Shown here piece after piece: positions 1 through 64,000 of a DNA stretch of 64,000 nt. The translations under genes were made by a program, and so were the position numbers. The notes beneath the pieces were generated by a model. The model saw only the letters and a list, made by a program, of their open reading frames with translations, did not search any database and had not been told where the DNA came from. Position 1 is the first letter of the stretch, and the number at the start of each line of letters is the position of its first letter. This DNA comes from Desulfonatronum lacustre DSM 10312 (lineage in GTDB: Bacteria; Desulfobacterota; Desulfovibrionia; Desulfovibrionales; Desulfonatronaceae). The stretch is taken from positions 695,665-759,664 of the forward strand of contig NZ_KI912608.1 in the NCBI RefSeq assembly GCF_000519265.1, in the 5' to 3' direction.

Positions 1-645
1 CTGTCCCGGGCCATTGAAGTGGTGGAAATCATGCCGTCCCGGGTTGAACTGCTCGTGGACCGGCTGATGACCAAAACCATTCCCGTGAACAAGAACGTCG
101 TCGTCGACCTGGACGAGGACTTCGAATTGCGTCGATCCGCTGTGACGCCGCCGGGAGTGGTGCTCCGGGGGCCGTTGGTGATGGTGGAGCCCGTGGAGGA
201 GGTGGAAACCCAGCCCGTCAAGGTGGAGGGCGACCGCCCCGGGCTGGTGGAAACGACCGTTGGGTTGGTCTTGCCTCCGGAAGTAGAGGCCAGTCCCAGC
301 CGGGTGGTGGTGCAACTTGATTTTCGTGAGAAGCGGACCGAAGTGTCCCTGGACCGAGAAATTCAGGCCACGAGGCCCTCGGGCATGGTCATGACGCTTG
401 AGCCGACCTCGATCCGCCTGACGCTCTCCGTTCCGGTATCCCTGGCCCGCGACCCCGGGCTTGAGGATCAGGTGCGGGTGATAGTCTCCCCGGTGGGAGA
501 GTTGCCCGTTGGGGAGCACGAGGTGGGGTACCGGGTTGAATTGCCTTCCGGAGTGACGTTGACGCAGAGTGAGCCGGAACGGATACGGGTGGCGCTTGAA
601 CTGGAAGAAGCCGGTCCTCCGGGTGAAGCAAGCGTCGGCGAGTGA
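1..645 (+). CDS. YbbR-domain protein (CdaR-like), 5' end outside window
   Basis: The frame is open from base 1, so the N-terminus is cut by the window edge. A GTG at 19 and an ATG at 31 are in frame but are unlikely to be true starts. The visible 214 residues are beta-rich, with repeating stretches typical of YbbR repeats (for example around [15 protein letters not shown] and [20 protein letters not shown]). YbbR proteins are membrane-anchored extracytoplasmic partners of the diadenylate cyclase CdaA, and the order cdaA-ybbR-glmM is widespread. Here glmM follows directly, which supports the call. The membrane anchor would lie upstream of the window and cannot be checked. Confidence 0.75.
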
Positions 646-692
646 TTGAACCAATACAAAGCAGATATGCGAACGATATAGCGAGGTGCTTA

Positions 693-2045
693 ATGCGGAA
701 AGGTCTTTTTGGAACGGACGGTATGCGCGGCCAGGTGAATATTTTCCCCATGCTTCCGGAGATCGCCCTTCGGCTGGGGCTGGCCGTGGGGCAAATGTTG
801 CGCAACGGTTCGCGGCGACACCGGGTGGTGATCGGCAAGGATACGCGCTTGTCGGGGTACGTGTTCGAGACGGCCCTGACTTCCGGATTTTGCGCGGCGG
901 GGATGGACGTCTATCTTGTCGGTCCCATGCCCACCCCGGCCATTTCCTTTCTGACCCGCAACATGCGCGCCGACGTCGGCGTGGTCATTTCCGCCTCGCA
1001 CAATCCGTTCATGGACAACGGGATCAAGCTGTTCGACAATCTGGGATTCAAGCTGGCCGACGCCATGGAAGACAGTATCTCGGAGTTGATTCTCTCCCCG
1101 GATACGGATTGGGAGTATCCGCAGCCGGAAAACGTAGGCAAGGCCGCTCGGATTCAGGATAGTCTGGGGCGGTACCTGGTGTTTTTGAAGAACACCATCC
1201 CTTCGACCATGACCTTCGACGGGGTGAAGGTGGTCTTGGACTGCGCCAACGGCGCGACGTACAAGGTCGCCCCCTTGCTGTTCGAGGAACTGGGGGCCAA
1301 GGTCGAGGAAATCGGCACGGAGCCCGACGGATTGAACATCAATCGCAAGTGCGGTTCCCTCTATCCGGAACTCGTGGCGCATCGCGTCCTGGAATCCGGG
1401 GCGGACATCGGCCTGGCCCTGGACGGTGACGGAGACCGGCTGATCGTCACGGACGAGCAGGGGACCGTGCTGGACGGCGACCAGATCATGGCCATTTGCG
1501 CCCAGGACATGATGCAAAACGGCACGTTGCCCGGCAATACCCTGGTGGCCACGGTGATGAGCAACATGTCTCTGGAACTGTTCATGCGGGACCATGGCGG
1601 CAGACTGTTGCGCACGCCCGTGGGCGACCGCTACGTGGTGGAGGCCATGCGCCGCGAAGGCGCGGTGTTCGGCGGCGAGCAGTCCGGCCACTTGATCTTT
1701 CTGAACCATTGCACCACGGGGGACGGTATCCTGGCGGCCCTGCAACTGATGCGGATCATGCAGGAAAAAGGCAAGCCGCTGTCCGAGCTGGCCGGGCAGT
1801 TGAAGCCGTTTCCCCAGGTGCTGGTCAACGTTCACGTGGAGCGCAAAATCCCCTTCGAACAATCCCCGGAAGTGGCCAAGGCCGTGGCTGAGGCTGAGGA
1901 AAAGCTCGGGGCCAGGGGGCGCGTGCTGCTGCGCTACTCCGGAACCGAGCCGGTGGCCCGGGTCATGGTGGAAGGCGAGGATTCCGTCCTGGTTCAGCGG
2001 CTTGCCGATGAACTGGTGGACGTCTTGCATACGTATTTGCGATAG
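693..2045 (+). CDS. glmM: Phosphoglucosamine mutase
   Basis: Converts glucosamine-6-phosphate to glucosamine-1-phosphate on the route to UDP-GlcNAc, the precursor of peptidoglycan and of the NeuC substrate encoded further right. The 450-residue length is normal. The N-terminus [13 protein letters not shown] is characteristic. The phosphoserine loop ISASHNP places the catalytic serine at residue 102, as in characterised GlmM. The metal loop DGDGDR lies near residue 243, and the sugar-phosphate loop RYSGTEP is near the C-terminus. I chose the ATG at 693 because it gives the family N-terminus and has a GAGGTG about 6 bases upstream. An in-frame GTG at 642 overlaps the upstream stop but would add 17 unsupported residues. 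Confidence 0.97.
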
Positions 2046-2295
2046 ACTGTTTGCACGAATGGGGATAGACTTGAGCCGATTGTCGGAGGCAAAGCTTCCT
2101 GCGCAAGTTTCCGGCGAAAGCTTTCGGCGACTTGCATTTTTGACCTTTTGCGTTCCAGGATTGGTCGCAATTCATTCGAATGATATAAAAAAAGATAGTT
2201 TTGTGTTTTTTCGCATCGATGCCGGGCGTGTTCCTCTGTGGCGTTTTCACCAGTGATATCCGTCAGCATTGATCCAAACGAAGGAGATTGTTCCG

Positions 2296-3168
2296 ATGCA
2301 GATCAGAAAAGTCGTCATTCCCGTGGCTGGCTGGGGAACCAGGTCGTTGCCGGCAACCAAGAACATCCCCAAGGAAATGCTTCCGGTGTTCAAAAAGCCG
2401 GCCGTGCAGCACATCGTCGAGGAAGCCATGTATTCCGGGTTGACGGACGTGGTTTTCGTGAACAACTCCAATAAGAAGATCATTGAGGACCATTTTGACT
2501 ACAACTGGGCCTTGGAGGACCTGCTGCAACGGACCGGGAAAACGGCGCTATTGGAGGAGGTTCGGGCCGTTGCCGAGATGGTGAACATCATTTCCGTGCG
2601 CCAGAAAAAGCAGTTGGGGCTGGGACACGCCGTGCTCTGCGCCAAGGAGGTCATCAAGCAGGAACCCTTCGCCTTGATGCTCGGGGACGACCTGATGTTC
2701 GGGATGGAGCCGGGCATCAAGCAGTTGCTGGACGTGGCCTTGTCAGAAAATATGTCCGTGGTCGGCGTGATCGAGGTCGCCGCGGAAAAAGTGAGCAGCT
2801 ATGGGATCATCCATGGCGAAGAGTTCGCTCCGGGAGTCTATCGGGTTCGCTCCATGGTGGAGAAGCCGGCTCCGGCCCAGGCGCCTTCAAGGATGGCCGT
2901 GGTCGGACGCTACGTGCTCATGCCGGAAATATTCGAACATCTCGAAGGGGCCGAGCCGGGTCACGGCGGCGAGATTCAGATCACGGACGCACTGATGAAA
3001 CTGGCTCAGAAGAATCGCCTCCTGGCGGTGAAGATGCGCGGGATGCGCTTCGACGTGGGCGACTGGAGCGACTATCTCACGGCCAACATTTATTTCGCCT
3101 TGCAAGACGAGTCGTTGCGCGAGGAATTGGTAGGCAAGCTGAAGAATTTGCTTCCTTTCAATTGTTGA
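2296..3168 (+). CDS. galU: UTP--glucose-1-phosphate uridylyltransferase
   Basis: Makes UDP-glucose from UTP and glucose-1-phosphate, feeding the UDP-glucose dehydrogenase at 46964 and surface-glycan synthesis. The protein has 290 residues. The nucleotide-binding signature AGWGTRSLPATKNIPKEMLP lies near the N-terminus, GLGHAVLCA and LGDDLMFG follow, and VEKP and the FDVGDW segment are in the C-terminal half, all typical of bacterial GalU. Translation starts at the ATG at 2296, preceded by AAGGAG at 2281-2286. The gene is 250 bases from glmM, so it may have its own promoter, and a hairpin follows it. Confidence 0.96.
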   Translation: MQIRKVVIPVAGWGTRSLPATKNIPKEMLPVFKKPAVQHIVEEAMYSGLTDVVFVNNSNKKIIEDHFDYNWALEDLLQRTGKTALLEEVRAVAEMVNIISVRQKKQLGLGHAVLCAKEVIKQEPFALMLGDDLMFGMEPGIKQLLDVALSENMSVVGVIEVAAEKVSSYGIIHGEEFAPGVYRVRSMVEKPAPAQAPSRMAVVGRYVLMPEIFEHLEGAEPGHGGEIQITDALMKLAQKNRLLAVKMRGMRFDVGDWSDYLTANIYFALQDESLREELVGKLKNLLPFNC

Positions 3169-3202
3169 TCGCGGCGGACTCGATTTTGATCCCCCGGTTT
3201 TT

Positions 3203-3238
3203 CGAGCCGACTGCACCATGGGGCGTGCGGTCGGCTCG
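3203..3238 (+). terminator. Hairpin after galU
   Basis: CGAGCCGACTGCAC pairs with GTGCGGTCGGCTCG around a short CATGGGGC loop, about 35 bases after the galU stop. Only a weak T-run follows, so it is a probable but not classical intrinsic terminator. Confidence 0.6.
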
Positions 3239-3333
3239 TTGCGTTTCATCCCCCTGTACAACTCGACAACAAGGGAGCCCCGGGCCTTACTGATGGACAA
3301 GCTTTGGACGAATCTTCTTGCGAGACGAGCGGC

Positions 3334-5946
3334 ATGACCCAGGCTTGGAATGTGGCTCTTTGCAGCCCGCCGTACCTCGTTTTCACTTATGCGATGCCTG
3401 ATTGCCTGCCTCCCGAGGCCTGGGCCGCCGGACAGCGTGTGATGGTCCCGGTGGGCAAAAGGACGCGGATGGGGGTGATCATGGAGCCATCCGCGGTCGA
3501 AGACGGAGGGCGGACCTTGAAGCCCATGATTTGGCCCCTGGACCAGGAACTGCTCCTGACAGACGCCGTTCTGGACTTGGTCCGGCACCTGGCCAGACGC
3601 CAGATGGTCCCGGAGGGACTCGTTCTTTCCAGCATCCTGCCCAAGGCTCTGCGTTCCGGGCAACCACGCTTCAGGCTGGTGGACGGTTCGGCGACGCGGC
3701 GGTGGACCTTGGAGGAAATGAGCCGTCTTCGCGCCGAGGAGTCGGCGCGACTCGGACAGGCTTGGATGGAAGGCCGACTGTGTCTGGAGCAAAATCAGCG
3801 CAAGGGGAACGACGACGTCCTTTATACCTTGCTGCGCGACCCTCCCTGGGGCCTGCGCCCCAAGGCCAAACGGCAACAAGCCGTCCTGGAGCACTTGTTC
3901 GCTCACGGCAGCGCTTCTTTGAGCGGTATCGCTCGAGGCGTGGCCGTTGTTCAGGATCAATCCCTCTTTGCGGATCATGGTCCGGATGGTGCGCTGGTCC
4001 AGTGCGCTGGGGAAACGGATCAAATCCCGGTCCGGGACGCATTTTCAGTGCGTGAGACGAAACAAGGTCTTAAGCGTGTTATGGCGGACTTGGTCCGCAA
4101 GGGGCTGGTCCAGGCCGTGCCGGTTCTTTCCGCCCAAAAGACTGACTGGGAGGCTGAATGGGAGGCTGACGGGCAGGCTCACAAGCCGACCCGAGCGCTT
4201 TCCGATGCTGCACGGGGGCTCTCGCAATCATCCCCGGATGTCCTTTCCGGCACTTCCGATGTTCCTTCCCTTGAATGCCACCCTCTCTCCGACGAGCAGG
4301 CCGATGCGCTCGGGGCCCTGGAAGCAGATCTGCGTCTGACCCTGGAGCCTGTACCGGAAGATGTCCGGAGTCCTGACGGCTCTCCGAGGCAAGTTCGTGT
4401 CCGCCTGGTCCACGGCGTGACCGGCAGCGGCAAGACCCTGCTGTATCTTCGGTTGGCTCGAGCGGCTCTGGCCCAGGGAAGGAGCGTGCTGTTGCTGGCC
4501 CCGGAGGTGGCCTTGTCCGCCCAGCTTTGGAGCGAGGTGAACCAGTTTTTTCCCCAGACGCCTCGACACTGGTATCACGGTTCGCTTCCCGCCGGGACCA
4601 GGCTGGGGGTGTTTCGCGCCCTGCGCCACCAGGCCACGCCCCAGATCGTGGTGGGCACCCGATCCGCGCTGTTTTTACCTTTCGCCAACTTGGGGTTGAT
4701 CGTGGTGGACGAGGAGCACGACGCCTCCTACAAGCAGGACGAGGGATTCACGTATCAGGCCAAGGAAGTGGCCTATTTCCGGATCAAGCAGCAGGGCGGC
4801 CTGCTGCTGCTGGGTTCGGCCACGCCGGACATCAAGACCTTTCACGCCGCCGACCAGAGCGAGATCAACAGCGTTACCCTGCGTCACCGAGTCAGTCGCA
4901 AGCCGTTGCCCGAAATCCAACTTGTGGACATGCGCCCGGAGCCTCGCTCCGCCCCGCTTTCCCAGCTCTGTCGATCCGAGTTGGAGGGCGCGCTCCAGCG
5001 CGGAGAGCAGGCCATGTTTTTGCTCAACCGTCGCGGCTTCGCGCCGCTGGTCTCTTGCCTAGATTGCGGCACGGCCCCGAAATGTCCGCGCTGCGAAGTG
5101 GGGCTGACCTATCACAAGGGGTGGGAGCGCCTGCTGTGCCATTACTGCGGCTTTGCTCAGCCTTTCCCTTTTGGGTGCGGCCAGTGCGGTGGAACCCGGT
5201 TCCTGCCTCTGGGCGAGGGGACCGAGGGGCTGGAAGAGTACCTGGAGAACCTTGGGGACTCGGGCCTGGGAATCGTTCGCCTGGACCGGGACAGCACTCG
5301 GCGCAAGGGGAGCCTGGATCAAATCCTCAAGGCCTTTAGTCAAGGACGGGCCCAGGTGATGGTCGGAACACAGATGCTCAGCAAGGGCCATCATTTCCCA
5401 GGCGTGACCCTGGTCGTGGCCGTGGACGGGGACGTCGGGCTGAATCTTCCGGACTATCGGGCCGCGGAAAAAACGTTTCAACTGCTTGTCCAACTGGCAG
5501 GGAGGGCCGGACGAGGAGATCGGCCGGGTAGGGTGCTGATTCAGACGCGCAATCCGGACCATCCCTGTTGGGAGCACATTCGGACCGGCAACTACGAGGG
5601 ATTTTTCGCACAGGAACTGGAACGCCGCCGCAAATTCGCCTACCCGCCCTTCGTAAAGCTGGCCATGATCCGGTTGAGCTATCCGCGTGAATGGGAGGAA
5701 GGCGCGGCCCTGGTGGCCACGGCCGGTGACCACCTGCGCCGCGAAGGAACGCGACTGGGCCTCCGGGTCCTCGGCCCTGCCCCGGCTCCCCTGGGGTTGC
5801 TCAACGGCCGCAAACGCTTCCAGTGCCTGCTCAAGGCCATGTCCTGGCAAAACCTGCGTGAAGCCTTCACGGCCATGCGCTCCACCCTCCCCGGTTCCTC
5901 CCCTCTTCGCGTGACCCTGGACTTGGACCCGGTGAACATGCTTTAA
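3334..5946 (+). CDS. priA: Primosomal replication restart helicase PriA
   Basis: 3'-to-5' superfamily 2 helicase that reloads the replisome at stalled forks. The Walker A motif GVTGSGKT is near residue 361 and the DEEH box near 457. Two zinc-binding cysteine clusters (CLDCGTAPKCPRC and CHYCG with CGQCGG) lie at about residues 573-620. Helicase motifs GSATPD, GTQMLSKGHHFP and QLAGRAGRG are present. At 870 residues it is longer than the roughly 730 usual for E. coli PriA. The extra length sits before the helicase core, around residues 260-340, and looks low in complexity (DWEAEWEADGQAH and a serine-rich stretch). The start at ATG 3334 matches the family N-terminus; a TTG at 3304 is in frame upstream. 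Confidence 0.96.
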   Translation: MTQAWNVALCSPPYLVFTYAMPDCLPPEAWAAGQRVMVPVGKRTRMGVIMEPSAVEDGGRTLKPMIWPLDQELLLTDAVLDLVRHLARRQMVPEGLVLSSILPKALRSGQPRFRLVDGSATRRWTLEEMSRLRAEESARLGQAWMEGRLCLEQNQRKGNDDVLYTLLRDPPWGLRPKAKRQQAVLEHLFAHGSASLSGIARGVAVVQDQSLFADHGPDGALVQCAGETDQIPVRDAFSVRETKQGLKRVMADLVRKGLVQAVPVLSAQKTDWEAEWEADGQAHKPTRALSDAARGLSQSSPDVLSGTSDVPSLECHPLSDEQADALGALEADLRLTLEPVPEDVRSPDGSPRQVRVRLVHGVTGSGKTLLYLRLARAALAQGRSVLLLAPEVALSAQLWSEVNQFFPQTPRHWYHGSLPAGTRLGVFRALRHQATPQIVVGTRSALFLPFANLGLIVVDEEHDASYKQDEGFTYQAKEVAYFRIKQQGGLLLLGSATPDIKTFHAADQSEINSVTLRHRVSRKPLPEIQLVDMRPEPRSAPLSQLCRSELEGALQRGEQAMFLLNRRGFAPLVSCLDCGTAPKCPRCEVGLTYHKGWERLLCHYCGFAQPFPFGCGQCGGTRFLPLGEGTEGLEEYLENLGDSGLGIVRLDRDSTRRKGSLDQILKAFSQGRAQVMVGTQMLSKGHHFPGVTLVVAVDGDVGLNLPDYRAAEKTFQLLVQLAGRAGRGDRPGRVLIQTRNPDHPCWEHIRTGNYEGFFAQELERRRKFAYPPFVKLAMIRLSYPREWEEGAALVATAGDHLRREGTRLGLRVLGPAPAPLGLLNGRKRFQCLLKAMSWQNLREAFTAMRSTLPGSSPLRVTLDLDPVNML

Positions 5947-5947
5947 T

Positions 5948-5979
5948 AGTCCGTTGAAAAACTCTCAATTGCTGCGTCG
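5948..5979 (+). repeat. Partial copy of the foldback-repeat terminus
   Basis: This 32-base segment, starting AGTCCGTTGAAAAACTC, matches the terminal part of the 124-base foldback element found at 48963-49086 and 63532-63655 with one visible mismatch. It overlaps the 3' end of the IS21 remnant, suggesting that the repeat family and the IS share a terminus. Confidence 0.7.
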
Positions 5980-6219
5980 ATCGTCGAAGCAGGCGTCATG
6001 TTTGAGTTGCGCCTTCTTTAGAGGAGTGCCGAGACGGCGATTCGCGCGGTACAGTTTTTCCCGTTCAATGAGAAGCGCCAGCCGTTCAGCCTCGGTGAAG
6101 GTGTAGTTCCTGGCCCCGAGCACGGCCACGAAAATCTGCGCCTGCCGGACCTCTCCGGTGACGGGGTCGCAGATGGAGAGGGTCTGGTCGGCAAACTCGA
6201 TGAACAGCGAAGCGAGTGA
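5965..6219 (-). pseudogene. IS21-family remnant: istA fragment fused to istB C-terminus
   Basis: On the minus strand an 84-codon open stretch reads LFIEFADQTLSICDPVTG and then QIFVAVLGARNYTFTEA, which resembles the central part of IS21 transposase IstA (typically ...FVAVLGASNYTYAEAT). It continues without a stop into RLALLIEREKLYRANRRL and KKAQLKHDACFDD, which resembles the C-terminus of the IstB helper ATPase. Both parts are short, so an internal deletion has removed most of the element and joined the two genes in frame. There is no plausible start codon. The stop lies at the edge of the repeat terminus at 5948-5979. Confidence 0.7.
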
Positions 6220-6230
6220 CGTTCAACGCT

Positions 6231-7418
6231 TCAAGTGTCAACAGATTTTGTGCCGTACAAAAGCAACCCTTTCAAATTGTTCCAGGAAATCACTTCGGCA
6301 TTGCTTCTGTTCTGGTTTGCGTTGCCACCGTACACGACACAGGGCTTGGCCGCCGAATCCCCAGCCAGATTTACATAATACTCCAATCCCTTGAAGAAGT
6401 CCGGGGACACTGTACGACCTGCCTTGATTTCCATGGGAAGCTGAGAACCTCCCTGGTCGATGAGGCAGTCCACCTCATTTCCGGTTTTATCTCTCCAAAA
6501 ATAGCAGTTCATTTGCTTGCCCTGGTTGTATCGTTTCTTGATCAACTCGGTGATCACCAGGGATTCAAATAAAGCACCTTTTAGGTAATGGGTTCGTAAT
6601 TGTTCCGGACTCTGGATTTCCAGGAGGTGCGCCGCAAGCCCCGGGTCATAAAAATACAGCTTGGGCATTTTGACCAGTCTCTTGCCGAAATTTTGATGAT
6701 AGGGGCGGAGCAGGAAAACAATGAAGCTGGCTTCCAGAAGGGATATCCACGATTTTACCGTGGTATGCGATATACCGCATTCATTGGCCAGGGCGGACAT
6801 GTTCAGGAGCTGCCCGGTCCTGCCCGCGCACGATTTGAGAAAAAGTTGAAACTGTCCAAGGTCGGCGATATTCTTTATCGCCCGTACATCGCGTTCAATA
6901 TAGGTCTGGACATAACTGGGATAAAAATCCTGCGCGGGGATGCCCATCTTGTATATCCGTGGGTATAATCCGGTGAACAGATAGTCCTCATAATCCTCCC
7001 GTGGGTGCGACGGGAAGATTTCATCCAGGGAAAAGGGAAGAAGCCTGAGCACGGCGGTCCTTCCGGCAAGAGACTGACTGATCTTCTCATAGAGCAAAAA
7101 GTCGCTGGAACCGGTCAGGATGAATTGCCCGGGCTGATCCTTTTGGTCCACCACGGTCTGGATATAGGAAAATATCTCGGGAACTTTCTGGGCTTCGTCA
7201 ATGACCGCGTTTTCATAGGTCTTCAAAAAACCGCGTGGATCCTGGCGGGCAAAGAGCAGTGTATCCGGGTCTTCACAAGAGACGTAGGGCTTTTCGGGAA
7301 ACACTTTTCTGACCAAAGTCGATTTGCCGGACTGCCTTGGTCCGGTCAGGGTAACCACTGGAAATTTTTTCGATATGGAGATCAGGTAATCTTCCATCTC
7401 CCGGTTGATGTAGGTCAT
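6231..7418 (-). CDS. AAA ATPase with C-terminal DUF4143 domain
   Basis: Predicted cytoplasmic ATPase of the AAA_14-DUF4143 family. It has a Walker A motif GPRQSGKST (residues 26-34) and a Walker B VIDEAQ (about residue 72). A helix-turn-helix-like segment ALANECGISHTTVKSW lies in the middle, followed by a DUF4143 region with a PD-(D/E)XK-like core, NEVDCLI followed by MEIKAG. Members are very common in accessory regions of anaerobes; their biochemical role is largely unknown. I chose the ATG at 7418 (395 residues) because it follows AAGGAAGGTGG and gives MTYINREMEDYL, a normal family N-terminus. An in-frame start 57 bases further upstream is unsupported. The gene sits next to an IS remnant and toxin-antitoxin genes. 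Confidence 0.85.
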   Translation of the reverse strand: MTYINREMEDYLISISKKFPVVTLTGPRQSGKSTLVRKVFPEKPYVSCEDPDTLLFARQDPRGFLKTYENAVIDEAQKVPEIFSYIQTVVDQKDQPGQFILTGSSDFLLYEKISQSLAGRTAVLRLLPFSLDEIFPSHPREDYEDYLFTGLYPRIYKMGIPAQDFYPSYVQTYIERDVRAIKNIADLGQFQLFLKSCAGRTGQLLNMSALANECGISHTTVKSWISLLEASFIVFLLRPYHQNFGKRLVKMPKLYFYDPGLAAHLLEIQSPEQLRTHYLKGALFESLVITELIKKRYNQGKQMNCYFWRDKTGNEVDCLIDQGGSQLPMEIKAGRTVSPDFFKGLEYYVNLAGDSAAKPCVVYGGNANQNRSNAEVISWNNLKGLLLYGTKSVDT

Positions 7419-7751
7419 CTGCCACCTTCCTTGTATACCGGCTTTTTTTTGATCCGATATCATCGGCGTGGACAATTTGCAAATCGAAATTTCAAATTGT
7501 CCGAATATTTTGGGAGATGGTTTCGATTAACCATAGCCTGGCTGTGCGTATTGGTTGAAATTGACGATTTGTCGCTTATTACATATGCAAAGTATGCGCA
7601 TTCACAACAAGGAGAGGTATGCTCGTTGCCATTGATAAAAGAGACAGTATCAGTTTGCTCAGAGGCTTGGCCCATGATACCATAATCAGCGCCCAGTGCT
7701 ACAATGCATTTTTCATGGCAAAGAACAGAGCGTAAAGAAGAGCAGAGCGTG
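7419..7751. other. Intergenic region between divergent accessory genes
   Basis: These 333 bases separate the DUF4143 ATPase gene (minus) from the toxin-antitoxin pair (plus) and must carry both promoters. I see no conserved gene; the open frames here give no recognisable protein. Base composition is more AT-rich than the flanking core genes. Confidence 0.4.
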
Positions 7752-8057
7752 ATGATTGAAGTTCGCAAAACCGATCATTTTCTGGAATGGTTCCAGTCCT
7801 TGAAGGATATTCGTGTCCGTTCCAGAATACAGGCGCGTATTGACAGGGCCGAAATTGGCAATCTCGGTGACTGTCAACCAGTGGGCGCGGGTGTTTCTGA
7901 GATGCGGATTCACTTTGGGGCTGGATACCGTGTGTACTTTCTACAGCATGGTTCTGCCTTGATCATTTTGCTGGCTGGAGGCGATAAAAGCAGTCAACGC
8001 CGTGATATTGATGCCGCAATCGAACTTGCGGAGCAACTTCGTATGGAGGGACAATGA
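7752..8057 (+). CDS. RelE/HigB-type addiction module toxin
   Basis: A 101-residue protein with the pattern of the putative addiction-module killer family (ParE/RelE fold): FLEWFQSLKD near the N-terminus, then a basic stretch RVRSRIQARIDRAEIGNLGDCQPVG, a GAGYRVYFLQ strand and the closing LLAGGDKSSQRRDI. Such toxins usually cleave mRNA on the ribosome or act on gyrase. I chose the ATG at 7752 because it gives the family start MIEVRKTDHF; an in-frame ATG 48 bases upstream would add an atypical extension. The antitoxin gene starts one base after its stop, with toxin before antitoxin as in higBA-like pairs. Confidence 0.88.
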   Translation: MIEVRKTDHFLEWFQSLKDIRVRSRIQARIDRAEIGNLGDCQPVGAGVSEMRIHFGAGYRVYFLQHGSALIILLAGGDKSSQRRDIDAAIELAEQLRMEGQ

Positions 8058-8058
8058 G

Positions 8059-8343
8059 ATGGGCTTAAAAACAACCCGCTGGGATTCAGCCGAGTTTTTG
8101 CAAACCGATGCGGATATAGTTGCCTACTTTGACGCCGTACTGGAAGAGGGAGACCCTGCCCTGATTACGCATGCTCTGGGTATTATTGCCCGGGCCAAAG
8201 GGTTGAACCAGATAGCCCAGGAAACCGGGATTGGCAGGGATGTCCTCGGCAAGGCCCTCACAGCCGACGGCAACCCGGAATTTGCAACAGTGTTCAACGT
8301 CATGAAATCCCTGGGCCTGAAACTGCACGCCATGCCGGCATGA
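8059..8343 (+). CDS. HigA-like antitoxin, addiction module antidote
   Basis: A 94-residue DNA-binding protein of the addiction-module antidote family. It begins MGLKTTRWDSAEFL, has an acidic segment VAYFDAVLEEGDP, and carries a helix-turn-helix with GLNQIAQETGIGRDVLGKAL followed by NPEFATVFNVMKSLGLKL, as in HigA/Xre-type antitoxins. It should neutralise the adjacent toxin and repress the operon. The gap to the toxin stop is one base, so translational coupling is likely. The upstream toxin end (GTATGGAGGGACA) supplies the ribosome binding site. Confidence 0.88.
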   Translation: MGLKTTRWDSAEFLQTDADIVAYFDAVLEEGDPALITHALGIIARAKGLNQIAQETGIGRDVLGKALTADGNPEFATVFNVMKSLGLKLHAMPA

Positions 8344-8354
8344 GTCCTTGAAAA

Positions 8355-8588
8355 TGCTTTTTCATCTATGCGGCCGCCGGAAAACAGGAAGCGGTTGACA
8401 TTGACTTGGCCATTGTCAGCCCGGATTTTTCTGAAGATCTATTTTCAGAGCGCGTCTACTTGATGAAGTTGGCCCTGTCAGTTGATGACCGCCTTGAACC
8501 AAGCCCGTTTCGCCCCGATGATTTCACCAGGGATAATCCTTTGGTGAATGAAATCAGCAGTACAGGGATCGAGTTGAATTGTGAATGA
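8355..8588 (+). pseudogene. Decayed MNT-type nucleotidyltransferase
   Basis: A frame running into an open stretch reads FFIYAAAGKQEAVDIDLAIVSPDF, clearly derived from the GS(Y)A-GK-x-DSDIDLAV core of minimal nucleotidyltransferases. It continues with the C-terminal half (VDDRLEPSPFRPDD, PLVNEISSTGIEL). The first half of the domain, including an intact GS motif and any start codon, is missing, so it is not functional as it stands. Such enzymes are usually antitoxins of HEPN toxins; no HEPN gene remains next to it. Confidence 0.72.
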
Positions 8589-8696
8589 TTGATGTTTATC
8601 TTCCAGCTTCTGTGTTTTTGCGTGCCTTCCATGGACAACATCTTTCTAAATTTCTTCCTACGGAACACACGGAAGGCCACGGGAATGTAAAGAGTC

Positions 8697-8963
8697 GCAA
8701 GAGCTTTGTTGATATGGTGCGGTTGAAAATGGGTGCTGCTCTACGGAATAAGCCTGTTGGGGTTGCGTGCAAGCGGGAGAACATGATTGAGTGGGAAGTT
8801 TTTAACTCCAGAGATTTTTGACTTTTTCCGAATTATTTTGGTCTTTTGGATATAGAATGCTGTGCTTTGAAAGACAAAAGTTGTCTGTAAGGGGTCAAGA
8901 TAGGCCTTTTTAGGTGGTCAAGATTAATAATTACAGGTGGTTGCTGGTCTCAGAGACCCAGCC
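8697..8963 (+). repeat. Long direct repeat, left copy
   Basis: This stretch, from GCAAGAGCTTTGTTGATATG to the CCCAGCC at its end, recurs with scattered mismatches and small insertions at 10232-10524 in the same orientation. Both copies contain AGACAAAAGTTGTCT (a small hairpin), a GTAAGGGGTCAA segment and a TGGTCTCAGAG block. The two copies enclose the nucleotidyltransferase pair at 9009-9900. The open frame across this copy has no recognisable product. Confidence 0.85.
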
Positions 8964-9008
8964 AACGACCCTTGCCCAGCCCACAGCCAGAACTGAAAGG
9001 CAATCCTA

Positions 9009-9287
9009 ATGTGTGTAAAACCAATCACCCTTTCCCAGTATAGGCGCTTAGTTGCTCCACGTCCCTGGCTCTGGTGGGATGTGGCGGACATTGCCCGCTT
9101 GTCCGTGGACAGCGTGGTCGAGAGCATTCTCACCCGTGGGGACTGGCCCGATTTTCTGGAAGCCCTGGACGAGTTGGGCACGGACCAGGTTCGGGAAGTT
9201 TTCTTCAGGCAAATCAATCGCCAGCGGAATAACTACCGACCCCAGACCCGGAATCTGTATCAGGTTTATTTTGAACGTCATGCATGA
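9009..9287 (+). CDS. Small DUF6922-like protein paired with AbiEii-like toxin
   Basis: A 92-residue acidic/aromatic protein with WLWWDVADIARLSVDS, a central ILTRGDWPDFLEALDELG segment and a C-terminal RPQTRNLYQVYF. I recognise the pattern 'W-D-x-n-I-L-x-R-G-D-W-x-D' as that of small proteins (DUF6922-like) commonly encoded just before AbiEii-type nucleotidyltransferases. It lacks the winged-helix domain of the classical AbiEi antitoxin. Its stop overlaps the downstream start by 8 bases, indicating translational coupling. Function is inferred from context: a likely antitoxin or accessory partner. Confidence 0.7.
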   Translation: MCVKPITLSQYRRLVAPRPWLWWDVADIARLSVDSVVESILTRGDWPDFLEALDELGTDQVREVFFRQINRQRNNYRPQTRNLYQVYFERHA

Positions 9288-9900
9288 AGAGATTTTGAAC
9301 ATAAACCAGAAAAGGGTTGCCGAATCCGTCCTCCCCAGGTTCACCTCTGATTTCATCTTATGCGGGGGCACAGCCGTTGCCCTGCAACTTGGCCATCGTC
9401 GATCCATCGATTTCGACCTGGTCTCGTTCACTGAAATCAATACCGACCGAATCATCCGGCACTTGAATGCCGCAAAAGCAGTCATTGAACATACAATCGT
9501 TTCCTCCATCGACGAATTAACCGTCGTGGTCAATGGTGTGAAGCTCACGTTTTTCTCCTTTCCTTTCCGTGTCCCTGCTCAGGTCACCTGGTCTTGGGCT
9601 CATATGACGATGCCCACCCTGCTGGATCTTGCCTCCATGAAGGCTTACGCCCTTGGGCGGCGAGGAAAATGGAAGGACTACGTTGATTTGTATTTTCTTT
9701 TTCAAGGCCATGTCTCCATGCCGAAGCTTGTTGAGAACTGTCGAAGAATATTTCAGGGAGCCTTCAATGAGCGGCTTTTCCGTGAGCAACTCTGCTATTT
9801 TGACGACGTGGATATGTCTGAAGCGGTTGCCTATCTCGGGGAAGGCCCGAGTGACGGCGATATTCAAAGTTTCCTGATTTCTTTGGCGGCCTCAGGCTGA
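9280..9900 (+). CDS. AbiEii/AbiGii-family nucleotidyltransferase toxin
   Basis: A 206-residue nucleotidyltransferase-fold protein. The active-site signature FILCGGTAVALQLGHRRSIDFDLVS (residues 25-49) gives the GG(T) loop and the two catalytic aspartates D44 and D46. A later LASMKAYALGRRGKWKDYVDLYFL segment matches the AbiEii family's conserved K...R.KWKDYVDLYFL motif. Family members transfer nucleotides to tRNA or other acceptors and act as toxins in type IV-like systems. I chose ATG 9280 (MHEEILN), which overlaps the partner's stop; the long upstream extension in this frame is only a shadow of the partner gene. Confidence 0.85.
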   Translation: MHEEILNINQKRVAESVLPRFTSDFILCGGTAVALQLGHRRSIDFDLVSFTEINTDRIIRHLNAAKAVIEHTIVSSIDELTVVVNGVKLTFFSFPFRVPAQVTWSWAHMTMPTLLDLASMKAYALGRRGKWKDYVDLYFLFQGHVSMPKLVENCRRIFQGAFNERLFREQLCYFDDVDMSEAVAYLGEGPSDGDIQSFLISLAASG

Positions 9901-10231
9901 CCCATGCGCAACCCGATGACCGCATCAACGCAACTCCCTGATCACTTCGATCTTCTCCTTCGTCGCATAACTTGCACCTGAACCTTGGTCTTTGGCATTT
10001 TAGCCTTTGAGCTTTCAGCCACGAGCCATCAAGTACCAGCTCCGAGTTACAGCAATTCCGGCCTGAAATTTGCTTGAGTTTTTCCAAAACCTTTCAGCAG
10101 GCAAGCCATGCCCATTGATAATCAAGCATATTCGCCATTTTCAAGCTCCGCCAAGGAGTGTCAAATCATTGTTCCGTACCGGCAAGGTGCGGCATGAGAG
10201 CGTATTTGGACTGTGGAATTGGGCGTCGGGA
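9901..10231. other. Non-coding stretch with no recognised gene
   Basis: No convincing gene is present. On the minus strand a short stretch ends ATKEKIEVIRELR followed by a stop, which resembles the tail of a small protein, but no start or domain can be attached to it. The right copy of the long direct repeat follows. Confidence 0.4.
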
Positions 10232-10524
10232 GCAAGAGCTTTGTTGATATGCTGCGGCTGAAAATGGGTGCTGCTTCACGGAAAATGCCTGTTGCGGTTG
10301 CGCATGAGAATCCTGGTGGATACGGTCGGGGCAAGCACGAGAATATGATTGAGGGGGGAGTTTTTAGCTCCAGCGATTTTTGATATTTGCCGAATTATTT
10401 TAGTCTGTTGGATATACAAAGCTGTGCTTTGAAAGACAAAAGTTGTCTGTAAGGGGTCAAAATAGCCCTTTTTTGGGATCAAAGTCAATAATTACAGTTG
10501 GTTGATGGTCTCAGAGGCCCAGCC
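10232..10524 (+). repeat. Long direct repeat, right copy
   Basis: Direct repeat of 8697-8963. It begins GCAAGAGCTTTGTTGATATG and ends TCTCAGAGGCCCAGCC. It contains a short insertion relative to the left copy (around GATACGGTCGGGGCAAGC) and otherwise matches closely in its second half. It ends about 90 bases before the neuB start, so neuB transcription may begin inside or just after it. Confidence 0.85.
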
Positions 10525-10612
10525 CAAAATGCTGATAGACTGGCTTTTCTGCACCCGGATTCTGGTTTTTTGGGATAAATTTATGGAATTTGCAACCTGG
10601 AACAAGTGTCAC

Positions 10613-11677
10613 ATGAGCGAATTGCACACCCTGACCTTGTTAGATATTCAAAATCGCATAATTGGGCCTAATCACCCATCTTTCATTATTGCTGAAATCG
10701 CTCAAACCCATGATGGTTCCCTAGGTCTTGCCCACTCATATATCGATGCCGCAGCAGACCTTGGCGCGGATGCTGTGAAATTCCAGACCCATATTGCTGA
10801 TGCGGAGTCCACTCTGGATGAGCCTTTCCGAATTAAGTTCTCCAGCCAGGATGCTACACGCTATGACTATTGGAAGCGAATGGAGTTCACCTCCGAGCAG
10901 TGGCAAGGGTTGGCTGATCATTGCAGCAAAAAAGGCCTGTTTTTTTTGAGTTCCCCTTTCTCAATTCAGGCAGTGGAGCTTCTTGAAAAGATTGGCGTAC
11001 CTGCCTGGAAAATCGGCTCTGGCGAGGCTGTTTCCGGAGATATCCTGGATGCTGTTTTGGGCACTGGCAAGCCGGTGCTGGCCAGTACGGGGATGAGCAC
11101 GTTTCTAGAAATAGATGCCCTCGTAGGCAGTTTTAGAAAAAAGGAAACCTCTTTTGCCTTGTTTCAATGCACCAGCAAGTATCCAGTTGATTTAAGCGAG
11201 ATAGGCCTTAACCTGATCCAGGAGATGAAAAAGCGTTATGCCTGTCCAGTGGGCCTGTCTGACCATTCGGGCAGTATTTACCCCGCACTTGCAGCAATGG
11301 CCCAGGGGGCAGACATTATTGAGGCTCATATTGTGTTTGACAAGCGTATGTTTGGTCCAGATACCCCGGCTTCTCTGACAGTGGATGAATTCAAGCTGTT
11401 AACGCAGGCCAGGGATGCTTTTCATAAGATGAACAGCAACCCTGTAAACAAGGATAAAATGGCCGATTGTATGCAGGAAATGCGCGGCATGTTCGGCAAA
11501 AGCCTCGCCCCCATCAAAGATCTGTCAGCAGGCACTATGCTGACCCATGATCTTTTAACCGCCAAAAAACCAGCAGCCGGCATTCCCGCTGATCAAAAAG
11601 ACACAATTGTGGGCAAAAAGCTTAAGAATGATGTAAGCAAGAAAAGATTGTTGCGCTGGGAGGATATCTATGAGTAA
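10613..11677 (+). CDS. neuB: N-acetylneuraminate-type nonulosonic acid synthase
   Basis: Condenses phosphoenolpyruvate with an N-acetylated hexose (ManNAc for sialic acid) to form a nonulosonic acid. The N-terminal TIM-barrel domain shows IIAEIAQTHDGSLGLA, AVKFQTH and WKIGSGE. SKYPVDLSEIGL and GLSDHSG follow, and a C-terminal SAF (antifreeze-like) domain reads SLAPIKDLSAGTMLTHDLL. The 354-residue length is normal. The start at 10613 (MSELHTL) is the best fit; an in-frame ATG at 10583 is also possible and neither has a strong ribosome binding site. It overlaps neuC by 8 bases. Whether the product is Neu5Ac or a relative depends on NeuC specificity. Confidence 0.92.
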   Translation: MSELHTLTLLDIQNRIIGPNHPSFIIAEIAQTHDGSLGLAHSYIDAAADLGADAVKFQTHIADAESTLDEPFRIKFSSQDATRYDYWKRMEFTSEQWQGLADHCSKKGLFFLSSPFSIQAVELLEKIGVPAWKIGSGEAVSGDILDAVLGTGKPVLASTGMSTFLEIDALVGSFRKKETSFALFQCTSKYPVDLSEIGLNLIQEMKKRYACPVGLSDHSGSIYPALAAMAQGADIIEAHIVFDKRMFGPDTPASLTVDEFKLLTQARDAFHKMNSNPVNKDKMADCMQEMRGMFGKSLAPIKDLSAGTMLTHDLLTAKKPAAGIPADQKDTIVGKKLKNDVSKKRLLRWEDIYE

Positions 11678-12824
11678 GAAGAAAGTCTGTGTTGTGGTGA
11701 ACAGCCGGGCTAACTATGGCCGGATCAAGAGTTTTCTTTCAGCGGTTCAGAAGCATCCGGATTTACATTTGCAGCTCATTGTCGGCGCATCAGCCATGCT
11801 TTACCGTTTTGGTTCTGCAATAGACATTATCCGTGAGGATGGATTTGAACCGACAAGCGTTGTTTACTCCATTGTGGAAGGTGAAAACCCATCCACCATG
11901 GCTAAATCTGCTGGTCTTGGTATCCTGGAGCTGGCTACTCAGCTTGAAAATCTCAAGCCGGATATCGTTCTTACAGTTGCGGATCGTTTTGAAACTATAG
12001 CTACAGCAGTGGCTGCCAGCTACATGAATATTCCTGTGGCACACACCCAGGGTGGTGAACTTACAGGCTCCATTGATGAGTCAGTAAGACATGCTATTAC
12101 CAAGCTTTCGCACATCCACTTCCCGGCCACGCAGCGGGCCGGGGAAATACTGGCGCAAATGGGAGAAGATCCTTCCAGGATATTCGTAACAGGATGCCCG
12201 GCCATGGATTTGGCCGCAGAATCTTGTAAGCAGAACTGCGATGATCTGTTTCAGAAATATGGAGGTACTGGAAAGGTTCTGGACTGGAACCAACCATTTC
12301 TGGTGGTACTGCAGCACCCGGTGACCACTGAATATGATAAAGCCTATTATCAGACAAGACAGACACTGGAATCTGTAAAAAAAACAAATATGCAGACCGT
12401 CTGGTTCTGGCCAAATGTTGATGCCGGATCTGATGCAGTGTCCAAAGCACTGCGGACGTATATTGCTCAAAACGACAAAGCACCTTTCCATTTCTATAGA
12501 AACTTCTCACCTGAAGACTACGTCCGTCTTATAAAGCGCTGCTCCTGCATTGTGGGTAATTCGTCCAGCGGTATCCGGGAGGGTTCATTTCTGGGAACTC
12601 CGTGCGTGAATATTGGCAGCAGGCAAAATCAAAGAGAGAGAGCCCATAATGTAGTGGATGTGGGCCATGACGCCGAGGCCATTTTTCAGGCCGTAACGGC
12701 CCAGGTCAGCCACGGCAGGTATGTGCCCAGCTTCCTTTACGGCGACGGCAAGGCCGGGGAAAGGATGGCGGAGGTGCTGGTGAAAAATCATGTGACCATC
12801 CAGAAGCAATTCTTCCATGGCTGA
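11670..12824 (+). CDS. neuC: UDP-N-acetylglucosamine 2-epimerase (hydrolysing)
   Basis: Hydrolysing epimerase that converts UDP-GlcNAc to ManNAc and UDP, giving the NeuB substrate. The protein has 384 residues. It starts MSKKKVCVVVNSRANYGRIKS, carries VLTVADRFETIATAVAA and AHTQGGELTGSIDESVRH (typical GG-E/H active-site region of the GT-B-fold epimerases) and ends with GNSSSGIREGSFLGTPCVNIGSRQ, the conserved UDP-binding segment. It overlaps neuB by 8 bases and the next gene by 8 bases, so the three are one operon. No NeuD-type acetyltransferase or 4,6-dehydratase is nearby, which favours a ManNAc-based product over legionaminic or pseudaminic acid. Confidence 0.9.
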   Translation: MSKKKVCVVVNSRANYGRIKSFLSAVQKHPDLHLQLIVGASAMLYRFGSAIDIIREDGFEPTSVVYSIVEGENPSTMAKSAGLGILELATQLENLKPDIVLTVADRFETIATAVAASYMNIPVAHTQGGELTGSIDESVRHAITKLSHIHFPATQRAGEILAQMGEDPSRIFVTGCPAMDLAAESCKQNCDDLFQKYGGTGKVLDWNQPFLVVLQHPVTTEYDKAYYQTRQTLESVKKTNMQTVWFWPNVDAGSDAVSKALRTYIAQNDKAPFHFYRNFSPEDYVRLIKRCSCIVGNSSSGIREGSFLGTPCVNIGSRQNQRERAHNVVDVGHDAEAIFQAVTAQVSHGRYVPSFLYGDGKAGERMAEVLVKNHVTIQKQFFHG

Positions 12825-13683
12825 AGGTTCAGCGACATCCGGCAGCGTCCGCGCATTCGACGCTAACTGGAGCGGCAGAAAAGAGGCCCAGTACAACCAC
12901 TGGACCAGGGGCCGACCTCGGAATCAAATCCAGTTGGCCTTTCGTCGGCATTGGCTGTTGTTTCAATCCATCATGCATGGCCGGGGGTATCGCTCATGCT
13001 TGGAGGTCGGTTGCGGGAGGGGCAGCATCTCCAGTTATTTCGCGGACAGCGGGATGGAGTGCACGCTGCTGGACGCATCCGAAAGCGTCCTGGATACGGC
13101 CCGGAGCATCTTCATGCGCAACGGGCACGGGGCCAGGTTCGTGCATGGCAATGCCCTGGCCCTGCCCTTTGAGGACCACAGCTTTGACGTGGTGGTCAGC
13201 ATTGGGCTGCTGGAACACTTTGAGGATGTCTGCGGCCCCATCCATGAGCAGCACAGGATACTCCGGCCCGGGGGCCTGTTTCTAGGCTATATCGTGCCGG
13301 AGCGCCCGGACAATGTGCAGCGGTATTTTCGCTGGGTGAATTCGATCCTGGCCGCCATTGCCGCTTTTCGCCAGGGAAAGGAAGCCGAAATGGCGCACAA
13401 GGCCGACATCTACCGGTCCGACTACGGCTCCCAGCGGTACCTGTCCGTGATCAACGCCCTGCCGACCCGTGATCTTCTGGTTTCCGGCGTGTACCCCATG
13501 CCCATGATCTCGCATTCGCCCGCGTTCCCCTTCACCCTGCTACCGGCCCCGGCGGAACTGATCCTGGCCCGACTGTTCGAGGCGGCGCTGTGGCTGAGAG
13601 GACGATGCAGTCCAAAAGACCCGTGGCTGTGTGACGAAAAGTTCGGCCAGGCGTTTCTGGTGGCCTGGACAAAGGAGCAATGA
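12817..13683 (+). CDS. Class I SAM-dependent methyltransferase in the nonulosonate operon
   Basis: A 288-residue methyltransferase. Motif I is CLEVGCGRGSISSYF, followed by CTLLDASESVLDTAR, the acidic loop after GNALALPFEDHSFDVVVSIGLLEHF, and the post-motif HRILRPGGLFLGYIVPE. This is the Methyltransf_11 pattern. It overlaps neuC by 8 bases and neuA by 4 bases, so it belongs to the nonulosonic acid pathway and probably methylates the sugar or its glycan product. The exact substrate cannot be read from sequence. Confidence 0.85.
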   Translation: MAEGSATSGSVRAFDANWSGRKEAQYNHWTRGRPRNQIQLAFRRHWLLFQSIMHGRGYRSCLEVGCGRGSISSYFADSGMECTLLDASESVLDTARSIFMRNGHGARFVHGNALALPFEDHSFDVVVSIGLLEHFEDVCGPIHEQHRILRPGGLFLGYIVPERPDNVQRYFRWVNSILAAIAAFRQGKEAEMAHKADIYRSDYGSQRYLSVINALPTRDLLVSGVYPMPMISHSPAFPFTLLPAPAELILARLFEAALWLRGRCSPKDPWLCDEKFGQAFLVAWTKEQ

Positions 13684-14381
13684 TGGCGTTTGTCCTGGGG
13701 GTTATTCCGGCGCGGGGCGGTTCCAAGGGCATCCCGTTGAAAAACATTGCTCCGGTTGCGGGCAAGCCCTTGATCGGCCACACCATCGAGGCCGCCCTGG
13801 GCAGCAGACGGCTCAACGCCTGCACCCTGTCCACGGACTGCCAGGCCATAGCCGACTGCGCCGCCGGGTTCGGGTTGCCCGCCAGGGAATTGCGACCCGC
13901 GCATTTGGCCACGGATACGGCCAGCAATACCGATGCCGTGATCCACGCCGTGCAGCAGTTTGAACATGCGGAGCAGCACCTGGTTGACGTGATCGTCCTG
14001 CTGCAGCCCACGGCCCCCATGCGCACCGCCACGGACATCGACGCCGCCCTGGACCTGTTTTTCGCATCCGAGGCCAGATCCCTGATCAGTGTGTACGAAG
14101 GCAACAACGTGCATCCCAATATGATGTACTTTGAACGCGGCGGCAGGCTGGAGCCGGTGCTCACCGCAGGCGCTCTTCCCGGCAGACGCCAGGAGTTCCG
14201 GCCCGTTTTCGTCCGCAACGGGGCCTTGTACATCGCGACCCGGGATCAGCTTTTCACCAACAAGGCTTTTGTGGACACCGCCCCCGCGGCCTATGTCATG
14301 TCCCGGGAGCGGTCAGTGAACATTGACGAGCCTTTTGACCTGGAAATGGCCCAGTGGTTGATGAGTCGCAAGAATTCTTGA
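13680..14381 (+). CDS. neuA: CMP-nonulosonate cytidylyltransferase
   Basis: Activates the nonulosonic acid with CTP to the CMP-sugar used by glycosyltransferases. The 233-residue protein has the N-terminal nucleotide-binding signature IPARGGSKGIPLKN, the LSTDCQAIA segment, VIVLLQPTAPMRTATDID and a C-terminal RNGALYIATRD and NIDEPFDLEMA, as in NeuA/NeuA-like cytidylyltransferases. AAAGGAGC precedes the start; ATG codons at 13680 and 13683 are both in frame. It is translationally coupled to the methyltransferase upstream. Confidence 0.92.
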   Translation: MMAFVLGVIPARGGSKGIPLKNIAPVAGKPLIGHTIEAALGSRRLNACTLSTDCQAIADCAAGFGLPARELRPAHLATDTASNTDAVIHAVQQFEHAEQHLVDVIVLLQPTAPMRTATDIDAALDLFFASEARSLISVYEGNNVHPNMMYFERGGRLEPVLTAGALPGRRQEFRPVFVRNGALYIATRDQLFTNKAFVDTAPAAYVMSRERSVNIDEPFDLEMAQWLMSRKNS

Positions 14382-14413
14382 TCTTGCACGGATCGTTTCT
14401 ACACTACACTGAG

Positions 14414-14440
14414 CTTCATGCTCTTCATGCTCTTCATAGC
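14414..14440 (+). repeat. Three tandem 9-base units upstream of a dehydrogenase gene
   Basis: CTTCATGCT occurs twice in tandem followed by a third, variant unit CTTCATAGC. It lies 15-40 bases before the start codon of the next gene, where promoter or leader elements would be expected, so unit-number change could alter expression. Confidence 0.7.
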
Positions 14441-14454
14441 AAAAATTCATCCTA

Positions 14455-15414
14455 ATGGTAACCAACTCACGCATCCTCAACCTGGAACCGGAAGGCTACA
14501 GCCCCAAAGCCAGAGCCGTGCTGGAGCGGCTCGGCCAGGTGGACGACGGCCCCATGAACCGGGCGGAGCTTTTGGACCGGATTTGTGAGTACGACGTTAT
14601 GATTGTGCGTCTTGGCCACAGAATAGACGCCCAGGTCATGGAGGCCGCCCAACGCCTCAAAACCATCGTCACCGCCACCACGGGGTTGAATCATATTGAC
14701 ATGAACGAGGCCCAAGGCAGGGGGATCACGGTTCTGTCCCTGCAAGGCGAACGGGCCTTTCTGGACAACATTCATGCCACGGCCGAGCATACCTGGGCGC
14801 TGCTTCTGGCTTTGCTCCGGAAACTGCCTCAAGCCCATCGGCATGTCCTTTCCGGCGGTTGGGATCGGGACCGGTTCAAAGGCAGCGAACTGCATGGCCG
14901 GATACTGGGCATCATCGGGCTGGGTCGGCTGGGGACCAAGGTTGCAGGGTACGGGGCTGCCTTTGGCATGCGGGTTATGGGGTATGAGAGCAACAGAGCG
15001 CACCCCATGCTAGCGAACGTTGAACACATGAATCTGGATCAGGTGCTGAGCCAGTCCGACGTGATCAGCCTGCATGTGAATTACTTCCCGGAGAATCATG
15101 CCATGATCAGCCGGAAGGATTTGTCCCGCATGAAGCCCGGTGCTGTGTTGATCAACACGTCCAGGGGCGAGTTGGTGGATGAGAGCGCCTTGCTGAAGGC
15201 CCTTGAGTCCGGTCGGCTGGGTGGGGCGGCGCTGGATGTGCTTTGTGGGGAGTATGCCGGGTGGGAGGCATCAGAGGGGTTGCTGGAGTATGCCAGGAAG
15301 CACGACAATTTGATCCTGACTCCGCATGTTGGGGGCTGCACGTTCGATTCCATGGAAATGACGGAAGTGTTTATGGCTGAAAAGCTAATTCGCCACTTGA
15401 AAAGGGAGACATGA
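14455..15414 (+). CDS. D-isomer-specific 2-hydroxyacid dehydrogenase
   Basis: NAD-dependent dehydrogenase of 319 residues. It has the cofactor-binding GLGRLGTKVAGYG motif (about residue 160), the catalytic arginine in NTSRGELVDE, the glutamate in LDVLCGE, and the catalytic histidine in TPHVGG. A second member of this family is at 45683, but this copy sits in the nonulosonate cluster. It may reduce a 2-keto acid intermediate or supply a hydroxyacid substituent for the glycan; this is inference. There is no clear ribosome binding site before the ATG at 14455, and three 9-base repeats lie just upstream. Confidence 0.85.
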   Translation: MVTNSRILNLEPEGYSPKARAVLERLGQVDDGPMNRAELLDRICEYDVMIVRLGHRIDAQVMEAAQRLKTIVTATTGLNHIDMNEAQGRGITVLSLQGERAFLDNIHATAEHTWALLLALLRKLPQAHRHVLSGGWDRDRFKGSELHGRILGIIGLGRLGTKVAGYGAAFGMRVMGYESNRAHPMLANVEHMNLDQVLSQSDVISLHVNYFPENHAMISRKDLSRMKPGAVLINTSRGELVDESALLKALESGRLGGAALDVLCGEYAGWEASEGLLEYARKHDNLILTPHVGGCTFDSMEMTEVFMAEKLIRHLKRET

Positions 15415-15415
15415 G

Positions 15416-16201
15416 TTGGACATCTACGCAATCACTGAAGCAGAGGGCAGAGGAATACTTGATGGGCAAGGTGTCGCCGACCTGTTGCAGGAAGGCGCTG
15501 ATACAGAAATCAAGCCCAAATGGGACGACCTTGCAAGACTGTACATGCTGGTGCGAGAACGCAAGCCGTTTCATATCCTAGAGTTCGGTTCGGGCTTCTC
15601 AACAATTGTGATGGCTTCCGCCTTAAAGCAAAACTGGGAAGAATGCCGTGATATTCTGGCTAGACAGTCAGGCAGTCAGGCAGTCAGGCAGATTCTATAC
15701 GAACGGCCACAAATGGTGTCAATTGAATCATCTAAAAAATGGATGCTCAATACCAGGGAAAAAGTTGAAAAAGGAGGGCTTGCTGAGTTTACGGATATTG
15801 TCTTCTCAAATGTTTCAATCGCTGAATATCAGGGACAAGTCTGCCATTTTTATGATGAACTTCCCGATGTTGTGCCGGATTTTGTCTACATGGATGGCCC
15901 TGATCCTTCCACGGTCAAGGGCAGCATAAACGGGATTTCATTCAAGAGGTCTAAAAGAACAGTCATGTCCGGTGATATTCTTAAATATGAATCTACCTTA
16001 TTGCCAAGTTTTTTCATGATCGTGGATGGCAGGACCAATAATGCTAGGTTTTTGCAAAGAATGTTATTAAGGAAGTACGATGTAATTTATCATAAAAAAG
16101 CAGACGTGACAACATTTCAGCTGAAAGAGCCACGACTTGGAATCAAGAATGTTTTTGGCTGGGAAGCGTATTCTGATTTGCTAAAAAAAAACAATCCATA
16201 A
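15416..16201 (+). CDS. Methyltransferase-like protein with slippage repeat
   Basis: A 261-residue protein with a degenerate class I methyltransferase fold: KPFHILEFGSGFSTIVMA resembles motif I, MVSIESSKKW an acidic motif II, and DFVYMDGPDP the segment before the active site. The frame starts at TTG 15416 just after the upstream gene. An alternative ATG at 15411, in another frame, begins MSWTSTQSLKQRAEEYLMG and would join naturally to QGVADLLQEG after a single-base shift near 15465. So the N-terminus may be frameshifted. Inside the gene three tandem 8-base units (15665-15691) can shift the frame by slippage. Function is a guess from fold and context: glycan modification. Confidence 0.6.
   Translation: MDIYAITEAEGRGILDGQGVADLLQEGADTEIKPKWDDLARLYMLVRERKPFHILEFGSGFSTIVMASALKQNWEECRDILARQSGSQAVRQILYERPQMVSIESSKKWMLNTREKVEKGGLAEFTDIVFSNVSIAEYQGQVCHFYDELPDVVPDFVYMDGPDPSTVKGSINGISFKRSKRTVMSGDILKYESTLLPSFFMIVDGRTNNARFLQRMLLRKYDVIYHKKADVTTFQLKEPRLGIKNVFGWEAYSDLLKKNNP
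15665..15691 (+). repeat. Octanucleotide tandem repeat inside a coding frame
   Basis: CAGTCAGG is repeated three times followed by CAG. The unit length of 8 is not a multiple of three, so gain or loss of a unit changes the reading frame of the surrounding gene, the hallmark of a contingency locus. Three units is short for high-rate slippage. Confidence 0.8.
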
Positions 16202-16235
16202 CCCAATATTGCCCGATCCATTAGTTAACGCAATC

Positions 16236-16262
16236 ATATATATATGTGTGTGTGTGTGTGTG
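16236..16262 (+). repeat. (AT)5(TG)9 microsatellite
   Basis: Five AT and nine TG dinucleotide units in tandem, 88 bases before the start of the AT-rich methyltransferase gene. It marks the left boundary of a strongly AT-rich block and could vary promoter spacing. Confidence 0.85.
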
Positions 16263-16349
16263 ATGTTGGGCGTTTTTTAATTTTTGTGTCATTCTGAGAG
16301 AATTCTAGCTCCACAATGCAAACTAAATATTGCCAATAAATAAACTACT

Positions 16350-17384
16350 ATGAATATACTAATTAAAAATATGTTTTTTGGTGAAAATGACCATACTTAT
16401 TGTGAATTAACTACAAAAAATGATTATGAACAGAATAAGATTTGTTGTAAATGTAAAATTCTTATGAGAGATATAATTGTAGTAAAAAATATTAATTTTG
16501 ATAATGGATTGTCTTTGTCTTTATGTGAAAAATGTGGCTATATAAAACAAACTAGAAGTTTGTCAGATGTTTATTTAAAAAAACATTTTTTAAAAAAATG
16601 GTTGTCTAAAGTTAAAAGATTATTTATTGAAGATAATTCAGTGTATTTAGAACTGGAAAAATATTTTATATATTATAAAAAAATGAAGGTTCTTGATATT
16701 GGATGTGGGAATGGTGACAAATTGTTGTCATTTTATAATAATAATCATGATGTATATGGAGTTGAGCCGTCAATAAATAGAGTGAAGGAAGCTTTGTTTC
16801 GAATAAAGGATTTAAAAATCGAAAATAATTTCGCTGAGCCATATTTAATTAAAAATGAAGTTAAATTTGATATAGTTATTATATATAATGTTTTGCAATT
16901 TGTTAAAGATCCATTTTTTTTGCTTGAATTAATTTCTAAAAATCTTACAGATGGTGGTGTAGTTTATATCCGTGCTCAAAAATATAGTTATTCAAATTTT
17001 TATTATTTAGCTCTTTCTGGACTTATTAGATCATACCTATCTTTGCATTGTATGAAGGAATTTATTTTACGTAATAATTTTGAAATTCTAAAATTCGTAG
17101 ATGATCCGTTTACTTTGATATTAAGGAAAAGTGAAAAAAAATCTAAAAACTACAAAAATATAAATAAATTTAGAAAAATTAGCATAAATGATATAAAAAT
17201 TTATTTTGAAAAAACAATTTTTACACCTGAGAATATGAGTTCAAGAAAAATTTTAATTGAAGAAAATAGGAAAATAGATAACCAATTAGCAAAAAGAGAG
17301 ATTGAAATGTATATTTTAAGTAAAAAAGAACTTCCTTTAGCTTTAATTTTTGAAAATGATAAATTTCCTGTTTTACTAAAATAG
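16350..17384 (+). CDS. AT-rich class I methyltransferase with N-terminal cysteine knuckles
   Basis: A 344-residue protein. Its N-terminus carries paired cysteines (ICCKCKILMRD and LCEKCGYIKQTR, about 20 residues apart), which look like a zinc-ribbon, followed by a methyltransferase core with motif I VLDIGCGNGDKLLSF and YGVEPSINRVKEA. This zinc-plus-methyltransferase layout is seen in sugar C-methyltransferase-like proteins. Codon use is overwhelmingly A/T-ending with long A and T runs, quite unlike the flanking host genes, a strong sign of horizontal transfer. Nucleotide-sugar or glycan methylation is inferred from context. Confidence 0.78.
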   Translation: MNILIKNMFFGENDHTYCELTTKNDYEQNKICCKCKILMRDIIVVKNINFDNGLSLSLCEKCGYIKQTRSLSDVYLKKHFLKKWLSKVKRLFIEDNSVYLELEKYFIYYKKMKVLDIGCGNGDKLLSFYNNNHDVYGVEPSINRVKEALFRIKDLKIENNFAEPYLIKNEVKFDIVIIYNVLQFVKDPFFLLELISKNLTDGGVVYIRAQKYSYSNFYYLALSGLIRSYLSLHCMKEFILRNNFEILKFVDDPFTLILRKSEKKSKNYKNINKFRKISINDIKIYFEKTIFTPENMSSRKILIEENRKIDNQLAKREIEMYILSKKELPLALIFENDKFPVLLK

Positions 17385-17430
17385 GTGCTTGTATAGTATT
17401 CACAATTGTTTATATTGTAAGGATTAAACT

Positions 17431-20400
17431 ATGAAACGTGACTGGCTTTATTTGCCAATTGAGTTAAAAGTTAGAGACCTTCACTCACGAATATTGCTGG
17501 CATGTTTTGCTGCTGTGAGAGGTATTAAATCGATTGTTGGGCATAAACTTGAAGTTCAACACAAAATAAGAGAATGCCCTCCAGGGTTTTTCTTGATGTA
17601 CGGCTTTGTTGATAGCTACTTGAATAATTATGAGAAAATTATAAAATATGGTCACAAGGTTGTTGCTCAAGACGATGAAGGGTTAGTTGTTTGGCAAAAT
17701 GATATGTATCAGAAATTTCGTGTTTCTAGCTCTGTTTTAGAAAAGGTAAGTCAAGTATACGCATGGGGGCAAAATCAGAAGCAACTGATTGATAATTGGA
17801 GCCCAAAAACTAAAGAAAAAATATTGATCACAGGTAGTCCTCGTTTCGATTTGCTGCGCAAGCCATTTATCCAGGCATTAGATGTCGATGCTCAAAGTAT
17901 CAGAAAAAAAATAGGGCCTTATATTCTTATCAACACCAACTTTGGTAGGGCAAATCATTTTAAAGGCACGCAGTATTACATTCAGACCAAAAGAGAGCAG
18001 TACGTAACTGACAATATAAGCAGTAAATTTTTTGAAGGTTGTTTGGAATTTCAGAAATATATTTATTATAGTTATATTGAAATGGTATTCGAACTCAGTT
18101 CAAAGTTTCCAGAAACGATGATCGTCATAAGGCCTCATCCATCCGAAAATCATGATGCATGGCGTAAGCATGTACTTGGCTTATCAAATGTGAAAGTTAT
18201 TCACGATGGTTGTGTTTTGCCATGGATTTTAGGTTCAGAAGTGCTTATACATAATGGCTGCACTACAGGTGTCGAAGCATACATGTTGAATAAACCTGTT
18301 ATAGCCTATCGCCCTGTAATTAATGAGACCTATGAGCCAGTATTACCCAACCAACTCAGCCATCAAACTTTTACCAAAAATGAATTGATTAAAGTTGTTA
18401 AGTCTTACTTAGCATGCTCAAAGACACTTCGAACACCTGACATGGATGAAATTGCTAATTTCTATATTGAATCAATGGGGAATTCTTTTGCATCCGAAAA
18501 AATAGTTGACAAACTATGTGATAGTCAAGAGCAAATAACAATTGATGAAAAACGTGAATCGTATATATATAAACATCTTACATCGAATTGTTCAGAAGCA
18601 TTTAATTCAAAAAGTATGTTAATTAATGATTATATTAGACATAAATTCAGTGGGCTGTCTATTAATGAAATTTGTGATTATCTGCATAGACTAAAGCAAG
18701 CTTATAGCCGTTTTTTAAGAATTACTGTAAAACAAATTGGCGAGACTTGTTTTCTTTTTGAATACGATGGCAAAAATAAAACAATCACGACAGCAGATAC
18801 TGATTCCAGTTTGATAGGTGGTAAAAATATATTCTCAAAGGACGGTTTTATTTTTAGTGATAAAATTCACCAAGTTTTTTTTGGCTATTATGACATTACA
18901 CCTTTCAGCCCTGATGAATCTAAGCTTTTAGCCGTTCATGCACCCATCGAGAATGTGACCCCGGCACCCAACAGCCAAGTCAAAGTCGGCTATTACGATC
19001 TTAGTCAGCAGGTTCCAGAATTTCAGGCTGTCGATATCTCAAGCACATGGTGCTGGCAGATGGGGTGCAGGCTGCAATGGTACCCAGCTGCAGGTGGGAA
19101 TGCTATCCTGTATAACAGGCTTGTGAATGGAAAATATGGTAGTGTTATTCAGGATATCCATTCAAAAAATATTCTTAAGGCATATTCATATCCGATGTAT
19201 GCTGTCAGCCCAGATGGACGTTGGGGGCTATCCATTAACTTTTCGCGCTTGCAAAGACTTAGACCTGGGTATGGCTATACATCTTTGCCAGACGGAACCC
19301 AGAACAATTTTGCACCTATTCGTGACGGCATCTGGCGTATTGACATGAAAAATGGGAGGGCAAAATTCCTTCTTTCTTTGAGAAGAGTGAAAGATATCAA
19401 GCCACATAAAAGTATGGAAGGTGCGGAGCATTATTTCAATCACTTACTCTTCAATCCTTCAAGCACACGCTTTCTTTTCATGCACTTATGGGTGAAAGAT
19501 GGCAAAAGATATAGCAGGTTGCTTACAGCAGATTGTGACGGTTCGAATATACATGTCGTGAATAATGAAGGAGTTAGTTCGCATTACACATGGAAAAATG
19601 ATGATTCTATTTTAGTATATTCTTTCCACAAAGAGAATGGCTTTAATTATTATCTGTATCAAGATAAGTCAAGCGAACGAATGATTGTTGGAAAAGATAT
19701 ATTGAAGGAAGATGGGCATCCAACTTTTATTCCATCAAGTAACGATTTGATAACTGATACATATCCTAATATAAATAGAATACAATCATTGATTTATTAT
19801 CATTTTAAAAGCAATAATTATAGTGTTATCCACTCTTCATATGTTCCGGATTGTTTTAAAGGCGAGATTCGTTGTGATTTTCATCCACGATTAAGCAATT
19901 TAGGTCGTTTTGTATGTATAGATGAATTAATTGATTTTCGGAGAACTATGAAAATAATAGATATAAGTAGGCTTCATGTCGACAACAAATCAATAAATGA
20001 CTCCATGATTAATGACAACAGCACAATCAATTCACAGTATTGCAGCAATCGGATTGATAGACAATTTCGTTTGGCTAGGATTTGGTCTAATAAGGAATTG
20101 TTGAAAATATCTTCTTTGTTTTCTGGTGAAATTGTAAATATTTCTGGATGGAAGGATGAAGATAAGGAAGGAAAAAAGTACAAAGATTATTTCACTAATG
20201 CGGATAGATATTGGATTACAAATTTCTCTGGTTACCGTGGCATTCAAAATGTAGATAACGAAATATTTCTTGATTTAGCTGCGGATTTGCCTAGTGATCT
20301 TAATAAAAAATTCGATGTTTGCTTTAATCATACAACCCTTGAGCATATATTTGATTTTAGGAGAGCTTTTAAGAATATTTGTGAAATGTCGAAAGACATC

Positions 20401-20667
20401 GTGATTGTTGTTGTTCCATTTTCGCAAGTGGAGCATGAGTCTGATTCTTACAATGATTTTTGGAGGTTTGCTCCATCATCTATGAGAAAATTGTTTTCTG
20501 AAAATTCTTTAACTGTTATTTATGAATCGTGGAATAATGATTTTAATTCCGCGACGTATCTTTTTTTTGTAGGATCTCGTTTTCCAGATAACTGGAAAGG
20601 GATGATTAAATCATGTAAGCCTGTGAACCCAGCAGGAAATTGGATTGGTATGATCGAACATGAATAA
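17431..20667 (+). CDS. Large fusion: surface-glycan transferase, beta-propeller-like region, methyltransferase-like C-terminus
   Basis: A 1078-residue protein that appears to have three parts. Residues 1-350 resemble surface-carbohydrate (TagB/KpsC-like GT-B) proteins: ILITGSPRFDLL, MIVIRPHPSENHDAW and LIHNGCTTGVEAYMLNKPVIAY. Residues about 470-850 have repeated motifs such as FGYYDITPFSPDESKLLAVHA, YAVSPDGRWGLSINFSRL and HYTWKNDDSILVYSF, which suggest a TolB/WD-like beta-propeller. The last 150 residues (FDVCFNHTTLEHIFDFRRAFKNI, IVVVPFSQVEHESDSYNDFWRFAP) resemble the C-terminal half of a methyltransferase. It overlaps the next gene by 8 bases. Domain limits are by eye. Confidence 0.7.
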   Translation: MKRDWLYLPIELKVRDLHSRILLACFAAVRGIKSIVGHKLEVQHKIRECPPGFFLMYGFVDSYLNNYEKIIKYGHKVVAQDDEGLVVWQNDMYQKFRVSSSVLEKVSQVYAWGQNQKQLIDNWSPKTKEKILITGSPRFDLLRKPFIQALDVDAQSIRKKIGPYILINTNFGRANHFKGTQYYIQTKREQYVTDNISSKFFEGCLEFQKYIYYSYIEMVFELSSKFPETMIVIRPHPSENHDAWRKHVLGLSNVKVIHDGCVLPWILGSEVLIHNGCTTGVEAYMLNKPVIAYRPVINETYEPVLPNQLSHQTFTKNELIKVVKSYLACSKTLRTPDMDEIANFYIESMGNSFASEKIVDKLCDSQEQITIDEKRESYIYKHLTSNCSEAFNSKSMLINDYIRHKFSGLSINEICDYLHRLKQAYSRFLRITVKQIGETCFLFEYDGKNKTITTADTDSSLIGGKNIFSKDGFIFSDKIHQVFFGYYDITPFSPDESKLLAVHAPIENVTPAPNSQVKVGYYDLSQQVPEFQAVDISSTWCWQMGCRLQWYPAAGGNAILYNRLVNGKYGSVIQDIHSKNILKAYSYPMYAVSPDGRWGLSINFSRLQRLRPGYGYTSLPDGTQNNFAPIRDGIWRIDMKNGRAKFLLSLRRVKDIKPHKSMEGAEHYFNHLLFNPSSTRFLFMHLWVKDGKRYSRLLTADCDGSNIHVVNNEGVSSHYTWKNDDSILVYSFHKENGFNYYLYQDKSSERMIVGKDILKEDGHPTFIPSSNDLITDTYPNINRIQSLIYYHFKSNNYSVIHSSYVPDCFKGEIRCDFHPRLSNLGRFVCIDELIDFRRTMKIIDISRLHVDNKSINDSMINDNSTINSQYCSNRIDRQFRLARIWSNKELLKISSLFSGEIVNISGWKDEDKEGKKYKDYFTNADRYWITNFSGYRGIQNVDNEIFLDLAADLPSDLNKKFDVCFNHTTLEHIFDFRRAFKNICEMSKDIVIVVVPFSQVEHESDSYNDFWRFAPSSMRKLFSENSLTVIYESWNNDFNSATYLFFVGSRFPDNWKGMIKSCKPVNPAGNWIGMIEHE

Positions 20668-22825
20668 CCTTAATTCTAAAAGTCAACTAACATTAGATCA
20701 AGTTACAGTAGTTATCAGGTCTGTAGGTGAACGAACCGAAAACTATTCAGTTCACCTTGCTACTCAGCAAGTCATTGATAATAATATTTTCATCGTTCGT
20801 AAAACGCCTTTTTCAGAAGCACTTCGCGAATCTTTTAAGATCGGAATCGAAAAAGGTTTGCCGTGGACAGTCTGCATTGATGCAGATGTCCTCATCAAAC
20901 CAAACTCCCTGCGAGATTTGTTAGATATTGCTAATCGGCAACGAAGAGACATGTTCGAAATTCAAGGACAGATTCTTGACAATTTTTTTGGGGGCCCTCG
21001 CGATGGTGGTCCTCATATGTATAGAACTTCATTATTATCCAAAGCAATTGATTTTATCCCAGAAGAAGGTACCGGCTTGCGTCCAGAAAACTTCACGATA
21101 TTGAAAATGAAGGAAAGTGGCTATCCGCATGTGCAGATACCTCAAGTTCTCGGGCTTCATGACTTCGAGCAGTATTATCGTGATATTTTTCGAAAATGCT
21201 ATGTTCAGGCACATAAGCACTCGCAATTTATTGAAAAATTTATCAATTACTGGAGGCTAATGGCCGAGGAAGATAAAGACTTTGAAGTCGCTTTATGGGG
21301 GCTTGCCGCTGGGATAGCTAAAACAAATAATATCCGTGTAGATGTGCTTAACACTCCTTTTGAGTTTTTTGATTTTTTGAAAGACAAAGACTTTGTTGAA
21401 AAAAACAGCTTGGATCATGCAGACCTAAGTTTCCAAAATTTCGAAGAGAAATTATTTAGGAATTACCACGAGAAGAAGTTTGAACCCGTTTTCCCAACGA
21501 CCTATTTTAAAGACAGGAATTTATCTAGGCAGCATATTGCTCAGTCAACTGCTTCAAAAGGCACCATTCGAAAAACGAAGTCGCCTCTCCGATTAGTGCA
21601 TATTAATACCCACGACATCATGGGTGGTGCCGCAAAATCAACATGGCGGTTGGCTGAGGCTCAGCGCCAGCGTGGCCATCAGGCTGACCTCCTGGTGGGA
21701 TTTAAAAACTCCAACCATCCTTCGGTTCACAGATTTGACCCTGATGCTAGCCCTACTCACATCCAACGCTGTCAAGAGCAGGGTCTTTTGTACTACGAAT
21801 TTCAAGGGAGTCATAAACTTCCAGGCCATCAGCTTATAAATAATGCTGATTTGATTCATTTCCAAAATCTTCACGGTGGATATTTCAATCCCTTTTCCAT
21901 ACCTAGAATTTCAAAGATCAAGCCCATAGTCTGGACATTGCGTGATATGCAATCAGTTACAGGGCATTGCGCTCATTCATTGGAGTGTGATCGGTGGCAG
22001 ACTGGATGCGGTGATTGTCCTGATTTAAATGTCTATCCCCAAATTCATTATGATTCGACCGCAAGACTCTGGGAGGATAAAAAGACTATCTATAGCAAAT
22101 CAAAAATGCATATTGTCTGTCCGAGTAATTGGATAAAGAAAATTGTTGAGAAGAGTATTCTTTCTGAACATTCTGTAGATTTGATTTATAATAGTGTTGA
22201 TACGGATGTTTTTTTTCCACATAACAGGCTTGAAGTGCGCCGCGAGCTTGGACTTCCTGAAAATTGTGTATTGGTCGGAGCAGTCGCTCACTGTGGAAGT
22301 TTAGGTAATCCATGGAAAGGTGGCGAGTATACTCTGGAAGCCCTGAAATATCTCTGGGAAAAGTATCCTCAACTGATATTTGTAAATATCGGGGCGTCGC
22401 ATCAGAGTCTGAACTGTGACCAACGAATAGTCAACATTCCTCACGTTGATGACGAAGGCTTTCTTTCCAAGCTATACTCCTCGCTAGACTTATTTTTATA
22501 CACTACCCTGGCTGACACCTGTCCATTGGTGGTAATTGAAGCATTATCATGCGGTTTGCCCGTTGTCTCTTTTGCTACTGGTGGCGTCCCTGAATTGGTA
22601 ACACAAGGTGAGGATGGCTTCGTCACGCCAAGAAAGGATGTCCGCTCTCTGGTCAAAGCTGCTGAGACACTACTAAAGATTCCAGAACTTCGGGGTGAGT
22701 ATTCTTGTAATGCACGCAAAAACGCTGTCCAACGTTTTTCGATACGTGATATGGTAGATAAATATGAAAATGTATATTTTAAAGCCATAGATGACTTTAA
22801 ATCTGTAAATCGTAAAACTCTTTGA
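20660..22825 (+). CDS. Two-domain glycosyltransferase (GT-A-like plus GT4)
   Basis: A 721-residue protein. The N-terminal third has GT-A-like features: VVIRSVGERTENYS, and WTVCIDADVLIKPNSLRDLL with a DAD metal-binding motif. The C-terminal part, from about residue 310, is a GT4-type GT-B fold: RLVHINTHDIMGGAAKSTWRLAEAQRQRGH at its start, VCPSNWIKKIVEKS, then GNPWKGGEYTLEALKYL, LYTTLADTCPLVVIEALSCGLPVVSFATGGVPELV, the E-x7-E-like nucleotide-sugar site. Two catalytic domains in one chain suggest two sequential sugar additions. It overlaps the previous gene by 8 bases and presumably is co-translated with it. Confidence 0.82.
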   Translation: MNNLNSKSQLTLDQVTVVIRSVGERTENYSVHLATQQVIDNNIFIVRKTPFSEALRESFKIGIEKGLPWTVCIDADVLIKPNSLRDLLDIANRQRRDMFEIQGQILDNFFGGPRDGGPHMYRTSLLSKAIDFIPEEGTGLRPENFTILKMKESGYPHVQIPQVLGLHDFEQYYRDIFRKCYVQAHKHSQFIEKFINYWRLMAEEDKDFEVALWGLAAGIAKTNNIRVDVLNTPFEFFDFLKDKDFVEKNSLDHADLSFQNFEEKLFRNYHEKKFEPVFPTTYFKDRNLSRQHIAQSTASKGTIRKTKSPLRLVHINTHDIMGGAAKSTWRLAEAQRQRGHQADLLVGFKNSNHPSVHRFDPDASPTHIQRCQEQGLLYYEFQGSHKLPGHQLINNADLIHFQNLHGGYFNPFSIPRISKIKPIVWTLRDMQSVTGHCAHSLECDRWQTGCGDCPDLNVYPQIHYDSTARLWEDKKTIYSKSKMHIVCPSNWIKKIVEKSILSEHSVDLIYNSVDTDVFFPHNRLEVRRELGLPENCVLVGAVAHCGSLGNPWKGGEYTLEALKYLWEKYPQLIFVNIGASHQSLNCDQRIVNIPHVDDEGFLSKLYSSLDLFLYTTLADTCPLVVIEALSCGLPVVSFATGGVPELVTQGEDGFVTPRKDVRSLVKAAETLLKIPELRGEYSCNARKNAVQRFSIRDMVDKYENVYFKAIDDFKSVNRKTL

Positions 22826-22832
22826 TTCCCTT

Positions 22833-23037
22833 GACGGCATTCCGGACATGGTGGTGCATCAGGTCAATGGATATCTGGCGCCGGTTGGAGATGACAAGGG
22901 GCTGGGTGAGGGGATGCGGTGGGTCATGGAGCAGGAAATGGTTGGGGTAAGATTCGGGGGAGACGGCGCTGAGCCGGTATAATTTGCCGTTGCAGGCGGG
23001 GCGGTACCGGGAGTTGTATGAAGAAATTCTTAAGTGA
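22833..23037 (+). pseudogene. Fragment of a GT4 glycosyltransferase C-terminus
   Basis: An initial frame reads DGIPDMVVHQVNGYLAPVGD followed by GLGEGMRWVMEQ, the conserved C-terminal tail of GT4 enzymes. A second frame then reads AGRYRELYEEILK followed by a stop. Both belong to the same domain tail, so a frameshift separates them. No start or catalytic core is present. Its GC-rich composition differs from the AT-rich genes around it, so it is probably a relic of the ancestral locus into which foreign genes were inserted. Confidence 0.7.
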
Positions 23038-23103
23038 AACAATGCGATGTGAATAGGGCTAGTTTTTCATGCTTTCAATTTATTTTTTAGAGTGAGTAAT
23101 AAT

Positions 23104-23835
23104 ATGCCGGAACTAGATTGGAATTTAAAGGAATGGGGATCTAAAGAGAATTGGGAAAAATTTTCAGGTGGAGAATTATGGTCACAGGGTTGGGGAGGAT
23201 CTTTCGCACAATGGTATGGCTTGATATTTCCTCGGATAGCTAACTTTTTGCCGTGCGAAACAATGCTTGAAATAGCGCCAGGGTATGGACGATGGACACA
23301 GTATATTATCAATTATTGCAAGAATTTTTATGCTGTAGACATATCGCAGGAATGTGTTGATATTTGTAGTAATAAATGGGGTAATAGAGGAAAATTTTAT
23401 AAGACAGATGGTAAAAGCTTGCCGTTTGATTGTGAATTTGACTTTGTATTTTCTTTTGATTCGCTAGTGCATGTAGAATATGAGATTATAAAAGAATATA
23501 TTGGAAAAATTATCAAATTATTAAAAAATGATGGATTTGCATTTATACATCATTCGAATCTTTTTGAATACAGAAAAAAAATGCCATCTAAGACACACGC
23601 GCGTGCACCAAGTGTCTCGGCTAGTCATATCGAAAAATTAGTTGATAAGTGTGGCGGAAAAGTTGTTATTCAAGAAAAAGTGAATTGGGGAACTTCAGAA
23701 TTAATTGATTGCTTTTCTCTTTTTACAAAAGGAAAAAGTAACAAATACGAAACTAAATATTTGGAGAACAATGCGCTGATGGATAATGCAAGTTACATTA
23801 GAAACTATTTAGCACCATATAGTATTACTAAATAG
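23104..23835 (+). CDS. AT-rich SAM-dependent methyltransferase
   Basis: A 243-residue methyltransferase: motif I LEIAPGYGRWTQYIINYC, then YAVDISQECVDICSNKW, KTDGKSLPFDCEFDFVFSFDSLVHVEYE and a post-motif LLKNDGFAFIHHSN. The GYGRWT form of motif I is typical of sugar O-methyltransferases found in polysaccharide clusters. I chose ATG 23104 because a GAGTGAG lies upstream; a GTG at 23092 in frame is the alternative. Composition is strongly AT-rich, as in its neighbours, pointing to acquisition with them. Confidence 0.75.
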   Translation: MPELDWNLKEWGSKENWEKFSGGELWSQGWGGSFAQWYGLIFPRIANFLPCETMLEIAPGYGRWTQYIINYCKNFYAVDISQECVDICSNKWGNRGKFYKTDGKSLPFDCEFDFVFSFDSLVHVEYEIIKEYIGKIIKLLKNDGFAFIHHSNLFEYRKKMPSKTHARAPSVSASHIEKLVDKCGGKVVIQEKVNWGTSELIDCFSLFTKGKSNKYETKYLENNALMDNASYIRNYLAPYSITK

Positions 23836-23879
23836 GCTATGTTGTTTATACAAATGCATCGAAGACAAAGGATTATCTA

Positions 23880-26468
23880 ATGAGTATGGCGGTAGATATT
23901 AGTTATCCCAGGATTAGCATTGTTACGCCATCATTTAATCAAGGAGATTATATTGAAAAATCAATCTTGTCAATTATCGACCAAGGTTATCCAAATCTTG
24001 AGTATATAATTATTGATGGTGGCAGCACTGACAATACAGTAGAAATTATCAAAAAATACGAAAAGCATTTGACCTACTGGGTCACCGAACCGGATAGAGG
24101 GCAGTCACATGCCATAAACAAGGGGCTGGCTCATTGCACGGGGGATATTTTTAATTGGTTGAATTCTGATGACTACCTGCTATCAGAAGCATTATTCGCT
24201 ATAGCAGATTCATATAAAAAAAATAGATATGCTGCTGCGTGGATTGGTAGTTGCAAAAGAGTCGATGAGAATGGTAATACTCTTGCATATATATTTCCAA
24301 ATGGACTATTTCGAGAACATATTGGCCTTAACTGGAATGGAAGAGTTTTTTATCAACCTGCATGCTTTCTTAATTTAAAACTTGTAAAAAATGTTTGCGG
24401 TTTAAATGAACAAAAAAAATATTGTATGGACTATGATTTGTATATGCGCTTGTTCCATGAAAATGCAAAAATTGAAAAAGTTGATAAGATTTTATCATGT
24501 GCAATTCTTCAAAAAAATGCAAAAACCGTTGCCGATAGTAGACAATCTTGGGCTGAACTTGCATATACAATGCTTGATCATGGTTTTCATGAAGGGAGTT
24601 TAGAAATATTTGATCGTCTGACAAAGGGGACACCATGTAGGTATACAATCCCTGATTCAGTTAAAGTAGAACTCAAAACGCGTTCAGAATCGTATAAAAA
24701 GTTATTTTATAAATCATTGAGTGATATCGGATATGAAAAAAAAATACTTATTGTCAGTAATTTTTCTGAAAACGCTAAAAGTTTATCAGTTCTTGTTGCC
24801 AAAATTATTTCTGATATTTTTTTTCTGTTTAGAAATGTGAAGTTTATTCTTCATGGACATAATTCTAGCGAGTTTTGTCAAATTATCAATTATCCTTTTG
24901 TTACATGTATTGATAACATTACATCTATTGCAAATCAAATTGACATATGTATTTTTTTCGATTCTACACAAGCAACAAAAAATGTAATAAAAAAATTATC
25001 AATGAATTTTGTTGCTATTATCATTCCATCTTCTTCATCTATAGAATTTGTTGATGGTCGTAATTGTTTTACTTATGATTTTAGTAATTATGAACTTATT
25101 CTGTATAAAGCTTTGCAAGCTCTAAATGATCAGCCTACACGAAAAAATTTGCAATTACAAGTATTTTTAGATTATAGTACACCAGCAAATTTTTTTTATT
25201 ATAATCAAACAAACAAGATTCTTTTTGTCTGTCACAACTGCCCTCCCTACAACACTTCCGGAGCACAGCTTTATGTCCTGAACTTGGCCAAGGAACTCAA
25301 AACACTCGGCCATGACGTTTCCTTTTTTTATCCCGTAGACATCAGCAAACGCCAGACTGACGAGGACAAAACGCCCTATGCCGTTGTTTCGACGGAATAT
25401 GAAGGACTGAAAGTCCATCAAACCAACGTCATGGATGGCTCAACGGATCTGTTTGAAAATCCCCAGTACATGTTTGCCAATGAAAGCGTGGAGCAGCAAT
25501 TCGAGGAGCTGTTACGGCGAGAACAGTTTGACCAGGTCCATTTTCACCTGCTCTACCGCTTAAGTGCCCGCCTGCCCTTGATCGCCAAGGCATTGAACAT
25601 TCCTACGACGGCCACCCTACATGACTACTGGCTGCTATGCGCCATGGGACACTTGATTGATACCAAGGGCCGGGAGTGCTCAGGGCCTGAATCGCCGGAA
25701 AAGTGCGCTCGTTGCCTGGGAGGATTTCAGGCCGATCCCGCCAAAGAAGTAATTGAGTTCTTTCGTCTTCGACAGCAGGTCATTCAAGCCGGATACGGGG
25801 CTATCGACAGAAATTTTTCGCCATCAAGGCATTTAGCTGACGTACATGCTCGTTATGGCTTCTCACGACCCGCCGTGCTTCCTTTGGGATGGCCGGCTAT
25901 TCAGGCTCCTCGCACAAGCCAAACTCAAAAAGCCAAGATTATTCTTGGCTTCATCGGCCAGATAGTCTACCGCAAGGGACTTGATCTGCTCGTTAAGGTC
26001 GTGAAGGAACTGGACGTGGCATTGCAGGACAAATTCGAGCTGCACATTCACGGGACCGTGCATCAGCCGCAGTTTTTTGACGCCGTTATGGGAACGATCA
26101 AAGATAATCCTAGCGTCAAGTTTTTCGGGCCGTACAAACATAATGACCTTGGAAACATCCTTTCTTCCTTTGACGTCACCGTGATCCCTTCCCGCCAGGA
26201 AAACTATCCTCTAACCGTACTGGAATCCCTTTCCGCCAAAGTGCCGGTGATCGCCTCGGATGTGGGCGGGGTGCGGGAAATGTTCCAGGACAAAGTGGAA
26301 GGCTTTCTCTTTCCGCGGGAGGACACGACGCGGCTGACGAAAATCGTCCGCATGCTCCTGACGCAGCCCGACCTCTTGGCCACCATGCGCACCAAGATCC
26401 GACCGATCAAGACCATGCGACAGAATGCCGAAGAATATGCGCGGGTGTATAAAGAAATGCCGGGATAA
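23880..26468 (+). CDS. Chimeric GT2-GT4 glycosyltransferase with composition switch
   Basis: An 862-residue protein. The N-terminal GT2 domain has RISIVTPSFNQGDYIEKSILSI, IIDGGSTDNTVEII, FNWLNSDDYL (DXD-type SDD) and CMDYDLYMRL. The middle (about 280-440) is a poorly recognisable linker. From about residue 447 there is a GT4 domain: ILFVCHNCPPYNTSGAQLYVLNLAKELKTLGHDVSFFYP, GFIGQIVYRKGLDLLVKV and FDVTVIPSRQENYPLTVLESLSAKVPVIASDVGGVREM. The DNA is AT-rich up to about 25,220 and then abruptly GC-rich like the host, inside the frame. This looks like recombination of a foreign 5' part onto a resident GT4 gene. An AGGATT precedes the ATG. Confidence 0.85.
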   Translation: MSMAVDISYPRISIVTPSFNQGDYIEKSILSIIDQGYPNLEYIIIDGGSTDNTVEIIKKYEKHLTYWVTEPDRGQSHAINKGLAHCTGDIFNWLNSDDYLLSEALFAIADSYKKNRYAAAWIGSCKRVDENGNTLAYIFPNGLFREHIGLNWNGRVFYQPACFLNLKLVKNVCGLNEQKKYCMDYDLYMRLFHENAKIEKVDKILSCAILQKNAKTVADSRQSWAELAYTMLDHGFHEGSLEIFDRLTKGTPCRYTIPDSVKVELKTRSESYKKLFYKSLSDIGYEKKILIVSNFSENAKSLSVLVAKIISDIFFLFRNVKFILHGHNSSEFCQIINYPFVTCIDNITSIANQIDICIFFDSTQATKNVIKKLSMNFVAIIIPSSSSIEFVDGRNCFTYDFSNYELILYKALQALNDQPTRKNLQLQVFLDYSTPANFFYYNQTNKILFVCHNCPPYNTSGAQLYVLNLAKELKTLGHDVSFFYPVDISKRQTDEDKTPYAVVSTEYEGLKVHQTNVMDGSTDLFENPQYMFANESVEQQFEELLRREQFDQVHFHLLYRLSARLPLIAKALNIPTTATLHDYWLLCAMGHLIDTKGRECSGPESPEKCARCLGGFQADPAKEVIEFFRLRQQVIQAGYGAIDRNFSPSRHLADVHARYGFSRPAVLPLGWPAIQAPRTSQTQKAKIILGFIGQIVYRKGLDLLVKVVKELDVALQDKFELHIHGTVHQPQFFDAVMGTIKDNPSVKFFGPYKHNDLGNILSSFDVTVIPSRQENYPLTVLESLSAKVPVIASDVGGVREMFQDKVEGFLFPREDTTRLTKIVRMLLTQPDLLATMRTKIRPIKTMRQNAEEYARVYKEMPG

Positions 26469-26528
26469 GACATGATGCTGGAATGAAACAAAATGCTGGG
26501 ATGCTGGGATGAGAAAGGCGGTGGGAAA

Positions 26529-27926
26529 GTGAAAGATGGGAGGCAGGGAGAAATCCGCGTCCCACATGAGAAAGAGGTTGCGGTGGAGTCGCAGCATATT
26601 GAGCGAAAGCAGTCTTTTGGCAAGGAAGTCATTATCTCCCTTGTCGCCTTTGCCAATACCGACGGAGGCACCGTGGTCGTCGGTGTTGACGACCACGGTG
26701 TGCCATGCGGGCTCAATATTGGTCCTGAGAAGATTCAGCGTTACCTCAACGAGATCAAGATCGCCACGTATCCCCAGATCATGCCCAAGGCGTGGGTTGA
26801 AGAAAGAAGCGGCAAGCAGGTGCTCATTTTTCAAATCAACGAGTACCCGGTCAAACCGGTGGCCTACAAGAACCGGTACTACAAGCGGGTGCACAACAGC
26901 AATCACCTGCTGACTCTTGAAGAGATCGTTGATTTGCAACAACAGTCTCTCTCGGTTTCATTCGATGCCTATCCCAGCCTCGCTCAACTGAATGCGTTGA
27001 ATGTTGATCTAATTGCGCGTTTTTTTGAGAGGGTGAACAACAGGGGCAGGGTTGCACTGCGCGACGACATGTCGGCAAACCTTGTCAAGCTGAAGCTCAT
27101 CCGGGGTGGAAATGTTACCCTGGCGGCACAATTCCTTTTCGGTATTCCAGATTGTCATATTCGCCTCGGCCGCTTCAAGTCAGAAGCGACAATTATTGAC
27201 GACAACGTGGTCAGGACACCTCTGATGCTCGCGGTTGAGGAGGCGCTGACATTAATAAAAAGACACATCAACCTTTCGTATCATTTTGACGGCGGCATTG
27301 AGCGAAAAGAGCGTTGGCAATACCCTCTGGAAGCCATCCGGGAGCTGTTACTCAACGCTGTCGTGCATCGGGACTACAAGAATGCTTCTGACGTAGTAGT
27401 CAAGATTTTTGATGACCGAATCCTGTTTTCAAACCCAGGAAGGCTCTATGGTAATTTGCGCGTTTCGGATTTAGAGCGCGATGATTATGTCTCGTCGATA
27501 CGGAATCGACTCCTGGCGGAGGCATTCTATTTGATGGGAGATATTGAGCGCTATGGAACGGGGTTCGTCCGGATCAGAGAATATTTGCGGGATTACCCGG
27601 AACTCAAACTGAAGATTGAAGAAATCGGGAATTTTTTTACAGTCGAATTGCGCCATTCCCCCCCAATCTCCCCCCCAATCTCCCCCCCAATCTCCCCCCC
27701 AATCATCACGGTGACCGAGCTTGAACGGCGCCTGCTCGAACTGTTGCTTAAGAACCCCGCAGCAAGCAGTAGCGATTTAGCCCAAGAGTTGTCTATGACC
27801 CGGGGCACGGTCAAGGAGTATTTGGGGAGATTGAAGAAAAAGAGCGCCCTGGTGCGTGAGGGCTCAACCAGGACAGGGCACTGGGTGTTAACAGATGCAG
27901 GGCAGGGGATTCTTTCAAATGACTAA
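26529..27926 (+). CDS. ATP-binding protein with AlbA_2/Schlafen domain and HTH
   Basis: About 465 residues. The N-terminal AlbA_2 (Schlafen AAA-4-like) domain shows ESQHIERKQSFGKEVIISLVAFANTDGGTVVVGVDDHG. A GHKL/HATPase-like region follows (YPLEAIRELLLNAVVHRDYKNASDVVVKIFDDRILFSNPG), with the N-box ELLLNAVVHRDY and a downstream G-rich GDIERYGTGFVRI. The C-terminus is a winged helix (LLKNPAASSSDLAQELSMTRGTVKEYLGRLKKK). A proline-rich linker is encoded by 12-base repeats. These proteins are putative transcriptional regulators or defence factors. The start is uncertain: GTG 26529 has AAGGCGG upstream, while ATG 26493 lies in a repetitive GATGCTGG tract. Confidence 0.82.
   Translation: MKDGRQGEIRVPHEKEVAVESQHIERKQSFGKEVIISLVAFANTDGGTVVVGVDDHGVPCGLNIGPEKIQRYLNEIKIATYPQIMPKAWVEERSGKQVLIFQINEYPVKPVAYKNRYYKRVHNSNHLLTLEEIVDLQQQSLSVSFDAYPSLAQLNALNVDLIARFFERVNNRGRVALRDDMSANLVKLKLIRGGNVTLAAQFLFGIPDCHIRLGRFKSEATIIDDNVVRTPLMLAVEEALTLIKRHINLSYHFDGGIERKERWQYPLEAIRELLLNAVVHRDYKNASDVVVKIFDDRILFSNPGRLYGNLRVSDLERDDYVSSIRNRLLAEAFYLMGDIERYGTGFVRIREYLRDYPELKLKIEEIGNFFTVELRHSPPISPPISPPISPPIITVTELERRLLELLLKNPAASSSDLAQELSMTRGTVKEYLGRLKKKSALVREGSTRTGHWVLTDAGQGILSND
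27658..27704 (+). repeat. 12-base in-frame tandem repeat with poly-C tracts
   Basis: The unit CCCCCCCAATCT occurs three times plus a partial fourth, encoding Pro-Pro-Ile-Ser units between the ATPase-like and winged-helix domains. Each unit has a run of seven C residues. Whole-unit changes keep the frame, but slippage in a C-run would truncate the protein before its DNA-binding domain. Confidence 0.85.
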
Positions 27927-28000
27927 ACGAATTCTGATCCTCCGCCCGGGACAGACCGGGCCCGGCGTTATCAGGCATGGAATACGGTGAGGAATCAGTC

Positions 28001-29773
28001 ATGAATCAGATTCTTCAAGCGCTGAGTCAAGTATTGCCACAGGGTGCCCGCCTTTTCTCCGGCCAAGAGGCGGGACGCGGTGATCCATCCATATTCAGGG
28101 CGTTTTCTGCGCAGGTTATTCGGAAAAACGAGGTCCTCATCAAGCAGGGGGAGAATCAAAAAGCACAGGAAATGGCAGTCGCGCTTCTGGCCGCATATCC
28201 TTTGGAAAAGACAGCCGGGCTGCATCTTATGCAGGTATTGGGGCGGTGCGGGAATATTCTGGAGGGATATAGACTGGGCAAGCTGTATGCCACGCTTTTC
28301 CCAGAAGACCAGGACTTCTTCAGGCTAATGGCGGAGTATCTGCGCATACTTGCCATGCATTGCGACGACGATGCCCAGGCTATGGGCCTGCTGGACGGAG
28401 CGGCTTTGCTTGATCCGGCTTTGCCTCGTGTCTGGAGTGACCTTGCGAACCGTCTTCAACTCCTTGACCAGCGAGATGCACTTGAACGTACACGACAATG
28501 GGCGGCGAGCTTCAAGCCGCAAATTTCTTGTATGAATTCGGTTGGTTCTCTGAATAGCACTCACGGTAAACGTATTCGGGTCTGGTATGTATCCCACTCC
28601 TTCGGCTTTGAGGCTGGTGGAATAAACGGCGTATCCCAGGCCAAGTCCATGACATTGAGTTCGATTATCCGGGGGGGAGATGGACCAGAGGTCTCCGTCA
28701 TCACCCCTTTGCGTCCTGAACTTCCGGAAGCCATGGGGGAATTCGCTCAGACATTGCCGCGCATAACAAAGGGGGATGGCTTCTCGTGGCCTTTGTGGCA
28801 GGGCACCACGACCCTGCCACAGGGGGGTATACGTTTTTGCCGCCCGGAGGATGGCGGCAAGCCTGACCTCGTCATTGTTGAAGGTCTGCGGCTCACCGCG
28901 CACCACTATCTTGAACGGCTGGGCTTCCCGGACAACTGTCCCAAAGTGTTCATTCATCACTCATCTCCGGATCATTTCACTGACAAATATAGGGGTGAAC
29001 AGGAGTTGCCGGCCACCTTGGAAGCCCTTGCCAAGTATGATGGTTTTGTCTGCGTTTCAAGCAATGTCATTGAAGAATGGAAGCGTTTTGAGACATTGGC
29101 CGCCAAGCCGTGGGTGCATATCCCCAATTGCGCACGCGAGGAGGAGGCAGCAGACTTACTGAAAATCGATCCCGGTAGATTACGCGAAAAATTGGGCTTG
29201 CCGCAAGATGGCTTTATAGGTTTATGCCTTGCCAGCGTACAGTGGCGCAAGGGACAGGACATATTACTACAACAGTTACGTGAGGTCACTCACAAACGCC
29301 CAGATGCGCTTTTTATATTTGTCGGGCCGATCTTCACGGAATGGGGGGGGCAACAAATTATGGAACTGGGAAATAAATTTTTACAAAAACATGTTCGCTT
29401 TCTCGGCGTACAGCTCAACGCCCTGGAATATATTCATGCCTCCGACTGCCTGGTTTTACCGTCGCGAGAAGAGGCCTTGCCTTTGACTATTCTTGAAGCC
29501 ATGTGTCTGGGGAAAACAAGCGTGGCTTCCGATGTCAACGGGATCCCGGAATTGATTGAGGACAAGGTCACGGGCTTGTTGTTTTCACACGACAATCCAA
29601 GGCAACTGGCCAAACATCTTCTGACATTGATTGACAATCCCGTGCAGGCTCAACACTTGGGAAAGCAAGCTCTCAATCGATACCACACCTTGTTTTCTCG
29701 CAAGCAGCACGCCATGCGCTGGAGGGAATCCATTGAAATGCTTGTTGCCCAAAACAAAGAGAAAAATCCATGA
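28001..29773 (+). CDS. GT4 glycosyltransferase with N-terminal helical repeats
   Basis: A 590-residue protein. The first 180 residues are alpha-helical and TPR-like (AQEMAVALLAAYPLEKTAGLHLMQVLGR, AMGLLDGAALLDPALPRVW). From about 190 a GT-B fold follows: IRVWYVSHSFGFEAGGINGVSQAKSMTL, VFIHHSSPDHFTDKYRG, IGLCLASVQWRKGQDILLQQL and SDCLVLPSREEALPLTILEAMCLGKTSVASDVNGIPELI, the family 4 donor-binding E-x7-E region. ATG 28001 with GGTGAGGA upstream is the best start. It overlaps the next gene by 4 bases. Confidence 0.85.
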   Translation: MNQILQALSQVLPQGARLFSGQEAGRGDPSIFRAFSAQVIRKNEVLIKQGENQKAQEMAVALLAAYPLEKTAGLHLMQVLGRCGNILEGYRLGKLYATLFPEDQDFFRLMAEYLRILAMHCDDDAQAMGLLDGAALLDPALPRVWSDLANRLQLLDQRDALERTRQWAASFKPQISCMNSVGSLNSTHGKRIRVWYVSHSFGFEAGGINGVSQAKSMTLSSIIRGGDGPEVSVITPLRPELPEAMGEFAQTLPRITKGDGFSWPLWQGTTTLPQGGIRFCRPEDGGKPDLVIVEGLRLTAHHYLERLGFPDNCPKVFIHHSSPDHFTDKYRGEQELPATLEALAKYDGFVCVSSNVIEEWKRFETLAAKPWVHIPNCAREEEAADLLKIDPGRLREKLGLPQDGFIGLCLASVQWRKGQDILLQQLREVTHKRPDALFIFVGPIFTEWGGQQIMELGNKFLQKHVRFLGVQLNALEYIHASDCLVLPSREEALPLTILEAMCLGKTSVASDVNGIPELIEDKVTGLLFSHDNPRQLAKHLLTLIDNPVQAQHLGKQALNRYHTLFSRKQHAMRWRESIEMLVAQNKEKNP

Positions 29774-31407
29774 ACGAAGATTTTCAGTATGTCTCTCCTG
29801 GCATTGTCCCGGAACTGAACGCGTTGACCCTTGATGAGGTGTGTCAGCATTTGGCGACGCATCTGAATAGTTTCATTTTGGATGATAGCCTGGGAGCTGC
29901 GTATTTCAACCGCTTTGTCCATGACGAAACGTTAGCTTCGAATACGCGGGCATTGAATTGTTTTTTTTATATTCTTCGCAAAATGGGGCAGATCGACCCG
30001 TTTAATCCGACCATCATCAATATGACGCAGCAAACAGCGCCTTCGCCAGAAAAGAAGATTAAGTTAAAATTATTGATGAATACGACTTTGACCCAGGAAA
30101 AGATCGCTCAGGTCCAGAAGTTTTTACAGGGTGAAAAGAGTGTGAATGGCCGAGGAGAACTTGTAAGGTGCCTGCGGCATAACTGTAGTGATGTGGCATT
30201 GGCAAATTACTTGCTGGATTTCGATCTCTCCTCTGGACATAACCCCCAAGAGTGGATGAAAACGTTTCATCCTCCTGATATATTTAAAAAAGAATGGGAA
30301 TGTCGGAAAATCTATCTTTATGCTCGATCAGGAAACACAATCAAAGCGCTGAAGCATTGGGAGCGTGTTGCCGACAACGAGAACGAAGTCCCCGAAACCA
30401 TCCTCAATTACGCGGCTGCTTGCCTCATCAGGAATAACGCGAAAGACGCCGCTGCAAGTCTGCTCAAGCAATCATTGAGGCTTGACGCTTCGCAGCCTCC
30501 TGTCAACTATTTGAGCGAGGAGCTTCAATCTCCATTTTGCGTGGATAAACACGTTGTCCAGACAAAGGATATCATTATTGGAGTTTATACGCACAACAAA
30601 GCTGACCTGTTGCAGCAAACCCTCCAGAGCCTGCGACAGTCATGCCTTGGAAAAGCGCGTTGCTTTCTTTTGCTCAACGGCTGCAGTGACGAGAGTTTTT
30701 CCGTGGCCCGGGCAGCGAAGGAAGACTTTCCGGACGGTCAGCTTTCTGTATTTCAGATGCCGATCAATATCGGCGCTCCGGCTGCGCGGAATTTTCTGGT
30801 TCATGAGGCATTGAAGACGGAATGCGATTATATGGCATTTCTGGACGACGATGTCGTGATACCTGAAAACTGGCTGCAAAGCCTGGCCACGGCCATTCAG
30901 GAAGAACCAGGGATCGGGGCGGTGGGATGCAAGATCATGAACCCTCAACCGGCCTCGACAATGCAGTACCTTTTCCGGGATGTTTCGATCGTCAAGAAGG
31001 GCATCTTCAGGTTGAGCCTGGCAACGCCTTTTTGGACTATTGATCCAGGCTTTTACGGGATTCGCAGGGATGTCGACTCAGTCATGGGGTGTTGCCACTT
31101 GATCAAAAGGGAGTGCCTGGAGCAGGTGCCCGAGTTTGACATCCAGTTTTCCCCCAGCCAATTGGATGACGTGGCGTTCCATTTGGATCTGCGCCTGAAA
31201 GGGTATCGAGTCCGTTACCTCGGGCAACTGGAATGCACCCATTATCGTTCAACCGGTTTCCAGTCTCCAAAAACAAGCAATCATGGGAGTTCTCTGGGAA
31301 ACGACGTGAAATTCTATTATCGCTTCAAAGGAATGTTTCAGCGGATGCGTGATTGGCAACGCAAGCGTAATGAAGGTATTATACCGACTTTAGATTCGTT
31401 GTGTTAG
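29770..31407 (+). CDS. GT2 glycosyltransferase with N-terminal helical domain (GAPAARN family, copy 1)
   Basis: A 545-residue protein. Residues 1-260 are helical and repeat-like. The GT2 domain starts IIIGVYTHNKADLLQQTLQSLRQ, has the metal-binding FLDDDV, preceded by INIGAPAARNFL, and a C-terminal signature VMGCCHLIKRECLEQ followed by FSPSQLDDVAFHLDL. The GAPAARN, GCCHL and FSPSQxDD motifs are shared with the genes at 34667 and 39025, so these are paralogues. It overlaps the upstream GT4 start by 4 bases. Its last 29 bases overlap the convergent radical SAM gene. Confidence 0.85.
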   Translation: MNEDFQYVSPGIVPELNALTLDEVCQHLATHLNSFILDDSLGAAYFNRFVHDETLASNTRALNCFFYILRKMGQIDPFNPTIINMTQQTAPSPEKKIKLKLLMNTTLTQEKIAQVQKFLQGEKSVNGRGELVRCLRHNCSDVALANYLLDFDLSSGHNPQEWMKTFHPPDIFKKEWECRKIYLYARSGNTIKALKHWERVADNENEVPETILNYAAACLIRNNAKDAAASLLKQSLRLDASQPPVNYLSEELQSPFCVDKHVVQTKDIIIGVYTHNKADLLQQTLQSLRQSCLGKARCFLLLNGCSDESFSVARAAKEDFPDGQLSVFQMPINIGAPAARNFLVHEALKTECDYMAFLDDDVVIPENWLQSLATAIQEEPGIGAVGCKIMNPQPASTMQYLFRDVSIVKKGIFRLSLATPFWTIDPGFYGIRRDVDSVMGCCHLIKRECLEQVPEFDIQFSPSQLDDVAFHLDLRLKGYRVRYLGQLECTHYRSTGFQSPKTSNHGSSLGNDVKFYYRFKGMFQRMRDWQRKRNEGIIPTLDSLC

Positions 31408-32437
31408 TTCGAAGTAATACCTTGAGGTTTCTCAAAGCTGGTAAATACTCTTGATCTTGAGATAATGCCTGTCGAAATAATAAATTCGCATCTTGGTATT
31501 CTCCCTTTTGAAATTTGATTAATCCTGCAAGATTACTGTATTCTTTGCTTATATCATAATTATTTTCAATATATCTGAGCCGATTTTCACTTTCAAGCAC
31601 ATCTCCTCTATTAAGCATTATGGCTGCGGCATGGATATGGTATTGTTGCTCAAGACTTTCGTTGAAAGGCTTCCTACCTGGCTCCACTTTCCATGGCCCT
31701 GATCGCAATTTTTGAGAAAAATTGCAATAGCTACAAGCGTCAAGAGGATATCTTTTGCGCCAGAACCAGAAACTGTCCCTGTTAAACTGTTTTAAGTCAT
31801 AGATCATGTCTTTGCTTGCCAGAAATGCATCTGGGATCATTCCTTTGGGTGCAAATCGGGTATAAGCGCCAGCTCCGCAACGCCCCATGCGCATATCTGA
31901 AAGCAGAGCCGTGCACTCAACATTACCGCAATACAGTTGGGGTTGTTCAGGACTATTCCAAAATTCCAGCTTGTTGAAGACTGCTTTGTCACAAAAGTCG
32001 ATACAGATGTTTGGATTGATTTCTCGAATTTTATTCAACAGCTTTGATACTACCTGTTCTCCTCCGAGTCGTCGCATGATCGTCGGGTAGCGGGATACTC
32101 GCAGCGTGTTGATAACTAACCATAAATCTTTGTAAAGACGAATATCTTCAAGGCTGAGCCAAAAACCATTGGTCGTCAGCATCAATGGTTTGCGATATCG
32201 CTCCAATAAAGCATAAGCAAAGCCGGTCAAGTCTTGATGTAGAAAAGGCTCTCCGCCCATAATAGAAAGAGAATGATAGTGGATGTCGTTTTTTTTGAGC
32301 ACATCGAGGCCGTCAAAATATTCCTTTGCTTCATATTCTCTTGAGGCGGCAAAAGGAGAATAATTATGGCACCATCGACAGTTATGATTGCAATGATCCA
32401 CGGCATGTACTTCCAGCCAGCCGAATGCGTTAGCCAT
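31379..32437 (-). CDS. Radical SAM protein with C-terminal TPR
   Basis: A 352-residue radical SAM protein. The [4Fe-4S] cluster motif C16-x3-C20-x2-C23 (CNHNCRWC) is followed by the glycine-rich SIMGGEPFLHQDL and LMLTTNGFWL. Further cysteine pairs (LYCGNVEC, GRCGAGAY, CSYCNFSQ) suggest SPASM-like auxiliary clusters. The C-terminus has a TPR-like SNLAGLIKFQKGEYQDANLLFRQAL. ATG 32437 is chosen for the CAGGAGCT upstream; the 50-residue extension further upstream lacks support. It lies 52 bases after the nucleotidyltransferase gene on the same strand, suggesting an operon. The substrate is unknown; modification of a glycan or alcohol-phosphate is a reasonable inference. Confidence 0.85.
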   Translation of the reverse strand: MANAFGWLEVHAVDHCNHNCRWCHNYSPFAASREYEAKEYFDGLDVLKKNDIHYHSLSIMGGEPFLHQDLTGFAYALLERYRKPLMLTTNGFWLSLEDIRLYKDLWLVINTLRVSRYPTIMRRLGGEQVVSKLLNKIREINPNICIDFCDKAVFNKLEFWNSPEQPQLYCGNVECTALLSDMRMGRCGAGAYTRFAPKGMIPDAFLASKDMIYDLKQFNRDSFWFWRKRYPLDACSYCNFSQKLRSGPWKVEPGRKPFNESLEQQYHIHAAAIMLNRGDVLESENRLRYIENNYDISKEYSNLAGLIKFQKGEYQDANLLFRQALSQDQEYLPALRNLKVLLRTNTTNLKSV

Positions 32438-32489
32438 GAATAGCTCCTGACTTCGGTATGTTGTTTGTATAGGGGGAGACTCTCTTGCT

Positions 32490-33164
32490 TCAACTTCTGG
32501 CAAACATTTCCTGAGCCTGGGTCCAATCTTCCGGAAAATCAACCTCGATACATCTGTGCTCGCTAATATCCAATGGAATGAATTCAACCCCGCCGCGAAT
32601 CATGAATTCCAAGCCGCGTTCAAAATAATCCTGGTCCTCGCAACGCTTCAGATTTTTCACCAAACAGGGCAGATATCCGGCCAAAATTTTGTTGATCCCC
32701 ACGGCTTCGCCTTCCCCGTTTTCGATATTTTTTGAAATAGCAATAATTTTCCCTGACTCGTCCGTGCGGTACTTGACCTCCTCGGCTTCGCACTTCTTGC
32801 GGTCCACGGCGATCACATTGTTTTCGGCCGCGACCACCGTGCGAAGCACTTCGGTATCAAAGACCACATCACCGTTGGCCCAAATCACGTCGTCCTCCAA
32901 GTCTTCGACCGCGTGCAACAGGCTTTGGGAGGTGTTGGTGATGTAGAAGAGCGGGTTGTAGCGGAAGAACACGTTCGGGTGCTGCTCCATGACCAGGGTC
33001 TTTTTGAAGCCGACGACAACGATGATCTCGCGGATGCCGACCTCTCGGAAGATTCTGATTTGTCTGCCCAGGATTGTCTCGCCAGTGGGGAGGATGGCCA
33101 GGGACTTGGGGAGAGGGCGGCCCAGGCGGCTGCCGACGCCAGCGGCTAGAATGACGGCTTTCAT
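32490..33164 (-). CDS. Sugar/alcohol-phosphate nucleotidyltransferase (LicC-like)
   Basis: A 224-residue nucleotidyltransferase fold protein. It starts MKAVILAAGVGSRLGRPLPKSL, the G-x-G-x-R-L-x(4)-PK signature, followed by ILGRQIRIFREVGIREIIVVVGF, VIWANGDVVFD (metal-binding D) and a later GEAVGINKI. This resembles the phosphocholine cytidylyltransferase-like LicC/HddC group. Placed between a TagB-like transferase and a radical SAM gene, it may make a CDP- or NDP-activated alcohol or sugar for transfer. Exact substrate is unresolved. Confidence 0.85.
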   Translation of the reverse strand: MKAVILAAGVGSRLGRPLPKSLAILPTGETILGRQIRIFREVGIREIIVVVGFKKTLVMEQHPNVFFRYNPLFYITNTSQSLLHAVEDLEDDVIWANGDVVFDTEVLRTVVAAENNVIAVDRKKCEAEEVKYRTDESGKIIAISKNIENGEGEAVGINKILAGYLPCLVKNLKRCEDQDYFERGLEFMIRGGVEFIPLDISEHRCIEVDFPEDWTQAQEMFARS

Positions 33165-33180
33165 GGTGCTCCTTTATGTT

Positions 33181-33348
33181 CTCTCGCCAAGATCGCCAAG
33201 AATCGCAAAGGGGGATTTTACTGCTTTACAGGCAAATGTCTTGGCATTTTTGATTCATATCTTTGCGCAATTTGCGGGCTTGAGCGAGTCTTCGAGCGGG
33301 CGAGAGGAATTTTTTTCTCTCGCGAAGATCGCCAAGGTTCGCTAAGGG
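33181..33348. repeat. Two copies of a 32-base intergenic repeat
   Basis: CTCTCGCCAAGATCGCCAAG... (33181-33212) and CTCTCGCGAAGATCGCCAAG... (33317-33348) share about 27 of 32 bases, both ending AAGGG. They lie 104 bases apart in the gap between two minus-strand genes. The sequence is of the widespread 'TCTCGC-AAG-CGCCAAG' intergenic repeat type. No other feature is seen in the gap. Confidence 0.75.
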
Positions 33349-34533
33349 TCACGTATTCACAAATCGTTCCACGAGGTATTTTCCAAGGCGTGCGGCGGCT
33401 TTGCCGTCGTGGTTGGTGAAGGATTTGGCGGCCAGGGCTTCGCGTTTGGCTTGGTGCGGGTCTTCGTCGCGGGCCAGGAGCGCTTCGAGGTAGGTAAAAA
33501 GTTCATCCTGGGTCACGGCATGGAAGCCTGGCGTCATTTCCTGGTAGTTGAAGAGCAGGGACCGACTGGAGGTCACATAGCGTTCCAGGTCATAGGGATA
33601 GAACAGGATTGGCCGGTTGGTCAGGAGAAAATCGAAGTACACGGAAGAATAGTCCGTGAGCAGCAGATCCGTGATGCGCAGCAGCGGGTAGACGTCCGAA
33701 GTGGATTCGGCCATGTGGACCGTGGCCGGGAGTCGTCCTTGCAATCGTGCCGCGACATACGGATGCAGTTTGCAGATGAAAAGAATCTTGTGGCGCTGGT
33801 TGAATGCATGCAGACGGGCAAAGTCGATCATTCCCTCTTCCAGCGGCCCCCCGCCGGCATCACGAAACGTGGGCATGAATAGGATGGTTTTGCCCCCCTG
33901 CTTTCTGGTTTGCATCATCCGGGCGTACAGTGTCGCATCCACGTTAAGCATGTCCATCCCCTGGGGAGGGCGCGAGAGCACGTCGTTGCGCGGGTAGCCG
34001 AGCTCGGGGAAGGCATCTGCCTTGAAGGCGCGGGCAAAGGCGTGTTCCGAGAAAAAGGGTGACGTTGAGAGAACGCTGTCGTAGCCGGAGTACATCTCGG
34101 TCAGGTACCTTGCTTTTTCCGGAGTCATGTTCACCGGGGAGTCGATTTCCGGGAATCCAATGGCTTTGAGGGGAATTCCGTGCCAGAGTTGGACGACCTT
34201 GGCCGGACTGACCAACATGGTGAGTAGCTGATCATGTCGCCACCAGAAGTCGTCGCAAACCACGATCCTGGCTTGCAGGAGATGATCGACGGCTTCTTGG
34301 GCGCTCAGGTGAACAGCCGGAAGATTGGCCCGGCGTAACGCGAGGCAGGTGTTGCGATGAGCGCCGATAAAAACGCAACGCAGTTCCGGAACATGTGTAG
34401 CGCAATGCAGAAAGGCGTACTTCACGTTGTCGATGAATTGGCCATCCTTGCGGCCGAGAAAGACGACATGATTCATCCGTCTGGGGGTTGTCGCCACCAA
34501 ACGAGCGATGGAACGTAGCGATTGTCCATCCAT
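33349..34533 (-). CDS. CDP-glycerol:poly(glycerophosphate) glycerophosphotransferase family protein (TagB/TagF-like)
   Basis: A 394-residue GT-B-like protein. Motifs of the Glyphos_transf family are clear: VVQLWHGIPLKAIGFPEID (the L-W-H-G motif), DSVLSTSPFFSEHAFARAF, LGYPRNDVLSR, TILFMPTFRDAGGG, ILFICKLHPYV, and TDLLLTDYSSVYFDFLLTNRPILFYPYDLERY with the catalytic DYSS. These enzymes transfer glycerol-phosphate or related units from CDP-alcohols, cytoplasmic side of the membrane. AAAAGGATT precedes the ATG at 34533. With the LicC-like enzyme and radical SAM protein downstream it forms a likely phospho-alcohol decoration set. Confidence 0.88.
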   Translation of the reverse strand: MDGQSLRSIARLVATTPRRMNHVVFLGRKDGQFIDNVKYAFLHCATHVPELRCVFIGAHRNTCLALRRANLPAVHLSAQEAVDHLLQARIVVCDDFWWRHDQLLTMLVSPAKVVQLWHGIPLKAIGFPEIDSPVNMTPEKARYLTEMYSGYDSVLSTSPFFSEHAFARAFKADAFPELGYPRNDVLSRPPQGMDMLNVDATLYARMMQTRKQGGKTILFMPTFRDAGGGPLEEGMIDFARLHAFNQRHKILFICKLHPYVAARLQGRLPATVHMAESTSDVYPLLRITDLLLTDYSSVYFDFLLTNRPILFYPYDLERYVTSSRSLLFNYQEMTPGFHAVTQDELFTYLEALLARDEDPHQAKREALAAKSFTNHDGKAAARLGKYLVERFVNT

Positions 34534-34666
34534 GAAAAAAATCCTTTTTGTTGGTACATTTGCAGGGTCACGCGAAATATCTCCCCGGATTCCTTAAACA
34601 TGACCGATTGTTGAGTTTGCTGGCCTCCTGACAGACCATGGGCACGCCGCGACCGTACTGGACTCA

Positions 34667-36310
34667 TCAGCTTCCTTTCCCAAACACCTCGTCTTGCCAA
34701 AAAGCCTGATCCACCCCACGTGATTCCCGGTCAATAACCGCCAGTTCACGTTCCGTGAACTTGTGCTCCATCTTGATATGATTGCCCAGGACATGGGCGT
34801 CCCAGGCCGCGTCTTTGGGGGCGCGGCGCTGGTCGTGGGATGTACTGACCACCGCCACCCGGCCATCGTACACGGCCTGCCCCCCGGCCTTCCATATCTG
34901 GATGTTGTGCTCCAAATCGTCCACTTGCGAGGGGGAAAAGCGGATGTCGAAGCTGGGTACCCCCAGTCGGTTCCATTTTTTCAAGTCAAAAAGATGACAA
35001 CAGCCCATCACCGACAGGCATGGCCGGCGATAGTCGAACTGGCCCAGATCCATGAACAGGGGGGCGTTGTTGGTGCAGCGGATGGTTTTGTCGCCGGTTT
35101 CCTGGAAATAGCGGTACACGTATTGAATTGTCCGGATATCGCCGGGGTTGACGCCTTTGGGGCCAACGACAACGGCTTTGAGAAAAAGCTGGAAATCCTG
35201 GAGGTAGCAGGCCAGCCAGTCCCGGGGCAGGAGGACGTCGTCGTCCAGATAGGCCAGATAATCGGCTTCCTGGGTTTCCGGGAGGGTGAACAGCCAGTTG
35301 CGGGCCGCCGGGGCGCCGATGTTCACGGGCAGGTGGATGATGGTTACGGGTCGGCCTTGGGCCAGGGTCTGGACCGCGCTGTCCAGTTCTTCCGAGGTGA
35401 AGGCCGTGGAGCCGTTGTTGAGCAGGGTGATTTGGCTCGGGCCGATATTTGAGGCCAGCAGGCTTTCCAGGGTGCGCAGGGTGGTTGCCAGCTTGTTGAA
35501 GGTGTAGAAGCCGATGTGGACCTTGGACTTTTCCACCAGAGCCGGATCTGCTTTCGGCTGGTCCAGCTCCCAGAGTCGGTAGCGCAGGTGCGGCTGGTGC
35601 GGTTCCCAGGCCAGGGAGCGCAGCCAGAACATTCGGGCCGTGTCCGTGCGGCCTTCGTGCAGGGCCAATTCGGCCTTGAGGTTCAGGCTGAGAAAACTCT
35701 CCGGCCCCTGGTTCAGCAATTCGAGGGTCAGGGTCTCATCGCCGGACTTCCAGGTCGCCCAGGCCAGCAGCGGGGCCGTGGCCGGGCCATACGGACCTTG
35801 GGTGAACCGTTCAGCCCACCTCACGAAACGCTCCTTTTCCCCCCATTGCCAGAACTTTGATAGCCCCAGAAAGTGGACCAGGGAGGCGGGCGAGGTTGTC
35901 AGGATCTGCTCCAGGTGCTCCGGATCGTCACCGCATTGCTCAATGAGCGGATGAGCCTGCTCCATGGTTAATCCCGAGGCGTCTTGGGGCAAGGCTTCGA
36001 ACCAGGCGTGAAAATCCGGAGACGATCCGGTCATGGGCAAGAGCTGGCCCAACAGCCCGCGGACATTGGGGTCGCAAGGGTTCATCACCAGGGCCTGGCG
36101 CAACAATCCGGTGGCCAGATCGATGCGGGCTGCGGATTGGGAATCCTGGGACGGGGCGAGGCCCTCCAGCAGTTTTTGCGCGGCCCAGACGGCATGGCCG
36201 GGGTCAAAATAGCCCTGGAAGCGGTGCAACCAGGAGATGTGGTCGAGGATGGTCGGTTGTTGATGCATGGCGTTTCTCTGGTGAGGGCTGGGATGCAGTG
36301 CATGGTTCAT
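34667..36310 (-). CDS. GT2 glycosyltransferase with N-terminal helical domain (GAPAARN family, copy 2)
   Basis: A 547-residue protein. An N-terminal helical region of about 260 residues (repeat-like, with AARIDLATGLLRQALVMNPCDPNVRGLLGQLL) precedes a GT2 domain starting VHIGFYTFNKLATTLRTLESLLAS. The catalytic core has LPVNIGAPAARNWL, LAYLDDDVLLPRDWLA and VMGCCHLFDLKKW with FDIRFSPSQVDDLEHNIQ. Same motif set as the genes at 29770 and 39025. AAGGAATTGTCTT precedes the ATG at 36310. Probably a sugar transferase in O-antigen or flagellar glycan synthesis. Confidence 0.86.
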   Translation of the reverse strand: MNHALHPSPHQRNAMHQQPTILDHISWLHRFQGYFDPGHAVWAAQKLLEGLAPSQDSQSAARIDLATGLLRQALVMNPCDPNVRGLLGQLLPMTGSSPDFHAWFEALPQDASGLTMEQAHPLIEQCGDDPEHLEQILTTSPASLVHFLGLSKFWQWGEKERFVRWAERFTQGPYGPATAPLLAWATWKSGDETLTLELLNQGPESFLSLNLKAELALHEGRTDTARMFWLRSLAWEPHQPHLRYRLWELDQPKADPALVEKSKVHIGFYTFNKLATTLRTLESLLASNIGPSQITLLNNGSTAFTSEELDSAVQTLAQGRPVTIIHLPVNIGAPAARNWLFTLPETQEADYLAYLDDDVLLPRDWLACYLQDFQLFLKAVVVGPKGVNPGDIRTIQYVYRYFQETGDKTIRCTNNAPLFMDLGQFDYRRPCLSVMGCCHLFDLKKWNRLGVPSFDIRFSPSQVDDLEHNIQIWKAGGQAVYDGRVAVVSTSHDQRRAPKDAAWDAHVLGNHIKMEHKFTERELAVIDRESRGVDQAFWQDEVFGKGS

Positions 36311-36399
36311 AAGACAATTCCTTCTTGCATCTATACTATTTCACGTCGTTAATTTTTAACGATGCCGGAGTTCGAAATCTGATTTGATGACTTGTGTCA

Positions 36400-37641
36400 T
36401 CAATGATTTGGCGGACAGGCCTCGCGATATAGGCGTTCCAGGTAATTATCCTCAGCCATTCGCGCCTGATTCGCTAAATGCGCGGCTTTTCGGCGCAGGG
36501 TGTGCGGATCGGCGAGGATGCGGTTGATGACCGTGATCTTGCTTTGTGTTTCCGCGGCCAACTGCTTTTGCCCGCATTTCAGCGCGGCCCGCAGCAGATG
36601 CGTGTAAGCGGCGAGAGAGGGACACAGGGTGGCCTGGTGTAGACGTAATTCCAGGGCCTGGGGCCAGTCCCCGTGTTTTTGCAGAATCTGGCCAGCGGCC
36701 TCGTAACCGGCCGACCAGAGCGGGTGGGGTTTCAGGAGGTTGAGCAATGAATCCAACGGGGCCTTGGAGAGGGGGGAGAGGCGCTCGGTATCCTCGTCCG
36801 ACATGGCCGCGTGGGGCAGCAGCCACGGGGTCAGGCGCAGTTCCAGGCCGTCATGCAGCAGATGATGGTGCAGGTCCGGGATGATCAAGGTTTCGCAGCG
36901 TTCCTGGAACAGTCGGGCGTTGGCTTGGTCGTGGTCGAAGCGTCCGGGCGTCTGGCTGGTGTGATGGATGATCTCGCTTTCCGGAACGCAGCGCAGGCCC
37001 AGTCCCTGCTCGCGGATGCGGGCGCAGAGTTCCAGGTCTTCAAAACCGTTCATGTATCCGGGGTAAAAGCCGCCCAATGCCAAGAACTGGGAACGTCGCA
37101 GCAGCAGGGCCGCCGCGCTCAGGGCCTGAACCGAGCGATCCGGGCGCACCAGAGGGTGGGTGGCTGGGAAGAGTTCGTAGAGGTGTGAGACATTCTTTTG
37201 GGGGCAAAAGGCCACTCCGAGATGCTGCACGCGGTGCTGATTTTTGTCGCCGTCCGGGTAGAGCAGCAGCGGCCCCGCGGCTCCAAGCCTTGGTTGCGTG
37301 GTCAGGGCGCGGCGTAGCGGTTCGAACCAGCCTAGCCTGGGCACGGTGTCGTTGTTCAGGAAAAAGAGCAGCTCGCCCCGAGCCGTGTGCGCGGCCAGAT
37401 TGCAGGCCGGTCCGAAACCCAGATTCATGTCCTGGCGCAGAACCGCGAATCGTTCCACGAACAGCTCGTGACCCAAGGGAGAACAGGCCTCCAGGGTGGC
37501 GTCTTGCGAGGCGTTGTCCACCACGATCACTTCGAAGAAGTTCCCATGTGTGGCGGCCCGCAGGCTGTGCAGGCATTGCCGGGTCAGGGGCCACTGGTTG
37601 TGGACCGGAATGATGATGGACAGGAGCGGAGCAGCGGTCAT
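36400..37641 (-). CDS. GT2 glycosyltransferase
   Basis: A 413-residue family 2 glycosyltransferase: LLSIIIPVHNQWPLTRQCLHSL at the start, VIVVDNASQDATLEA, LNLGFG-type NLGFGPACNLAA, and ELLFFLNNDTVPRLGWFEPL (NNDT metal site), then GGFYPGYMNGFEDLELCARIREQGLGL with the catalytic ED. This is the rhamnosyltransferase-like WcaE/RfbN pattern. The C-terminal 120 residues are helical. The start ATG at 37641 overlaps the stop of the upstream flavoprotein gene by 4 bases (ATGA), indicating coupling. Confidence 0.88.
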   Translation of the reverse strand: MTAAPLLSIIIPVHNQWPLTRQCLHSLRAATHGNFFEVIVVDNASQDATLEACSPLGHELFVERFAVLRQDMNLGFGPACNLAAHTARGELLFFLNNDTVPRLGWFEPLRRALTTQPRLGAAGPLLLYPDGDKNQHRVQHLGVAFCPQKNVSHLYELFPATHPLVRPDRSVQALSAAALLLRRSQFLALGGFYPGYMNGFEDLELCARIREQGLGLRCVPESEIIHHTSQTPGRFDHDQANARLFQERCETLIIPDLHHHLLHDGLELRLTPWLLPHAAMSDEDTERLSPLSKAPLDSLLNLLKPHPLWSAGYEAAGQILQKHGDWPQALELRLHQATLCPSLAAYTHLLRAALKCGQKQLAAETQSKITVINRILADPHTLRRKAAHLANQARMAEDNYLERLYREACPPNH

Positions 37642-39020
37642 GCGGGCAGGATGTAGGTTTTCTCCGCATGTCCGAGAACCATCCGCTCCGCCCATTCCAC
37701 GCCCTGCATTACGGAGTGGTCCATGTTGCCCACCTCGTATTTCCAGCCACCGAAGCGTCCGCGGGAGAAGATCCCCAAGGATTCGAGCCAGGGCTGGATC
37801 AGGTTCAGGGCCGCGTCCCGTTCCAGGCAGGGGATGGGGTAGCCGTAGTCCGCGGTGTGCTCCCAGGTGGAGACGATCCGCTGGGCGTCGTCCGCTCGCA
37901 TCAGCTCCACGTCTTCCAGGCCAACGATGGTGTCCTGCAATAAGGCCGCCTGGTCCACGGTTTTGTGCGCGGAAAAAGAGACCTCGGCCATCAGGGCTCG
38001 TTGTTCGCCGGGCCGGGCCGTGTTGTTGGCTGAATAGTTGTGAAAGTTCGTGACCCGGTAGAAGGGGTTGGAGAATTCCGGAAAGTACATCCAGCAGGTG
38101 TCGTCGGGACGCGTCTCCTCCAGTCCGACGCCCAGGATATGCACTCCGTTATGCTTGAGATTCCGGGCCGCGGCGCGGATTGGTTCGGGGGGCCCGTTGC
38201 CAGTGCTCATGGCGGTCAGGATCAGCCAGTCCAGGGGGGCGGTGTTCAGCAGGGCGTCGTAGGTGATGGCGGTTCCGTCGGCGCAGGTGACCATCTTGGC
38301 TGTGGTGTTGATGCGGACCACCGCTGTGTTGAGGCGAATCCGGTCCGCATGCCGCCGGGCCAGGCGGGTGAAGATCTCCCCAGTTCCGTCGTTCAAGGGA
38401 AAGCGGAACAGATTGTTCGGTCCCCAGGAGACGTCGTCGTGCTGAAAAACGATGTTCTTCAGAACGCGGCGCACGTCCACCACGCTGACCCGCTCGCCGA
38501 TCCAATGCCAGGCCATGGTTTCCGGTGGATGAGCCCAGACCTTGAAGTTGTAGGGAAACAGAAACAGGTCCGCGATGCCTGGACCGAAGACCTGGAGTAT
38601 CCAGTCGCGGAAGTGGGCGGGAGTTCCGGTGGCCGGTTTCTGCTCATGCAGGTCAAGCAAACCTTCGATGCATTGCCATTGTAAATCCGGCGGCAAGTGG
38701 CGGATGTTGTTCTGGAACGGGTAGGGGGCCCAGGTCCCGGCGATGCGGATCATGGCCTTGCGCTGGTGCTCCAGGTAGTCCCGGCCCAGGAGGTCGTCCA
38801 GCAGGCGGTCAAAATAGTCGTAATGGGAAAAGACCACATGGCCGCCAATATCCCAGGTGAAGCCCTGGTCGTCGCGGAAGCTGGCCGATAGGCCGCCGGG
38901 ATAGACGCTTTTTTCCAGGATCAGGTAGTCCGTAACGTCCAGTTCCCGCAGGCGCTGGGCCGCGCCCAAGCCGGTGGGGCCGGCACCGAGGATCAGGTAG
39001 GCAACATGGTGGGTGGGCAT
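37638..39020 (-). CDS. FAD-dependent UDP-galactopyranose-mutase-like protein
   Basis: A 460-residue flavoprotein. It starts MPTHHVAYLILGAGPTGLGAAQRLRE (dinucleotide-binding GxGxxG), then EKSVYPGGLSASF and WDIGGHVVFSHYDYFDRLLD, and a middle segment FPYNFKVWAHPPETMAWHWIGERVS. The end has GRFGGWKYEVGNMDHSVMQGVEWAERMV. This layout resembles UDP-galactopyranose mutase and protoporphyrinogen-oxidase-like amine oxidases in glycan clusters, so sugar ring contraction or sugar oxidation is a guess. It is 4 bases from the upstream gene and overlaps the downstream gene. Confidence 0.82.
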   Translation of the reverse strand: MPTHHVAYLILGAGPTGLGAAQRLRELDVTDYLILEKSVYPGGLSASFRDDQGFTWDIGGHVVFSHYDYFDRLLDDLLGRDYLEHQRKAMIRIAGTWAPYPFQNNIRHLPPDLQWQCIEGLLDLHEQKPATGTPAHFRDWILQVFGPGIADLFLFPYNFKVWAHPPETMAWHWIGERVSVVDVRRVLKNIVFQHDDVSWGPNNLFRFPLNDGTGEIFTRLARRHADRIRLNTAVVRINTTAKMVTCADGTAITYDALLNTAPLDWLILTAMSTGNGPPEPIRAAARNLKHNGVHILGVGLEETRPDDTCWMYFPEFSNPFYRVTNFHNYSANNTARPGEQRALMAEVSFSAHKTVDQAALLQDTIVGLEDVELMRADDAQRIVSTWEHTADYGYPIPCLERDAALNLIQPWLESLGIFSRGRFGGWKYEVGNMDHSVMQGVEWAERMVLGHAEKTYILPA

Positions 39021-39024
39021 ACGT

Positions 39025-40728
39025 TCACATCCATTCTTGCAGGTCGCCGTGTTCGGCCATGGTTCGGACCTTGGCCAGCAGGTCTTCCTGGGTCGCGGCG
39101 CGGTCCAGGGCCGCGATTTGCTCCACTTGCTCCGGAGCGTACTTATGGTGCAGCTTGTACTCGTTGGCCATGGCGCTGCCATATTGCTGTGTGTTGTTCA
39201 GGGTCGCCCGGCCGGTGCGTTTCAGGTGTCCGATTTCGAGGTGGCCGGAATAGACCGCCGGACGGCCGTTCAGGCCCAGCCGCAGGTCGTGATCCAGGTC
39301 GTCGAATTGCGATGGCGAGAAGCGCAGGTCAAAGTCGCCGCATTCCAGCAGCACGTCCCGGGCAAAGAGGTGGCAGCAGCCGGTTACCGAGGAGCAGGGC
39401 CGCAAGTAGCTGAACTGACCCTGATCAAGAACCTGATGATGCAGGTTGGACAGCCTGAAGGAGGTCCAACCTTCCGAGGCGTCCGGACGGTCCGTGGGCT
39501 TCAATTCGCGCACGTGCAGATCCGCGCTTTGGATGGAGGTCGGGTTGTGAAAGTCCACCACCTTGCAGCCCCAGACTCCGGCTTCGGGGTAGGCCTCGCA
39601 AGCCGCTCCCAGCCGTTCCAGCCAGTCTTCCGGCAGGCTGACGTCGTCGTCCAGATAGACCAGCCAGTCCGCCTCGCGGCATTCCGGCAGATGCATCAGC
39701 CAGTTGCGGGCCGCCGGAGCGCCCACGTTTACGGGCAAGGAGATTACCTGAAAGCGCTCCGGGCCGAGCCGGTCCTGCCAACCTCGGAGCAGGTCCGGCG
39801 TCTGATCCGTACTGGCGTTGTCCAGAACCGCCACCCTGGCACCGTGCAGCTTCGTGGCCTGGAGGCTGTCCAGGGTCACGGCCAGTTCCTCGGCCTTGTT
39901 GAAGGAATAGAGCAGGATCATGGTTCTGCCCGGTAGGATTGTCCGTTGTTGATCCACGCCAAGCAAGGCGTCGTGCATCTTCAAAATCAGGCCGGTCTGC
40001 CACGGGCGCTGACGCAGGGTTTGCCGCCAGTGATGGAAGGCCTGATCCCGGTTGCCCTCTGTATAGGCCAAGTCGCCCAGCAAGCGCTGCCCGCAGGCCG
40101 AGGACATGGCGATTTCCTGTGCCGTGTCCAGCATTCGGTCTGAAACCGGGAGCCCTTGCAATATCCGTAGCTCGGCCCGGATGCGTTGGCCCAGCAAAGG
40201 CATGGCCGCAGGCCAAAGACGGTTCATGCAGTCCTCGATCCATGCCCATTCCTGCTCGTACGGCCCCACCATGAGCGCCTGCTGCCACCAGTAGAGATTT
40301 TCTTGATCCTTGCCGAGCATTTGTTCCAGAAAACGGCACATCTTTTGCGTTTCCCGGCGCTGGACCAGGTGTGCATAGTAGGTGTTCTGTTTCGGTGGTT
40401 GCCACTTTTGGGCCACATAGCGGAATATGTCGATCAAATGTTCGGGGAGGCCGGGAATTTTTTGCTGCAGCATCAACAACTGCCCGGCAAGTTGCCCGTC
40501 CAGCGGATCCTCCTCCCATGCCGCAAGCAGCATGTCCAAACCGAGGGAAACGCAAAACGAGGCCTGGGCCGGAGACGCTCCGGAAACCGCCTGATTCAGG
40601 GCCTGTTCGGCCATGGTGACCAGATGCAGCTTGCCCACGCTGCCCAGCAGAAGATTGTCCTGGAGTGGTTCGGGCAGCCTATTCCAGAACGCGGGGGGCG
40701 CGGTACGCCCTGTTGAAGCCTGGGGCAT
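39025..40728 (-). CDS. GT2 glycosyltransferase with N-terminal helical domain (GAPAARN family, copy 3)
   Basis: A 567-residue protein. A helical, repeat-like N-terminal half (LLGDLAYTEGNRDQAFHHWRQTLRQRPW) is followed by a GT2 domain starting MILLYSFNKAEELAVTLDSLQA. Catalytic core: LPVNVGAPAARNWL, VYLDDDVSLPEDWLE, VTGCCHLFARDVL and FDLRFSPSQFDDLDHDLRLG. I chose the ATG at 40728 because it follows ACGGAGAGTG and the longer upstream frame is low-complexity shadow of the next gene. It is 4 bases from the upstream zinc-ribbon gene. Confidence 0.86.
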   Translation of the reverse strand: MPQASTGRTAPPAFWNRLPEPLQDNLLLGSVGKLHLVTMAEQALNQAVSGASPAQASFCVSLGLDMLLAAWEEDPLDGQLAGQLLMLQQKIPGLPEHLIDIFRYVAQKWQPPKQNTYYAHLVQRRETQKMCRFLEQMLGKDQENLYWWQQALMVGPYEQEWAWIEDCMNRLWPAAMPLLGQRIRAELRILQGLPVSDRMLDTAQEIAMSSACGQRLLGDLAYTEGNRDQAFHHWRQTLRQRPWQTGLILKMHDALLGVDQQRTILPGRTMILLYSFNKAEELAVTLDSLQATKLHGARVAVLDNASTDQTPDLLRGWQDRLGPERFQVISLPVNVGAPAARNWLMHLPECREADWLVYLDDDVSLPEDWLERLGAACEAYPEAGVWGCKVVDFHNPTSIQSADLHVRELKPTDRPDASEGWTSFRLSNLHHQVLDQGQFSYLRPCSSVTGCCHLFARDVLLECGDFDLRFSPSQFDDLDHDLRLGLNGRPAVYSGHLEIGHLKRTGRATLNNTQQYGSAMANEYKLHHKYAPEQVEQIAALDRAATQEDLLAKVRTMAEHGDLQEWM

Positions 40729-40732
40729 TGGT

Positions 40733-41326
40733 TCACTCTCCGTTGGGCTGGGGCAAGGAGGCGGGGTGGGTGTTTTGTTCCCGTTGCCGGTCCGCCTCCT
40801 CGCGCTGTTGCAGAAAAGCCTGGATTGCTTCCAGAGGGGTGGCGCTTTGCTCCAGGATGTCGCGATTGTGGAGGAAAATGAGGCTTCGGAAACTGCTTTC
40901 TTCCGGATGATGCTGGTCAAATCCTTTTGTGAACCATTCGTGTGTATCCCGCAGGAAGCGTTCCACCTCATGACGCCGCGCTCGTTCCCGGATGCGCTTG
41001 GCGTACTGGTCATGGTACCACAGTAAAAGTCGCTCAAAAGAGAATGATCGCAGATGCCTTTCCGCCTCGGCCAAATCGTGGGCAATATCCGTCAGTATGC
41101 CCCGATACACGACGAAATAAACGGACTGTTGGTTGAGAGTCCGGCAAGCGTTGCAGTACAGCCCCTCGCGCACGATGCGTAGTTCTTCGGCATGCCCGAT
41201 GCAATCGCCGATGCGGAAATCCCCCAGGATATTTTCAAAGGCCTTGGTCTGGGTGGAGGTGATCCGGGCTTGGCAGGCCGTGCAGGTCAGCGGCTGGGGG
41301 AAGTGGACGGTGTCATAAATGCCCAT
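40733..41326 (-). CDS. Zinc-ribbon-like protein of unknown function
   Basis: A 197-residue protein with two CxxC pairs (C15-C18 and C58-C61) and an intervening cysteine (C42), suggesting a zinc ribbon. The rest is helical and rich in basic and acidic residues, with HHPEESSFRSLIFLHNRDIL in the second half. CAGGAGAA precedes the ATG. No enzyme motif was recognised. Its position, with 4 bases to the following GT2 gene, implies a role in the same glycan pathway, perhaps scaffolding or regulation. Confidence 0.75.
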   Translation of the reverse strand: MGIYDTVHFPQPLTCTACQARITSTQTKAFENILGDFRIGDCIGHAEELRIVREGLYCNACRTLNQQSVYFVVYRGILTDIAHDLAEAERHLRSFSFERLLLWYHDQYAKRIRERARRHEVERFLRDTHEWFTKGFDQHHPEESSFRSLIFLHNRDILEQSATPLEAIQAFLQQREEADRQREQNTHPASLPQPNGE

Positions 41327-41423
41327 GACGGTTCTCCTGATTTGGAAGGAGTAAAAAAGTCGATGAGTTTATTTCGGCTGCGGCGTGTCGTATTGATACA
41401 GAGGATCAGATGCCTCTTGACGC

Positions 41424-41876
41424 TTATGGTCGCGGAGACTCGAGAACCGACGAAAGCCAGCAACGCAGGGCCTCAAGCACCATCTCCAGGTCTTCCAAGT
41501 GGTTGGCGCAGATGTCCTGGATTTCAACGTTCGATACCTCGTGGTAAAAATGGACCATCCGGTTGCGATAGCCTGCTAATGTCCGGAATTGGTCCGCCAG
41601 ATCATTGGAAATGACGCCGTGCTTGGCCAATGCTGGCCCGATCTCTTTGTACTCTTCCACTGCGATAGCGAACTGTTTGGTCAGGATGTGTCTGCCCAGA
41701 TCCAGAAGGGCTTTCAGGGCTCTACGCAAGCACGACTCGCAGGCCAGTGCATTGCGCGGGTCCGTGTGGAACTGCATTGGATCGTGAATCGGCATGTTCC
41801 GAATACTCTGGAGCATACTTTGGACCCACTGGATACGATCGGTAACGACGCGACGGGAAAGATGCCCACTGGTCAT
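41424..41876 (-). CDS. HepT-like HEPN toxin (DUF86)
   Basis: A 150-residue HEPN-domain protein. The RNase motif R104-x4-H109-x-Y111 (RNRMVHFY) matches the RX4HXY motif of HepT toxins. Helical N-terminus with LRRALKALLDLGRHIL and LADQFRTLAGYRN is typical of DUF86. HepT degrades RNA, and its tyrosine is nucleotidylated by MntA to inactivate it. The gene overlaps the MntA-like gene by 4 bases, antitoxin first. It sits inside the glycan gene run without an obvious link to it, likely as an inserted addiction module. Confidence 0.88.
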   Translation of the reverse strand: MTSGHLSRRVVTDRIQWVQSMLQSIRNMPIHDPMQFHTDPRNALACESCLRRALKALLDLGRHILTKQFAIAVEEYKEIGPALAKHGVISNDLADQFRTLAGYRNRMVHFYHEVSNVEIQDICANHLEDLEMVLEALRCWLSSVLESPRP

Positions 41877-42319
41877 GCTTGGCCTCCGAGAATGAGGTTG
41901 ACTCGTTCTCTGTGCAGGGGAAGCAGGTCGCCGGCCCGGCGCAGAATGTAGAGGTCGTACTCGTCCGCCTGGTCCTCGTCCGTAGTAAACAACCGTTCAC
42001 CCTGGACAATGTTGGAGGCCAGAAAAGGCGGTGCTTGCGGCAGAATGACCAAGTCCACGCGATGGACTCCGAAAAGGTCTTCCAGGTCAATGGTCAGGTT
42101 CACGACGCGCCGTATCGGCAGCCGGATTCCCGACTCAGGCAGGGCTCCCAGGTCAAGATCCGACGTGGACGCGGCCATGTCCTGGATGTTGTTTTCCAAC
42201 CAGTCAGCGGCCTCCTTGGCTCTGCTTCCGAAGGCATATAATGCGGAGATGCTATGCTCTCGACACAAGACCGCAAGCTTGGCTGTGCGCGGAGGGGATA
42301 TGCGTTCATGACAGTTCAT
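41873..42319 (-). CDS. MntA-like nucleotidyltransferase antitoxin
   Basis: A 148-residue minimal nucleotidyltransferase. Active-site motif: G31-S32 ... D54-L55-D56 (GSRAKEA... SDLDLG), with a third acidic strand FGVHRVDLVILPQA. The spacing between GS and DxD is 21 residues, longer than the 10 typical of MntA (GSX10DXD), so this is a variant. A C-terminal segment DLYILRRAGDLLPLHRERV is typical. It should adenylylate the HepT partner. It overlaps hepT by 4 bases. Confidence 0.86.
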   Translation of the reverse strand: MNCHERISPPRTAKLAVLCREHSISALYAFGSRAKEAADWLENNIQDMAASTSDLDLGALPESGIRLPIRRVVNLTIDLEDLFGVHRVDLVILPQAPPFLASNIVQGERLFTTDEDQADEYDLYILRRAGDLLPLHRERVNLILGGQA

Positions 42320-42374
42320 GGCCGTACAACTTTCTTTTGGACCGCGTTATCCTGCGGAGCAGGATGCTGAGTCA

Positions 42375-43457
42375 TTATTTGGGAATGGGTTTCTGCAATA
42401 ATCCTGAGGTATTTTGTCGGAGAGCCGGTGGGGTTTTCTCGGCGGCATGGTAATAGGCCTGTCGCAGTGGATGTCCCGGAGGCAAAGAGTCGCTGAGATG
42501 CAGAAACAACGGCCGAAGGATGTCACAATGGATGGCCGTGGATGCCCGTAGGCGATTGGCGATCAGGGCGGACCAGTCGTGTTCGCGCAGCCGGTTGGTG
42601 AAGGCTGCGGCGCGGTGGGAGGCCCGGTGGTCGGCGTTGACCTTGGCCTGGCCGTTGCGGGCCAGGCGGGCGCGGAGCGCGTCGTCGGCCAGGAGGCGAC
42701 GAAGCTGGTGGAGCAGGTCCGCGACGTCGTTTCCGTCCGGCGATTGGTCGTAAAGCCAGAGGTTCTCGCCGTGGCAAAACAGATCGTCCTGGCCGTGGCC
42801 GATGCGCGGGGTGAGCAGGGTGCTGCCGCAGGCCAGGGCCTCCACGACCCGGAAGTTCAGGTCGTTCAGGTCGCAGAAGTTGAGGACGACTTTGGCCTGG
42901 GGGAACAGTTCCTGAAATTTGCCCTGGCGGACTTCCAGGCCTGGAAGTTCCTGCCTGAGGGCTTGCAGGGCCGCGTGGCGTCTGGGCGTCAAGGTGGCGT
43001 CGACCTTGCCCACGAACAGGGCGTCCCAGATTTGGTTCTTGGGCGCGGGTTGGAGAGTGTCCGGGACAAACGGCGGTGTCCACAGTGTCCGGTTCGCGTC
43101 CAAAAACCTTCCGGTAAAGCGGGGCAGATGGTCCCGCAGGCTGACAAGGCAAAGATCAAAGGCCTGGGCGTACAACGGATGCCAGGAGTGGATGTGCGAG
43201 TCCACGCTGTAGAGCACGGTCAGGCTGGGGCAGGTATGCGGGTCCAGCAGGGGCGGGGGGCCGCTGTAGTCGGCGATCACCAGCACGTCGGGCGGGCTTG
43301 GCAGATCCGCGAACAGCTCACGCCAGGAGACCGCTGCGGGCTGGTATTGCCGCTTGATCGTCGTGACCCAGCCAGCGTCGGAAAGGGCGCCGGAGAAGAA
43401 AGCCGCACCGAACCAGAGCAGGGTGGGAGGGCTGGAGTCTCTGACGTTGTTGGTCAT
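42375..43457 (-). CDS. DUF3880/CgeB-like GT4 glycosyltransferase
   Basis: A 360-residue protein starting MTNNVRDSSPPTLLWFG. It has a Rossmann-like N-terminal half (PPDVLVIADYSGPPPLL) and VLYSVDSHIHSWHPLYAQAFDLCLVSL, the signature of DUF3880/CgeB-type glycosyltransferases, followed by DALFVGKVDATLTPRRHAALQAL and a C-terminal GT4 segment VVLNFCDLNDLNFRVVEALACGSTLLTPRIGHGQDDLF. This pattern is common in Desulfovibrio flagellar or capsule clusters. The ATG at 43457 is chosen; the in-frame extension upstream is poorly conserved and reaches into AT-rich DNA. Confidence 0.82.
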   Translation of the reverse strand: MTNNVRDSSPPTLLWFGAAFFSGALSDAGWVTTIKRQYQPAAVSWRELFADLPSPPDVLVIADYSGPPPLLDPHTCPSLTVLYSVDSHIHSWHPLYAQAFDLCLVSLRDHLPRFTGRFLDANRTLWTPPFVPDTLQPAPKNQIWDALFVGKVDATLTPRRHAALQALRQELPGLEVRQGKFQELFPQAKVVLNFCDLNDLNFRVVEALACGSTLLTPRIGHGQDDLFCHGENLWLYDQSPDGNDVADLLHQLRRLLADDALRARLARNGQAKVNADHRASHRAAAFTNRLREHDWSALIANRLRASTAIHCDILRPLFLHLSDSLPPGHPLRQAYYHAAEKTPPALRQNTSGLLQKPIPK

Positions 43458-43564
43458 ATGTGATTTGGAACAGAAAGAAATGTGTAACCTTGGAAACGGA
43501 ATGGAGGTTTCACGAGAAAGTCCCAACAGGGCCGGGAAAGAAGTAATTTTGTTTTTGGCATCTA

Positions 43565-43830
43565 TTATAGCTTGTCATAACTGCTGAAGCTTGATTTAAT
43601 TGATTCGTGCTCGCTTAGTATTATTTGAAGAGTTTTTTGTTCAATTGTGTTTAGTACATTTTTTGAAAAGAAAGAAATGAATTCCATGCAATATACTTCA
43701 AGTGGGTAATGTGAAATATTGTATTTTTTTTGATATTCTTCAATTTTTGACATTTCTAGAGTGTCATGATTGATGAAGTATTGAATTTTTGGATATTCTG
43801 AAATTATATTTGTAAATGTTGAAAGAAAAA
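43565..43830 (-). pseudogene. Possible frameshifted C-terminal tail of the upstream GT2
   Basis: After the GT2 frame at 43804-44688 ends (IALFFFQHLQI), the next frame reads on without a stop as TFTNIISEYPKIQYFINHDTLE, then MSKIEEYQKKYNISHYPLEVY and ends ESIKSSFSSYDKL. The join fits a single-base indel near 43830, in an A-rich stretch. It has the same AT-rich composition. No domain was recognised in the tail, so it may also be unrelated. Confidence 0.4.
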
Positions 43831-44688
43831 CAGAGCAATTTGATTTTTTTCAGAATTTTTGCTTATTATTTTCAGTGTGTCAATTGTTGCATATACGAAT
43901 AAAAGAATATCAAGGTATGCAAATTCATTTATGTAATGCTCATTATTTATTCTCAATTTAAATGTCGCCAAGAGAAAACTAAGGGTGTCTCTAAACGGTG
44001 AATCCTCATTCAGCTGCTCTCGGAAGCTTTTCCATTGACCTTTCCATATTCTGTTTACAGCTGTGTATCTATTGTAACGTCGAAGTTCAAATGCTTGAAC
44101 ATGCTTGTTTGAGAAAAGCTTGTAGCCTCTTTGATAAATTTCTTGAGAGAACCATATGTCTTCTGCCAGTACACCTTTGAAATTGCTGAATCCTCCAGAA
44201 CTATTCCAGACATCTTTCCGAAAGAGCCATGCTCCTCCGTTGTTCAATTTTTTTGGATATTCAGTTGCTGGATATCTTATGTAAAATTTTATGTATCTAT
44301 CAACAATAGTTTCGTTGAAGAAGTAGGTTATTCCAGAAGTGACGATGCCGATATCTTGACGAGCAGAAAATTGTATATTTTTGTATAACCATTCTGAATT
44401 TAAACGTATATCGCAATCTAAAGAAAGAACAAATTTTCCTGTGACAGCTGAAATACCAGCCTGTTTTGCATCTGCAAATCCATGATTGCTTGAAAGCCTG
44501 ATGACGGTTGCTTTATCAGTCCAATAGCTCCGAATGGAACCATCGTCAACGACTATGATTTGAGAAGGTTGCAGAGTCCATGAATCTATGCTTTCAAGCA
44601 AATCGTCAACTAGACAGTGGTCGTTGTAGGTATATGTCACCAATGTGACATCTGGTGAAAAAATTTTTGATTTCAACGAATATACCAT
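43804..44688 (-). CDS. AT-rich GT2 glycosyltransferase
   Basis: A 294-residue family 2 glycosyltransferase: DVTLVTYTYNDHCLVDDLLESIDSW, IIVVDDGSIRSYW, RLSSNHGFADAKQAGISAVTGKFVLSLDCDIRLNSEWLY (DXD as DCD), and GGAWLFRKDVWNSSGGFSNFKGVLAEDIWFSQEIYQRGYKLF with the catalytic ED. The gene is far richer in A and T than the flanking minus-strand genes, a sign of recent transfer. The start is unclear: ATG 44688 is used; GTG 44709 in frame has no better ribosome binding site. The C-terminus may be truncated by a frameshift. Confidence 0.78.
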   Translation of the reverse strand: MVYSLKSKIFSPDVTLVTYTYNDHCLVDDLLESIDSWTLQPSQIIVVDDGSIRSYWTDKATVIRLSSNHGFADAKQAGISAVTGKFVLSLDCDIRLNSEWLYKNIQFSARQDIGIVTSGITYFFNETIVDRYIKFYIRYPATEYPKKLNNGGAWLFRKDVWNSSGGFSNFKGVLAEDIWFSQEIYQRGYKLFSNKHVQAFELRRYNRYTAVNRIWKGQWKSFREQLNEDSPFRDTLSFLLATFKLRINNEHYINEFAYLDILLFVYATIDTLKIISKNSEKNQIALFFFQHLQI

Positions 44689-44811
44689 CAAAATACAAAT
44701 ATTGATCACACAGGTGTATTTGCAGAGTAATTATAGGCTAAAATGCTAAATCTGTTGAGCCGCAAGGCCGCGAAAAAGATAAGCCAGAAGGCATTTGTGG
44801 CCTTCTCGGGA

Positions 44812-44988
44812 TCATCCTTTTTTTGTCTTAAGCGCCGCCCGCAAACGATCCCGCTCCGCGGTGGCCCGGAGCAGTTCCAGGTCGATCTCTTCCCTGCGGG
44901 GAGGTGGGGCCTGCTCCAGTTCATGGCGCAGGCGTTCCACCTTCCGTTCCAGGGCATAGAGTTCTTGGGCCAGGGCGCGTACGGACAT
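44812..44988 (-). CDS. Small coiled-coil protein downstream of FTR subunit
   Basis: A 58-residue frame, MSVRALAQELYALERKVERL through KTKKG, with heptad-like leucine/charge spacing (ELYALERKVERLRHELEQ, then EIDLELLRATAERDRLRAAL) broken by a PPP hinge. It is too regular to be chance and is placed 28 bases after the ferredoxin:thioredoxin reductase subunit gene on the same strand. The start has no strong ribosome binding site. The function is unknown; the coiled coil may mediate oligomerisation with its redox neighbours. Confidence 0.62.
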   Translation of the reverse strand: MSVRALAQELYALERKVERLRHELEQAPPPRREEIDLELLRATAERDRLRAALKTKKG

Positions 44989-45015
44989 TTCGGGGAAAAA
45001 TCGGTCAAATGGTCG

Positions 45016-45348
45016 TCAAGCCGGGGAGCGCCGTTCCGGCACGTACTCGTGGGGAATCAGGTCTTCGTTCCACTCCCGGGAGACGTACAGGCCGCAGTAG
45101 CAGCTGCCGTACTCCTTGACGTCCGGTTCCCGGTAGACGCAAGGACAGATGATGTCCTTGTCCTGGTTTCGATCTCCGGAAGCCAGGCGGCAGGGGCAGA
45201 CCATGTAGCCGTGGCGGTCCTTGTTGGTCAGCAGGGATGCCATCAGCTCCAAGACCATTTCCTTGTCCTTGTTGAAGAAATAGCCCTTGGGCTCCTGGAT
45301 CTTGCGCAAGGTTTCGTAAAGCCGGGCGGCATTTTGGTCGGCACTCAT
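45016..45348 (-). CDS. Ferredoxin:thioredoxin reductase catalytic subunit-like protein
   Basis: A 110-residue protein with the cysteine set of the FTR catalytic subunit: C51-P-C53, then after 14 residues C68-P-C70, then after 12 residues C83-Y-C85 (the family pattern is CPC, CPC, CHC/CYC). These bind a [4Fe-4S] cluster beside a redox-active disulfide, and reduce a thioredoxin-like partner with ferredoxin electrons. No variable FTR subunit is encoded here, as is usual in anaerobic bacteria and archaea. It overlaps a glutaredoxin gene by 4 bases, which is its likely partner. Confidence 0.9.
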   Translation of the reverse strand: MSADQNAARLYETLRKIQEPKGYFFNKDKEMVLELMASLLTNKDRHGYMVCPCRLASGDRNQDKDIICPCVYREPDVKEYGSCYCGLYVSREWNEDLIPHEYVPERRSPA

Positions 45349-45629
45349 GATGCGGACGGCTCCTTGGCCTGAGCTGGATCGATGCCCAGGGCTTTTTCGA
45401 TTTCTTCCTTTTTGAAGCCGACGATCACCGAGTCGCCGATAAGGATGGTCGGGAAGCTCTGGGCCGGATTGTACTGTTTCATTTCAGTCAGGGCGTCGGT
45501 GCGTTCCTGGCCGGTCATCCAGTCCAGATGCACCGGGGTGTATTCCGCGCCGCATTGGTCCAGAAATTCCTTGGCCCGCTTGCAGTGAATGCAGGTGCTC
45601 AGGGCGTAGACGCGTATGGGGGCAGGCAT
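45345..45629 (-). CDS. Glutaredoxin-like protein
   Basis: A 94-residue glutaredoxin fold: active-site C13-I-H-C16 (STCIHCKRAKEFL), then YTPVHLDWMTGQERTDALTEMKQYNPAQSFPTILIGDSVIVGF with the cis-proline FPT and the GF glutathione-like loop. It probably takes electrons from the overlapping FTR catalytic subunit to reduce disulfides in an anaerobe. Overlap of 4 bases with that gene indicates coupled translation. Confidence 0.9.
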   Translation of the reverse strand: MPAPIRVYALSTCIHCKRAKEFLDQCGAEYTPVHLDWMTGQERTDALTEMKQYNPAQSFPTILIGDSVIVGFKKEEIEKALGIDPAQAKEPSAS

Positions 45630-45682
45630 GTGGGGCTCCTTGTTTGGGGTTGTGGGAAAATCGTGTTGGGCAAGTCCCGGCG

Positions 45683-46657
45683 TTATTCGGATGAAGCGGG
45701 TTGATTGACGACGTTGGTGGGCCGACCTGACAGAAAGGCCTTGATGTTTTCCACCGTTGCGTCCAGGAGCCGCTTGCGGGAACTCAGGCTGGCCCAGGCC
45801 ATGTGCGGGGTGATGAGGCAGTTCTTGGCGGAGAGCAGCGGGTTGTCAGGACGGATGGGCTCTTCGGAGACCACGTCCACCGCGGCCCCGCCCAAGGATT
45901 CGTTGTTCAGGGCTTCGGCCAAGTCGGTCTCGTTGACCAGAGCACCTCGGGCCGTATTGATGAAAAAGGCCGTTTTTTTCATCCGGGCCAGCAAGGTCTT
46001 GTCGACGAAGCCGACATTGTCAGGCTTCAGGGGGCAATGCAGGCTGATTACGTCCGCTTCCGCGAACACGTCTTCCAAGGCCTTCCAGGCAAAGGGCTTG
46101 TAAGAAGGCGTTTCCCTGATCCGAGGGGTGTAGACCAGGATGTCCATGCCCAGGGCGTGGGCCAGTTCGGCCACCAGGCGTCCGGTGCGGCCAAAGCCGA
46201 CGATGCCCATTTTCAGCCCGGAGAGTTCGATCTGCGGGGTCTTCCAAAAGCAGAAGTCCCCGGCCTTGGCCCATGCCCCGGCCCGGACCTCCCGGTCGTG
46301 CAGGGCAACCCGGTGGCAGTGTTCCAGGATCAGGGCCAGGACGAACTGGGCCACGGACTTGGCGGCGTAGCTGGGCACGTTGGAGACGGGAACGCCGCGC
46401 GCCGATGCGGCGTCCAGGTCCACCACATCGTAGCCCGTGGCCATCACGGCGATGAACCGCAATGAGTCCAGCTTGGCCAGAGTATCCGCCCGCAGTGGGG
46501 TCTTGTTGGTCAAGAGAATGTCCGCGGACAGGGCCCTGGGCAGGATGTCCCCGGCGGCGGTCCGGTCATGGACCGTCACCGTGCCCAAGGCCTCCAGGTG
46601 CGTCCAGGGATTGTCGCCGGGATTGATGGTCTTGCCGTCCAGCACGACGATGTTCAT
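45683..46657 (-). CDS. Glycerate dehydrogenase / 2-hydroxyacid dehydrogenase
   Basis: A 324-residue D-2-hydroxyacid dehydrogenase: GIVGFGRTGRLVAELAHALGM (cofactor motif), NTARGALVNETDLAEAL (catalytic R), VDVVSEEPI (E) and ITPHMAWAS (H). The N-terminus MNIVVLDGKTINPGDNPW and the overall layout match the glycerate dehydrogenase (hydroxypyruvate reductase) group. The ATG at 46657 is preceded by GGAG. The gene follows 53 bases upstream of the glutaredoxin gene on the same strand. Confidence 0.9.
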   Translation of the reverse strand: MNIVVLDGKTINPGDNPWTHLEALGTVTVHDRTAAGDILPRALSADILLTNKTPLRADTLAKLDSLRFIAVMATGYDVVDLDAASARGVPVSNVPSYAAKSVAQFVLALILEHCHRVALHDREVRAGAWAKAGDFCFWKTPQIELSGLKMGIVGFGRTGRLVAELAHALGMDILVYTPRIRETPSYKPFAWKALEDVFAEADVISLHCPLKPDNVGFVDKTLLARMKKTAFFINTARGALVNETDLAEALNNESLGGAAVDVVSEEPIRPDNPLLSAKNCLITPHMAWASLSSRKRLLDATVENIKAFLSGRPTNVVNQPASSE

Positions 46658-46963
46658 AAGCGATCTCCAGAAAGGGTCTTCAGGACGTATTGGGTGAAGC
46701 GAATTGGGAAATTGGAGTTCCGCTGGTGTTCGGCGTCCCGTGATGGCTACCACTGATGAATGATGAATATCAAGCATTAATGATGAAACCAGATCAACCC
46801 TTTCATATGAATAGGAAAATGTTGTTGAAAAATGACATCCCCGGGAGCCGTCTTCAATACCTGGGGGTTGTGCCCGGTATGCGGGAGCGGTAAGAGAGCG
46901 TCGCACTTGGCGCGATTGCCATGGATGCAAGGAACAACATTTTGTGAAGGAGATCAATTCGTC
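46658..46963. other. Divergent intergenic region between glycerate dehydrogenase and ugd
   Basis: 306 bases separate two divergent genes and should carry both promoters. I see a strong ribosome binding site (GAAGGAGAT) at its right end for ugd, and no coding sequence. No clear sigma-70 hexamer pair stands out. Confidence 0.5.
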
Positions 46964-48316
46964 ATGAATCTATGTATTGTCGGCACGGGATACGTCGGGT
47001 TGGTCACGGCGGCGTGTTTCGCGGAAATGGGCAACAACGTGGTTTGCGTGGACGTGAATCCGGAAATCGTGAAGAACCTGACCCAGGGCAAAATCCATAT
47101 CTTCGAGCCGGGGTTGGAAGAGATCGTGCAGCGGAACACGGAGCAGGGCCGATTGCGGTTCACCACGGACTTGACCGATGGTCTGGATTCGGCCTTGTTC
47201 GTGATGATTTGCGTGGGGACCCCTTCCCGCCCCGACGGAAGCTGCGATCTGCGCTTCGTTCATCAGGTGGCCCGGGACGTGGGCAGACAGATGCGGGAGT
47301 ACAAGGTCGTGGTGAACAAATCCACGGTCCCGGTGGGTACGGCCGATCAGGTGCGGGCGCTGATCCTGGAAGAACAGCAGGCTCGCGGGGTGAGCATCGA
47401 GTTCGACGTGGTCTCCAATCCGGAATTTCTCAAGGAAGGCGACGCGGTCAACGATTTCATGAAGCCGGACCGGGTGGTGGTGGGCACGGACAACGTCCGG
47501 GTAGCCGAGCTGCTCAAGGCCCTGTACGCGCCTTTTGCCCGCAGTCGGGAAAAGCTGATCATCATGGGCGTACGCAGTTCGGAGATGACCAAATACGCCG
47601 CCAACTGCATGCTGGCCACCAAGATTTCGTTCATTAACGAAATCGCCAATATCTGCGACCGGGTCGGCGCGGACGTCAATGATGTGCGCATGGGCATCGG
47701 TTCGGATTCACGCATTGGTCGGCATTTCATCTACCCCGGTTTGGGGTACGGCGGATCCTGCTTTCCCAAGGATGTCCGCGCCCTGATCGACACGGCCGTG
47801 AGCAGCGGCTACGAACCCGGGGTGCTCAAGGCAGTGGACGGCTTGAACATGCGCCAGAAGCGGAGCCTGGTGGACAAGATTTCCGCTTACTTCGCCCAGC
47901 AAGGCGGGGTGCGGGACAAGACCCTGGCCCTATGGGGCGTGGCCTTCAAGCCGAACACGGACGACATCCGGGAGGCTCCGGCCCTGGAGCTGATCGCGGA
48001 ATTGACCTCGGCCGGGATGCGGGTCCGGGCCTTTGACCCGGCGGCGGGGGAAAAGGCTCGCGAGGTCCTGGCGGATAATCCGTTGGTATCCTTTCATGCC
48101 AGCCAGTACGAAGTGCTGGACGGCGCGGACGTGCTGGCCGTGGCCACGGAGTGGAACCAGTTCCGCAATCCGGATTTTCAGCGGATACGTCAGACCCTGA
48201 CCGAGCCGATTATTTTTGACGGCCGCAATCTGTATGATCCGGAATTTCTGAAGCGCTTCGATCTGGAGTACGTCTGCATCGGCCGAGGGCATTCGGCGGG
48301 CAAGGCCGCGGCGTAG
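46964..48316 (+). CDS. ugd: UDP-glucose 6-dehydrogenase
   Basis: Oxidises UDP-glucose to UDP-glucuronate with NAD, for acidic surface polysaccharide. The 450-residue protein begins MNLCIVGTGYVGLVTAACFAEMG (cofactor GxGxxG), has VVNKSTVPVGTADQVR, EFLKEGDAVNDFMKPDRVV and the catalytic cysteine loop GLGYGGSCFPKDVRALI, followed by LALWGVAFKPNTDDIREAPAL. The ATG at 46964 follows GAAGGAGAT; a longer frame upstream is unsupported. It uses UDP-glucose from galU. Confidence 0.97.
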   Translation: MNLCIVGTGYVGLVTAACFAEMGNNVVCVDVNPEIVKNLTQGKIHIFEPGLEEIVQRNTEQGRLRFTTDLTDGLDSALFVMICVGTPSRPDGSCDLRFVHQVARDVGRQMREYKVVVNKSTVPVGTADQVRALILEEQQARGVSIEFDVVSNPEFLKEGDAVNDFMKPDRVVVGTDNVRVAELLKALYAPFARSREKLIIMGVRSSEMTKYAANCMLATKISFINEIANICDRVGADVNDVRMGIGSDSRIGRHFIYPGLGYGGSCFPKDVRALIDTAVSSGYEPGVLKAVDGLNMRQKRSLVDKISAYFAQQGGVRDKTLALWGVAFKPNTDDIREAPALELIAELTSAGMRVRAFDPAAGEKAREVLADNPLVSFHASQYEVLDGADVLAVATEWNQFRNPDFQRIRQTLTEPIIFDGRNLYDPEFLKRFDLEYVCIGRGHSAGKAAA

Positions 48317-48339
48317 AACTCTGCTGAGGGGAGCAACGC

Positions 48340-48381
48340 ACGCATCGTAGGGGCACGGCGCGCCGTGCCCCTACGATGCGT
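48340..48381. repeat. 42-base perfect palindrome after ugd
   Basis: ACGCATCGTAGGGGCACGG... pairs with its own reverse complement for 21 bases without a loop (centre between 48360 and 48361), and is followed by GTTTTTA. It can act as an intrinsic terminator for ugd. The core GTAGGGGCACGGCG with its inverted partner is a widely dispersed REP-like intergenic sequence. Confidence 0.85.
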
Positions 48382-48440
48382 GTTTTTATATGATGCGTGT
48401 ACCGGGAAAGGAACACCCGGAAAGGGTCAGTATGGCAGGG

Positions 48441-48698
48441 TCAGAAGGGGCAGGGCGTTTCGATGCGCGGTTGAGTGGCGAAGGGTTGGCCTCGCTGGCA
48501 GAAACGCAGTTGCAGTTCCTGCAGGATGAGCCGTTCGTAGTTTTCCGCCGGTAGTGCCGGGTAGATGTCGTGTTCGTGAAAGAATCCTTCCATGAATTGG
48601 CTCTCTTCCCAAAAATCCAAAAGATCCTCATCGCCGAGCATCTTGACGTGTTCGTCCAAGGATACCGATACGGCGGAGTGTTCGTGGTAATAAGCCAT
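48441..48698 (-). CDS. Small acidic conserved-looking hypothetical protein
   Basis: An 85-residue acidic and aromatic-rich protein (MAYYHEHSAVSVSLDEHVKML, then LLDFWEESQFMEGFFHEHDIYP and ENYERLILQELQLR). CGGAGGTCAT lies 11 bases before the ATG. The composition and a good ribosome binding site suggest a real gene, possibly a small hypothetical conserved in Desulfovibrionales. The last 15 residues look less protein-like. Function unknown. Confidence 0.55.
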   Translation of the reverse strand: MAYYHEHSAVSVSLDEHVKMLGDEDLLDFWEESQFMEGFFHEHDIYPALPAENYERLILQELQLRFCQRGQPFATQPRIETPCPF

Positions 48699-48850
48699 GC
48701 TGCTGGATGACCTCCGGTGGGGTTTTGCCGGGCGCGCGGCGACGCTCCCGAATCGCGACAGGGCGCAGTTGTAATGAACTGGGAGATTTTTGCAACCGGA
48801 TGTGGGGAAAGGTCAGGGCAGGTTTGCTCCCGTTTCCAACGCGCTATCAT

Positions 48851-48875
48851 ATCGAAATCGAAATCGATATCGATT
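48851..48875. repeat. Short GAAATC/GATATC repeat cluster
   Basis: ATCGAAATCGAAATCGATAT and following CGAT is a short relative of the 12-base array at 59979-60074, placed in the gap left of mfd. Confidence 0.6.
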
Positions 48876-48935
48876 GTGATGCCGATCCAATCGGGATACA
48901 TTTGTGATAATCGTGAAGTAGGTTACCCTGCATAG

Positions 48936-49086
48936 CTGAGTGTTGAAAAAGTCCTTATCCGGCAGTCCGTTCAAAAACCCCAAGTGCAAGGAGCAAAAAA
49001 AGTTCAAGGTCGAAGCGTATTTATTCATACGTGAGAGTTTGAACTTTTTGCAGCGACGCAGCAATTGGGAGTTTTTCAACGGACTG
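48936..49086 (+). repeat. 151-base foldback repeat, left copy
   Basis: The stretch has an imperfect palindromic core at 48963-49086 whose ends CAGTCCGTTCAAAAACCCC and GGGAGTTTTTCAACGGACTG pair, as do inner segments AAAAAGTTCAA and TTGAACTTTTT, giving a long hairpin. The inverted copy at 63532-63682 differs at one visible base. It has no coding capacity and lies 60 bases upstream of the mfd start, so it may affect mfd transcription. MITE-like. Confidence 0.88.
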
Positions 49087-49146
49087 ATAGAGGGTCGGAT
49101 TGGATGGTGAGGTGGGGATGGTAATGATGAGGCGAGGTGACGGTTC

Positions 49147-52100
49147 GTGTATTTGACCAAAGACGTTCAGGAGTTTCTGCGCGGACGCAAGGACGCGCTG
49201 TCCATTCATAAAAGCGGTCCGGCGACCCAGGCCTACCTGGCCGAAGCCTTGTTGGCCAAAGGGCGAAACGTGGTGCTGGTGGTCCCGGAGGCCAAGCAGG
49301 TTCCGGAAATGGAGGCTCTGGTCCGGCTGTTTTCCCGGGACGAGCATGACTTGTTCTGGAAGCGGCGCTGGTTCTCCTTGCCCGCCTATCCGCCCGAGGA
49401 CCCGTTGCATGCGGACCCGAACGCCTGGAGCCGACGGTGGTTGACCCTGTTCGCGCTGCACGTTGCTGTGCGGCCCTTTGGCCTGGTGCTGAGCGTGGAA
49501 AATTTTCTGCCCAAGTGGCCGCCCCGGGAGGAAGTGGAGAACGCGTTTTTGCACCTGAGCGTGGGCGAGGAAATTTCCCCGGACCTGATCCTGGAGCAGC
49601 TGATTTCCTGGGGCTACCGGCGGTCGTCCATGGTTGGCGCCGTTGGCGAGACGGCCCGGCGCGGCGACATCCTGGACGTGTTCCCTCCGGGCTTTGAGAT
49701 CCCGTTGCGGATGGAGTTTTTCGGTGAGCACCTGGAAAGCATGCGTCTGTTCGAACCCTTGCGTCAGCGCTCCATGGCGGACGTCCCGGACGCGATCATT
49801 CTGCCGGTGGCTCCGGCCCTGCTGAGCCCGGAGTCCATGTCCCGGGCCCAGGCCTGCTGGCAGCGTTTCGATGCCACCGGTGAGGTCTCGGACCGCGGCC
49901 ACGGGGCCTTGCTGCGGGCTTTGGAGCGCGGGGACGGGCGGATGGCGCCGGGGGTGTACTACGAGCGGTTCTCGACTCTGAACCAATGGATACCCGAGAA
50001 CACCACGTTTCTGCTTTCCGGGTCGTCCCAACTGCGACCGCGGTTGGAGGAAGGCGAGTGGGCCTGGCAGGCTTTTCTTGAAGAGGCCGCACGGGAGAAC
50101 GACTGCGAGGCCGAGGTTCGTTGGCTGCGGACCAACGTGATTCAGCCCGCGTCCTCGGCCAGATTGGCGTGGCACAACCAGCGCCAGATGGTTTTCGAGG
50201 ATCTGCTCATCGGCGTGGATCGCCAAGGCGTCGACCTGCCGGAAAAGACTTTCGGCTCGTTCCAGGAACTGTTCTGGCGTCCCGAGGCCCGGCAACGCCC
50301 CTGGAGCACGCTGGTGCAGGCCCTGCGCACGTGGCGGGATGAGCGGCCCCAGGTGTTGATCTCCTTTCATTCGGATCATTCCCGGAAGCGGTTCGGCAAG
50401 CGGCTGGCCGAAGAAGGTATTTCCTTTAATGAATCCTTCGATCCCCAAGGCCAGGGGGTGGCCCTGGTTCGCTCCTCCCTGCGCAAGGGGCTGGACCTGG
50501 AATGGAACGGCCTGCTGCTTTTGGCCGAGGATGTGCTCCAGCCCGACGAAAAAAAAGGCCCGGCCCGCCAAGCCCACAAAAAAGGCTTTTCCGGGCTGGA
50601 TTCCTTTGACGAGTTGTCTTCCGGGGATTTGCTGGTGCACCGGGATTACGGCCTGGGCCGCTTCGACGGGTTGCACCGGGTCCGGATCGGGGACGCGGCC
50701 AACGATTATCTGCTGATCGAGTACGCCGGAGAGGACAAGCTGTATCTGCCCGTGGACCGCTTGAATCTGGTTCAGCGTTACAAAGGCCCCGAGAGTGCGT
50801 CACCGAGTCTGGATCGGCTGGGCGGGGCGCAGTGGGCCAAGACCAAGGAGCGGGCGCGCAAGGCCATCGAGCAGATCGCCCAGGATCTGGTGGAAATTTA
50901 TGCCTATCGGCGGATTGCCAAGGGCTACGCCTACAGTCCGATGAACGAGATGTATCGGGATTTCGAGGCCTCCTTTGGGTACGAGGAGACTCCGGACCAG
51001 TCCCGGGCCATCGACGACGTGCTGGCGGACATGGATCTGCCCCAGCCCATGGACCGCTTGGTTTGCGGAGACGTGGGCTTCGGCAAGACCGAGGTGGCCA
51101 TGCGCTCAGCCTTCCGGGCGGTAATGGACGGCAAGCAGGTGGCCCTGCTCTGCCCGACCACGATCCTGGCCGAGCAGCACTACCAGAATTTCCGGATGCG
51201 CATGGAACATTTTCCGGTCCAGGTGGCCATGCTCAGCCGGTTCGTGCCCAGGGTCCGCCAGAAGCAGATTCTCGAGGCCGCGGCACGGGGCCGGGTGGAC
51301 ATCCTCATCGGCACCCACCGGCTGATCTCCGACGACGTGCATCTGCCCAACCTGGGCCTGCTGATCCTGGACGAGGAACAGCGTTTCGGGGTCAAGCACA
51401 AGGAAAAGCTCAAGAAACTGCGCAAGAACGTGGACGTGCTGACCCTCACGGCCACGCCTATTCCCCGAACCCTCCAACTTTCTCTTTCCGGAATTCGTTC
51501 CCTGAGCGTGATCGAGACCCCGCCCGTGGATCGCAAGCCGGTGCAGACCTTTCTTCTGGAACGCGACCCGGGAATGCTTCGCCAGGCGTTGGCCCAGGAA
51601 CTGGAACGCGGCGGACAGGTGTTCTGGGTGCATAACCGGGTCCAGGGGCTGGAGCAGGTGGTGGAATACGTGCGCTCCCTGGCCCCGGAGGCTCGGATCG
51701 GCATGGCCCACGGTCAGATGAGCCCGACCATGCTGGAGGAGGCCATGCACAAGTTCTGGCACGGCGAGTTGGACATCCTGGTTTGCACCGCAATCATCGA
51801 ATCCGGCTTGGACTTTCCCCGGGCCAACACCCTGATCGTGGACCAAGCCCAGATGTTCGGGCTGGGACAGCTCTATCAACTACGGGGTCGGGTGGGCCGC
51901 AGCGAACGCCAGGCCTTTGCCTATTTCGTAGTGAACAACCTGGACGGCCTGCCGGAATCCACCCGCAAGCGGTTGCAAGTCATCCTGGACATGGATTATC
52001 TGGGCGCGGGTTTTTTCGTGGCCATGGAGGATCTGCGGCTGCGCGGGGCCGGGAACATCCTGGGCGAGACCCAGTCCGGGACCATTTCCAAGGTCGGGCT

Positions 52101-52665
52101 GGAGTTGTTTCTGGAAATGCTGGAGAACGAAGTCCGGCGACTCAAGGGCGAAGCCCCCCGGGAGGATGCCCAGACCGAAATGAACGTCCTTTACCCGGCG
52201 CATATTCCGGAAGACTACATCCCCGAGGCCCGGGACCGACTGCATTTCTACAAGGCCTTGTCCTCGGCGGCCACGGATGAGGCGGCTCTGGAGATCGAGG
52301 GGGAAATCAAGGATCGATTTGGAAATTTTCCCGAGGAACTGCGGACTTTTGAGGAAGTCGTCCGGCTGAAACGGCTGCTGTCCTCCCTGAAAGCGGTCAA
52401 GGCCGATCTGCTGCCGGGCAAAGTGGTCGTGGTCTGGCCGGATGGGACCAACGGGAGAAAGGACGGGGTCGGCGACTCAGGTGGGGCGGACGCCGTCCTG
52501 GACGCCATCGTCCCCTGGGTCCTTCAACACCAGGACCAGGCAAGGCTGCTCCCCCCAAACCGGGTGGAGTTGCGCTTTGCGGACAAGGCGGCTAACTATA
52601 GACATTTGCAACAAGCCACGGCCCTGCTTTCCGAGCTGAAGCCGTCACGTCCCGCTTCCTCATGA
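49147..52665 (+). CDS. mfd: Transcription-repair coupling factor
   Basis: Removes RNA polymerase stalled at lesions and recruits UvrA. The 1172-residue protein has the UvrB-like N-terminal region, a CarD-like RNA-polymerase interaction domain near residue 493 (SGDLLVHRDYGLGRFDG, LYLPVDRLNLVQRY), a RecG-like translocase with Walker A GDVGFGKTEVA at about 640 and DEEQRFG at about 740, TATPIPRTLQLSL, and the C-terminal TRCF domain. The start is GTG 49147, preceded by GAGGTGAC. It overlaps the next gene by 4 bases. Confidence 0.97.
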   Translation: MYLTKDVQEFLRGRKDALSIHKSGPATQAYLAEALLAKGRNVVLVVPEAKQVPEMEALVRLFSRDEHDLFWKRRWFSLPAYPPEDPLHADPNAWSRRWLTLFALHVAVRPFGLVLSVENFLPKWPPREEVENAFLHLSVGEEISPDLILEQLISWGYRRSSMVGAVGETARRGDILDVFPPGFEIPLRMEFFGEHLESMRLFEPLRQRSMADVPDAIILPVAPALLSPESMSRAQACWQRFDATGEVSDRGHGALLRALERGDGRMAPGVYYERFSTLNQWIPENTTFLLSGSSQLRPRLEEGEWAWQAFLEEAARENDCEAEVRWLRTNVIQPASSARLAWHNQRQMVFEDLLIGVDRQGVDLPEKTFGSFQELFWRPEARQRPWSTLVQALRTWRDERPQVLISFHSDHSRKRFGKRLAEEGISFNESFDPQGQGVALVRSSLRKGLDLEWNGLLLLAEDVLQPDEKKGPARQAHKKGFSGLDSFDELSSGDLLVHRDYGLGRFDGLHRVRIGDAANDYLLIEYAGEDKLYLPVDRLNLVQRYKGPESASPSLDRLGGAQWAKTKERARKAIEQIAQDLVEIYAYRRIAKGYAYSPMNEMYRDFEASFGYEETPDQSRAIDDVLADMDLPQPMDRLVCGDVGFGKTEVAMRSAFRAVMDGKQVALLCPTTILAEQHYQNFRMRMEHFPVQVAMLSRFVPRVRQKQILEAAARGRVDILIGTHRLISDDVHLPNLGLLILDEEQRFGVKHKEKLKKLRKNVDVLTLTATPIPRTLQLSLSGIRSLSVIETPPVDRKPVQTFLLERDPGMLRQALAQELERGGQVFWVHNRVQGLEQVVEYVRSLAPEARIGMAHGQMSPTMLEEAMHKFWHGELDILVCTAIIESGLDFPRANTLIVDQAQMFGLGQLYQLRGRVGRSERQAFAYFVVNNLDGLPESTRKRLQVILDMDYLGAGFFVAMEDLRLRGAGNILGETQSGTISKVGLELFLEMLENEVRRLKGEAPREDAQTEMNVLYPAHIPEDYIPEARDRLHFYKALSSAATDEAALEIEGEIKDRFGNFPEELRTFEEVVRLKRLLSSLKAVKADLLPGKVVVVWPDGTNGRKDGVGDSGGADAVLDAIVPWVLQHQDQARLLPPNRVELRFADKAANYRHLQQATALLSELKPSRPASS

Positions 52666-53657
52666 TCTCCATGCGTCAATATTCCTTGTGGCCCAGCGCT
52701 TTCCAAACCAAAGGACCGGCTGTTTTTCCGGCTGCCGCCCTGACTGTTTGTTTGGGCCTGGTCTTGCTGTTCACCTTGGTGTCGGGATGCTCCGCGCCAT
52801 TCGATGAACAGGGCGTCGTGGCTCGGATTAACGGAGAGCCCGTGCTGCTTTCCGAAGTTGAGGCCGTGCATGATCTGAAGTATCTGGCGGGCATGACGCA
52901 CCAGGTGGACTCCTTGCACCGCCTGCAAGAAGAGTACGGCACGGTGCTGACCGAAATCCTGGTCCAGCGCTTGGTGGCCGGGTATCTGGTTGATCAGGGT
53001 CTGGCCGTGACCGACGAGGACGTGGCGGCGGCGGAGATGGTGGTCCGGGCCGATTATCCGGAAGGGGCTTTCGAGCAGATGCTGATCGAGGAGTATATCC
53101 ATCTGGATCGATGGCGGGAGCAGCTTCGGGCCGGGCTGAATCAGGAAAAACTGGTCCAGAAGGTGCTGCGGCCTTCCATATCCATTGATTATCTGGAAGT
53201 GGACGCCTATTATCGGGAACATATCGCCGACTTTTATCTTCAACCTCGGGTGCGGTTTCTGCTGATCCAAGGTCAGGAACGGGATTTGGTGAAGAAGGTG
53301 CTGGACCTCTCCGCCACCGAGCCTGATCCCGACGTGCTGGGGAAGCGTTTCGACAGGGTGGACGTGCATGCCTATGCCTTGCGGGAGGACAACATCCCCG
53401 GAGACTGGCAGGCCCTGTTGTCCGGCTTGGAGCCCAGAGAGGCGACGAATATTTTGTCGCGCAACCCGGAAGGATATCAAGTTTTGGTCTTGTTGGAGCG
53501 CACCGAGGGCAGAATCGTCGATCCGGCCCAGGCCTATCCACTGGTGGAGCGGATTCTGCTTGAGAGCAAGCTTCGGGATGCCTTTGACGCTTGGCTCGCG
53601 GAAGCATTGCAATCCGCCAGCATTCAGGTCAACCATCAACTACTGGCACGGGAATGA
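52662..53657 (+). CDS. SurA/PpiC-like lipoprotein chaperone
   Basis: A 331-residue protein. A hydrophobic N-terminus and the lipobox LVSGC (C43) mark a lipoprotein. A SurA-N-like region follows (VVARINGEPVLLSEVEAVHDL, LTEILVQRLVAGYLVDQGLAVTDEDVAAAE), then a rather divergent parvulin-like segment (YYREHIADFYLQPRVRFLLIQG). It acts outside the cytoplasmic membrane, folding envelope proteins; catalytic isomerase activity is doubtful because the parvulin core is weak. It overlaps mfd by 4 bases. In-frame ATG codons at 52662 and 52671 are possible starts. Confidence 0.82.
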   Translation: MISMRQYSLWPSAFQTKGPAVFPAAALTVCLGLVLLFTLVSGCSAPFDEQGVVARINGEPVLLSEVEAVHDLKYLAGMTHQVDSLHRLQEEYGTVLTEILVQRLVAGYLVDQGLAVTDEDVAAAEMVVRADYPEGAFEQMLIEEYIHLDRWREQLRAGLNQEKLVQKVLRPSISIDYLEVDAYYREHIADFYLQPRVRFLLIQGQERDLVKKVLDLSATEPDPDVLGKRFDRVDVHAYALREDNIPGDWQALLSGLEPREATNILSRNPEGYQVLVLLERTEGRIVDPAQAYPLVERILLESKLRDAFDAWLAEALQSASIQVNHQLLARE

Positions 53658-53702
53658 CTCTTTTTTGCAATTATTCAGCTCATCCGTCCGAGAGCGGACT
53701 GG

Positions 53703-53722
53703 ATTCCCGCGTTCGCGGGAAT
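53703..53722. repeat. Short REP-like hairpin
   Basis: ATTCCCGC and GCGGGAAT form an 8-base stem around GTTC, in the 194-base gap before surA. It belongs to the common GGATTCCCGCGTTCGCGGGAATGAC intergenic repeat type. Confidence 0.7.
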
Positions 53723-53851
53723 GACGTTTTACTCTGTCGCCTCCGAATCAGTCATGCCCGCGAAGGGTATCCAGGGTCGGAATGAGGCTTTTTCCAGGGT
53801 GTGCTGAATAGTTCCTTTTTTTGAATTGAAGTCTCTGATTGGAGAAACGGA

Positions 53852-54796
53852 ATGCGATATTTTTGGCAGCTTGTGATCCTGGGTGCTGTCTTCTTTTTGT
53901 CGGCAACCGCCGGGCCTGCTTCGGCCCGAGACGTGGTGGATCGGATCGTCGCCGTGGTCAACGGTGACGTCATAACCTTGTTTGAACTGAATCAGCGTTA
54001 TCGGCCTTTTGTGGAGCAGTTCCAGGGCCAGGACCTGGGCGAGGCGGAGAAACGCATGCTTCTGGACGCTAAGCGCCAACTCTTGGATCGAATGATCGAC
54101 GAGGTTCTGTTGCGCCAGGAGGCTCAACGCCTGGAAATCGCCGTGACGGACCTGGAGGTCCAGACCCAGGCGCGGCAATTGCGCGAGCGGGCGGGGTTGA
54201 GCGAGCTTCAGTTTCAGGAGCAGTTGACGCTTCAAGGGTTGAACCGGGAGCAGTACGAGCGCCGGTTGCGGGATGAAATGCTTCGACATCGGTTGCTGGG
54301 CTTCATGGTCCGCCGCAAGGTCGTGGTCACTTCGGATGAGGTTCGGGCCTTTTACGAGGCCAACAAAGAAGAATTCGCTCAGCAACGTCGGGTTCGTCTC
54401 GGTCTGATCCTGTTCGACTCCCAGACTCTGGCCGAGGAGATCCTGGCCCGGATTCAGGCTGGAGAGCTGTCCTTCGGCGAGGCCGCGGGACGATATTCCA
54501 GAGGCCCCGGAGCGGAGCAAGGCGGAGACATGGGAATGTTCGCCTGGGGAGATTTGTCACCGAACTGGCGTGGGGCCGTGGAACCATTGCGTGTTGGGGA
54601 CGTTTCCTCGGTTGTTCTGATCCAGGACCGCCCGGCCGTAATCAAGTTGCTGGAAGAGGAAGCCGGCGAATTGAAGACCCTGGCCGACGTGGAGGAGCAA
54701 ATCCGCGAGATGTTGATGGAACCGCTCCTGGATGAGCGATATGATATCTATATGGAAAATTTGCGGAACAGGGCCTTGATCGATGTTCGGCTCTAG
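53852..54796 (+). CDS. surA: Periplasmic peptidyl-prolyl isomerase SurA
   Basis: A 314-residue protein with a signal peptide (MRYFWQLVILGAVFFLSATA... ending at ASA, cleavage near residue 25). The SurA N-domain reads RDVVDRIVAVVNGDVITLFELNQRY, followed by LIDRMIDEVLLRQEAQRLEI-type helices. One parvulin domain is visible in the C-terminal part (VRLGLILFDSQTLAEEILARIQAGELSFGEAAGRYSRGPGAEQGGDMGMFAWGDLSP). Folds outer membrane proteins. It is a single-parvulin form, common in this group. Confidence 0.9.
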   Translation: MRYFWQLVILGAVFFLSATAGPASARDVVDRIVAVVNGDVITLFELNQRYRPFVEQFQGQDLGEAEKRMLLDAKRQLLDRMIDEVLLRQEAQRLEIAVTDLEVQTQARQLRERAGLSELQFQEQLTLQGLNREQYERRLRDEMLRHRLLGFMVRRKVVVTSDEVRAFYEANKEEFAQQRRVRLGLILFDSQTLAEEILARIQAGELSFGEAAGRYSRGPGAEQGGDMGMFAWGDLSPNWRGAVEPLRVGDVSSVVLIQDRPAVIKLLEEEAGELKTLADVEEQIREMLMEPLLDERYDIYMENLRNRALIDVRL

Positions 54797-54901
54797 CTGT
54801 TCATCATAATGCGGTTATTTCCGGCGCGGCCGCGCTCATGTCTCGGTGGATCACGGTGAAGGCCAGGCACTGAAAACGGATACGCTGTTTTGGAGAACAC
54901 T

Positions 54902-56023
54902 ATGGATCTGAAGGAATTCGGGCGACTGCTGCAAGAAGAGCGTCTCCGGCAGGGCTTGGAAATCGCGGACGTGATGGACAAGACCAAGATCAGTCGGATG
55001 AACTTGATGGCCATTGAAGAGGGGAACGAACAGGCCCTGCCGCATCCGGTCTATGCCAAGGGATTCGTCAAGAATTACGCGCGGTTTTTGGGGATGGACG
55101 CGGATAAAATGGGCAACACCCTGGCCCAGATTTATGTTTCCAAAGACGAGTCGGATTATGATGATCTGGTTTTGGCCGATGCCGAGAAACTGCCGGCCGT
55201 GCGGGAGGGCTGGCCGCGGTTTGTCGGTATTGTCGTTGGAGTACTGTTGCTCCTGGCGCTCATCGGGTCCGGGGTCTGGTTTTTCAAGGATGATATTCGC
55301 GGATTATTTTCCAGCGACGCCCCTGAAGACGTTTCATCCGTGAGCACCGGTCGTCCCGGATCGGAGCCGTTCCTTGGCCCCGCGCCTCACGGGGAACCCT
55401 TTGCGAGAGAAGGCGATCTTGGAATTGGAACCGAACCTGGGTCCCTGGCGTTTCCTTCCTTGGCCGAGGAACCAATCAGCGAGACTCCGGAAGACGCCGG
55501 GTTGCCGGAGTTGGAGTCCCAGACGATAGAAGACGCGATTCCGGATCGTCCGGTCCCTGAAACCGGGCCTCGAACTCCGTCCGTCGCGGAGCCACCCCAG
55601 GAAACTCCCCAAGAAACTCCCTCTGCGACTCCCCCGGGAACGACTCCGGAATCCCCTCCAACGCCTGATCCGGCTCCCGCAAGCACACCTGAATCCACGG
55701 GTGAAACGGCTCAAACCGGGGCCTTGCCCCAAGAGCGACGTCCAGAGGAGGCTCGGGTTGCTCAAGAACCTGCGCTTACTCCGGCGGGAGTCGAGAAGAC
55801 ATTGGAAATTCGGGCCACGGAAAATTGTTGGCTCTCCGCTCAAGCCGACGGCGCTCGCCCTCGGGAAGCATTTTTACGACCCGGGGAACGATTCGTTATT
55901 ACGTTTGAAAACACCCTGGAAGTCCGTTTGGGCAATGCCGGTGGAGTGGTTCTGTATATGGACGGGAACCCGTGGCCCTTCTCGGCTCGCTCCGGTGAAG
56001 TCATGTCCCTGCGTTTTCCCTGA
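54902..56023 (+). CDS. RodZ-like helix-turn-helix membrane protein
   Basis: A 373-residue protein. An N-terminal Xre/HTH_25-type domain (LKEFGRLLQEERLRQGLEIADVMDKTKISRMNLMAIEEGN, PHPVYAKGFVKNYARFLG) is followed by a transmembrane segment (residues about 106-127), a proline-rich acidic periplasmic linker (about 130-290) and a C-terminal DUF4115-like domain (LEIRATENCWLSAQADG). This is the RodZ layout; RodZ organises MreB and cell shape. I chose ATG 54902, which follows TGGAGA; a TTG at 54890 is in frame. Confidence 0.85.
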   Translation: MDLKEFGRLLQEERLRQGLEIADVMDKTKISRMNLMAIEEGNEQALPHPVYAKGFVKNYARFLGMDADKMGNTLAQIYVSKDESDYDDLVLADAEKLPAVREGWPRFVGIVVGVLLLLALIGSGVWFFKDDIRGLFSSDAPEDVSSVSTGRPGSEPFLGPAPHGEPFAREGDLGIGTEPGSLAFPSLAEEPISETPEDAGLPELESQTIEDAIPDRPVPETGPRTPSVAEPPQETPQETPSATPPGTTPESPPTPDPAPASTPESTGETAQTGALPQERRPEEARVAQEPALTPAGVEKTLEIRATENCWLSAQADGARPREAFLRPGERFVITFENTLEVRLGNAGGVVLYMDGNPWPFSARSGEVMSLRFP

Positions 56024-56059
56024 CAAGCGTCCCACGTGGTTTCGTCGTAAGGGCGCGTC

Positions 56060-56863
56060 GTGTACCGGGAGTGGACCGGCGAAGGCCTGATTTTCAAAGT
56101 CGGCCGGTTTCGTGAGATCGACTGCTGGGTTCGTTTTTTTTCTCCGAATCTGGGAATGGTCACGGCCATGGCCTTCGGTGGAGCCAAGAGTCGACGCCGC
56201 TTTTGCGGCTGTCTGGACGCCTTGAACAGCGTGCTGTTCAAGGTGCGCTTTTTTCCTGCCAAGGATCGCCATGTGCTGGAGGAAGCGACCCTGCTGCGCG
56301 GATTTTCCCGGTTGCGTCACGATGCGAGCCGGGTCGGGCTGGCGGCGAATTGCCTGCAATTCGTCCAGGCCTTGCGGATCAGTTCCGAGGAAGCCTCGAC
56401 GATTCATGGGCTGCTGTTGGAAACCTTGGACGTCCTGAATCAGGCCGAGGACGTTCCTCCGGTGTTCGCGCAGCTTTTTCGGGCCAAGATATGCTTCACC
56501 CAGGGGTATGCTCCGGAGCTGAGCACGTGCTCGGTTTGCGGACGTGCGATGGCTGAGCCGCAATGCGGAGAGCGGCCTGTCGAGCCACAAAACGTAAAGA
56601 GGCTTGATCGCCCCCGGATGACCTTGGCCATGGAGACAGGCGGGATATATTGCGCCCACTGTCCCCCGGCGGGCGGGCACCAACTCCGGATCGGACCGGA
56701 AACCCGTTCCATCCTGAACAGCCTGTCTTCCAGCGGGCCCCGACAATGGGCGGCCCTGTCCATGTCCCCGAGTGCGCGAGGCGAGCTGTTCCAGATGGTG
56801 GACGGGTACGTGCGACGTCATCTCGGCCTGCGCTGGCGCAACGGTCGGTTCGTCACGGAGTGA
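56060..56863 (+). CDS. recO: DNA repair protein RecO
   Basis: A 267-residue RecO: N-terminal OB fold ([34 protein letters not shown]), helical middle and a C-terminal zinc pair of CxxC motifs (CSVCGRA and CAHCPP). It loads RecA with RecR. Translation starts at GTG 56060. It lies 36 bases downstream of the RodZ-like gene and just upstream of glyQ. Confidence 0.9.
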
Positions 56864-56912
56864 AGGCCGTAGTAGATTGTTTTTTCGAAACTCTTTCAAA
56901 TCAGGAACCGTA

Positions 56913-57839
56913 ATGTATTTTCAAGACATTATTTTCGCCTTGCAAACCTATTGGGGGCAACGGGGGTGCGTGGTGCAGCAGCCCTACGACATTGAAGTGG
57001 GGGCGGGGACGTTTAACCCGGCCACCTTCTTGCGGGTCATCGGGCCGGAACCCTGGAACGTGGCCTACGTGGAGCCTTCCCGCAGGCCCACGGACGGCCG
57101 GTACGGCGAGAATCCAAACCGTTTGCAGCACTATTACCAGTTCCAGGTAATCATGAAGCCGTCGCCCAACCGCATTCAGGAAATGTACCTGGAAAGTTTG
57201 GCCGTCCTGGGCATCCGGGCCGATGAGCACGATATCCGGTTCGTGGAGGACGACTGGGAGTCTCCCACGCTGGGGGCCTGGGGGCTGGGCTGGGAAGTCT
57301 GGCTCAATGGGATGGAGGTGACCCAGTTCACCTATTTTCAGCAGGTCGGGGGCATCGACCTGAAGCCGATCAGCGTGGAAATCACCTACGGCCTGGAGCG
57401 GTTGGCCATGTATCTCCAGGAAAAGGAATCGGTCTACGACCTGCAATGGAACCAGACCGTCACCTACGGCCAGGTGCATCATCAAGGCGAGGTGGAGCAC
57501 TCCCGATACAATTTCGAGGCCGCGGACGCGGATATGTTGGCCCGCCTTTTCGAGATGTACGAGGCGGAAAGCACCCGTTTGGGCGAGGCCGGCCTGCCCT
57601 GGCCGGCTTATGACTATTGCTTGAAGTGTTCACACACTTTCAACTTACTGGATGCGCGAGGAGCCATATCCATCACGGAACGGACAGGGTATATCGCCCG
57701 GGTGCGCAAGCTGGCCTCCCGGGTGGCCAGGCTGTACGCGGCCCAGCGTGAAGAACTGGGCCTGCCCATGCTCACTCCCGCGGGCCAGCCCGGTTCACGG
57801 CCAGAGGTTCAGCCCGATACATCCGGAGGTGCGTCATGA
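56913..57839 (+). CDS. glyQ: Glycyl-tRNA synthetase alpha subunit
   Basis: A 308-residue catalytic subunit of the heterotetrameric class II enzyme: [75 protein letters not shown] (motif 2), and [15 protein letters not shown] (motif 3). ATG 56913 follows CAGGAA. It overlaps glyS by 4 bases. Confidence 0.97.
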
Positions 57840-59938
57840 GCAGCGTGCCGTTTATTCTGGAACTGGGGACCGAGGAAATGCCGGCCGGCTTTCTTGCGCC
57901 TCTGGAACGGCAATTGGCCGCGGACCTGACCCAAGCTCTGGAAACGGCCCGGATTCAGGCCGCTCCGGTGCGGACCGCCTCGACGCCCAGGCGGTTGACC
58001 GTGTTCTGCCCGAGCATGGACCAGCACCAGCAGGTGATGGAGGAACTGTTTATCGGCCCCCCCTGGAAGGCCGCCTTTGGTCCGGACGGCCAGCCTCTGA
58101 AGCCGGCCTTGGGGTTTGCTTCGGGACACGGGGTGGAGCCCTCTCAGCTGTTCGCCCACGAAACCCCGAAAGGGGCCTACGCCGCGGTACGCAAGCAGGT
58201 GGGCGGCGGTCGCGGCACGGACATTCTGCCCGGGCTGTTGGCCGACATCATCGCCGGTCTGACCTTTCCCAAAAAAATGCGCTGGGCCGACGGGGACACG
58301 GCTTTCGGGCGCCCGTTGCGCTGGATACTCTGCCTGCTGGGAGCGGACGTGGTGGATGTCCGGTACGCCGGCGTCGTTGCGGACCGCATGACCTACGGGC
58401 ACCGGGTCATGGGGCGAGGTCCGTGGAACGTCCGGGAGGCCGGGGAGTTTTTTTCGATTTTGGCGGATCAGGGACAAGTCGTCCTGGAGAGCGCCGTCCG
58501 ACGGAAGACCGTCATTGCGCAAGGCGACGACTTGGCCGCCGGACGCGGGGCGCGGATCGTCTGGAAGGATCGATTGTTGGATGAAGTGACCCAGCTCGTG
58601 GAGCATCCAGTGCCCGTGCTGGCCGGCTTTGACCCCTCCTACCTGGAACTGCCTCGAGAAGTCTTGCTGACCAGCATGGAACAGCACCAGAAGAGTTTCG
58701 GCGTGGAGGACGCGTCCGGTAACCTGCTGCCTAATTTTCTGACCGTAATCAACCTGCGGCCCAAGGACGAACGGTTGGTGCGCAAGGGCTGGGAGCGGGT
58801 GCTACGGGCTCGGCTCGAAGACGCCCGGTTCTTTTTTCGTGCCGACTGTCGGGCTTCCTCCGCGACATGGCTGAACATGTTGGAGAACGTCGTCTTTTTG
58901 GCGCCGTTGGGAAGCATGGGGGACAAGTGCCGACGATTGGAGCGTTTGACCGGGGTTCTGGCCAAGACATTTCTGCCCGAGAGCCGGGAGCAGGCCGCTC
59001 GAGCCGGGCTTTTGGCCAAAATGGATCTGGTATCGGAGATGGTCAAGGAGTTCGCTGAATTACAAGGGACCATGGGCGGAATCTACGCCCGTCGGCAGGG
59101 TGAAGCGGACCTTGTGGCCCAGGCCGTGGCCGAGCAGTATCTGCCCGCCGGCCCGGACAGCCCGGTTCCTACCTCCCGCCTGGGTGCGTTGCTGGCCATG
59201 GCGGACAAGGCCGACACCCTCACGGGATGCTTCGGTCTGGAGATGACCCCCACCGGGGCCAACGATCCTTACGCCCTGCGCCGGGCCGCCCTGGGGATTT
59301 GTCGGATCATCATGGAACACGGTCTGCGCCTGGACCTGGAGCAGCTGCTGGCGGACGCCCAGGAAACCTATGGCCCGATTGCCTGGAAAGTCGCACCCGG
59401 AGAGAGCCGGGCCAAGCTGATGGATTTTTTCGGCCAACGCCTGAAAGCCTATTTCCAGGGTCAGGGCTATCCCACCCGGATCGTGGACGCCGCTGTTGGG
59501 GCCGGGTTCGCGGATGTCTGGGCTCTGCGGGCCAAGGTCGAGGCGTTGCTGCGCTTCAGCAAGGAGCCGGAATTCACGGCCTCGGTGCAGACCTTCAAGC
59601 GGGCCGCGAACATCATCCGGAAGCAAGCCGCGGATAATGCCGACGGCTCGAGTCTCAGCGGCGCTTGCGACAAAGCCTTGCTCGTCGAGCCTCAGGAAAA
59701 GGCTCTTGCCGAGGCCTGGCAAGCCATCATCCCCCGCTGGGAGGAGATGGCGGCCCAGGATCGGTACGCGGACATGCTGGCCTTGCTCCTGGAGATCAAG
59801 CCCTTCGTGGACGACCTGTTCGACAATGTCATGGTCATGTGTCCGGAGACGGAGTTACGGATCAACCGCCTGAACCTGCTCAAGTCTCTCGTGGACCGGT
59901 TTGACGTGCTTGCCGACTTTCCGGCCTTACAGGTTTAG
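57836..59938 (+). CDS. glyS: Glycyl-tRNA synthetase beta subunit
   Basis: A 700-residue beta subunit, needed for tRNA recognition and catalysis. N-terminal [26 protein letters not shown] is characteristic, with [22 protein letters not shown] in the middle (HQKSF) and a C-terminal helical anticodon region containing [25 protein letters not shown]. Length is typical. It overlaps glyQ by 4 bases. Confidence 0.97.
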
Positions 59939-59978
59939 CGGCTGAAACTGCTGCCCTGTGAACCAGGGATTTGTTCTC

Positions 59979-60074
59979 ATCGAAATCGCTATCGAAATCG
60001 CTATCGAAATCGCTATCGAAATCGGTATCGAAATCGGTATCGAAATCGGTATCGAAATCGGTATCGAAATCGGA
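59979..60074. repeat. Tandem array of eight 12-base units
   Basis: The unit ATCGAAATCGCT occurs three times, then ATCGAAATCGGT four times and ATCGAAATCGGA once. The array lies 40 bases after glyS. Its complement-like relative at 60126-60164 could pair with it. The array is open in several frames only because of its periodicity, so it is not counted as coding. Confidence 0.9.
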
Positions 60075-60125
60075 ATGGAAATGCTGTGCATCACCTCGTG
60101 ATTTTGTCATCTTCTTGGACATGAA

Positions 60126-60164
60126 GTTCGATTTCGATCACGATTTCGATTTCGATACCGATTC
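60126..60164. repeat. Inverted relative of the 12-base array
   Basis: GTTCGATTTCGATCACGATT and onward is the reverse complement of the array motif ATCGAAATCG. Transcribed together, the two could form a long imperfect stem in the leader of rpsT. Confidence 0.75.
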
Positions 60165-60220
60165 AGTGATAGCGAATGAGGATGGAGAGCAAATCCGCCC
60201 TGACCCGTGAACGAAATTCC

Positions 60221-60250
60221 TTGACAACTCGGCGCTCTTTTGCGTAGGTA
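60221..60250 (+). promoter_or_regulatory. Probable sigma-70-like promoter for rpsT
   Basis: TTGACA at 60221-60226 is a perfect -35 hexamer; the best -10 is TAGGTA at 60245-60250, 18 bases later, which is weak. It lies about 90 bases before the rpsT start. Confidence 0.45.
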
Positions 60251-60340
60251 TCTCTTTTTTGCCAAGCGAGACGACCCGAAAGGCACAACGTGCCGCCCAT
60301 ATTCAATTTTATCGATTCTATTCTTTGAGGAGGAAAGACA

Positions 60341-60607
60341 TTGGCTAATCATGCATCGGCACTCAAGCGGCACCGGCAGAGCCTGAAGGCTCAGGCCCGC
60401 AATAAGGCGACCAAGACCCGGATCAAGAATGCCATGAAGGCGGTTCGTCAGGCCGTGGAGCAGAAGGATTTGGAACAAGCTCAGGCCCAATTGGCCCAGG
60501 CCACCACCGTTTTGGACAAGGCCGCCGGAAAAAAAGTTATTCACTGGGGTTGCGCGGCCCGAAAGGTGTCCCGCCTGACCCTGGCGGTCAATACGTTGAA
60601 AGACTGA
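60341..60607 (+). CDS. rpsT: 30S ribosomal protein S20
   Basis: An 88-residue basic protein: [35 protein letters not shown] and [23 protein letters not shown]. Typical S20. The start codon is TTG at 60341 after GAGGAGG, a common arrangement for rpsT, whose weak start is used for autoregulation. Confidence 0.95.
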
Positions 60608-60631
60608 TCACTCTTTTGTTTTTTCGTCATG

Positions 60632-60666
60632 AAGCCCGTCGCGCGATTGCCGTGACGGGCTTTTTT
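60632..60666 (+). terminator. Intrinsic terminator after rpsT
   Basis: AAGCCCGTC pairs with GACGGGCTT around GCGCGATTGCCGT, followed by a run of T. A strong rho-independent terminator 25 bases after the rpsT stop. Confidence 0.9.
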
Positions 60667-60869
60667 CGTTTGGCGTTCCCTCGCCGGAGGTCCGAGTCGG
60701 CGGTTTGCAAAGACGGTATGAACGGGTAAGGGATGGTGGCTGTGCCTGATACAGGATGGGTTATTGGGCAGGCAGGATGCCCTCTATAGCATTGGCTGCC
60801 TGGAGTTTATGAGCAATAGCAGTTGGATTTTCAGCGCGAAACGCACACCTCTGACGGATTGGAGAATTC

Positions 60870-61853
60870 ATGATGGAGAAGCGGATATTGGTCACCGGGG
60901 CGAACGGTTTCGTGGGGCGGACGCTGTGTTCTGCTTTGCGAGACCAGGGCCATGCGGTCCGCGCCGCCGTGCGCACTCGGAGCGTTTTGGACGACGTCCC
61001 GCCTTTGGCGGCGGAAGGCGTGGGCGACGAGGACATCGTCGAGGTGGGCGATATTGACGGGGAAACGGACTGGTCCGAAGCCCTGGACGGGGTCCGGGTC
61101 GTGGTGCATCTGGCTGGGCGGGCGCACAGGATTCAGGACAAGGCCAAGGCTCTGAGCGCCTATCGGGTGGTGAACCTGGACGGCACGGAGAATCTGGCTC
61201 GCCAGGCCGCGAAAAGCGGCGTGGGGAGGGTGGTCTTCGCCAGCTCGGTCAAGGTCAACGGGGAGCAGACCCATGGCCGCCCCTTTACCGAAGACGATCC
61301 GCCCGGGCCCGAGGACCCTTACGGGATTACCAAATGGGAAGCCGAACAGGTCCTGGCCGAGGCATCCGCCGCCAGTGGCCTGGAAGTGACGATTCTCCGT
61401 CCGCCCCTGGTGCACGGCCCCGGGGTCAAGGGCAACCTGTTGCGCCTGATGGACGGCATCCGCCAAGGTCGGACCTTGCCCCTGGGCGCGGTTCGGAACA
61501 CGCGAAGCATGCTCGGGTTGGAGAACCTCTGCTCCGCGCTGAGTCTGTGCGTCTCTCATGCGACGACCGGAACCTATCTCCTGGCGGACACGGAAACGAT
61601 TTCGTCTCGTGATTTGGTCCGAACTCTGGCCGAGGGCATGGGCCGCAAGGCCAAGCTGTTCTCCGTGCCCGTGGCCTGGATGGAGGTGGCGGCCAAGGTC
61701 GCCGGGCGACAGTCCGAATTTCGGCGGCTGACCGGTTCCCTTGAGGTGGACGCGGGAAAAATCCGGCGCGAACTGGGCTGGACCCCGGCCAAAAGCCTGG
61801 AAGACGGCCTGCTGGATATGGCCCGTTGGTATATGGCCGCGAAGGCGGCTTGA
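60870..61853 (+). CDS. NAD-dependent nucleotide-sugar epimerase/reductase
   Basis: A 327-residue extended SDR: VTGANGFVGRTLCSAL (cofactor), VVHLAGRAHRIQD, FASSVKVNGEQT and the catalytic YGITKWEAE (YxxxK). The type resembles UDP-glucose 4-epimerase-like and UDP-hexulose reductases (WbpV/WreQ) that act before a WbpL-type transferase. The next gene is such a transferase, so it likely makes the UDP-sugar placed first on the lipid carrier. ATG codons at 60870 and 60873; GGAG-like sequence is upstream. Confidence 0.85.
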   Translation: MMEKRILVTGANGFVGRTLCSALRDQGHAVRAAVRTRSVLDDVPPLAAEGVGDEDIVEVGDIDGETDWSEALDGVRVVVHLAGRAHRIQDKAKALSAYRVVNLDGTENLARQAAKSGVGRVVFASSVKVNGEQTHGRPFTEDDPPGPEDPYGITKWEAEQVLAEASAASGLEVTILRPPLVHGPGVKGNLLRLMDGIRQGRTLPLGAVRNTRSMLGLENLCSALSLCVSHATTGTYLLADTETISSRDLVRTLAEGMGRKAKLFSVPVAWMEVAAKVAGRQSEFRRLTGSLEVDAGKIRRELGWTPAKSLEDGLLDMARWYMAAKAA

Positions 61854-61882
61854 CGCAATGTTGACGCAAAGTTGACTTTGAG

Positions 61883-62986
61883 ATGAACCTTGGTCCCGGC
61901 CTGTCTTTCCTCGCGCCCTTATTCGCGGCGCTCTTCTCCAGCGCGGTCCTGACCGCCTACCTGGCGTCCGGCAGAGCTCGGTTGCGCATCCTGGACCATC
62001 CCAACGAGCGTTCCCTGCACCATACCCCCGTCCCCCGGACCGGGGGGCTGGCCATCCTGGCCGGTCTGGCCGTCGGCATGGTCGTTGCCTTGGTGATGGA
62101 CGTGCTTGTTCCGGGCGCGCGAGGGCAAGACGCGCTGATCCGCGAAGCGTTTCCGGAGCTGCTCTGGCCGTTGGGCGGGGCGATCCTGGTGGCCTTGATT
62201 TCCTTTGCCGACGACCAAAAAGGCGTCGGAGTGGTCCCCCGGTTTGCCGTGCATGTCGCGGCCACGGGCGTCGTCCTGGTCGGCGGCTTGGCCTTGCGTG
62301 GTCTGGATCTGGGGGCTTGGGGCTGGATCTGGCCGGGACTTGCGGGCGTACTTTTTTCCGGCCTCTTCATGGTCTGGATGACCAATCTCTACAATTTCAT
62401 GGACGGCATGGACGGCTTTGCCGGGGGCATGGGGCTGATCGGGTTCGGCTTTCTGGGGGTGTTCGGCTGGCTGGCCGGAGAGTCCGGTTATGCTCTGGTC
62501 TGTTGGAGCACGGCCCTGGCCTGCCTGGGCTTCCTTGCCTTCAACTTCCCTCCGGCCAGGATCTTCATGGGCGACACCGGGGCTTCCACCCTGGGGTTCT
62601 GGGCCGGGGCGTTGATCCTTTGGGCCGAGGCCCGAGGGATGTTTCCATTCTGGGCCGGGGTACTGGTTTTTTCACCATTCATCGTGGACGCCACCGTGAC
62701 CTTGCTGCGACGTCTGCTGGCCGGAGAAAGAATCTGGCAGGCCCATCGCAGCCATTATTATCAGCGCCTGGTCCAGTTGGGTTGGGGGCACCGTAAAACC
62801 GTGCTGGTCGAATACGCCGTGATGCTGGCCGCCGGATCATCAGGCTTGATCCTGATTCAGCTTGGGAAATCGGTGTGGGTTTTACCCGGCCTGCTGCTCT
62901 GGGCGTTGATCTATCTTATCCTGGCGTTGCTGGTGGGGCGGATGGAAAGGCGGCTGTCGCAAACCGGCCGGGTGGAAATCGTTTGA
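61883..62986 (+). CDS. Polyprenyl-phosphate glycosyl-1-phosphate transferase (WbpL/WecA family)
   Basis: A 367-residue integral membrane protein with about ten hydrophobic segments. The MraY/WecA family signatures are present: SFADDQKG (about 108-115), TNLYNFMDGMDG (about 168-178), RIFMGDTGAS, and HRSHYYQRLVQLGWGH. The enzyme transfers a UDP-HexNAc sugar-1-phosphate to undecaprenyl phosphate, the first step of O-antigen assembly. It lies 29 bases after the epimerase. The initiating sugar is likely N-acetylfucosamine, QuiNAc or GlcNAc. Confidence 0.9.
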   Translation: MNLGPGLSFLAPLFAALFSSAVLTAYLASGRARLRILDHPNERSLHHTPVPRTGGLAILAGLAVGMVVALVMDVLVPGARGQDALIREAFPELLWPLGGAILVALISFADDQKGVGVVPRFAVHVAATGVVLVGGLALRGLDLGAWGWIWPGLAGVLFSGLFMVWMTNLYNFMDGMDGFAGGMGLIGFGFLGVFGWLAGESGYALVCWSTALACLGFLAFNFPPARIFMGDTGASTLGFWAGALILWAEARGMFPFWAGVLVFSPFIVDATVTLLRRLLAGERIWQAHRSHYYQRLVQLGWGHRKTVLVEYAVMLAAGSSGLILIQLGKSVWVLPGLLLWALIYLILALLVGRMERRLSQTGRVEIV

Positions 62987-63083
62987 CGCGGATGCAAACG
63001 CTCGGATATCTACGTTATGAAGAACTGGCCAAGCCCTTTCACTTACCTTGTAGGAGCGATCTCTGCTTGAAAAGGAATATTTT

Positions 63084-63509
63084 ATGACGAACCATGACTT
63101 CACCCTGGAAATGTCCGTTCGCGACTATGAATGCGACATGCAGGGGATTGTGAACAACGCGGTCTATCAGAACTATCTTGAGCATGTCCGCCATGAATGC
63201 ATGAAGTCCGTGGGCATCGACTTCAAGCAATATACCATGATGGGCATTTATTTCGTCGTGGTCCGGGCGGAAATCGACTACAAGAGTGCCCTGACCAGCG
63301 GAGATTCCTTTGTCGTCGGCCTGAGTCTGGTCAAGGAGTCCCGGCTCCGAATGGTCTTTTACCAAGATATTCACCGCCTGCCGGATCAAAAGCTCGTGCT
63401 CAAGGCCAAAATCACCGCCACGGCCCTGAACCAGCAGGGCAGGCCGGAAATTCCCAAGGAAGTGGAAGACGTTATCAGGGCGCGTTTTGTGGAGAAGGAG
63501 AATCAGTGA
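63084..63509 (+). CDS. Acyl-CoA thioesterase (4HBT family, YbgC/FadM-like)
   Basis: A 141-residue hotdog-fold protein. The family signature VRDYECDMQGIVNNAVYQNYLEHVRHE carries the catalytic aspartate D18 and the V-x-N-x-x-Y pattern. It should hydrolyse acyl-CoA or acyl-ACP thioesters. Ribosome binding site weak (AAAGGAATATTTT). No operon link seen. Confidence 0.88.
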   Translation: MTNHDFTLEMSVRDYECDMQGIVNNAVYQNYLEHVRHECMKSVGIDFKQYTMMGIYFVVVRAEIDYKSALTSGDSFVVGLSLVKESRLRMVFYQDIHRLPDQKLVLKAKITATALNQQGRPEIPKEVEDVIRARFVEKENQ

Positions 63510-63531
63510 CTGATTATTGAGGGGAATATAG

Positions 63532-63682
63532 CAGTCCGTGGAAAAACTCCCAATTGCTGCGTCGCTGCAAAAAGTTCAAACTCTCACGTATGAATAAATA
63601 CGCTTCGACCTTGAACTTTTTTTGCTCCTTGCACTTGGGGTTTTTGAACGGACTGCCGGATAAGGACTTTTTCAACACTCAG
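63532..63682 (-). repeat. 151-base foldback repeat, right (inverted) copy
   Basis: Reverse complement of 48936-49086 with one visible difference (CCGTGGAA against the left copy's CCGTTGAA). It lies 22 bases after the thioesterase stop and 66 bases before the SDR gene. The 14.4 kb between the copies carries mfd to the thioesterase. Confidence 0.88.
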
Positions 63683-63748
63683 ATAGATGAAAGGTGCGAC
63701 CCTGAAAGGTCGCGAGCCAATGGCATGGTCTGAGAAGGGGGGATGGAT

Positions 63749-64000
63749 ATGTCCGAACAGCGCGTGTTGGTCACCGGGGCCACGGGATACATCGGCGGAC
63801 GACTGATCAAGAAGCTGCTGGAACGCGGGCACGCGGTAACGGCCATGGCCCGTTCCCTGGGCAAGGTGGGGTGCCGACCCTGGGCCGGGCATCCGTTGGT
63901 GCGCCTGGCTCAGGGCGACGTCATGGACCAGGCTTCCCTGGAACGGGCCATGGAGGACTGCACCGCGGCCTATTATCTCGTGCATTCCATGACTCCGGGG
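63749..64000 (+). CDS. NAD(P)-binding SDR-family protein, 3' end outside window
   Basis: The visible 84 residues, from MSEQRVLVTGATGYIGGRLI through YYLVHSMTPG, show the cofactor motif TGATGYIGG and a Rossmann beta-alpha start, then DVMDQASLERAMEDC. This pattern belongs to the NAD(P)H-binding, NmrA/DUF2867-like group. The gene runs out of the window. GGGGGATGGAT precedes the ATG at 63749; another ATG 6 bases upstream is in frame. Confidence 0.85.
   Translation, partial: MSEQRVLVTGATGYIGGRLIKKLLERGHAVTAMARSLGKVGCRPWAGHPLVRLAQGDVMDQASLERAMEDCTAAYYLVHSMTPG

Follow-up and report, generated by a model that had tools for sequence, protein, structure and literature searches.

A conserved nucleotidyltransferase-PF04464 transferase gene pair in Desulfonatronum lacustre, probably a two-step phospho-decoration module

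Three neighbouring genes of Desulfonatronum lacustre DSM 10312 had been read, in an original prediction, as one glycan modification set comprising a LicC-type activating nucleotidyltransferase (NTase), a TagB-like transferase and a radical SAM-TPR protein (rSAM), which raises the question of which of the three belong together and what they might do. In the window, that is the whole stretch of 64,000 nt that was analysed, three minus-strand ORFs were present at the predicted place, each with a Pfam match (Radical_SAM, 5.5e-14; NTP_transf_3, 1.7e-17; Glyphos_transf, 7.8e-63). The rSAM gene was assigned the ATG at 32437 with a Shine-Dalgarno-like AGGAG, giving 352 aa, and its ORF (31379-32587) overlaps the NTase gene only because of its 5′ extension. 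The features are as follows.

33349..34533, minus strand: PF04464 phosphotransferase (TagB/TagF/TarL-like), 394 aa, by Pfam and PDB profile matches
34165..34188, minus strand: transferase LWHGIPLK motif, H118 invariant in 14 sequences; coordinates derived by hand from residue numbers
33628..33657, minus strand: transferase TDYSSVYFDF motif, T293, D294, Y295, S296, S297 and D301 invariant in 14 sequences; coordinates by hand
32490..33164, minus strand: NTase of the LicC/PntC/IMPCT group, 224 aa, putatively CTP-using, by Pfam, PDB profile, AlphaFold and Foldseek
33105..33140, minus strand: NTase nucleotide-binding loop G9-x-GSRL...P19-K20, with residues invariant in 18 sequences; coordinates by hand
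32868..32876, minus strand: NTase N97-G98-D99, N97 at the position of PntC Glu104 and LicC Asp105
32538..32549, minus strand: NTase C-terminal I206-E207-V208-D209, likely metal ligand, a role suggested by PntC and LicC
31379..32437, minus strand: SpeY-like radical SAM protein of 352 aa, carrying twitch-type cysteines and a C-terminal TPR and probably lying outside the module
32369..32392, minus strand: rSAM CX3CX2C (C16, C20, C23), kept in all five sequences, own included
31724..31930, minus strand: rSAM stretch with twitch-type C170, C187, C235 and C238, invariant in 5 of 5, own included; putative cluster site
31388..31657, minus strand: rSAM C-terminal TPR helices, approximately residues 261-350, by sequence profile and model

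The adjacency of an activating NTase and a TagB/F-like phosphotransferase was borne out, as the two genes occur together much more often than chance would give. In 16 related genomes, all 17 NTase loci had a PF04464-like ORF on the same strand within 400 bp (1.6 expected), and among distant NTase loci from at least six phyla, 45 of 78 were paired with such a gene compared with 5.7 expected for a random gene there (80 loci were fetched and two duplicates dropped). Adjacency was counted on stop-to-stop ORFs, because gene calls were crude for the GC-rich loci; such ORFs extend upstream of the actual start codons, so that gaps appear narrower than they are. Hits seen by the C1 cluster profile alone were dropped from the adjacency counts because that profile had drifted into GT2 domains during iteration, and two weak NTase matches (G104, 36%; G009, 30%) were excluded from the related-genome counts. 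Pfam's own PF04464 model found a match in 17/17 NTase genomes, own included. In these 17 genomes, 29 of 33 PF04464 matches lay within ~3.5 kb of an NTase by hand count, and in 10 the sole PF04464 match adjoins the NTase, while the transferase of the window is the single PF04464 match of its own genome in the genome-wide model search. In the window 184 bp separate the two genes, versus 19-75 bp in the nine closest pairs. On plasmid pDCAR1 the two genes overlap by 4 bp and are located between parA and a CopG/RelE-type pair.

Not every locus followed this arrangement. Among the 80 distant loci, a PF04464-like gene was missing from the fetched stretch in 14, and in 19 it lay only elsewhere or on the other strand. 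In the slot test, 42 of 95 loci lacked a usable neighbour. LicD, a phosphotransferase of another kind than PF04464, accounted for 3 of 60 other NTase neighbours. One locus (L112) also carries two CDP-alcohol phosphotransferase genes, and a distant plasmid homologue (30%) in Sulfitobacter adjoins a CDP-alcohol phosphotransferase gene instead of a PF04464 gene. The PF04464 domain of the upstream 1209-aa protein at L060 was missed by the Pfam scan at 1e-3 and was found by the genome-wide search with the same model (2.8e-6). PF04464-GT2 fusions were present in some relatives.

The partner of the transferase was also found to be exchanged. In four relatives (G036, G085, G114 and G093) it follows, in place of the NTase, an IspD-SDR fusion, which we take to be of the Bcs1/Acs1 kind, and the one fusion that was searched had ribitol-5-phosphate cytidylyltransferase as its nearest match. 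In the tree, the transferases paired with these fusions formed a clade of their own (97/94), and the ten NTase-paired transferases of the order grouped separately (92/99). TagD-like genes occurred near a PF04464 gene in G109 and G090, scoring over the cut-off only in the latter, and the TagD-type match of the own genome stayed below it. Activator swapping together with gene pairing supports a common logic in which X-P, a phosphorylated small molecule, is activated with CTP and then transferred to a glycan.

By sequence, the transferase is a PF04464 (TagB/TagF-like) phosphotransferase for which use of a CDP-alcohol donor is predicted. Its Pfam score of 213.1 bits against a gathering cut-off of 22.1 covers residues 12-387, along the whole domain, and its profile matches include TarL (8va1, 4.6e-35) and TagF (3l7i, 4.1e-33), the TagF alignment spanning profile positions 15-381 of 383. 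The predicted LWHGIPLK and TDYSSVYFDF motifs were found and align with the TagF/TarL blocks, and the WHG, GYPRND, PTxRD and TDYSS blocks are conserved, TarL deviating in some of them.

The 'LicC type' assigned to the NTase was correct at the level of fold and group, the nearest structures being PntC, IPCT, LicC and IMPCT at ~17-22% identity. These four, all CTP enzymes, were the nearest Foldseek matches of its AlphaFold model (pLDDT 91.8); PntC was the best structural and profile match (PDB profile search, 4.5e-14), and IPCT matched as well as or better than LicC. The fold and the nucleotide-binding residues of the group were both found in the NTase, which is thus a member of the CTP-using LicC/PntC/inositol-phosphate group, with probable use of CTP. 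The acidic residue at the position of LicC Asp105 is absent, and Asn97 is invariant there in 18 NTase sequences, an equivalence read from the PntC alignment; the LicC alignment made by HMMER itself is offset by one position at this point. PntC Glu104 has been equated with LicC Asp105, and PntC Glu196 contacts the amine, in the sections of the source available (PMC6697681). An invariant Glu186 of the NTase aligns with PntC Glu196. The NTase residues do not single out glycerol phosphate.

With the gene pairing, folds and activator swapping established here and both enzyme activities predicted, we consider it quite probable that the NTase and its PF04464 partner make up a decoration module that works in two steps. 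Its fold and family suggest that the NTase would join CTP and a phosphorylated small alcohol, X-P, to give CDP-X and pyrophosphate; family and partner swapping suggest that the PF04464 enzyme would then move X-P from CDP-X to a sugar hydroxyl with release of CMP. The acceptor may be a surface or flagellar glycan built by the surrounding glycosyltransferases. X is most likely supplied by general metabolism, because a third gene common to the NTase loci was not found and the pair on pDCAR1 has no glycan gene directly beside it. Within the two-step reading, glycerol phosphate is our first guess for X, weakly founded and possible rather than probable; we would guess phosphoglycerate or a phospho-amino-alcohol or amino acid next.

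Another candidate class for X, proposed for C. difficile CD0242 and P. aeruginosa PA1090, comprises amino acids and amino alcohols (phosphothreonine, phosphoserine). It would agree with the same enzyme-pair logic in those systems, likened by description, with the joining of the PA1091 phosphotransferase domain to a glycosyltransferase, comparable to the PF04464-GT2 fusions of relatives, and with the invariant Glu186 at the amine-contacting position. However, the other acidic contact of PntC is Asn97 in the NTase, no methyltransferase common to the NTase loci was seen, and the ThrH/HSK-PSP family (TIGR02137, assumed to cover CD0241) scored over the cut-off in 0/17 NTase genomes, with weak matches below it in 12, the ThrH-type match of the own genome likewise falling short; we therefore regard this identity as unlikely. 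That the NTase is a true LicC and X phosphocholine, as the RefSeq name 'phosphocholine cytidylyltransferase family protein' of plasmid homologues and the presence of LicC among the nearest structures would have it, is very unlikely, since Choline_kinase (PF01633) had no match in the own genome and was over the cut-off in just 2/17 NTase genomes, Asn97 occupies the Asp105 position, and the matches to PntC and IPCT are at least as good. A PntC-like role on a phosphonate draws on PntC being the best match, on the PEP mutase, phosphonopyruvate decarboxylase and PsrA-like genes located ~5-9 kb from the NTase of one relative (G033), and on the weak NTase match of G009 (outside the counts) 2 kb from a PEP mutase; with PntC Glu104 not kept and PEP mutase (TIGR02320) over the cut-off in 1/17 NTase genomes and without a match in the own genome, for which it was rejected, this role is very improbable.

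The pair might instead make and use an NDP-sugar, the PF04464 enzyme being an ordinary GT-B glycosyltransferase, since the GT-B fold of this family would permit a sugar donor. The Foldseek matches of the NTase also included GlmU- and RmlA-type structures, NGD is typical of sugar-1-phosphate NTases, and in relatives some of the weaker PF04464 proteins have an additional Epimerase_2 match that stays below the cut-off. Against these stand the nearest NTase structures, CTP enzymes whose substrates are non-sugar or inositol phosphates, and the ribitol- and glycerol-type activators that take the activator slot in kin, and we give this possibility little likelihood.

The conserved unit is thus the NTase-transferase pair and not the trio, for the inclusion of the rSAM found no support. 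Its profile was detected in 0/97 NTase loci (two of them duplicates), and of the 119 other related genomes three contained a relative, the NTase being absent from all three; at a threshold of 1e-40, a search of the phylum recovered 2/345 genomes, own included. Judged from ORF starts, the neighbourhoods of the three relatives have no glycan genes in common. Radical_SAM was found in 1 of 60 other NTase neighbours, and that protein gave only a weak 55-residue match to the own rSAM. The gene also differs in GC content (41.6%, or 0.416, vs 0.535 and 0.570). A dedicated three-gene pathway, in which the rSAM modifies X or the decorated sugar, would be in line with its position on the same strand, ~50 bp behind the NTase stop, with its Shine-Dalgarno-like site, with the aminocyclitol oxidation by BtrN, which is near it in fold (Foldseek), with the action of SpeY on a related antibiotic intermediate, and with other radical SAM proteins near PF04464/NTase genes in G109, G033 and pDCAR1 (~3.6 kb off); those of G033 and G109, however, are not close relatives. 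The rSAM adjoined the NTase at no other locus examined, and on these co-occurrence results the trio was rejected as improbable. The adjacency is probably due to chance or specific to the lineage, and the rSAM is probably a separate, separately acquired gene.

As for the rSAM itself, both the sequence profile and the model back the predicted C-terminal TPR. Its cysteines had been predicted to be SPASM-like; CX3CX2C and the four auxiliary cysteines invariant in five sequences (C175 is kept in 4/5) fit the smaller twitch domain of SpeY/BtrN with one predicted auxiliary cluster. SpeY, which acts on an antibiotic intermediate related to that of BtrN, was the top match by sequence (5.1e-10) and by Foldseek, and came third in VIA after two helical-repeat chains (Z 13.9, 205 residues), in a list made up mostly of TPR chains, so that the absence of other radical SAM families from it is uninformative. 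The AlphaFold model was weak (pLDDT 68); SpeY, a twitch enzyme, is the best solved relative. This SpeY-like protein may oxidise or epimerise a sugar-type substrate.

These findings bear on annotation. Annotated plasmids name the pair 'CDP-glycerol glycerophosphotransferase' and 'phosphocholine cytidylyltransferase family' proteins; the substrate names of both are unproven, and 'phosphocholine' is probably wrong. The neighbouring activator gene may predict the donor of a PF04464 transferase. More speculatively, and less likely than not, the NTase family could mark an undescribed CDP-headgroup (not choline, phosphonate, ribitol or TagD-type CDP-glycerol), the pair being a mobile cassette that places the same phospho-group on surface glycans in at least six phyla and the transferase shifting its specificity by exchange of the activator gene. 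Phospho-linked groups affect how bacterial surfaces are charged and recognised; a cassette of two genes would be simple to assay and use.

Several known systems resemble parts of the locus. The rSAM is like SpeY and BtrN in its twitch-type four-cysteine auxiliary site, as described for BtrN, but unlike them carries a C-terminal TPR. TagD/TagF, TarI(J)/TarL and IspD-SDR systems also activate a CDP-polyol before a transferase of the same PF04464 family acts, whereas the activator of the window falls in the LicC/PntC group, not with TagD or IspD. LicC/LicD and PntC tailoring share the NTase fold and nucleotide-binding residues, as far as the available sections of PMC6697681 describe them, and differ from the window in having Glu104/Asp105 for Asn97, a LicD neighbour where most loci have PF04464, and the choline kinase or PEP mutase for which the own genome gave no match. 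CpgD, a CDP-glycerate synthase acting in Caulobacter sphingolipid synthesis, has inositol-phosphate cytidylyltransferase as its best structural match, so that the group can use phosphoglycerate; unlike for the window pair, the available part of the report mentions no PF04464 pairing (PMC12275187).

The view that no characterised pathway exists may hold for the trio, but the logic of the pair has been published for CD0242/CD0244 and PA1090/PA1091, as far as the available text of PMC10714395 and PMC11833859 goes. Among the literature matches listed, the C. difficile work was the only parallel recognised for NTase-transferase pairing, and those on Desulfovibrio flagellin and surface glycans held nothing useful. 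Linkage to flagellin by gene position was not found: in contrast to C. difficile type A, no flagellin gene lies within the window (0.696-0.760 Mb; Flagellin_N at 0.61, 0.95, 1.54 and 2.16 Mb in the own genome), in the other 16 NTase genomes none was seen, by inspection, less than 100 kb away from the NTase on its contig, and the NTase genomes showed neither a ThrH-like phosphotransferase of the CD0241/PA1089 kind over the cut-off nor a common methyltransferase. In P. aeruginosa PAO1 (PA1088-PA1091), the phosphotransferase domain accompanying the NTase is fused to a GT2-family glycosyltransferase in PA1091, like the fusions of relatives, according to the available text of PMC11833859; the transferase of the window is unfused, and the accessory genes are missing or unrecognised. 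In C. difficile CD0240-CD0244, compared by description, the NTase CD0242 and the glycerophosphotransferase-like CD0244 are both required for attaching a phospho-linked group to a sugar (PMC10714395, PMC4441256, in the parts available); the group is phospho-N-methylthreonine, the sugar is flagellin-bound GlcNAc, and the hypothesised donor is CDP-threonine (PMC10714395). By analogy, the flagellin glycans of C. difficile (type A) and P. aeruginosa (b-type) offer the closest published logic for the pair.

The three genes that the original prediction had joined in one activation-transfer-radical pathway lie on the minus strand inside a glycan-synthesis island of the 3.76 Mb, single-contig genome, and are transcribed in the following order:

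33349-34533, minus strand: TagB/TagF-like transferase (PF04464)
32490-33164, minus strand: LicC/PntC-group nucleotidyltransferase (NTase)
31379-32437, minus strand: radical SAM-TPR protein (rSAM)

The rSAM ORF as listed opens inside the NTase gene, and an ATG at 32437 is preceded by AGGAG, so rSAM was defined as a 352-aa protein starting approximately 50 bp past the NTase stop codon; the last 29 bp of its gene are shared with the end of a convergent GT2 gene (29770-31407). GT2 and GT4 genes surround the three, and NeuB-, epimerase- and PseF-like nonulosonic acid genes are found about 18 kb off. A motif, P(I/V)N(I/V)GAPAARN(F/W), is common to the convergent GT2 protein and two others (34667-36310 and 39025-41085); the three are probably paralogues. 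Within the island, a HepT-like HEPN ribonuclease gene adjoins a Polbeta/MNT nucleotidyltransferase gene as a HEPN-MNT toxin-antitoxin-like pair (41424-42319, minus strand), and a Schlafen/AlbA_2 and RecG-C-like regulator gene (26493-27926, plus strand) is flanked by two glycosyltransferase genes. Elsewhere in the window, a 1078-aa protein (17431-20667, plus strand) matched TIGR04396 ‘surface carbohydrate biosynthesis’ (4.9e-111) and, more weakly, the BFO_1060 transferase, while Pfam and NCBIfam scans gave no match for a 261-aa ORF (15416-16201, plus strand) following a 2-hydroxyacid dehydrogenase.

Profile comparison of the NTase with solved structures matched PntC (4.5e-14), LicC (1.3e-10) and inositol-phosphate cytidylyltransferases, and the AlphaFold model (mean pLDDT 91.8) had PntC, IPCT, LicC and IMPCT, all four of which use CTP, as its nearest structures. 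At the level of fold and group, this agrees with the predicted LicC type. Invariant in the 18 NTase sequences were the nucleotide loop (G9-x-GSRL and P19-K20), N97-G98-D99 and I206-E207-x-D209. The transferase scored 213 bits against PF04464, of which it is the single match in its own genome, and aligned with TarL and TagF, retaining the WHG, GYPRND, PTxRD and TDYSS blocks of TagF, in agreement with its assignment to the TagB/TagF type.

To evaluate whether the two genes belong together, as had been proposed, we compared the NTase loci of related genomes and distant phyla. Among the 120 related genomes searched, own included, the NTase was found at 58-65% identity in 16 besides its own, at 17 loci, with one genome having two. 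At nine of these a transferase 49-52% identical lay directly upstream, with 19-75 bp between matches versus 184 bp in the window, and at the remaining loci diverged PF04464 proteins, some of them GT2 fusions, adjoined the NTase; altogether, a same-strand PF04464-like ORF stood within 400 bp of the NTase at 17/17 loci, versus an expectation of 1.6 when another gene of these loci is taken at random. Pfam’s own PF04464 model gave 33 matches in the 17 NTase genomes, 29 of which, by hand count, were no farther than about 3.5 kb from an NTase; the other four were on different contigs (two in G006 and one each in G001 and G021). In the distant set, scanned with one genome per species, the best 80 of 454 NTase relatives comprised 47 loci with an adjacent same-strand PF04464-like ORF, 19 in which it was on the opposite strand or at another place in the fetched sequence, and 14 whose fetched sequence lacked one. 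After two loci repeating counted genomes were dropped, pairs were found at 45/78 versus 5.7 expected. Four diverged cases (L112, L104, L087 and L074) all passed the Pfam cut-off, L074 having its PF04464 gene on the opposite strand and hence standing outside the 47. The pair occurs in Thermodesulfobacteriota (Desulfonatronum), Bacillota, Bacteroidota, Actinomycetota, Planctomycetota and Neomarinimicrobiota, labels that come from database records, some of them metagenome bins, and may be misnamed. Thus, the pair is a genuine two-gene module with wide conservation, and its predicted activities would make it a further form of CDP-alcohol activation followed by PF04464 transfer.

The 60 other same-strand NTase neighbours (53 loci) included ABC-2 permeases (12), GT2 (10), LicD (3) and Radical_SAM (1). 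In G033 (L060), PEP mutase, phosphonopyruvate decarboxylase and PsrA-like genes (438-4757) lie upstream of the NTase, and a 1944-aa protein with GT2, GT1, TPR and C-terminal radical SAM domains (10531-16365) is encoded immediately downstream. In four g28 genomes (L047, L051, L053 and L054; Pfam scan of L053), CMP-sugar-synthetase-, PseG- and methyltransferase-like genes come after the pair, and three of the four genomes have SDR and split transketolase genes there as well, a set that perhaps encodes an unusual nonulosonic acid pathway. In the L071/L092 set, IspD-like, PF04464, NTase and LicD genes are found in succession in a Neomarinimicrobiota bin, and the NTase adjoins an IspD-like gene in Glycomyces.

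The activator was found to vary with the transferase. Four related genomes (G036, G085, G114 and G093) have a transferase 37-40% identical to the window’s, and the NTase was not found in them by genome search; their loci (L150-L153) keep the order MptE-like (PF01973), IspD-SDR fusion (454-478 aa) and PF04464 transferase, the fusion lying immediately 5′ of the transferase. The closest match of the one fusion searched was ribitol-5-phosphate cytidylyltransferase, and fusions of this type are known as CDP-ribitol synthases of the Bcs1/Acs1 kind. The set is a candidate for a CDP-ribitol form of the module. TagD-like genes are found near more distant PF04464 proteins in G109 and G090, the TagD family cut-off being passed in G090 only. 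In the transferase tree, the four IspD-SDR-paired proteins formed one clade (97/94) and the order’s ten NTase-paired proteins a second one (92/99, a branch weaker than the tree’s strongest), with NTase-paired transferases of other phyla outside both, on long branches of uncertain placement. Transferase and activator therefore changed together within the order, which is the pattern to be predicted if the donor is set by the activator.

When plasmids were searched with the NTase, eight records matched. On pDCAR1 of Solidesulfovibrio carbinolicus, NTase and transferase overlap by 4 bp between parA and a CopG/RelE-type pair, and cobalamin-dependent, radical SAM and MptE-like proteins follow within about 8 kb (gene table incomplete); the arrangement is the same on S. 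magneticus pDMC1 (L158), where the NTase, adjacent to a Tn3 family transposase, has an annotated length of 207 bp. The pair therefore probably moves as a self-contained unit, and this would point to an ordinary metabolite as X-P, the phosphorylated alcohol presumed to be activated to CDP-X. Homologues at about 30% identity are differently placed, next to a CDP-alcohol phosphotransferase in Sulfitobacter and a PEP mutase in Segatella.

Which alcohol X is was weighed from residues and from gene content. According to PMC6697681, PntC Glu104 and Glu196 are close to the aminoethylphosphonate (AEP) amine, and LicC has Asp at both positions. In the HMMER alignment NTase Asn97 and Glu186 correspond to these two residues, so one of the two acidic contacts is gone, which is slight evidence against an amine like that of choline or AEP. 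PEP mutase and choline kinase were over cut-off in 1/17 and 2/17 NTase genomes, respectively, and neither had a match in the own genome; ThrH-like phosphotransferase was over cut-off in 0/17. Glycerate can be activated within the same enzyme group, CpgD making CDP-glycerate (PMC12275187). Glycerol-3-phosphate cytidylyltransferase was over cut-off in 0/17 and in 1/120 overall; many weak matches fell on members of related families. A glycerol phosphate, being universal and having no other activator over cut-off here, is our tentative first choice for X-P.

A link of the third gene to the pair was not supported. rSAM relatives (40-47% identity) were found in only 3/119 other related genomes, 0/3 of which had the NTase by search, and Radical_SAM was a single one of the 60 NTase neighbours; the phylum sample added a single further genome over 1e-40, and the match there runs across two stop codons. 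The four fetched regions with relatives had no common glycan neighbourhood, judged on ORF first residues, the settings including one behind an ATP-synthase-like operon (L062) and one near an enolase-like gene (L063), but a weaker relative (27%) lies a few kilobases from glycosyltransferases on a Planctomyces plasmid. The GC content of rSAM is 41.6%, versus 53.5-62.4% for the NTase, the transferase and the genes behind them, which is modest evidence by itself, since the convergent GT2 (48.2%) and NeuB (47.8%) are likewise low. Most likely, rSAM is a chance neighbour of the pair. Among solved structures, the twitch radical SAM dehydrogenase SpeY is its best relative (phmmer 5.1e-10; VIA Z 13.9 over 205 residues), its structural model being weak (pLDDT 68), and it may plausibly act on a sugar or a cyclitol. 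C170, C187, C235 and C238 are invariant, and four cysteines suffice for a predicted auxiliary cluster of the kind described for BtrN (PMC9012708).

Comparable systems have been described in C. difficile and P. aeruginosa. C. difficile cd0242 and cd0244 insertion mutants, polar effects being reported for the former, were without phospho-N-methylthreonine on flagellin GlcNAc, and CDP-threonine was proposed as donor (PMC10714395); the P. aeruginosa counterparts are PA1090 and the GT2-phosphotransferase PA1091 (PMC11833859). We do not call the window pair a member of this system, because the accessory genes were not found with it and the comparison is by description; nevertheless, the pair and both systems have the same proposed logic of activation followed by transfer.
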